Below, in pieces: positions 1 to 23,852 of a DNA stretch of 23,852 bases. Each line of letters begins with the position of its first letter. Position 1 is the first letter of the stretch. The translations under genes were made by a program, and so were the position numbers. Location of the stretch: positions 1-23,852 of the IMG/VR virus record IMGVR_UViG_3300035698_023058, one strand, 5' to 3'. Under the pieces are notes generated by a model. That model was not told the DNA's origin. It saw only the letters and a program-made list of their open reading frames with translations, and did no database searches. The stretch comes from a virus.

Positions 1-455
1 CTGACACAACAGTTGATAATTCGGATGGTAGCTATACTGCATCAATTCCTTCTGGAGACGATTTGGAGTTACCAGATGAAGATATAACCATCAACGGATA
101 TACATTATTAACAAAACCAAGTGTTAAAAATCTAGATATCCCAATAAAGTATGAAGACGGATCAGATGTTACACCAACTTCTTTAGTAGGTGGGATAATT
201 GAAATTGCGGACCTAGAAAAGAATTTGAATGTGATAATTCCTTATTCTATTGATGATGATTCCGCTATATTTTCAATGCCGACAGGTAGTGATGGGACTT
301 ACACAATAACAACAACACTCACAATAACAGAAGTAACAATTAATGCATTAGTAAGTGTATCACCATTTACACTCGTTGCGGGCGATGCCGTAGTAATCAC
401 ATTTGATACTGCACCATCCGATGGTGAATTAAACTTAGGAGGTAGTTATGTCTAA
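1..455 (+). CDS. C-terminal part of a beta-rich phage structural or adhesin-like protein (partial at window edge)
   Basis: The frame is already open at base 3, so this is the 3' end of a longer gene and the visible part (about 150 residues) lacks its start. The residues are rich in Thr, Ser, Asp, Gly, Val and Ile, with alternating hydrophobic/polar stretches and Asp-Gly-Ser/Thr-Tyr turns (for example DGSYT and DGTYT). This is typical of Ig-like or beta-sandwich modules in tail-fibre, decoration or adhesin proteins. Two DG[ST]YT-type turns about 80 residues apart suggest repeated domains. There is no cysteine, signal peptide or membrane segment. Its stop overlaps the ATG of the next small frame at 448 (ATGTCTAA), which suggests translational coupling. 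No specific family is recognised. The structural role is inferred from composition and the surrounding late genes. Confidence 0.6.
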   Translation, partial: DTTVDNSDGSYTASIPSGDDLELPDEDITINGYTLLTKPSVKNLDIPIKYEDGSDVTPTSLVGGIIEIADLEKNLNVIIPYSIDDDSAIFSMPTGSDGTYTITTTLTITEVTINALVSVSPFTLVAGDAVVITFDTAPSDGELNLGGSYV

Positions 456-643
456 GATATTCTACATATTGAAGTCAGCATTTAAGGCAATCTTAGACAT
501 CTGAACTTTTTACTAAAGTTACTAATTTAGTTTATCCACCATTAGATCAACAAGCATTAACATCTGAGCAAGAAATTAAATATACATATAGAGAGATTTT
601 ACAAGCTAAATTTAACCCAACTAATTTCGATTATTATGCATAA
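448..643 (+). pseudogene. Small phage gene interrupted by a +1 frame change
   Basis: An ATG at 448, overlapping the preceding stop codon, opens an 18-codon frame ending in TGA at 502-504. The frame one base further on is open from 497 to the TAA at 641-643 and encodes a plausible C-terminus (…LVYPPLDQQ…, ending NFDYYA). Skipping the T of the TGA joins the two into about 64 residues. The second frame has no start codon of its own and is closed upstream by TAG at 494. Possible explanations are a one-base insertion (mutation or assembly error) or +1 recoding at the stop. No function can be assigned. From 644 to 723 only the promoter and leader of the next gene are visible. Confidence 0.45.
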
Positions 644-683
644 AAATTTAAAATAAAAAATAGCAAAAAAAGACTTTTTACTA

Positions 684-693
684 TTAATATATA
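684..693 (+). promoter_or_regulatory. Putative late promoter with A-rich leader
   Basis: TTAATATATA matches the motif found before most genes in this window. It lies 30 nt upstream of the ATG at 724, and the intervening leader is very A-rich, the arrangement seen for the structural genes here. Promoter function is inferred from recurrence and position. Confidence 0.55.
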
Positions 694-723
694 GTTTATA
701 GAAAAAAAATAAATAATAATAGT

Positions 724-2007
724 ATGAAGAACCTTAAACTAGAACTGTTTAACTTCAAAAAGAACCTTTCTCTTGACCAAGAGGATATATCTACTATCGT
801 AGAAGGACATATGGCCGCTTGTGTTAACAACTCAGAGAAGTCTATAATTGTTTCTTTAAACGAAAGATTGAAGCCATATACTTATGATAAAGATGTCAAG
901 TCTCTATTAGAGAACTTAAACGATGATATGCAAACATATGAACTTTTATATGAACTTAAAAATTTATATGGCGTTTTAAACACAAAAAATCAAGGTGAAT
1001 TATACAGACAGCCTATAAATGTCTTGCTACAGACAATAAATTTAGAATCTGACGAAGATAGAATGTCGAAGGTTCTTAATGAATTATCTATTTATGATTG
1101 GGTTCCCGAAATTAAATTATTTGTACATAATTTAACAAGCTCACCAGAAACTAGAAGTAATCTATTAAGTGGTGGTAAAGGAGAATCTGTTTATACAATA
1201 GTTGAACAAGTAGAAGACGGACATATAGCGTTGGTTAAAGATTCTTGGTTCTTCCTAACAGAAGAAAATATAGAAAAAGCTTTACTTGAAAATCACGTTA
1301 AAGACGAAAAAGAATTATCATCACTTAGAATGATAGAATCGGCTATGAAATATGCTGAAATCGATGAAGATAGAGTTAATTTCAGAATTTCTGAATACCT
1401 AACAATCGGACTTGGTGTTAATAACAAAGCTATTTATATAAATGATGATGAAATGAACGAAGAAACTACTTTAGATTCTTTATTCTCATCACCTATTGTT
1501 CCAATAGTTAATAAAAACTTTTATCCTGTTTTACAAGAAGTTGCTAAAAACATGGATAAATTTGTAGAATTGGATGTTGTTAAAAAAGTTAATAACTTAA
1601 TAAATCCTTATTTAGAGTGCTTTGCATTCAATTATAAAAATGCTACATTCCTTTATAGAACAGATGAAAGATATGGTAACTCATTCTTTAAATTCGAATC
1701 TGCTATCGAACTTGTTAATGAAGTGAGAAATGAATTAAATTATGATTTGACTTATTTTTATGAAAACAAATTAGATAAAGAAATAATAGTTAAGAGAAAA
1801 TTAGAAGATAAAGAAAGAGAAATAAGCTTGAAGCTAGAAGATGTTAATTTTAATATCGAAAAAGTTAAAGGATCTATACAAATGATTGGTGAATCTAAGA
1901 TATTATTAACTGCTCTTTCTAATTTAGAGAAGAGAAAGCTTAATTTAGATACTGATTTACAAGTAACTAAAGAACTTATTTATAATGAGAGGATAAAGTT
2001 AAACTAA
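724..2007 (+). CDS. Hypothetical phage protein with C-terminal coiled coil
   Basis: A 427-residue soluble protein of unrecognised family, with no signal peptide or membrane segment. Residues 1-130 look mainly helical and 150-330 mixed alpha/beta. Residues 345-427 are strongly charged and heptad-like (long runs of K, E, L and I), suggesting a coiled coil. The gene is a complete transcription unit. A TTAATATATA motif lies 30 nt upstream with an A-rich leader, as for the portal and capsid genes, and a strong stem-loop terminator follows at 2025. That arrangement suggests an abundant late product, possibly a virion or morphogenesis component, but this is inference from context. The ATG at 724 was chosen because it directly follows the leader and the coding pattern starts there. 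Confidence 0.75.
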   Translation: MKNLKLELFNFKKNLSLDQEDISTIVEGHMAACVNNSEKSIIVSLNERLKPYTYDKDVKSLLENLNDDMQTYELLYELKNLYGVLNTKNQGELYRQPINVLLQTINLESDEDRMSKVLNELSIYDWVPEIKLFVHNLTSSPETRSNLLSGGKGESVYTIVEQVEDGHIALVKDSWFFLTEENIEKALLENHVKDEKELSSLRMIESAMKYAEIDEDRVNFRISEYLTIGLGVNNKAIYINDDEMNEETTLDSLFSSPIVPIVNKNFYPVLQEVAKNMDKFVELDVVKKVNNLINPYLECFAFNYKNATFLYRTDERYGNSFFKFESAIELVNEVRNELNYDLTYFYENKLDKEIIVKRKLEDKEREISLKLEDVNFNIEKVKGSIQMIGESKILLTALSNLEKRKLNLDTDLQVTKELIYNERIKLN

Positions 2008-2024
2008 ACAAAAAATAAAAATAT

Positions 2025-2056
2025 AAAAGACACCTAAATTAGGGTGTCTTTTTTGT
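2025..2056 (+). terminator. Rho-independent terminator after the 724-2007 gene
   Basis: A stem of about 10 bp (AAAAGACACC paired with GGTGTCTTTT) with an 8-nt loop is followed by a T run. It lies just downstream of the stop at 2007. Confidence 0.85.
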
Positions 2057-2092
2057 TTAAGATTAAATTATATAAAAAAGGAGTTGCCTTAT

Positions 2093-2102
2093 TTAATATA
2101 TA
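2093..2102 (+). promoter_or_regulatory. Putative late promoter abutting the first homing endonuclease gene
   Basis: TTAATATATA ends 4 nt before the ATG at 2107. If initiation occurs about 5-6 nt after the motif, as at T4 late promoters, the mRNA would be essentially leaderless. An out-of-frame ATG at 2103 opens only four codons. Confidence 0.55.
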
Positions 2103-2106
2103 ATGA

Positions 2107-3852
2107 ATGATAATTGATAAATTAATTAAAATAAAAACTTTTGGAAACAGAAAACTTAAATATTTCTCTAGTTTAGGGTATGATACTTCCAAAGAAACAA
2201 TTGATATAAAAGAAGAGCACCTAAATAGTGGATCTAGACATCTAGTTGATGTTGAATGTGATTTTTGTGGATCAATATCTAATATAACATTCAAAGAATA
2301 TAAAAGAAATATATCAGGATCGGTAAATAAATATGCTTGTAATAAAAAGTGTGGATCAGAAAAAGCCAAAGAGAGCAATTTAGAAAAATTGGGAGTAGAG
2401 AGTCACACAATGCTTGATTCCAATAAATTATTAGTTAAGGAGACCAATCTCAAAAAATATGGAGTTGAATATTTACAACAAAGTGATGTATTTAAAGAAA
2501 AATCTAAGAAAACTATACAAAAAAAATATGGAGTTGACCATATATCAAAATCAAAATATTTTAAAAATAAATTCAAAGAAACTTGTTTAAAAAATAATGG
2601 AGTAGAATATCCAATGCAATCAAGTGTTATTAGAGAAAAATCTAAGAAAACTATACAAAAAAAATATGGTGTTGATCATATATCAAAGTCAACAGATATA
2701 AGGGACAAGGTAATGAAGACAAACCTATCAAAATATGGAGCCAAAAACTATATTTTGAGTGATGATTTTTTAAAAAAGTCATCAAATACTCTAAAAAATA
2801 AATGGATAAGTGATAATATAATGAAATCTGATATATTCAGAAAAGACAGATATGATATATCATCTGATGAAAATTACTTAAAATATCTAAACGATAAAAA
2901 CTCACTACTCAATTGTGTTTCAAATAATCATACATATATAATATCTTCCGATAACTACTATCATAGAAAGCAATTAAATTTACCGACTTGTACCATATGT
3001 TATCCAATTGGTGATAAAGTATCAATCCGAGAGAAGGAGATATTTGATTTTATAAAAGACATCTATGGTAATGAAGTAGATCAATCATATAGAGACGGGT
3101 TAGAAATAGACATATACCTACCAGAATTAAAAATAGGCTTTGAATTTAATGGACTTTATTGGCACTCTGATGAATTCAAAGATAAAAATTATCATTTAAA
3201 TAAAACTAAACACTTCTCGGAGAGAGGAATAAGAATAATTCATATATGGGAGGACACTTGGTTAAGTAGACAAAATATAATAAAAAGTCAGATTAGGAAC
3301 TTATTAAATTCTACAAGAAATAGAGTATATGCTAGAAAATGTGAAATCAGAGAAATTGATAATACTACGGAATTTCTAAATATCAATCATTTACAGGGTG
3401 TTGATAGGTCTGTAATAAAACTTGGCTTATTTAATAATAATGTGCTGCTATCTGTTATGACATTTAATAAAATGGAGGGTAGGACTGTAATGAATTTATA
3501 CGAATGGAATCTTTCAAGATTTTGTAATAAAATAGATACTAATGTTATTGGTGGTGCATCTAAGTTATTAAAATATTTTATCAGAAATTATAACCCAATT
3601 AGAATAATTAGTTATGCTGATAGAGATTGGTCAGTTGGTAATTTATACGAGACAATGAAGTTTTATAAATTATCGGAGTCTGGACCAGACTATAAGTATA
3701 TAGTGGATGGTACAAGAAAGCATAAGCAAAATTATAAAAAATATAATCTAGGAATAAAAGGTAAGGAAATAACCGGTAGACAATTTATGAAAAATAAAGG
3801 ATATCATAGAATATGGGACTGTGGTAAAATAAAATATGAACTTAGACTATAA
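2107..3852 (+). CDS. Free-standing homing endonuclease, Vsr/EDxHD-like, with NUMOD-type repeats and GNAT-like C-terminal domain
   Basis: This 581-residue protein has four parts. Residues 1-90 hold a putative zinc-binding module (C51-x2-C54 and C78-x3-C82). Residues 91-270 hold about seven 23-residue repeats with the core KYGV(D/E)H/Y..(S/Q)KS, resembling NUMOD DNA-binding repeats of phage homing endonucleases. Residues 295-405 begin with a CTIC pair and carry the nuclease core: E of REKEI, EIDIYLP, EFNGLYWHS and HIWED, typical of Vsr-like (PD-(D/E)xK fold) endonucleases. Residues 405-581 look GNAT-like: ARKCE, a GL…LSVMTF strand pair, RFC, VIGGASKLL and GNLYETMKF. The gene sits alone between a terminator and a convergent mini-gene, as expected of an intergenic mobile gene. 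It resembles the 13592-15199 copy more than the other two. The nuclease assignment is firm at family level; the target site is unknown. Confidence 0.85.
   Translation: MIIDKLIKIKTFGNRKLKYFSSLGYDTSKETIDIKEEHLNSGSRHLVDVECDFCGSISNITFKEYKRNISGSVNKYACNKKCGSEKAKESNLEKLGVESHTMLDSNKLLVKETNLKKYGVEYLQQSDVFKEKSKKTIQKKYGVDHISKSKYFKNKFKETCLKNNGVEYPMQSSVIREKSKKTIQKKYGVDHISKSTDIRDKVMKTNLSKYGAKNYILSDDFLKKSSNTLKNKWISDNIMKSDIFRKDRYDISSDENYLKYLNDKNSLLNCVSNNHTYIISSDNYYHRKQLNLPTCTICYPIGDKVSIREKEIFDFIKDIYGNEVDQSYRDGLEIDIYLPELKIGFEFNGLYWHSDEFKDKNYHLNKTKHFSERGIRIIHIWEDTWLSRQNIIKSQIRNLLNSTRNRVYARKCEIREIDNTTEFLNINHLQGVDRSVIKLGLFNNNVLLSVMTFNKMEGRTVMNLYEWNLSRFCNKIDTNVIGGASKLLKYFIRNYNPIRIISYADRDWSVGNLYETMKFYKLSESGPDYKYIVDGTRKHKQNYKKYNLGIKGKEITGRQFMKNKGYHRIWDCGKIKYELRL
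2497..2691 (+). repeat. Near-identical 57-bp direct repeat inside the endonuclease gene
   Basis: The segments at 2497-2553 and 2635-2691 are almost identical (a few base changes). They are offset by 138 bp, exactly two 69-bp (23-residue) repeat units. Conservation of the DNA rather than only the protein suggests recent internal duplication of the DNA-binding repeats. Confidence 0.75.
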
Positions 3853-4020
3853 AATATTATCTATCTTTTCATTTCTTTCATTTCTTTTTTCCAAAGCACC
3901 TATGCAAGATTTACTACAAGGTATATTATCTCTTTTTTTGTTAGTAAAATACTTTTCACCACAAAAAATACAATTAATTTCTACGAACTCCATTTTAAAT
4001 TTCTTATGTTTATACATCAT
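3847..4020 (-). CDS. Small zinc-finger protein or endonuclease N-terminal fragment
   Basis: About 57 residues on the minus strand contain C-x2-C (CIFC) and, 15-20 residues later, C-x3-C (CSKSC), followed by a charged tail. This C-x2-C…YCSKSC layout matches the N-terminal zinc module of the endonuclease at 13592-15199 (CLNC…CSKSC) and the one at 19470 (CRC…CSQIC). The stop codon overlaps the end of the convergent endonuclease gene. The reading frame extends upstream to a GTG at 4047, but the ATG at 4018-4020 (or 4015-4017) is preferred. It could be a remnant of a lost endonuclease or a real small DNA-binding protein. The opposite strand in this region encodes only a hydrophobic, AT-driven frame and was not accepted. 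Confidence 0.45.
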   Translation of the reverse strand: MMYKHKKFKMEFVEINCIFCGEKYFTNKKRDNIPCSKSCIGALEKRNERNEKIDNIL

Positions 4021-4056
4021 ATCACAAATATAGGAATTCTTTTTCACAAAATAGAA

Positions 4057-4599
4057 ATGATGACAAGTCTAAGTGAGGATGATGATGTTCGGTATTTTTA
4101 TGATAAATGTGATGCTGAATTTTTCATAATAAAGACACAAATAGAAGACATGGGGATTCAATTAGAAGGATCAAATTATATATCAATAATTGATGGACCG
4201 ATTGGTCCAGGTCCTGTTTTGATGATTTTAATTTATCATTGAATATAAATTACAAAAAAATAATACCAACAGAGTCTCGGTATATTAAATTATGTGATTT
4301 GGATAGTGAGTATATTGAGAAATTAATATCAGAAATAGATATAAGTGGGTTTAATATAACTGTTGATAATGAACATAGAGGAAATATATTTACCGATTGT
4401 GATGACTATCAAAGTATGTACCCAAATGGTTGGAAATCAGTATATTATATTACATGGATCAATCGAGAGTGATGTGGATATTGAAAAATTGAAGGATCCA
4501 TTAAATACTTGTTGGTTTGAGATGAGATATTTAAGAGATGCAGGTGATATTAGAATTTCTCAAAGAATGAGAAGACAAGATCCAGATAAAGACCCATAA
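4057..4599 (+). pseudogene. Frame-disrupted phage gene of about 180 residues
   Basis: Three coding-like segments lie end to end in two frames. The first, from the ATG at 4057, is acidic and well formed up to …DGPIGPGPV near 4218. A -1 shift at the T run (GTTTTG, 4216-4221) leads into a frame reading FDDFNLSLNINYKK… up to the TGA at 4470-4472. A +1 shift there (GAG-T-GAT) leads to SDVDIEKL or DVDIEKL… ending with TAA at 4597-4599. All segments share the same acidic, soluble composition, and the parts after each shift have no convincing start codon. A single gene carrying two compensating indels fits best. Alternatives are assembly indels, genuine decay or recoding. No family is recognised. The second segment could instead start at a TTG at 4239. 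Confidence 0.5.
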
Positions 4600-4620
4600 A
4601 GGCCAATTTTTAGTAATATA

Positions 4621-4737
4621 ATGTATTTTGATGAAATAAACACACATTTAAATAAACTAATATCTTTTGAAAAATTAATAGACAAACAACATATCGATAG
4701 GATGGAGATAATAGATTCCTTGAAAATGGAGCAATAA
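4621..4737 (+). CDS. Possible 38-residue small protein
   Basis: An ATG at 4621 opens 38 codons (MYFDEINTHL…KMEQ), amphipathic and charged, probably helical. The start is directly preceded by TTTAGTAATATA, a degenerate form of the promoter-like motif. It lies between the broken gene and the sigma-factor gene. There is no homology clue, and existence as a real gene is uncertain. Confidence 0.35.
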   Translation: MYFDEINTHLNKLISFEKLIDKQHIDRMEIIDSLKMEQ

Positions 4738-4838
4738 TTAGATAATATACAATAAATACAAATAAACTTTATTATTTTTTACTATATAACATGAAAGCAT
4801 AACAAAGACAATGGTCTATAAAAAATAATGCTTAAAAT

Positions 4839-5204
4839 ATGTATCTTAACAACAAAGAACTCTATGTAGAAATTATTATCTCAAAAGCAAAGGGTAAATT
4901 AACAAGAAAGGCCGAAAGAATGTTAGAACTCTTAGGTAATAAAACAATAAAAAAAATGAGATATTGGTCATATGATGACAAAATGGATTGTTACCAATCC
5001 GGTCTATTGGATATGTACCAAAACTGGTATAATTTCAATGAAGAAAAATCAGTCAATGCTTTTGCATACTTTACTGAGATATTTAAACGTGGACTAGCTA
5101 AGGGATTTAACGAGTTATATAAAAAGAAAGGAGATAATGATAATTTAATAAAATTATTATCATTAGAGGGATCCAACGACGGAAAAGGTCTTCACTCAAT
5201 CTAA
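4839..5204 (+). CDS. T4 gp55-like late-transcription sigma factor
   Basis: This 121-residue protein resembles T4 gp55, the sigma-like subunit that directs host RNA polymerase to late promoters. It begins with a YLNNKEL segment like the YVNNKEL of gp55. It then has a hydrophobic helix and the sigma region 2-like stretch WSYDDKMDCYQSGL…NFNEEKSVNAFAYFTEIFKRG (residues 43-87; compare gp55 [20 protein letters not shown]…NPHAYITQACFNAFV). It is shorter than T4 gp55 (185 residues). Its C-terminus, ending EGSNDGKGLHSI, lacks the hydrophobic-acidic tail by which gp55 contacts the sliding clamp. The start is fixed by an in-frame stop just upstream. An endonuclease gene follows after 46 bp. The family call rests on remembered motif similarity. 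Confidence 0.75.
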   Translation: MYLNNKELYVEIIISKAKGKLTRKAERMLELLGNKTIKKMRYWSYDDKMDCYQSGLLDMYQNWYNFNEEKSVNAFAYFTEIFKRGLAKGFNELYKKKGDNDNLIKLLSLEGSNDGKGLHSI

Positions 5205-5237
5205 ATCTAAAGGAATATAAACAAAGGGTTGATATTA

Positions 5238-5246
5238 TAATATATA
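5238..5246 (+). promoter_or_regulatory. Putative late promoter abutting the second endonuclease gene
   Basis: TAATATATA ends 4 nt before the ATG at 5251, the same near-leaderless layout as the other endonuclease genes. Confidence 0.5.
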
Positions 5247-5250
5247 ATTT

Positions 5251-6777
5251 ATGATATTAGATAAATATGTTTATATAACTGGTCACTCAAAAAATCTAAA
5301 ACACTACAGGAGTCTTGGATATGAATTATCAGTTAAGGAAAAAATACAAATTAACCCAACCCATTTAACTAGTGGTTCCACATTTATTGTAAATTATAAA
5401 TGTGATATATGTGGTGTTGTAAAAAAATCACAATTTAGGGAATATTATTCATATACAAACGGTTTATCTGAAAATTATCACTGCGCCTCTTGTAATAAGG
5501 TCAAATTAAGAAAAACACTGATGGATAAATATGGGGTAGATAACCCGATGAAATTAAAATCTACAAGAGATAATTTAAAGAAAACATTAATAAAAAAATA
5601 TGGCGTAGACCACTACTCCAAGACAAAAGAGTATAAAGATAAGTATAAGAAAACTTGCATTGATAGATATGGGGTAGATAATGCCTCAAAATCAGATATA
5701 GTAAAAAAAATAATATCAGATATTAAGTTCAAAGAACATAATCTATTGGTTAAATTATCTGAAAAAATATCCAAAGAATATGATGTAATAGATTATTCCA
5801 ATCTAAGAAATTTTAAAATATATCATAAAATATGTTGTGAGAAATTTGATATTTTTGCTGGTACAATAAATGATAGGATTAGGAATAAAAATATAATATG
5901 CACAATATGCAATCCAATAGAAACTAGTTCTTCTAGTGGTGAAATAGAAGTTAATAAATTTATATTAGATAATAATATAGAAACAATAACCAATAGTTAT
6001 TCCATAATCCCACCAATGGAATTGGATATTTATATACCAAAACTAAATATAGCCATTGAGTTCAATGGTGTGTATTGGCATTCTGAAGTATTCAAAAATA
6101 AAGATTACCATATAAACAAAACCAAAATTTGTAAAAGTAGTGGTATTGAGTTATTACATATATGGGAAGATGATTGGAAAAATAAAAGACCAATAATTGA
6201 GTCTATGATACTTAATAAAATAGGAATTACTCCAAATAAAATATGGGCTAGAAATTGTGAAATAAGAGAAATTAACGATGTTAAAATATCAAGAGAGTTT
6301 TTGAATGAAAACCACATACAAGGTTATTCGAATTCAAAATTCAAAATTGGTTTATACCATAAGAATGAACTAATCAGTATTATGACATTTTCTAAGAAAA
6401 GGAAAAATATGGAATTAGTAAGATTTTGCTCTAAGTTAAATACTAATGTGGTTGGTGGATCATCTAGATTATTTAAATACTTTATAAGGAAATATAATTA
6501 TGATAATGTCATATCATATAGTGATATTTCTTTTTTTAGTGGTGGTATGTATGAAAAATTAGGATTTACACTAGATGGATCAACTCCTCCAAATTATTGG
6601 TGGGTTGTGGATTATACAAGAAAACATAGATTTAACTTCAATAAAAAAAATCTTAAAAAAATTATTGGAGAAAATTTTGATAATAAAAAAACAGAATCAG
6701 AAATAATGAATGGGTTGGGATATAATAAGATATGGGGATGTGGATTAAAAAGGTGGGTATTCCAAATCAAAAAATAA
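5251..6777 (+). CDS. Free-standing homing endonuclease, Vsr/EDxHD-like, GNAT-like C-terminus
   Basis: A 508-residue paralogue of the gene at 2107. Residues 1-85 form the same N-terminal domain (LGYEL; a CDIC pair followed by CASC, putative zinc ligands). Residues 86-150 hold three 23-residue KYGVD repeats, fewer than the seven in the 2107 copy. A CTIC pair near residue 217 precedes the nuclease core: E of GEIEV, ELDIYIP, EFNGVYWHS and HIWEDDW. The C-terminal domain starts at WARNCEIRE (about residue 330). It carries IGLY..NELISIMTF, ELVRFCSKL, VVGGSSRLFK, GGMYEKLGF and PPNYWWVVD, ending with a WGCGLKRW motif. These C-terminal features pair it with the 19470 copy rather than with 2107 or 13592. 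It lies directly downstream of the sigma-factor gene, a typical intergenic location for a mobile gene beside an essential target. Confidence 0.85.
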   Translation: MILDKYVYITGHSKNLKHYRSLGYELSVKEKIQINPTHLTSGSTFIVNYKCDICGVVKKSQFREYYSYTNGLSENYHCASCNKVKLRKTLMDKYGVDNPMKLKSTRDNLKKTLIKKYGVDHYSKTKEYKDKYKKTCIDRYGVDNASKSDIVKKIISDIKFKEHNLLVKLSEKISKEYDVIDYSNLRNFKIYHKICCEKFDIFAGTINDRIRNKNIICTICNPIETSSSSGEIEVNKFILDNNIETITNSYSIIPPMELDIYIPKLNIAIEFNGVYWHSEVFKNKDYHINKTKICKSSGIELLHIWEDDWKNKRPIIESMILNKIGITPNKIWARNCEIREINDVKISREFLNENHIQGYSNSKFKIGLYHKNELISIMTFSKKRKNMELVRFCSKLNTNVVGGSSRLFKYFIRKYNYDNVISYSDISFFSGGMYEKLGFTLDGSTPPNYWWVVDYTRKHRFNFNKKNLKKIIGENFDNKKTESEIMNGLGYNKIWGCGLKRWVFQIKK

Positions 6778-6883
6778 GCTTGGTAAAAAAAATTGTGAAA
6801 CAATGGTGTTATATGGAAACAAATAGTTAGTTTAGAAGATGAAAAATATATAAACTTTAAATAAAATATACATAGAATTAGAT

Positions 6884-7177
6884 ATGAACACTTTAATTTT
6901 ACAAGTTTGGGAAGAATCAACACCATTGGGTATATCACAAAATGGATGCTCCTTACACCTTTCTATATTAGATAGAGATAAATTTATCAAATCTAAATAT
7001 ATGGGTCGTGATTCTAAAAATATACCAAAATCTTATGATAGAATAGTTGGTAACACATCTGATGTTTTGGTTAGTGATGATTTATATAAATTAGTTTCTG
7101 AGAGAAAATCAATAAGACTAATGAGATATGAACTAAATAATCTAATAGGAATGGAGGATATAATAAATGTTAGTTAA
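6884..7177 (+). CDS. Hypothetical phage protein (97 residues)
   Basis: A small soluble protein with mixed charge, no cysteine cluster and no recognisable motif. The region upstream (6843-6875) is rich in TATATAA/AATATAC elements that could be the promoter. The stop overlaps the ATG of the following membrane-protein gene by 11 bp, suggesting translational coupling. No family is recognised. Its coding nature is supported by its composition and the tight overlap. Confidence 0.55.
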   Translation: MNTLILQVWEESTPLGISQNGCSLHLSILDRDKFIKSKYMGRDSKNIPKSYDRIVGNTSDVLVSDDLYKLVSERKSIRLMRYELNNLIGMEDIINVS

Positions 7178-7505
7178 TTTATTTTATATAACTTCTATCT
7201 TTTTTATAATTTCTAATTTATATTATATTTTTAATAGAAAATTATTGGATACTAGGTTCAAAAACAAAGAAGACTTATCCGGAATTCAGCTATTTTACTA
7301 TTATACTAGATTTTTATATCTACCCTGGTTATTAATAGGTTTGTTTTCTGTATTTAAATTATATTTTATTCTATTGTTACTGGTTTCTTTGTTAAAATTC
7401 CCATTTTATCATATAAACAAAAAGACATATGTGTATTACATAATGGCTTTGCCTATTATTGATATAACACTATTACTTACTACTCTTTATGTTAAATTTC
7501 TTTAG
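7167..7505 (+). CDS. Small integral membrane protein
   Basis: This 112-residue protein has three to four predicted hydrophobic segments, around residues 3-23, 48-64, 65-82 and 89-110, separated by short basic loops (NRKLLDTRFKNKED and HINKK). It overlaps the preceding gene by 11 bp and converges on the head-completion gene, overlapping its 3' end by 33 bp. Such proteins in phages include inner-membrane effectors and superinfection or lysis accessories, but nothing here identifies which. AT-rich DNA can create spurious hydrophobic frames. The overlap with the upstream gene and the well-spaced charged loops argue for a real gene. Confidence 0.5.
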   Translation: MLVNLFYITSIFFIISNLYYIFNRKLLDTRFKNKEDLSGIQLFYYYTRFLYLPWLLIGLFSVFKLYFILLLLVSLLKFPFYHINKKTYVYYIMALPIIDITLLLTTLYVKFL

Positions 7506-8015
7506 GTGCAGTTCTGTTATTATTATGAACTCATAGCCCTTTTTATCACACCATTTTATCATAGTCTTCCACTTCTCACTATTTTTCTGAGCCATTCTGA
7601 ATCTATATTCTAAATTTTTCAAACCTTTTGATGTTATTTTTTCTTGAACCTTGAATTCGCCCTTTTCAAATAGTATAACATCCTCATAATCCTTTTGTGG
7701 TTTAACCTCAACAACTACTTGTTTTAATACACCATTTATTCTCATCTCATAAAAGAAATCAGGATAATATGTGTGACTTTTTACACTAACATCTCCTCCT
7801 TTATAGTGTGTCATTTGATATGGTATTTTCATACATTCAGCTCCCCACTTTATTACCTCTTCTTTGTGGTCTAACCAAACCATTATATGTTTTTCCCAAG
7901 AACTCCTAAAATAAACACCTCCTTCTGTGTTTAATTTTAACACTTTATCTTTGTTTACTGGTACATAATTACCTTGGTTATATTTTCCGGGATTATTTGG
8001 CTTAGAATTTATCAT
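7473..8015 (-). CDS. T4 gp4-like head-completion protein with TnsA-like nuclease fold
   Basis: A 180-residue protein related to T4 gp4 (head completion, gp50/gp4 family), which has the TnsA-type restriction-endonuclease fold and acts when the filled head is finished and joined to the tail. Diagnostic features are FRSSWEKH with E41, the segment WLDHKEEVIKWGAE..KIPY, the acidic residue of YYPDF (D86) and VVEVK (E103, K105), together a PD-(D/E)xK active-site pattern. The N-terminus (NNPGKY) also matches the family. It is slightly longer than T4 gp4 (150 residues). It is transcribed opposite to its neighbours, with a TGTATATATA element 4 nt before the ATG. The family call is by motif recognition. 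Confidence 0.8.
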   Translation of the reverse strand: MINSKPNNPGKYNQGNYVPVNKDKVLKLNTEGGVYFRSSWEKHIMVWLDHKEEVIKWGAECMKIPYQMTHYKGGDVSVKSHTYYPDFFYEMRINGVLKQVVVEVKPQKDYEDVILFEKGEFKVQEKITSKGLKNLEYRFRMAQKNSEKWKTMIKWCDKKGYEFIIITELHLKKFNIKSSK

Positions 8016-8019
8016 ATAC

Positions 8020-8029
8020 TATATATACA
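8020..8029 (-). promoter_or_regulatory. Putative late promoter for the gp4-like gene (minus strand)
   Basis: Read on the minus strand, TGTATATATA ends 4 nt before the ATG at 8015. It is a variant of the recurring motif. Together with the plus-strand copy at 8051 it would form a divergent promoter pair. Confidence 0.4.
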
Positions 8030-8050
8030 AAAATTAATATTTCTATGTTT

Positions 8051-8060
8051 TTAATATATA
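8051..8060 (+). promoter_or_regulatory. Putative late promoter for the 8079 gene
   Basis: An exact TTAATATATA preceded by a T run lies 18 nt upstream of the ATG at 8079. Confidence 0.55.
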
Positions 8061-8078
8061 ATTAAAATATAATATTTT

Positions 8079-8768
8079 ATGGGCGAATTATCAAGTAGAG
8101 TAAAATTATCATTATTAGTAAACGGAGATGGGATAGTTGAAAATTTTAAAAATAACACTTTATATTTTTATGATTTATACCAAAAGTCAACTGATGAATT
8201 TAAGAGCTCTTCTGTTTCTAGTATAACACCTGGTGGTTTTTATTTTTTACATTACCTAGATGATTCTAATTGGATGAAATGGTCACCCGTATTTGTTGCT
8301 GATTTCAAAAAGTTTTCAAATAGGGTTGTTCTATTTTGTGTAAATTTTAACCTAATACCAATTGAGGTTAGGGTATTACTATTTGATAAGTTTATATCAG
8401 AAAAAGATTTCGAAGAAGATAGGCTATTAAAGGTCGACCTACAAGGCATCTATGATGAACTCAGAAGACTTGGGTTTGAGTATGCTATAATGGAGTATGA
8501 TGCTAATAGAATAAAATTGGTGCATAAGGTTTCGTTAGATATTTTACCTAGATTTTTATATCACCAACATCCTAAGAACAAATATGATCCAAAGAAATTA
8601 ATGGAGATATGGGAAACTAAAATAAAAACTAGAGAAAAGAGACACCAAGAGATGACAGTTGCTTTAATAAGTGACTTCTTTGATGTTAATTCGGAAATAT
8701 TAGAAAAGTATGGTGTTTTAAAAAATCACATAAAGAGATTACAGAATAATATAAATAAATATGGCTAA
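8079..8768 (+). CDS. Conserved-looking phage protein between head-completion and portal genes
   Basis: A 229-residue soluble protein of unrecognised family. Residues 48-105 contain a beta-rich stretch with TPGGFYFLHY, a Trp-rich loop (DSNWMKWSP), VFVADF and an aromatic NFNLIPIEVR segment. The rest is helical and basic (KIKTREKRHQE near 190), ending in a likely coiled coil. It lies between a gp4-like gene and the portal gene, so a role in head, neck or tail assembly is reasonable, but this is by position only. The ATG at 8079 follows a consensus promoter-like motif by 18 nt. There is no membrane segment or signal peptide. Confidence 0.65.
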   Translation: MGELSSRVKLSLLVNGDGIVENFKNNTLYFYDLYQKSTDEFKSSSVSSITPGGFYFLHYLDDSNWMKWSPVFVADFKKFSNRVVLFCVNFNLIPIEVRVLLFDKFISEKDFEEDRLLKVDLQGIYDELRRLGFEYAIMEYDANRIKLVHKVSLDILPRFLYHQHPKNKYDPKKLMEIWETKIKTREKRHQEMTVALISDFFDVNSEILEKYGVLKNHIKRLQNNINKYG

Positions 8769-8798
8769 TCGAGGATTTTTTAAAGGAAACCTCATAAA

Positions 8799-8808
8799 TT
8801 AATATATA
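8799..8808 (+). promoter_or_regulatory. Putative late promoter for the portal gene
   Basis: TTAATATATA lies 24 nt upstream of the portal ATG, followed by an A-rich leader without a Shine-Dalgarno sequence. Confidence 0.55.
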
Positions 8809-8832
8809 CCACAAATAAATTAACAACAATAC

Positions 8833-10539
8833 ATGGCTTCATATAACCAATATTCACAATCTAACAGCACCGATTATGTTTTTCAAAACACCGCTGTTGA
8901 AAACAAGGGGTTATTTAGTAGGATTCTTAGGAACCTATCGAGCCATGGAATGAATTATGATGATATGGTTCTTAGGAACCAAGTTGGTGTTGGTATAAAT
9001 GAGGATCCTTACTCATCAAAGGGAAATTCTATGTATGATTTTTTCTCACAAAGGGCAGTTGCTTCTGTCTTAAATAGAAAATCGATTCCTTATTTAGATA
9101 AATCATATGCAGATAAAAGGAGAATACTTAGGGAATACTCTATAAAGGATGAGATAAGAGATTTTGTATCATCTGTTTGTGATGAGGCAGTGGTTTATAA
9201 TGATGATAGTGATTTTTGTTCACCAAGACCAATATCTAATGAGTACCCACAAGAAGTACAAGATAAATATCAAGAATATTTTGAGAAAATATATACTAAA
9301 TTTGGATTTGCTGATACAATAACCGCTTGGAATATGATGAAAGATTTCTTAGTAGATGGCTATTTGGCAGTTGAGATAATATATGATGACAAGAAGAAGA
9401 ATATAATAGCATTTAATAGATTGAGACCAGAAACTCTTGTTCCAGCCTATGAGGCACAAGTTGGTCACCTATGGATACAATATCCAGAAGATCCACAATT
9501 AAGAAGAATTTATTTAGATTCACAAATAATATTTTTATCATATTCTACACAAGATGATTATTCGGAAACATCATATGTCGAAGGATTAATAAAGCCCTAT
9601 AATCAACTTAAAATATTAGAACAAACTAGAATTATGTTTAACGTGCTGAATGCACAAGTTTATCAAAAATTTACAGTTCCAATTAAAGGAATGTCAAGAC
9701 AAAGGGCTGAAGAACAAATTGGTCAATTAATACACGATTATTCAGAAGAAATTGAGTGGGATGATACACTTGGCACATTGAGTATAAACGGACAAAAGCA
9801 TTTACATTACAATAAACAAATATGGTTTCCAGAAGGAGAAGCCGGTACTCCAAATATGGAACTAGTTAAACAAGAGGGACATGATTTAAATGATGAAACT
9901 ATGCTTTCTTGGTTCTTTAGATCACTCAAAAGAGCATCAAAGATTCCTATACAAAGATTTGAGTCTGATAATGGTGGTGGTAATTTATTTGGTGATGCTT
10001 CTGAGATGACAAGAGATGAGATAAAATTTCACAACTTCATAAGTAGACTAAGAGCTAATTTTAAAGAAATATTAGTAAAGCCATTGAAATTACAAATGCT
10101 AATTGAGTTCCCTGAGCTTAGAGATGATGATGTTTTTAATAATCAAGTAGATATAAATTTCTATACAAATCAAATATTTGAAGAGTGGAAAAAAATAAAT
10201 AATTTATCTAAAAGAGCCGATGTTGTTTCAACATTACTAAGTGTTATGAAAACTGATGAAAAACCATACTTTCACATAGAATGGATTATGGATAATGTAT
10301 TTAAATTAACACCAGAAGAAAAAGCAGAAAATGAAAGATATTGGGCAAGAGATAGTGGAAGTGGTCAACCAGAAGGACAAGAGATAGAAGGAATGGACGA
10401 CACAGAAGGCAGTGGCGGATTTGATGAAGGCCCAGGTGGTGGAGTTGATGAAGGCCCGGCTGATAACGATGGAGGCGGTGGTTTTGATGGCCCGGCACCG
10501 GATGATGGAGCTAATGATTCAGAAGAATTTGAATTTTAA
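8833..10539 (+). CDS. Portal vertex protein (T4 gp20-like)
   Basis: A 568-residue homologue of T4 gp20 (524 residues), the dodecameric portal through which DNA is packaged and to which the neck attaches. Family hallmarks include the N-terminal region with VLNRKSIPYLDKSYADKRR and IRDFVSSVCDEAVVYN. They also include the core (FLVDGYLAVEIIYD, then LRPETLVP) and the tunnel/clip region with Q.WFPEGEAGTPNMELV. The signature MTRDEIKFHNFISRLR (residues about 393-408) corresponds to the ITRDE..F.KFI.RLR motif of gp20. Residues about 510-568 form a Gly/Asp/Pro-rich, highly acidic disordered tail not typical of T4 gp20. The gene follows an A-rich leader and lies upstream of the protease and capsid genes, though separated from them by inserted genes. 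Confidence 0.9.
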   Translation: MASYNQYSQSNSTDYVFQNTAVENKGLFSRILRNLSSHGMNYDDMVLRNQVGVGINEDPYSSKGNSMYDFFSQRAVASVLNRKSIPYLDKSYADKRRILREYSIKDEIRDFVSSVCDEAVVYNDDSDFCSPRPISNEYPQEVQDKYQEYFEKIYTKFGFADTITAWNMMKDFLVDGYLAVEIIYDDKKKNIIAFNRLRPETLVPAYEAQVGHLWIQYPEDPQLRRIYLDSQIIFLSYSTQDDYSETSYVEGLIKPYNQLKILEQTRIMFNVLNAQVYQKFTVPIKGMSRQRAEEQIGQLIHDYSEEIEWDDTLGTLSINGQKHLHYNKQIWFPEGEAGTPNMELVKQEGHDLNDETMLSWFFRSLKRASKIPIQRFESDNGGGNLFGDASEMTRDEIKFHNFISRLRANFKEILVKPLKLQMLIEFPELRDDDVFNNQVDINFYTNQIFEEWKKINNLSKRADVVSTLLSVMKTDEKPYFHIEWIMDNVFKLTPEEKAENERYWARDSGSGQPEGQEIEGMDDTEGSGGFDEGPGGGVDEGPADNDGGGGFDGPAPDDGANDSEEFEF

Positions 10540-10551
10540 TATATTTTAAAT

Positions 10552-10588
10552 AATATAACGAATCAAGATATTGTTCTTATGTTATATT
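10552..10588 (+). terminator. Possible weak hairpin after the portal gene
   Basis: AATATAAC (10552) can pair with GTTATATT (10581) across a 21-nt loop. There is no clear T run, so termination is uncertain. Confidence 0.25.
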
Positions 10589-10599
10589 AGATTAATATT

Positions 10600-10609
10600 T
10601 TAATATATA
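10600..10609 (+). promoter_or_regulatory. Putative late promoter abutting the 10615 gene
   Basis: An exact TTAATATATA preceded by TTT ends 5 nt before the ATG at 10615, predicting a near-leaderless transcript. Confidence 0.55.
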
Positions 10610-10614
10610 ATTCT

Positions 10615-11256
10615 ATGAAATTATCTAGATATAAAGACTTTGATCGTAATTTAAAATTCTTATGTGAGAAATACCAAATAGAAAACTACACAATAAATAA
10701 CGATGGATCAATTGATGTTAATGGTGATGTAGATATATCATTTAAGGACTTAGAAAGGATTCCAATAAATTTTAGAAACGTAACTGGTGAATTCCATTGT
10801 GATAATAACAAATTAACCACATTAGAAGGATCACCAATTCATGTTGGTAAGGGATTTAATTGCTCTAGTGATAATAAAACAAGCAATAGACTAAAAAACC
10901 TAATAGGCGCACCTGAATATGTTGGTGGAGATTTCGATTGTGCATATAGTGGTATAAAAAGTTTAGTCGGTTCTCCAAAATATGTAGGTGGTGTCTTTTA
11001 TTGTGATAGTAATGAGTTATCAAATTTTGAGGGATTAGAAAATTCCAAATTAATAGGCAAATTTCTATGCGTAGGTAACAGAATACAAGAGTTATATAAC
11101 TTATTTAATGATAAAGAGTGTATTGAATTTATAAATGATTTTGATGTTATACAAGACGATAAAATCATACTAGATAGATTAAAAGAGGTATATTTTGCAC
11201 TTGGTCTTGAAGTACCAAGGCAAATTATAATAAATAATGCCTACGAAATTATTTAG
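10615..11256 (+). CDS. Phage leucine-rich-repeat-like protein
   Basis: A 213-residue protein containing about four degenerate repeats of roughly 20 residues, of the form (L/F)xGSPxYVGGxFxCxxNxLxxLxG, spanning residues 38-160. This repeat family is common in phage hypothetical proteins and is expected to fold as an irregular LRR-like solenoid. It is preceded by the frequently associated NNDGSIDVNGDVD segment (residues 28-40). The N-terminus (MKLSRYKDF) resembles the short leading motif of two other genes in this window. The gene is convergent with RNase R and overlaps it by 4 bp. Its role is unknown; solenoids of this type usually mediate protein binding. Confidence 0.7.
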   Translation: MKLSRYKDFDRNLKFLCEKYQIENYTINNDGSIDVNGDVDISFKDLERIPINFRNVTGEFHCDNNKLTTLEGSPIHVGKGFNCSSDNKTSNRLKNLIGAPEYVGGDFDCAYSGIKSLVGSPKYVGGVFYCDSNELSNFEGLENSKLIGKFLCVGNRIQELYNLFNDKECIEFINDFDVIQDDKIILDRLKEVYFALGLEVPRQIIINNAYEII

Positions 11257-13142
11257 ATTAGTATACCAAACTCGATTTGTTTCCTTTCTAAGTTAGTACT
11301 TGATACTATAACTTGAACCTCATCACCCAGTCTTATTTTCTTACCAATTGATTTATTACTAACTGTGTGATTCTTTAAATTAACATCCCACCTTCCTTCT
11401 AAAGACTGGTACCTAACCATACCAACACACTTATTTTCTACTAATTCGACATATATTCCCCAATCTGTAACAGATGATATAACACCATCAAATATTCTAC
11501 CTACTTTATCTTGTAGATATTCAACTTGTTTATATTTTATTGAATCTCTTTGTGCCTTTGTTGCGGCTATTTCACGAAGAGAACAATGTGTTGCTATTTC
11601 TTCTATTTTAACCGGATTTGATTGTGGTTTTCTCTCTAAAAAGTTATTCAGAAATATATGAGTCTTTAAATCGGGATATCTCCTAATAGGACTAGTAAAG
11701 TGTGAATAGTGAGTAAACCCAAGTCCATAATGTCCCGTATTATTTATAGTATATTTAGCCTTCGACATACTTCTAGTCACTAATGTTTCTATCATATTCT
11801 CTTCTGGCTCACCCTTTGTCTTTTTGAGAAGACTATTTAATTTTTTTTTAATATTACCGGTTATTGGTATTTCATAACCAAAATCTTTACATATGAGACT
11901 CAATTGTTCCAATTTATCTTGTGTTGGTTCATCATGAATTCTATATATGTTTGTTCTACTGGCCTTTGATAGCAATTTAGCAACAGATTTATTTGCTAAT
12001 AACATAAATTCTTCAATTAGCTTATTTGAATCTTTTTGTATTTTAGAATATACACCTATTGGTTTTCCATCTTTGTCTAACTTAAACCCAACTTCTGATC
12101 CATTTATCTCAATAGAGCCATCAGACATTCTATTTTTTCTTATCTTTTTCGCTAATCCATCCAATAACCTAACTTCTACATCAAAATCACCATCGTTTCC
12201 TTCGATTATTTCTTGTGCTTGTTCGTATGTGAATCTTCTATTGGAGTGTATTATGGTTTTTCCGAACCATTCATCTAATACATCACCATTTTTGTCTATT
12301 TTAAATATAACAGAAAATGCTAATCTATCTTTATTTGGGACAAGGGAACAAACACCATTACTTAACCTCTCCGGCAACATAGGTATTACTCTATCAACCA
12401 AATATACTGAGGTTGCTCTTTTTATAGCCTCTTTATCTAACTCGGTTCCTTCTTTTACATAATGCGAAACATCTGCTATGTGAATTCCTATTTCAAATTC
12501 ATTATCACTTATTATATTTACAGACAAAGCATCATCAAAATCTCTAGCAGAATCTGGATCTATTGTAAATGTTGTTACACCTCTAATATCTCTTCTTTTG
12601 CTTATTTCTTTTTCTGATATTTTTTCTGATATTTTTTCTGATTCTTCTTCTACTTCTTTAGGAAACTCTATTGGTAGGTTGTATTCATACATTATAGAAT
12701 TCATTTCTGCGTTATTATCTCCGGACTTACCCAATATTTCAACGATTGTCCCTTGTGGTGATTTTTTATCCCACTTGGAAAATTCAACCAATACTTTATC
12801 ACCATCCTCAGCGACCAAACCACCCCTTATATAAAAATCTACTATTATTTTTCTATTATCTGGTATAACAAAAGTACTTCTTCGACTATTTTTAGCTTTG
12901 TGTACTTTTCCCACAAACCTTTGTTTGAATCTTTTTAGTACTTTTAAGACCTTAGCCTCTGTTTCTCCATTTCTATCTATTAGTTCGAAAACTACATCAT
13001 CTAAGTGTAGTGAGTTTAGTGTATTCTTCTTGTGTATGAAGATTTCTTTGCTTTTTAGTTTTACGGTAGCATTTCCGTTTGTTGAGAATTCTATTTGACT
13101 TTGTAGAATATTCTCATCTTTCTTTTTGATCATAATATCCAT
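11253..13142 (-). CDS. rnr: RNase R / RNase II-family 3'-5' exoribonuclease
   Basis: A 629-residue exoribonuclease that degrades RNA processively from the 3' end. Residues 15-135 form two cold-shock/OB domains. A linker with MNSIMYEYNLPIEFP (148-161) and a SEKI tandem stretch (168-179) leads to the RNB domain. Its catalytic aspartates D195, D201, D203 and D204 (TIDPDSARDFDDAL) have the same spacing as in E. coli RNase II and RNase R. HIADVSHYV, PMLPERLSNGVCSL and HYSHFTSPIRRYPDL are present, so the enzyme should be active. An S1 domain forms residues about 545-629. It lacks the N-terminal helix-turn-helix and basic C-terminal tail of E. coli RNase R (813 residues). A TATAAATA sequence (plus-strand 13179-13186) with an A-rich leader lies 36 nt upstream. 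RNase R is unusual in a phage and suggests acquisition from a bacterial host. Confidence 0.92.
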   Translation of the reverse strand: MDIMIKKKDENILQSQIEFSTNGNATVKLKSKEIFIHKKNTLNSLHLDDVVFELIDRNGETEAKVLKVLKRFKQRFVGKVHKAKNSRRSTFVIPDNRKIIVDFYIRGGLVAEDGDKVLVEFSKWDKKSPQGTIVEILGKSGDNNAEMNSIMYEYNLPIEFPKEVEEESEKISEKISEKEISKRRDIRGVTTFTIDPDSARDFDDALSVNIISDNEFEIGIHIADVSHYVKEGTELDKEAIKRATSVYLVDRVIPMLPERLSNGVCSLVPNKDRLAFSVIFKIDKNGDVLDEWFGKTIIHSNRRFTYEQAQEIIEGNDGDFDVEVRLLDGLAKKIRKNRMSDGSIEINGSEVGFKLDKDGKPIGVYSKIQKDSNKLIEEFMLLANKSVAKLLSKASRTNIYRIHDEPTQDKLEQLSLICKDFGYEIPITGNIKKKLNSLLKKTKGEPEENMIETLVTRSMSKAKYTINNTGHYGLGFTHYSHFTSPIRRYPDLKTHIFLNNFLERKPQSNPVKIEEIATHCSLREIAATKAQRDSIKYKQVEYLQDKVGRIFDGVISSVTDWGIYVELVENKCVGMVRYQSLEGRWDVNLKNHTVSNKSIGKKIRLGDEVQVIVSSTNLERKQIEFGILI

Positions 13143-13167
13143 TTTATGTAAAAATAAGCTATTTGTT

Positions 13168-13542
13168 TTACTTTTCGCTATTTATACTATGTTTTTTGTT
13201 TATAGTTCTTTTCATTTTACTCAGAACCTTTTCGTTTTGTATTGGGTAATCTACACCATAATTCTTTCTTAGTGTCTCTTTTCTTTTATACTCTGAGCAT
13301 TTTCTACAATAGTACTCACCCCATTTGTTATCATATTTTATATAATTTTTGAAAATAACATCCTTTATTACATCACATTCCTTACCATCACAAGCACATT
13401 TTATCTTATGGTGAGAACCCTTTGATAGTAATTCTATTGGGATGGCTAATTCTTCTCCTATTACTACATCATATCCTAAATTTTCATAATATGGGAAATT
13501 AGATTCGCTTATTTTAATTGTTATTTCTCTAGTTATTATCAT
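13168..13542 (-). pseudogene. Truncated homing endonuclease: N-terminal DNA-binding part only
   Basis: These 124 residues match the first part of the endonucleases at 2107 and 5251. They include an N-terminal segment with LGYDVVIGEE…LLSKGSHH, a likely zinc module (CACDGKEC and later CRKC), and a single KYGVD-type repeat (KNYGVDYPIQNEKV). The frame then stops after a short basic tail. The nuclease core and GNAT-like domain are absent. It lies 25 bp upstream of RNase R and 49 bp downstream of a full-length copy, all on the minus strand. It is probably the remnant of a deleted endonuclease. A surviving DNA-binding protein or repressor is also possible, since its own start and stop are intact. 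Its 3' end overlaps the presumed promoter of rnr. Confidence 0.65.
13179..13186 (-). promoter_or_regulatory. Possible late promoter for rnr
   Basis: Read on the minus strand this is TATAAATA, identical to the T4 late-promoter octamer. It lies 36 nt upstream of the rnr ATG with an A-rich leader. In DNA this AT-rich a chance match is quite likely. Confidence 0.3.
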
Positions 13543-13591
13543 AAAAAACCACTCAAATTTAAAGTATCTATTAAATATTATATTTTCTCTA

Positions 13592-15199
13592 CTATTTAAT
13601 AATCATTTCAAATTTAATTTTACCACAATCATATATCCTTTTTATTTTTTTTTCTTTCATATACTTTGACTCGGTTAGGCTTGTATTTAGTTTTGATTTT
13701 TTATATTTTGACTTATGTGACCTTTTTTTCTCTATAATATATTTATAATCAGGCTTTGAGTATCCGATATTAATAAATCCTAGTTTATAATATAAATCAC
13801 CAACTGACCAATCTCTATCAGCATAACTAATTATTCTAGTTGGGTTATAATTTCTGATAAAATGTTTTAATAACTTAGATGCACCACCAATTACAACCGT
13901 GTCTATTTTATTACAAAATCTAGAAAGGTTCCACTCATCTACATCCATCTTTTTGCGTCCCTCATTATGATCAAATATCATTATACTCACTAACTCACCA
14001 TTATAATATAGTCCCAACTTAAGTGATGAGTTTGTAAATCCTTGTATATGGTTATTATTCAAAAACATTCTCGATTCTTTTACACTAACTTCACTAACTT
14101 CACACTTTCTCGCAAATATTCTGATATTTTTTGATTTTATTATATTTTTTATTTGGCTTTTTATTATATCCTTTTTTATTACCCAATCATCTTCCCAGAT
14201 ATGAATTATCCTTATTCCTCTCTCCATAAAGTACTTAGTCTTATCCAAATGATAGTTTTTATCCTTGAATTCTTCTGAGTGCCAATAAAGTCCATTAAAT
14301 TCAAAGCCTATTTTTAATTCTGGTAGGTATATGTCTATTTCTAAACCGTCTCTATATCCATCTATTATATTACTTGAGTAATTTTCTTCTATAAATTTAA
14401 AAATTTCCCTTTCTTTTATTGATTTTTGATCACCAATAGGATAGCATATTGTACATAACTTATTATTGTGTTTACTTCTACTAAGATAATTATCTGATTT
14501 TATTTCAAATTCATGTCCTTTCTCACACATAAATCTATAAACACCATCACCAATAGAATCAATACAATTATCATCATTAAATACCTTAAAGTATTTTTTC
14601 ATTTTTTCATTATATATATCTGTCTTTGAGAAATGATCAACTCCATATTTTTCAAGTAGTGTTCTTTTTATCTTTTCTTTTATTTCTTCGGACTTTAGTG
14701 GGTTATCAACTCCATATTTCTCTATTATAGTTTTTTTTATCCTGTCTTTTATTTCCTCTGACTCAAAAACATTATCAACTCCATATTTCTTCTTTGTTGT
14801 GTTTATTCTTTTTTTATTTATGTTTCTTTTTTTGCTTTTACTAAACTCCTTCTTTGTCTTATTTGCCTTTATTGTCATTTCTCTTCTTATATCAACATCG
14901 TAGTTACATGATTTCATTTTTGAAGTTCTTGACTTTTTGACTTTATCATCTTTGTGTGTGTGTTTAGCAGAACAGGATTTGCTACAATATTTTCTATATC
15001 CTATATAGAATTTTATAAATTTTACTTCATTATCACAATTTAAACAAATTGGTCTATTCTTTAATCCATTTTGAAATAGCCAAATTCTTTCTGATAGAGG
15101 CAAATCATCTTCAATAAAATCCATCATCTCATTATAGTAGTCAATGTGGTTATTTTTTAAATAATTTTCTGTTATGTTCTTTGTTGTGGTTAGTATCAT
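13592..15199 (-). CDS. Free-standing homing endonuclease, Vsr/EDxHD-like, GNAT-like C-terminus
   Basis: A 535-residue paralogue on the minus strand. The frame is open 18 codons further upstream to a GTG at 15253, but the ATG at 15199 is preferred because a TTAATATATA motif lies 8 nt before it, as for its paralogues. N-terminal zinc module: CLNC and YCSKSC. Three 23-residue KYGVD repeats follow, then a CTIC pair and the nuclease core: E of KEREIF, EIDIYLP, EFNGLYWHS and HIWEDDW. The C-terminal domain has ARKCEV, LGLYYNGELVSIMIF, EWNLSRFCNKIDT, VIGGASKLLK, SYADRDWSVGDLYYKLGF and a YDCGKIKFEM end, nearly identical in pattern to the 2107 copy. It lies divergent from, and about 120 bp from, the protease/scaffold gene. 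Confidence 0.85.
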   Translation of the reverse strand: MILTTTKNITENYLKNNHIDYYNEMMDFIEDDLPLSERIWLFQNGLKNRPICLNCDNEVKFIKFYIGYRKYCSKSCSAKHTHKDDKVKKSRTSKMKSCNYDVDIRREMTIKANKTKKEFSKSKKRNINKKRINTTKKKYGVDNVFESEEIKDRIKKTIIEKYGVDNPLKSEEIKEKIKRTLLEKYGVDHFSKTDIYNEKMKKYFKVFNDDNCIDSIGDGVYRFMCEKGHEFEIKSDNYLSRSKHNNKLCTICYPIGDQKSIKEREIFKFIEENYSSNIIDGYRDGLEIDIYLPELKIGFEFNGLYWHSEEFKDKNYHLDKTKYFMERGIRIIHIWEDDWVIKKDIIKSQIKNIIKSKNIRIFARKCEVSEVSVKESRMFLNNNHIQGFTNSSLKLGLYYNGELVSIMIFDHNEGRKKMDVDEWNLSRFCNKIDTVVIGGASKLLKHFIRNYNPTRIISYADRDWSVGDLYYKLGFINIGYSKPDYKYIIEKKRSHKSKYKKSKLNTSLTESKYMKEKKIKRIYDCGKIKFEMIIK

Positions 15200-15207
15200 A
15201 TATTTAG

Positions 15208-15217
15208 TATATATTAA
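15208..15217 (-). promoter_or_regulatory. Putative late promoter abutting the minus-strand endonuclease
   Basis: Minus-strand TTAATATATA ends 8 nt before the ATG at 15199. It lies inside the longer open frame, which argues for the internal ATG as the true start. Confidence 0.5.
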
Positions 15218-15279
15218 TTCAGTAAAAGTTCCCTCAAATTGTAAAAAATCCACATATCAATAAATTCATATTTTTTGGT

Positions 15280-15289
15280 TTTATATATA
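15280..15289 (+). promoter_or_regulatory. Putative late promoter for the protease/scaffold gene
   Basis: TTTATATATA lies 31 nt before the ATG at 15321. The leader is very A-rich. Confidence 0.5.
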
Positions 15290-15320
15290 ACACATAATTA
15301 AAAAAAAATAAATTTAATAA

Positions 15321-17447
15321 ATGAAGCCGGTTTTAATAGTAGAAAATTCAACAAGTTCACTTATCAGAGAAGAGCATAGCTCTGTTTCTGGTCAAATGGA
15401 CTATGTAATGGGTGGTACTTTCACGGAGTTTGGAGTTAAGAATCGAAACGAAAGAATTTACAATGCGCCTAAATTTCTACCTGCTTTACAAGAATTAAAT
15501 GAAAGAATAAACAACCTTGGTGTTGTTTATGGTGAGTTCGATCACCCAGATGTTTTTGATACATCTCTTTCTAGAGCATCTCACATAATAACAAAGGCTG
15601 AGTATGTATCTGAAAAAAATCTTGTGGCGGGTGAAATAAAACTCCTTAGTACATATTGGGGTAAAGAAGCAAAATCATTAGTAAATGATGGTATGCCAGT
15701 GTTTGTCTCTTCAAGAGCAGCGGGTATAACTGAAAACGATGGTTCAGTTTCTCTTAAAAAATTATTCACTTATGATATCGTTGCTGACCCTGGGTTTGCA
15801 TCGGCTAAAATGAGTGTTAAGAGCTTAAACGAGTCTCTTGGTTATAAAGATGATCAATCTAACTTTAGGATATATGAAATGTCCGATGAGTCAAAAATAA
15901 ATGAATTATTTAACATGAATAATAACGAATTCGTAACGAAAAAACAATTAACAGATTACTCTAATTATCTAGTTAATGAGTTAGCTACAACTAAGAAACA
16001 AGTTAGTGGAGCTATTACAAAAGGAAACGTAAATCCTAAAAAATTAGAACAATTACTTGAATATTATGAAGAATTAAATTCTTCAAGTTCTAAAGTAGTA
16101 GAATATTTAGAATACTTGGCTAAGAAAGTTCAAGTTGTAGTAAATGAAAATAAATCTCTAAAGGAAACAACAACTAAATTATCAAAACATAATGACTATT
16201 TAGCTGAGAATTTAGAAAAGTCTATTAACTATACTGAGTATTTAGCTGAGAATTTAGACAAGAATATTGAATATTCAGAATACATTGCTGAGAATTTAGA
16301 CAAGAATATCTCTTACTCAGAATACATTGCTGAGAATTTAGATAAAAACATTGCTTACTCAGAATACATTGCTGAGAATTTAGATAAAAACATTGCTTAC
16401 TCAGAGTATATTGCTGAGAATTTAGACAAGAATATCTCTTACTCAGAGTATTTGGCTGAGCACGTTGATAATTCGATTGCTTACTCAGAATATTTGGCTG
16501 AGCACGTTGAAGGGAATATCGAGTATTCAGAATACATTGCTGAGCATTTAGATGATAACATTGCTTACTCAGAATACATTGCTGAGAATTTAGATAAATC
16601 AATAGAATACCAAGGTGTTGTAGTTGAAAGACTTAACAGTGGTAAATTAAATGAATCTACGTCTAATACATCTATACCAACACTTAAAGATGCTGGATTT
16701 GAAAATATAAATGAAGAATTATACTATGATGATTTAGAAGAAGTTGGAGATGAAGATTTTACTTCAACTGACGAATATGAGGGTGGTGAATTTGGCACCG
16801 AAGATGAATTTGGTGAAGAAGAAGTATATGCTGGTGAAGAAGAAGAATATAACGGATTTGGTGAGCTATCACCACAAGAATTCTACAATAAAGAAGAAGA
16901 TGAGTATTGTGAAATCACCGGAGACAATGACACAGAATTATCTGAATCAATTAATAAATTAATCGAAGAAGCTAAAAAACGAAAAGTTTCTGAGACAAGT
17001 GATATGAATTTCTTGAAATTCATGAATAAATCACAAGTTGATAGTTTTTATGCTCTAACTAACGAAGAACAAGACAATGCTAAGCTACACATAAACGAAA
17101 GTAGCTACTTTACACAGAAAGATGTTTTGACTTTAATAGGTGAGTCATTATCTACTAAAAACGAAACTCTTGAAGAAAGAGTAATTAGATTGATGCCTGA
17201 AAACATTAAGCCAATCTGGGAAGGTTTGAACCAAAATTCCAAAAAATCTGTGCTTTCACAAGCTAGATTATATCCGGGAGAAGTAATGACAACCGAAAAT
17301 CAAGTTGAGCATTTCTGGAATACTAGAAATCTTAAGAAAAACGAGTCAGTAACTAAGAAATTAGTTTCACATGAAGCACTTATCCAAGAGGATACATTGT
17401 CTGATAATGAAGCACAATTAATCTTAGAGAGATTCAAAAGTTTATAA
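15321..17447 (+). CDS. Prohead maturation protease (T4 gp21-like) fused to a scaffold-like (gp22-type) region
   Basis: This 708-residue polyprotein has several zones. Residues 1-175 resemble T4 gp21: GGTFTEFGVKNRNERIY, GEFDHP with H75 and VFVSSRAAG with S130/S131, the His and Ser positions of the herpesvirus-type serine protease fold, then YDIVADPGFASA. Residues 185-292 are helical. Residues 293-432 are ten tandem 14-residue repeats (consensus YIAENLDKNIAYSE). About 470-535 is extremely acidic, and 540-708 is helical and ends LILERFKSL. In T4 the protease (gp21) and core scaffold (gp22) are separate adjacent genes, with the acidic core protein gp67 nearby; here one frame covers comparable parts. 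Each repeat carries (I/L)AE, fitting the (I/L)-x-E cleavage rule of gp21. The capsid gene follows 92 bp later. The scaffold assignment is inference from position and composition. Confidence 0.85.
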   Translation: MKPVLIVENSTSSLIREEHSSVSGQMDYVMGGTFTEFGVKNRNERIYNAPKFLPALQELNERINNLGVVYGEFDHPDVFDTSLSRASHIITKAEYVSEKNLVAGEIKLLSTYWGKEAKSLVNDGMPVFVSSRAAGITENDGSVSLKKLFTYDIVADPGFASAKMSVKSLNESLGYKDDQSNFRIYEMSDESKINELFNMNNNEFVTKKQLTDYSNYLVNELATTKKQVSGAITKGNVNPKKLEQLLEYYEELNSSSSKVVEYLEYLAKKVQVVVNENKSLKETTTKLSKHNDYLAENLEKSINYTEYLAENLDKNIEYSEYIAENLDKNISYSEYIAENLDKNIAYSEYIAENLDKNIAYSEYIAENLDKNISYSEYLAEHVDNSIAYSEYLAEHVEGNIEYSEYIAEHLDDNIAYSEYIAENLDKSIEYQGVVVERLNSGKLNESTSNTSIPTLKDAGFENINEELYYDDLEEVGDEDFTSTDEYEGGEFGTEDEFGEEEVYAGEEEEYNGFGELSPQEFYNKEEDEYCEITGDNDTELSESINKLIEEAKKRKVSETSDMNFLKFMNKSQVDSFYALTNEEQDNAKLHINESSYFTQKDVLTLIGESLSTKNETLEERVIRLMPENIKPIWEGLNQNSKKSVLSQARLYPGEVMTTENQVEHFWNTRNLKKNESVTKKLVSHEALIQEDTLSDNEAQLILERFKSL
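16197..16616 (+). repeat. Ten tandem 42-bp repeats encoding a 14-residue unit
   Basis: Exactly ten in-frame 42-bp units run without spacer inside the scaffold-like region. The central units (about 3-6) are nearly identical at DNA level; units 7-9 diverge (AEHV and AEHL in place of AENL). Each unit contains (I/L)-A-E. The absence of spacers and the intact coding frame exclude a CRISPR array. Confidence 0.95.
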
Positions 17448-17491
17448 TCGAATATAAAAAATCCACCCTTCTAAAATTGAAGAAAAATGGG

Positions 17492-17501
17492 TTTATATAT
17501 A
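17492..17501 (+). promoter_or_regulatory. Putative late promoter for the major capsid gene
   Basis: TTTATATATA lies 38 nt upstream of the capsid ATG. The leader contains a run of A residues and no Shine-Dalgarno sequence. Confidence 0.5.
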
Positions 17502-17539
17502 AGTTATAAAATTTAAAAAAAAAAAATAAAAATTAAATT

Positions 17540-19222
17540 ATGTCACACATTAGAATAGACAAACAAAAAGCCGTTAAGAAGTGGAGTCCAGTTTTGGAAA
17601 ACATGGGTGTTGTTGGTGATAAAGTTGAATGGATGTCGGAACTTGCTGAGTTTCACTCAATCAACGAAAACGCTTATGCAAATGCTTCTAACGTTTCAGG
17701 TATGGGATCAGTTATCGCTGCTCAACCTTCAACATTACCAGGTTCTACAATTGGTAGCAATTGGGGATCAAACTCAGGAACTTTAGGTTCAGGAGATGTA
17801 GGTCAAAACCTTTTACCAGTAGCAATGAAAATCGCTGCTCAAACAATCGGTTTAGATCTTGTAGCTGTAAAACCTTCACCGGGTCCAAAAATTGACTTAC
17901 TTTATGTAGATTTTCGTTATGATGATACTCCATTAGGTGACCAAGACGAAAGACCACAGGTTTTCAAATTAAATGTTACTAATACTGCTGAAAAAGCATT
18001 AGTTAAAGCAACATTAACAACAAACGCTGGTGTTCAAACACAAGGTGGTTTGGTTAATACTTACTTCACAAACGTTTATGGTACTGCCGTGAACACTATT
18101 ACTGAGCCTGCTGGTTCTAAAGCTGGAGTTGTTGAATTCTTAGGATTCTCTCGTATTGATGGATTACCAATGTTTAGAGCTTACAGACAGTTCAACACAG
18201 CACACACTGGAGTTACAACTGCTACTGACCTTTGGACGTTTGATACAACAAGAAATACATTCAACCCAACTCAATCAATGATTGAGCAAATTACAACAGT
18301 TGGTACTGCTTCTGTTACTTCTGGTATAGATGGACTTACTATTGAATTAGTATCTGCTCTTGAAGATCACATCCCAGGTTTCTCTGCAAACTGGAACGAT
18401 GGTGGTAAATACCCAATGGATAGAGATATGGATGATTCAAGATACCCAGGTATCATTGGTCCAAAAATCTCTTCTAAAACTGTTGCAGTTGGTACTATCG
18501 AAGTAACTTCTGCTCTTAGAAGAACAGAAATTGAAGATATCAAAGCTAATACAGGTATGGATATCGTTCAAAAAATGGAATCAATTCTTGTTAATGAACT
18601 TTCACAAACAATCTCTAAGCAAATTGTTGCTAAGATTTTTGAAATGGGTGAATTAAATAGAGAGTCTGCTCCATTATTCGGTGGTACTTCTACTATCACA
18701 GGTCAAACTATTTTCGATTTAGATACTGATTATGTATCTGCTGTCGGTGGTGAGACAACACACGCGGTTCAAAGAAAGCTTATCACTAAGATAATGCATG
18801 CTTCTAACTTTATCGCAACAGAGGGTCGTGTAGGTCCTGCTCAATTCTTAGTTACAAATGGTGGTCTTGCTGCTGCTTTAGCTGATATTAGTGGATATAC
18901 ATTAAACCCAACTAAATCTAAAATGAATGGCGCTGGTCAATTATACCCAGTAGGTTCAATTGGAGATATCTCTATATATGTTGATCCATATATGAAGTAT
19001 AACGACAATAGAGTTGTTCTTGGTAGAAAAAACAATCCTGATCAACCAGGTATCATTTTCGTACCATACTTGATGGCTCAATCAATCTCTATCATCTCAG
19101 AAGCGACTTTCGCTCCTAGAATGCTATTACGTTCAAGATATGCCGTAACAGAAGTTGGATGGTTCCCACAAAAGCAATTCATGACTATTAAGGTTGCGGA
19201 TGCTAAGTCATTATTAAACTAA
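17540..19222 (+). CDS. Major capsid protein (T4 gp23-like)
   Basis: This 560-residue protein is the hexamer-forming shell subunit (T4 gp23 is 521 residues). The N-terminus (KKWSPVLENMGV) parallels the KWKPLLEGEG of gp23. It is followed by a short propeptide and a NAYANASNVSGMG segment resembling the region just after the gp23 cleavage site. Candidate cleavage sites are LAE (35-37) and INE (41-43). The core includes IGLDLVAVKPSPGPKIDLLYVDFRY, and the later part has an ALRRTEIEDIKANTGMDIVQKMESILVNEL helix region. A Gly/Thr-rich segment (about 165-265) may be an inserted surface domain. It ends with a RSRYAVTEVGWFP-type strand. Codon use is richer in G/C-ending and preferred codons than its neighbours, as expected of a highly expressed gene. 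A strong terminator follows. Confidence 0.93.
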   Translation: MSHIRIDKQKAVKKWSPVLENMGVVGDKVEWMSELAEFHSINENAYANASNVSGMGSVIAAQPSTLPGSTIGSNWGSNSGTLGSGDVGQNLLPVAMKIAAQTIGLDLVAVKPSPGPKIDLLYVDFRYDDTPLGDQDERPQVFKLNVTNTAEKALVKATLTTNAGVQTQGGLVNTYFTNVYGTAVNTITEPAGSKAGVVEFLGFSRIDGLPMFRAYRQFNTAHTGVTTATDLWTFDTTRNTFNPTQSMIEQITTVGTASVTSGIDGLTIELVSALEDHIPGFSANWNDGGKYPMDRDMDDSRYPGIIGPKISSKTVAVGTIEVTSALRRTEIEDIKANTGMDIVQKMESILVNELSQTISKQIVAKIFEMGELNRESAPLFGGTSTITGQTIFDLDTDYVSAVGGETTHAVQRKLITKIMHASNFIATEGRVGPAQFLVTNGGLAAALADISGYTLNPTKSKMNGAGQLYPVGSIGDISIYVDPYMKYNDNRVVLGRKNNPDQPGIIFVPYLMAQSISIISEATFAPRMLLRSRYAVTEVGWFPQKQFMTIKVADAKSLLN

Positions 19223-19240
19223 TACTTTAATTATAAAATA

Positions 19241-19275
19241 AAAAATACCTTCTCCAAAAGAGAAGGTATTTTTTT
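19241..19275 (+). terminator. Rho-independent terminator after the capsid gene
   Basis: A perfect 11-bp stem (AATACCTTCTC with GAGAAGGTATT), a 5-nt loop CAAAA and a run of T follow 20 nt after the capsid stop. Confidence 0.92.
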
Positions 19276-19324
19276 GCCTATTAATTAAAACATTTTATTT
19301 ATTTTATATATATAAGATATATAT

Positions 19325-19393
19325 GCAGGAGTAGCATAAGTTAATGTGCTAGACTTCCAGTCTAGAGATTCTGTTCAAATCAGACTCCTTGCT
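19325..19393 (+). tRNA. tRNA-Gly (anticodon UCC)
   Basis: A cloverleaf can be drawn. The D-arm starts at GCAT (19334). The anticodon stem CTAGA/TCTAG encloses the loop CTTCCAG with anticodon TCC. The T-loop TTCAAAT sits on a stem of about 4 bp. The acceptor GCAGGAG faces TCCTTGC, with discriminator T as in bacterial tRNA-Gly and no encoded CCA. The fit is imperfect: the acceptor has either an A-C mismatch plus G-U pairs or a bulged T, the T-stem has a T-C mismatch, and the D-loop is short (6 nt). UCC reads GGA, a codon common in this AT-rich genome. It lies between two terminators. Confidence 0.8.
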
Positions 19394-19395
19394 CT

Positions 19396-19423
19396 AAAAC
19401 CCTCTAATCAAGAGGGTTTTTTT
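19396..19423 (+). terminator. Rho-independent terminator after the tRNA
   Basis: A perfect 10-bp stem (AAAACCCTCT with AGAGGGTTTT), a 5-nt loop and a T run start 3 nt after the tRNA. Confidence 0.9.
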
Positions 19424-19454
19424 ATACTCTATAAACAAGGAGCAACTCTTTCTT

Positions 19455-19464
19455 TTAATATATA
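19455..19464 (+). promoter_or_regulatory. Putative late promoter abutting the fourth endonuclease gene
   Basis: An exact TTAATATATA preceded by TTCTTT ends 5 nt before the ATG at 19470. Confidence 0.55.
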
Positions 19465-19469
19465 ACCCT

Positions 19470-21095
19470 ATGAAAAAAGATATAATAGACAAAATATTAG
19501 ATAATAAAAGGAATCGACTCAGGGAGTCATACTTTATTAAAAATCATACTGATATATATCTCGATATAAAAAAATACACAGAAAACCTAGAAATACCATT
19601 CAAACAAAAAGTTTGGCATTGGGTAAATAATAAAGAATCATATATAGTATGTAGGTGTGGTAAGAAAACAACCTTTAATAAAAACTGGCTAGATGGATAT
19701 AGAAAGCATTGTAGTCAGATATGCGTTGGACTAGATAATGATATTAAAAAAAAGAGAGAAATTACTAATTTAAAAAAATATGGTGTTACTAATGTGGCAA
19801 AAAATATAGATATAAAGAAAAAACAAGAGTCTACTAATCTAAAGAGATATGGATATAAATCCAGTTTTCAAAATAAGGATGTTAGAAAAAAATGGACTAA
19901 TAATATGATGATAAAACACGGTATCAGTCACTATTTTAAGACCGATGAGTTTAAAGAGAAGTCTATTAATACAAACCAGAGTAAATATGGGGTTGACTAT
20001 TATGTACAATCTACTAATTATAAAAATGACTTAGATAATATGTTATTTGGTGATTTATTAAGAGATAATAATATAACCAAACACATATCCAAATATGAAA
20101 GCTTGGGTTATAAATTCATATCACTAGAAAATAGAAATTTAAAGCTAGAAAATAAAGAAGGATGTAAACACAAATTTGATATATCATATGATGTTTTTAT
20201 GAGTAGATCTAAAAATGACTATGAGGTATGTACAATATGTAATAATATAAAGAGTGGTCAATCCAATAAAGAAAAGAAGATAATTGAATGGTTACACACC
20301 ATCGTTTATAATGTAATAGAGAGAGATAGAGAGTTTGGTGTGGAGGTTGATATATACCTACCAGAATATAATTTAGCAATAGAGTTTAATGGGCTATATT
20401 GGCACTCAGAGGAATATAAGGATAAAAAATATCATTTAAATAAAACAAACATTCTTAAAAAGGCAAACATTAGCCTTATTCATATCTGGGAAGATGATTG
20501 GGACTATAAACAAGATATAGTAAAGTCTATAATATTGAATAAACTATACCTCATAAATAATAAGGTATATGCTAGAAATTGTAAGGTTTCATTGGTTAAT
20601 AAGGTAGATTCTAATGATTTTCTTGATTCTAATCATATACAAGGAAAAACAAGATCTCTATATAATATTGGATTATATCATAGAGAAAAATTGGTTAGTA
20701 TTATGTGTTTTAATTATAAAAATGGATCTAGTAAAAATGATATTGAATTAGTTAGATTCTGTAGTAAAATAGATACGGTTGTTATTGGTGGTTCTAGTAA
20801 ATTGTTTAATTTTTTCATAAAGAAGTATAAATTTAATAAAATTATATCATTCTCTGATATTAGCCTATTTGATGGTGGTCTATACGAAAAGTTAGGGTTC
20901 ACAAATACCGAAAATACACCACCCAACTTTTGGTGGATAGTCGATAAAAAAAGAATTAATAGGTTTAGATATAATAAATCTAGGTTAGTAAAAGATGGAT
21001 ATGACAAAAATAAAACAGAATACCAAATAATGTCAGATATTGGTAACAGTAGAATATGGGGATGTGGTTTGAAAAAGTGGATTTGGTACGAATAA
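19470..21095 (+). CDS. Free-standing homing endonuclease, Vsr/EDxHD-like, GNAT-like C-terminus
   Basis: The fourth full-length paralogue (541 residues). An N-terminal helical segment leads to a zinc module (CRCG and HCSQIC, residues about 61-89). Four 23-residue repeats follow, two of them degenerate (KRYGYKSSF and IKHGISHYF). After a CTIC pair (about residue 256) comes the nuclease core: E of NKEKKI, EVDIYLP, EFNGLYWHS and HIWEDDW. The C-terminal domain has ARNCKV, IGLYHREKLVSIMCF, ELVRFCSKIDT, VIGGSSKLF, GGLYEKLGF, PPNFWWIVD and WGCGLKKW, grouping it with the 5251 copy. It lies downstream of the capsid gene and tRNA, with its own promoter-like motif. The target was not identified. Confidence 0.85.
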   Translation: MKKDIIDKILDNKRNRLRESYFIKNHTDIYLDIKKYTENLEIPFKQKVWHWVNNKESYIVCRCGKKTTFNKNWLDGYRKHCSQICVGLDNDIKKKREITNLKKYGVTNVAKNIDIKKKQESTNLKRYGYKSSFQNKDVRKKWTNNMMIKHGISHYFKTDEFKEKSINTNQSKYGVDYYVQSTNYKNDLDNMLFGDLLRDNNITKHISKYESLGYKFISLENRNLKLENKEGCKHKFDISYDVFMSRSKNDYEVCTICNNIKSGQSNKEKKIIEWLHTIVYNVIERDREFGVEVDIYLPEYNLAIEFNGLYWHSEEYKDKKYHLNKTNILKKANISLIHIWEDDWDYKQDIVKSIILNKLYLINNKVYARNCKVSLVNKVDSNDFLDSNHIQGKTRSLYNIGLYHREKLVSIMCFNYKNGSSKNDIELVRFCSKIDTVVIGGSSKLFNFFIKKYKFNKIISFSDISLFDGGLYEKLGFTNTENTPPNFWWIVDKKRINRFRYNKSRLVKDGYDKNKTEYQIMSDIGNSRIWGCGLKKWIWYE

Positions 21096-21123
21096 AATTA
21101 TTATTAAATTTTTAGGAGATTAG

Positions 21124-21210
21124 AAGATAATAGATGAACCACCAAATAAAACAAGGCCTAATAATGTGTCAATTTCACAAATTAGAAACAATAAGATAGT
21201 TGATACTTAA
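21124..21210 (+). pseudogene. Possible orphan C-terminal coding remnant
   Basis: After a TAG at 21121, 28 codons are open with protein-like composition (KIIDEPPNKTRP…RNNKIVDT) up to TAA at 21208, without any start codon. It could be the 3' end of a gene lost when the endonuclease arrived, or chance. Nothing else is seen between 21096 and the promoter at 21230. Confidence 0.2.
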
Positions 21211-21229
21211 AATAAATTCATATTCATTT

Positions 21230-21239
21230 TTAATATATA
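21230..21239 (+). promoter_or_regulatory. Putative late promoter of the NFACT-R/peptidase operon
   Basis: TTAATATATA after a T run ends 5 nt before the ATG at 21245. This supports that ATG over the upstream in-frame TTG at 21200. Confidence 0.55.
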
Positions 21240-21244
21240 CTATT

Positions 21245-21634
21245 ATGATTAAGAGTTATGAATATTTCCTTGAAGGTAAAAATAAAAAGTTTCCTGACAC
21301 AAAAGTATCTGAGTTTAATGGCTTTGATATATATGTTGGTAGAGATGCAAAATCCAATGATCATTTAACATTCAATATGGCTGGTGATGATGATATATGG
21401 TTACACACTAAGGGTGTACCAGGTAGCCATGTTGTTATTATGGTCAAAAATGAGTTACCTAGTAAAGAAACAATAAAATATGCCGCTGAATTAGCCAAAA
21501 AGAATAGTAAATCTAAGAATTTAAATTTAGCTGATGTGGTTTATTGCAAAAGAAAGTTCGTTAAAAAAGAGAAAAGTATGAATGATGGTCAAGTAAAAGT
21601 TGATTATAAAAACTCCGAAATAATCAAAGTATAA
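21245..21634 (+). CDS. Free-standing NFACT-R (DUF814) domain protein
   Basis: This 129-residue protein is almost entirely an NFACT-R domain, the RNA-binding module found at the C-terminal side of RqcH/NEMF/Tae2 ribosome quality-control proteins. The signature is clear: GFDIYVGRDAKSND (26-39), DIWLHTKGVPGSHVVI (50-65), ET.KYAAELAKKNSKSK (75-91) and a basic KRKFVKK segment, ending in the strand SEIIKV. The NFACT-N, helix-hairpin-helix and coiled-coil parts needed for alanine-tailing by RqcH are absent. Full RqcH proteins are about 550 residues. The N-terminus MIKSYEYFLEG resembles capsid-targeting leaders of T4 internal proteins. The first gene of an operon, it is followed 15 nt later by a peptidase gene. 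Its role is unknown; RNA or tRNA/ribosome binding is the family expectation. Confidence 0.85.
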   Translation: MIKSYEYFLEGKNKKFPDTKVSEFNGFDIYVGRDAKSNDHLTFNMAGDDDIWLHTKGVPGSHVVIMVKNELPSKETIKYAAELAKKNSKSKNLNLADVVYCKRKFVKKEKSMNDGQVKVDYKNSEIIKV

Positions 21635-21649
21635 ATAAAAATATAAACT

Positions 21650-23011
21650 ATGGCAGCAGTAGATAGATCCGATGGAATAAAAATAGAATTTTCTGATAAA
21701 TTAATTGATATATTAAAAGAATTGGAAGCTAATAACTATTATATAGCTTTTGAGTTATTATATATGAGTGATAAGGATGCAAAATATTTAAATGGCTTAA
21801 AAATAACAGATATTGATGTTGGTAAAGATTTTACATTTAAAGTGAAAATAGATGGAAAGTCTTATTATATGAAAGTAGGTAGATTTCTTAGATATTTTTA
21901 TCAAGGAATATTCAAAAATGATGAAATAGCTAAATTTTCCAAAGCTTATAATAAACTAAAAGATGGTGATAGTATAAAATCTGATGCAAAAAGGATAAAT
22001 GTTTCTAAATTTGAATATAAACCAAAGGACCCAAGGGAAACGTTTTTATCATTAACAACAAAAACATACCCATACGGAAATGAAGATGAACTTCTTTATT
22101 TTTTACCAGACTTAGAAAAAGACAAACATGGTAATTATTATAAGATAATTGGAGAAAATAAAGAACCTAGTGTTATGTTTTCATCACACTTAGATACCGC
22201 AGATAGAAAACAAGAACCAACAGAGTTATATTCAAAAGAAGAAGATGGTGACGAGATAATATTTACGAATGGTATGACTATATTAGGAGCAGATGATAAA
22301 GCTGGTGTAACTATTATGTTGTATATGATGGAACATAATGTACCTGGATTATATTATTTCTTTATAGGTGAAGAAAGAGGTGGTATTGGTTCCAATAAGT
22401 TATCTTTTGATTTCTATAACACAGAGTATTTAAAAAATGTAGATATGTGTGTTTCTTTTGATAGAAGAAAAACAGAATCTGTTATAACACAACAAATGGG
22501 TAGAGTTTGTTGCTCAGACCAATTTGGTGTTGCTTTGTGTAAAGAGTATAATAAGAGTGGTTTAAACTTATCACTAGATCCAGGTGGAATATATACCGAT
22601 TCTGCCTCATTTATTGATGAAATACCCGAATGTACTAACGTATCTGTTGGGTATGATAATGAACATACTGGTAGAGAATTACAAAATATGACATTTTTAA
22701 TAAAGATGTGTGAGGCTTCTGTTGATGTCGATTGGCAAAATTTACCAATTGCTAGAAAAGTTGGTCTAAATAACGAACTTATAGCCAAACATAAAGCACT
22801 AATAGATGATATAAAGAGTGGTTCTTTTAACCAAGAAGTTAAAATGGTCGGAATGGATGATGATATATATGTTAGAATAGATATGGATGGCAGCGAGGTT
22901 GATACCGCATTTGATACATTAACAATTATGCAGTTCTTATTAGATAAATATAAAGTAGATGATGCTGATGTTTTAATAGAAGATTCCTACATAAAAATAC
23001 AATTAACATAA
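21650..23011 (+). CDS. Metallopeptidase, M20/M28/M42-type (MH clan), with N-terminal extension
   Basis: A 453-residue protein. Residues about 170-420 form a di-metal aminopeptidase-like domain: SSHLDT (H180, D182), LGADDKAG (D215), FFIGEERGG (E241/E242, catalytic base and metal ligand), SFDRR (D271) and NVSVGYDNEHTGRE (H339). All expected ligand and catalytic positions are filled, so the enzyme should be active and cytoplasmic (no signal peptide). Residues 1-140 are an additional acidic/basic domain without recognisable family. Residues 395-453 form a small C-terminal domain with alternating strands. The gene is second in the operon and its stop lies one base before the next ATG. Substrate unknown. 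PepT-like peptide trimming is the closest analogy, but the exact family cannot be fixed by eye. Confidence 0.82.
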   Translation: MAAVDRSDGIKIEFSDKLIDILKELEANNYYIAFELLYMSDKDAKYLNGLKITDIDVGKDFTFKVKIDGKSYYMKVGRFLRYFYQGIFKNDEIAKFSKAYNKLKDGDSIKSDAKRINVSKFEYKPKDPRETFLSLTTKTYPYGNEDELLYFLPDLEKDKHGNYYKIIGENKEPSVMFSSHLDTADRKQEPTELYSKEEDGDEIIFTNGMTILGADDKAGVTIMLYMMEHNVPGLYYFFIGEERGGIGSNKLSFDFYNTEYLKNVDMCVSFDRRKTESVITQQMGRVCCSDQFGVALCKEYNKSGLNLSLDPGGIYTDSASFIDEIPECTNVSVGYDNEHTGRELQNMTFLIKMCEASVDVDWQNLPIARKVGLNNELIAKHKALIDDIKSGSFNQEVKMVGMDDDIYVRIDMDGSEVDTAFDTLTIMQFLLDKYKVDDADVLIEDSYIKIQLT

Positions 23012-23012
23012 A

Positions 23013-23474
23013 ATGGAAATTAGAAAATATAAAAAATTTTTAAAAGAAGATGTTGGTGGGGATGATGCTTACCAAGACGAATTTAATAGATTAAGCGATG
23101 GTTATGATGATTATGATGATGATTATGATGGAAATAGATTTCCTGATGATGATTATTATAATAAAGAAAATGAAGGTCCCGAAGTTGAAGGAAATATGGA
23201 GGAGCTAATTGATTTATTTAAACAAATGTTTTATCGTTCAAAAATAGAAGAACTTGAAATTGAAGGAGACCTTAATAAAATAAAAATGTACTTTGAACTT
23301 AACCAAAAGGAGAAATTAAAGGATATATTGAGTATCTTTGAAACTCTAAATAAAATAAGAAAGGATATATTACCACAATATGATTGTGATATGGATTTAT
23401 GGAAATATAAGGACGGTACTCCATTACTTAGTATAATATTCACCTACGCAGAGGATGATATAACACCATTTTAA
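23013..23474 (+). CDS. Acidic hypothetical protein with capsid-targeting-like N-terminus
   Basis: This 153-residue protein starts one base after the peptidase stop. Residues 1-13 (MEIRKYKKFLKED) resemble the T4 internal-protein leader (MKTYQEFIAEA) and contain an L-x-E motif (LKE, 10-12) that a gp21-type protease could cut. Residues 15-58 are an Asp/Tyr-rich low-complexity stretch (GYDDYDDDYDG). Residues 60-153 are helical with a short beta end. There are no known domains. It is the last gene of the operon and is followed immediately by an AT hairpin terminator. The internal-protein suggestion is inference. Confidence 0.65.
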   Translation: MEIRKYKKFLKEDVGGDDAYQDEFNRLSDGYDDYDDDYDGNRFPDDDYYNKENEGPEVEGNMEELIDLFKQMFYRSKIEELEIEGDLNKIKMYFELNQKEKLKDILSIFETLNKIRKDILPQYDCDMDLWKYKDGTPLLSIIFTYAEDDITPF

Positions 23475-23505
23475 TAATATTTAAAAATAAATATTAAACT
23501 TTTTT
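23475..23505 (+). terminator. AT-rich hairpin terminator closing the NFACT-R operon
   Basis: A perfect 9-bp stem TAATATTTA/TAAATATTA with an AAAA loop is followed by a run of six T. The stem has no G-C pairs, so it is weaker than the other terminators. Confidence 0.65.
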
Positions 23506-23516
23506 GATTTTACAAA

Positions 23517-23527
23517 TATTATATATA
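23517..23527 (+). promoter_or_regulatory. Putative late promoter before the last, broken gene
   Basis: TATTATATATA lies 29 nt upstream of the ATG at 23557, with an A-rich leader like those of the structural genes. Confidence 0.45.
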
Positions 23528-23556
23528 CATTTGTAGTATAATACAAAACAACAACT

Positions 23557-23816
23557 ATGGGGGTGTAATTAGGATAGATTTACAGAATTAGTGGTTATTA
23601 TGCAGGTATCGGTTGGTTACATACTCCGATTAATAAATTAAGTGGCAATTTTTTTAAACGGAAACGTTAATGAAGTAGGAACAAGTGAAGATTTAGTAGC
23701 TATTCTACAAAACAATAAACTCTCTGTAGCAGAGTTAGCGACTGTCTAGTACAATCTCTGAATTAGTTACAATGTATCACACATCAAATGTGAAACTGTT
23801 TTTTTTCTACTTTTAA
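23557..23816 (+). pseudogene. Late gene with repeatedly broken reading frame
   Basis: The ATG at 23557 follows a good promoter and leader, but its frame stops after three codons. Coding-like stretches continue in successive frames: VIRIDLQN (frame 0, about 23565-23588), then SGYYAGIGWLHTPINKLSGN (to about 23649). Next comes (A)IFLNGNVNEVGTSEDL…VAELATV (to the TAG at 23747), and then STISELVTMYHTSNVKLF (to the TAA at 23814). Joining them needs about three +1 steps and one -1 step, two of them at homopolymers (G5 at 23559 and T7 at 23649-23655). A GTG at 23642 could start the third piece independently. The remaining 36 bases show no feature. Assembly errors, decay and recoding remain possible. 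No family is recognised. Confidence 0.4.
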
Positions 23817-23852
23817 GAGTTTGTCAAAAAAAGTAAATATTTTGTGTTTTTA

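Follow-up and report, generated by a model that had tools for sequence, protein, structure and literature searches.

A one-chain protease–scaffold candidate with a 14-residue repeat array in a Mahaphage genome fragment

Introduction

The largest known phages have very large scaffolds to build and to clear. How one of them might do both is a question raised by a single gene in a 23,852-nucleotide stretch of viral DNA (IMG/VR record IMGVR_UViG_3300035698_023058; hereafter the window). Its product joins a protease like gp21 of phage T4 to a long, mostly helical region with ten tandem 14-residue repeats, each carrying (I/L)AE at the same position. T4 gp21 cleaves after L/I-x-E and has such a site, LIE-9, in its own N terminus, where the propeptide is nine residues long (PMC9026906, PMC9958956). 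The initial annotation put the two together: the protease would dice its own scaffold into uniform 14-residue peptides able to leave the shell. Is the array a row of cut sites laid down for that end, or is its regularity that of a rod, cut or otherwise? The T4 prohead core has yet to be structurally resolved (PMC9958956), and a regular protease–scaffold on one chain would be a tractable system in which to study how such a rod is arranged and dismantled.

Source and gene order

The fused protein is 79.5% identical to its homologue in LR745206 (634.8 kb) and 77.4% to that in LR756502 (642 kb); the figures are 60% over 438 residues for LR756501/3 (735 kb), 50% for LR756504 (636 kb) and 32% for LR756500 (462 kb). 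Judged by sequence, the window is a Mahaphage fragment, kin of these 462–735 kb genomes. The largest genomes of the Mahaphage clade are 634, 636, 642 and 735 kb, and the predicted hosts are Bacteroidetes (PMC7162821).

Genes for T4-like portal and capsid proteins are present, in the order portal, fusion, capsid. These three genes and the features mapped within them lie on the plus strand; minus-strand coordinates elsewhere are marked (-). The gene for portal protein gp20 (8833..10539; Pfam Portal_T4, 6.6e-57) gives the syntenic context, and major capsid protein gp23 (17540..19222; Pfam Gp23, 9.4e-30) is the expected second substrate of the protease. Between the fusion and the capsid gene, the window has no separate gene resembling gp22. 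The fusion immediately follows the portal gene in the 735 kb and 462 kb phages.

Other genes are scattered through the cluster. DUF7487 open frames recur among the head genes (2107-3852, 5251-6777, 13592-15253 (-), 19470-21095 and a fragment at 13168-13542 (-)); three show a weak endonuclease-domain match, and they are likely of the homing-endonuclease type. An RNase II/R-type RNB exoribonuclease (11253-13142 (-)) sits between portal and protease on the opposite strand, and a tRNA gene (19325-19393) separates the capsid gene from a DUF7487 frame. Further on, a protein with an NFACT-R domain, an RNA-binding domain of ribosome quality-control type, adjoins an M28/M42-like peptidase (21200-21634 and 21650-23011). 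The sequence TTTATATATAA occurs on the plus strand of the window just twice, at 15280-15290 and 17492-17502, ahead of the genes for protease and capsid protein; related ATATATA boxes precede the same genes in many homologues, and these boxes are likely late promoters.

A T4-type protease at the head of a 708-residue chain

The fused gene (15321..17447) is one open frame of 708 codons that matches phrog_207, head maturation protease, with an E value of 1.5e-25. It occupies the combined position of gp21 and gp22 in the portal/capsid interval, which bears out the reading of a protease fused to a scaffold-like region. Homologues of the fusion were found at 80 IMG/VR loci and in six close huge-phage records, and the fusion is kept in those compared, the 735 and 462 kb phages included.

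The protease domain comprises residues 1-171 (15321..15833) and by itself matches phrog_207 at 2.3e-28. The AlphaFold2 (AF2) model of the whole protein has a mean pLDDT of 60, with residues 31-150 mostly at 77-89. Its best Foldseek match in the PDB is 5JBL, T4 gp21 (E 4.2e-6, probability 1.00, TM 0.63-0.66 on the target), followed by weak scores for the VZV, HCMV and HSV proteases; a profile search of the PDB with the protease domain also gives 5JBL (E 0.009). The Pfam S77 score of 15.5 bits is below the cutoff of 27 bits. In an alignment of 35 homologues, H75 in GE(F/L)DHP and S130/S131 in SSR lie in invariant motifs, and T4 gp21 has the counterparts GELNHP and SSR. The protease domain genuinely adopts a fold of the T4 gp21 type, as first supposed. 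A literature search for a Mahaphage capsid protease found no paper.

The remainder of the chain is less easily named. Residues 205-289 (15933..16187) form a helical linker that leads into the array and already contains degenerate repeat units, at residues 214 and 262. Beyond the array come an acidic, low-complexity, disordered segment (16698..16925; pLDDT 25-45, poorly conserved) and, at residues 535-708 (16923..17444; pLDDT 62-80), a helical domain that ends the chain. The C-terminal domain is found also in Lak phage (hmmsearch i-E 1.5e-7 with Z=1; hhalign probability 62). Homology of the scaffold half to T4 gp22 finds no support from hhalign, with probabilities below 1% for the C-terminal domain, the coil and the whole half, and no PHROG scaffold family was matched. 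Because homology to gp22 is undetectable, the scaffold label is drawn from gene order, from the helical build of the region and from the accompanying protease: this 3' part of the gene fills the place of gp22, between protease (gp21) and capsid gene (gp23).

The array and its glutamate

The array spans residues 290-429 (16188..16607; consensus YSEYIAENLDKNIA), and the coordinates and count first given for it are correct. There are ten exact units, free of indels and in perfect register, and in all ten position 5 is I or L, position 6 is A and position 7 is E. At the DNA level, Tandem Repeats Finder reports a period of 42, 8.4 copies and a score of 384. AF2 predicts a nearly unbroken helix over 207-439 (helices 239-344 and 348-439), with a pLDDT of about 50 in the array at which any structure-based claim is weak.

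Do the motifs look selected as cut sites? Counting them is a poor guide. The whole protein has 32 (I/L)xE motifs (shuffle mean 14.5, maximum 29, 500 shuffles), and the array supplies ten; since these are copies of one unit, they represent one event and not ten. Their density, 7.1 per 100 residues in the array, is similar to that of known T4-like scaffolds (5.9 in T4 gp22). Nor does array composition alone point to cut-site selection, because the reverse motif Ex(I/L) outnumbers (I/L)xE there by 17 to 10, unlike gp22, which is directional (16 (I/L)xE, 6 Ex(I/L)).

Homologues in IMG/VR mostly have 10-13 repeats. Counted with a loose pattern, the 46 non-redundant sequences of clade A mostly have 11, clade B 12-13 and clade C, the most distant array-bearing clade, 8-11, against 10 in the window. 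Repeat number thus varies from 8 to 13 while the (I/L)AE position stays constant, the pattern anticipated for a cleavage array. Loss of the glutamate from retained repeats, named in the initial annotation as a refutation, is seen in part: E7 is kept in 504/504 repeats of clade A and 96/100 of clade B, but 17 of 69 repeats lack it in clade C. Even there, E7 is retained in 75% of repeats (52/69), compared with 32% for E3, 49% for N8 and 54% for D10; the two tyrosines stand at 78 and 67%. The residue before it, Ala6 (P2), drifts from 99% Ala to 30% in clade C, and position 5 is Val, outside the T4 I/L rule, in 10-43% of repeats depending on clade.

On a helix of 3.5 residues per turn, E7 lies on the exposed face, as does position 14, which shares its angle but is unconstrained in sequence. 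Since E7 is kept though exposed and position 14 is not, its conservation favours a function beyond packing, of which being cut is one candidate.

The spacing is another matter. Clade C retains 7- and 14-residue hydrophobic periods (autocorrelation 0.41 and 0.47; 0.23 and 0.69 in the window) while losing glutamates, Lak phages have no array, and proteins unrelated to the protease reuse the unit. The last are small: one of 83 residues in LR745206, two in LR756501 (207 residues with collagen-like repeats, and 76) and one of 65 in the record L064. E7 is kept less strictly in these stand-alone proteins, in 8/12 units by manual count, and the tyrosines are kept. For these reasons the 14-residue spacing looks like a reused two-heptad coiled-coil module, and the best reading of the even spacing is such a coiled coil, in preference to a design for cutting.

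These small proteins, encoded elsewhere in Mahaphage genomes (loci L132, 936-1187 (-); L133, 961-1584 (+); L134, 818-1015 (-); L169, 647-877 (+)), have two to four 14-residue copies of YxxY(I/L)AE. One has collagen-like repeats and another a hydrophobic C-terminal segment.

Predicted cleavage sites outside the array

Conservation in alignments of 35-36 homologues picks out candidate sites flanking the array. Near the N terminus, I-V-E8 (15336..15344) is the counterpart of LIE-9 in T4 gp21 and the predicted self-activation cut; E8 is invariant in 35 homologues. At the end of the protease domain, L-N-E171 (15825..15833), in a loop of the AF2 model and with N170 and E171 both invariant, is the predicted site of release of protease from scaffold. 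Just 3' of the array, L-N-E445 (16647..16655) is a possible third, its glutamate invariant in one homologue alignment and at least 90% conserved in the other. The capsid protein, in the peptide SELAEFHSINENAY, carries I-N-E43 / N44 (17660..17668), the predicted maturation cut: homologues examined from all three clades have (I/L/M)(N/H/Y)E at this site, with N or S as the next residue, whereas clade C has lost the YAE close by. Taken together, these indirect but independent signs in sequence (E8, E171, E445 and the capsid INE43) suggest that the protease keeps a T4-like hydrophobic-x-Glu rule. The flanking glutamates are kept better across clades than most of those in the array.

A proposed coiled-coil rod, probably cut

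The reading we prefer, and consider somewhat more likely than not, is a one-chain Mahaphage counterpart of gp21 plus gp22 whose coiled-coil rod is degraded after hydrophobic-x-Glu sites. The chain would begin with a protease of S77 type and continue through a long alpha-helical rod and an acidic spacer to the C-terminal helical domain. Each 14-residue repeat would be a two-heptad coiled-coil unit of a rod in the prohead core, and the spacing would be regular because such units build the rod. Once the shell closes, the protease would free itself at IVE8 and LNE171, trim the capsid protein at INE43 / N44 and degrade the scaffold after hydrophobic-x-Glu sites. Cuts within the array would leave peptides of 14 residues or multiples of 14, akin to the short pieces of gp22. 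Since (I/L)AE fits the rule and lies on an exposed helix face, at least some of the array sites, on this reading of the sequence, are probably cut.

The strongest competitor, which we regard as possible but unlikely, is that the array is a structural rod and nothing else. It would then be a coiled-coil spacer, cuts would fall only at E8, E171 and E445, the rod would come away whole or in large pieces, and E7 would serve surface contacts or salt bridges. Much of the evidence above suits it: the module recurs in phage proteins lacking a protease, one of them with collagen-like repeats; clade C retains the period while dropping glutamates; Ex(I/L) exceeds (I/L)xE in the array; and the flanking glutamates are the more conserved. 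Two observations tell against it. Clade A keeps E7 in 100% of its repeats despite full exposure, while position 14 on the same face is free to vary, and in T4 many such sites are cut in gp22, which is helix-rich too (PMC9026906).

That the array evolved for its own complete dicing, into uniform 14-residue peptides leaving through pores in the shell, is possible as a purpose though very doubtful, and less likely than a coiled-coil rod degraded in the T4 manner: ten consecutive sites at 14-residue spacing, an unbroken run of E7 in clade A and a substrate on the same chain as its protease speak for it, but two heptads dictate the spacing in any case, clade C is relaxed in both copy number and glutamate, Lak phages manage without the array, and the irregular gp22 of T4 is cleared no less well.

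A conserved RNA hairpin at the protease–scaffold junction

The boundary between the two halves carries a second signal, in the RNA. Synonymous variation dips over codons 177-193 in clade A (0.47; mean over codons 1-290, 0.89, SD 0.12) and in clade B (0.21; mean 0.87, SD 0.18). Clade A has two deeper dips downstream, at codons 545 and 618, which are not in clade B. Rare codons are kept at the junction in 44-50 of 54 sequences (AGG, 10% usage; ATA, 16%; TCC, 4%; GAG, 22%). RNAalifold predicts a hairpin with two stems at 15862-15891 (15862..15891 in the window, within the coding sequence), and all nine of its pairs can form in 49 of 54 clade A and B sequences, selected independently of the hairpin motif, as against 31 of 10800 synonymous recodings. 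Its minimum free energy is -6.9 kcal/mol, and that of the recodings -2.6 (SD 1.6). Compensatory changes are few, so support comes more from conservation than from covariation. A few lineages (for example those of loci L004, L055 and L063) have lost the hairpin or retain a weaker form of it.

No genome searched has more than one copy of the core motif, so the element is no general promoter. In each of the 80 IMG/VR loci matching the hairpin pattern, the match lies within the protease–scaffold gene. Several other explanations fared poorly. An internal late promoter or internal start yielding a scaffold-only product is unproven; an AT-rich TATATA-like box is found ahead of both the protease and the capsid gene, and 53/54 clade A and B sequences retain Met199. 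A +1 frameshift at TTT-AGG, yielding protease alone, is set aside since some sequences lack the stop codon of the shifted frame. As for a homing-endonuclease target, the conserved tract is short and an RNA hairpin fits better.

Our guess is that the hairpin controls the ratio of protease to scaffold, and its place at the junction suggests a form of expression control of which we found no description in the literature searched. A bolder proposal, which we think improbable, is a pre-scored one-chain scaffold, with one cut site per repeat and the boundary hairpin setting the amounts of protease-only and scaffold-only product. If true, the scaffold would dismantle itself and carry its own control of stoichiometry, an arrangement unlike the separate genes of T4.

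Comparison with known systems

The giant-phage S80 proteases gp175 of phiKZ and gp245 of SPN3US are gp21-like, cut after x-x-E and process themselves (PMC5694885, PMC9026906). They differ from the fusion in having a separate scaffold, S/A-x-E or AxE specificity and no repeat array. Closer to home are the Lak phages, which belong to the Mahaphage clade too (PMC7162821): the Prevotella megaphage Lak-A1 has protease and related C-terminal domain in one open frame, as here, with an acidic linker in the middle where the window has its array.

Herpesviruses offer a parallel in architecture. The UL26 / UL80 precursor has a related protease fold, as the weak Foldseek matches to our model indicate, placed N-terminal to the scaffold on a single chain with a release site. 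Its cut sites are few and follow Ala, whereas the fusion has many candidate Glu sites, and an overlapping gene yields the scaffold-only product. What we describe would be a herpesvirus-like protease–scaffold fusion made with a T4-type protease.

T4 gp21 and gp22 (MEROPS S77; PDB 5JBL) have in common with the fusion the protease fold, catalytic motifs, gene position, an N-terminal IxE site and an adjoining helical scaffold rich in (I/L)xE. In T4, cyanophage P-TIM40, PA5oct, Vibrio 2.275.O and phiKT1024, however, these are two neighbouring genes, with a protease of about 210-233 residues and a separate scaffold or coil protein; the window has one. T4 gp22 is irregular, and computed cutting at every (I/L)xE gives pieces of 4-41 residues; the scaffold half here, with no detected homology to gp22, has regular repeats, and its array would give ten pieces of 14. 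The initial annotation saw in this a maturation design different from that of T4. Fusion and regularity do set the two apart, but the principle is the same, gp22 being already reduced to small peptides, and dicing of the Mahaphage scaffold, if it occurs, would be that T4 principle acting on a regular, fused substrate.
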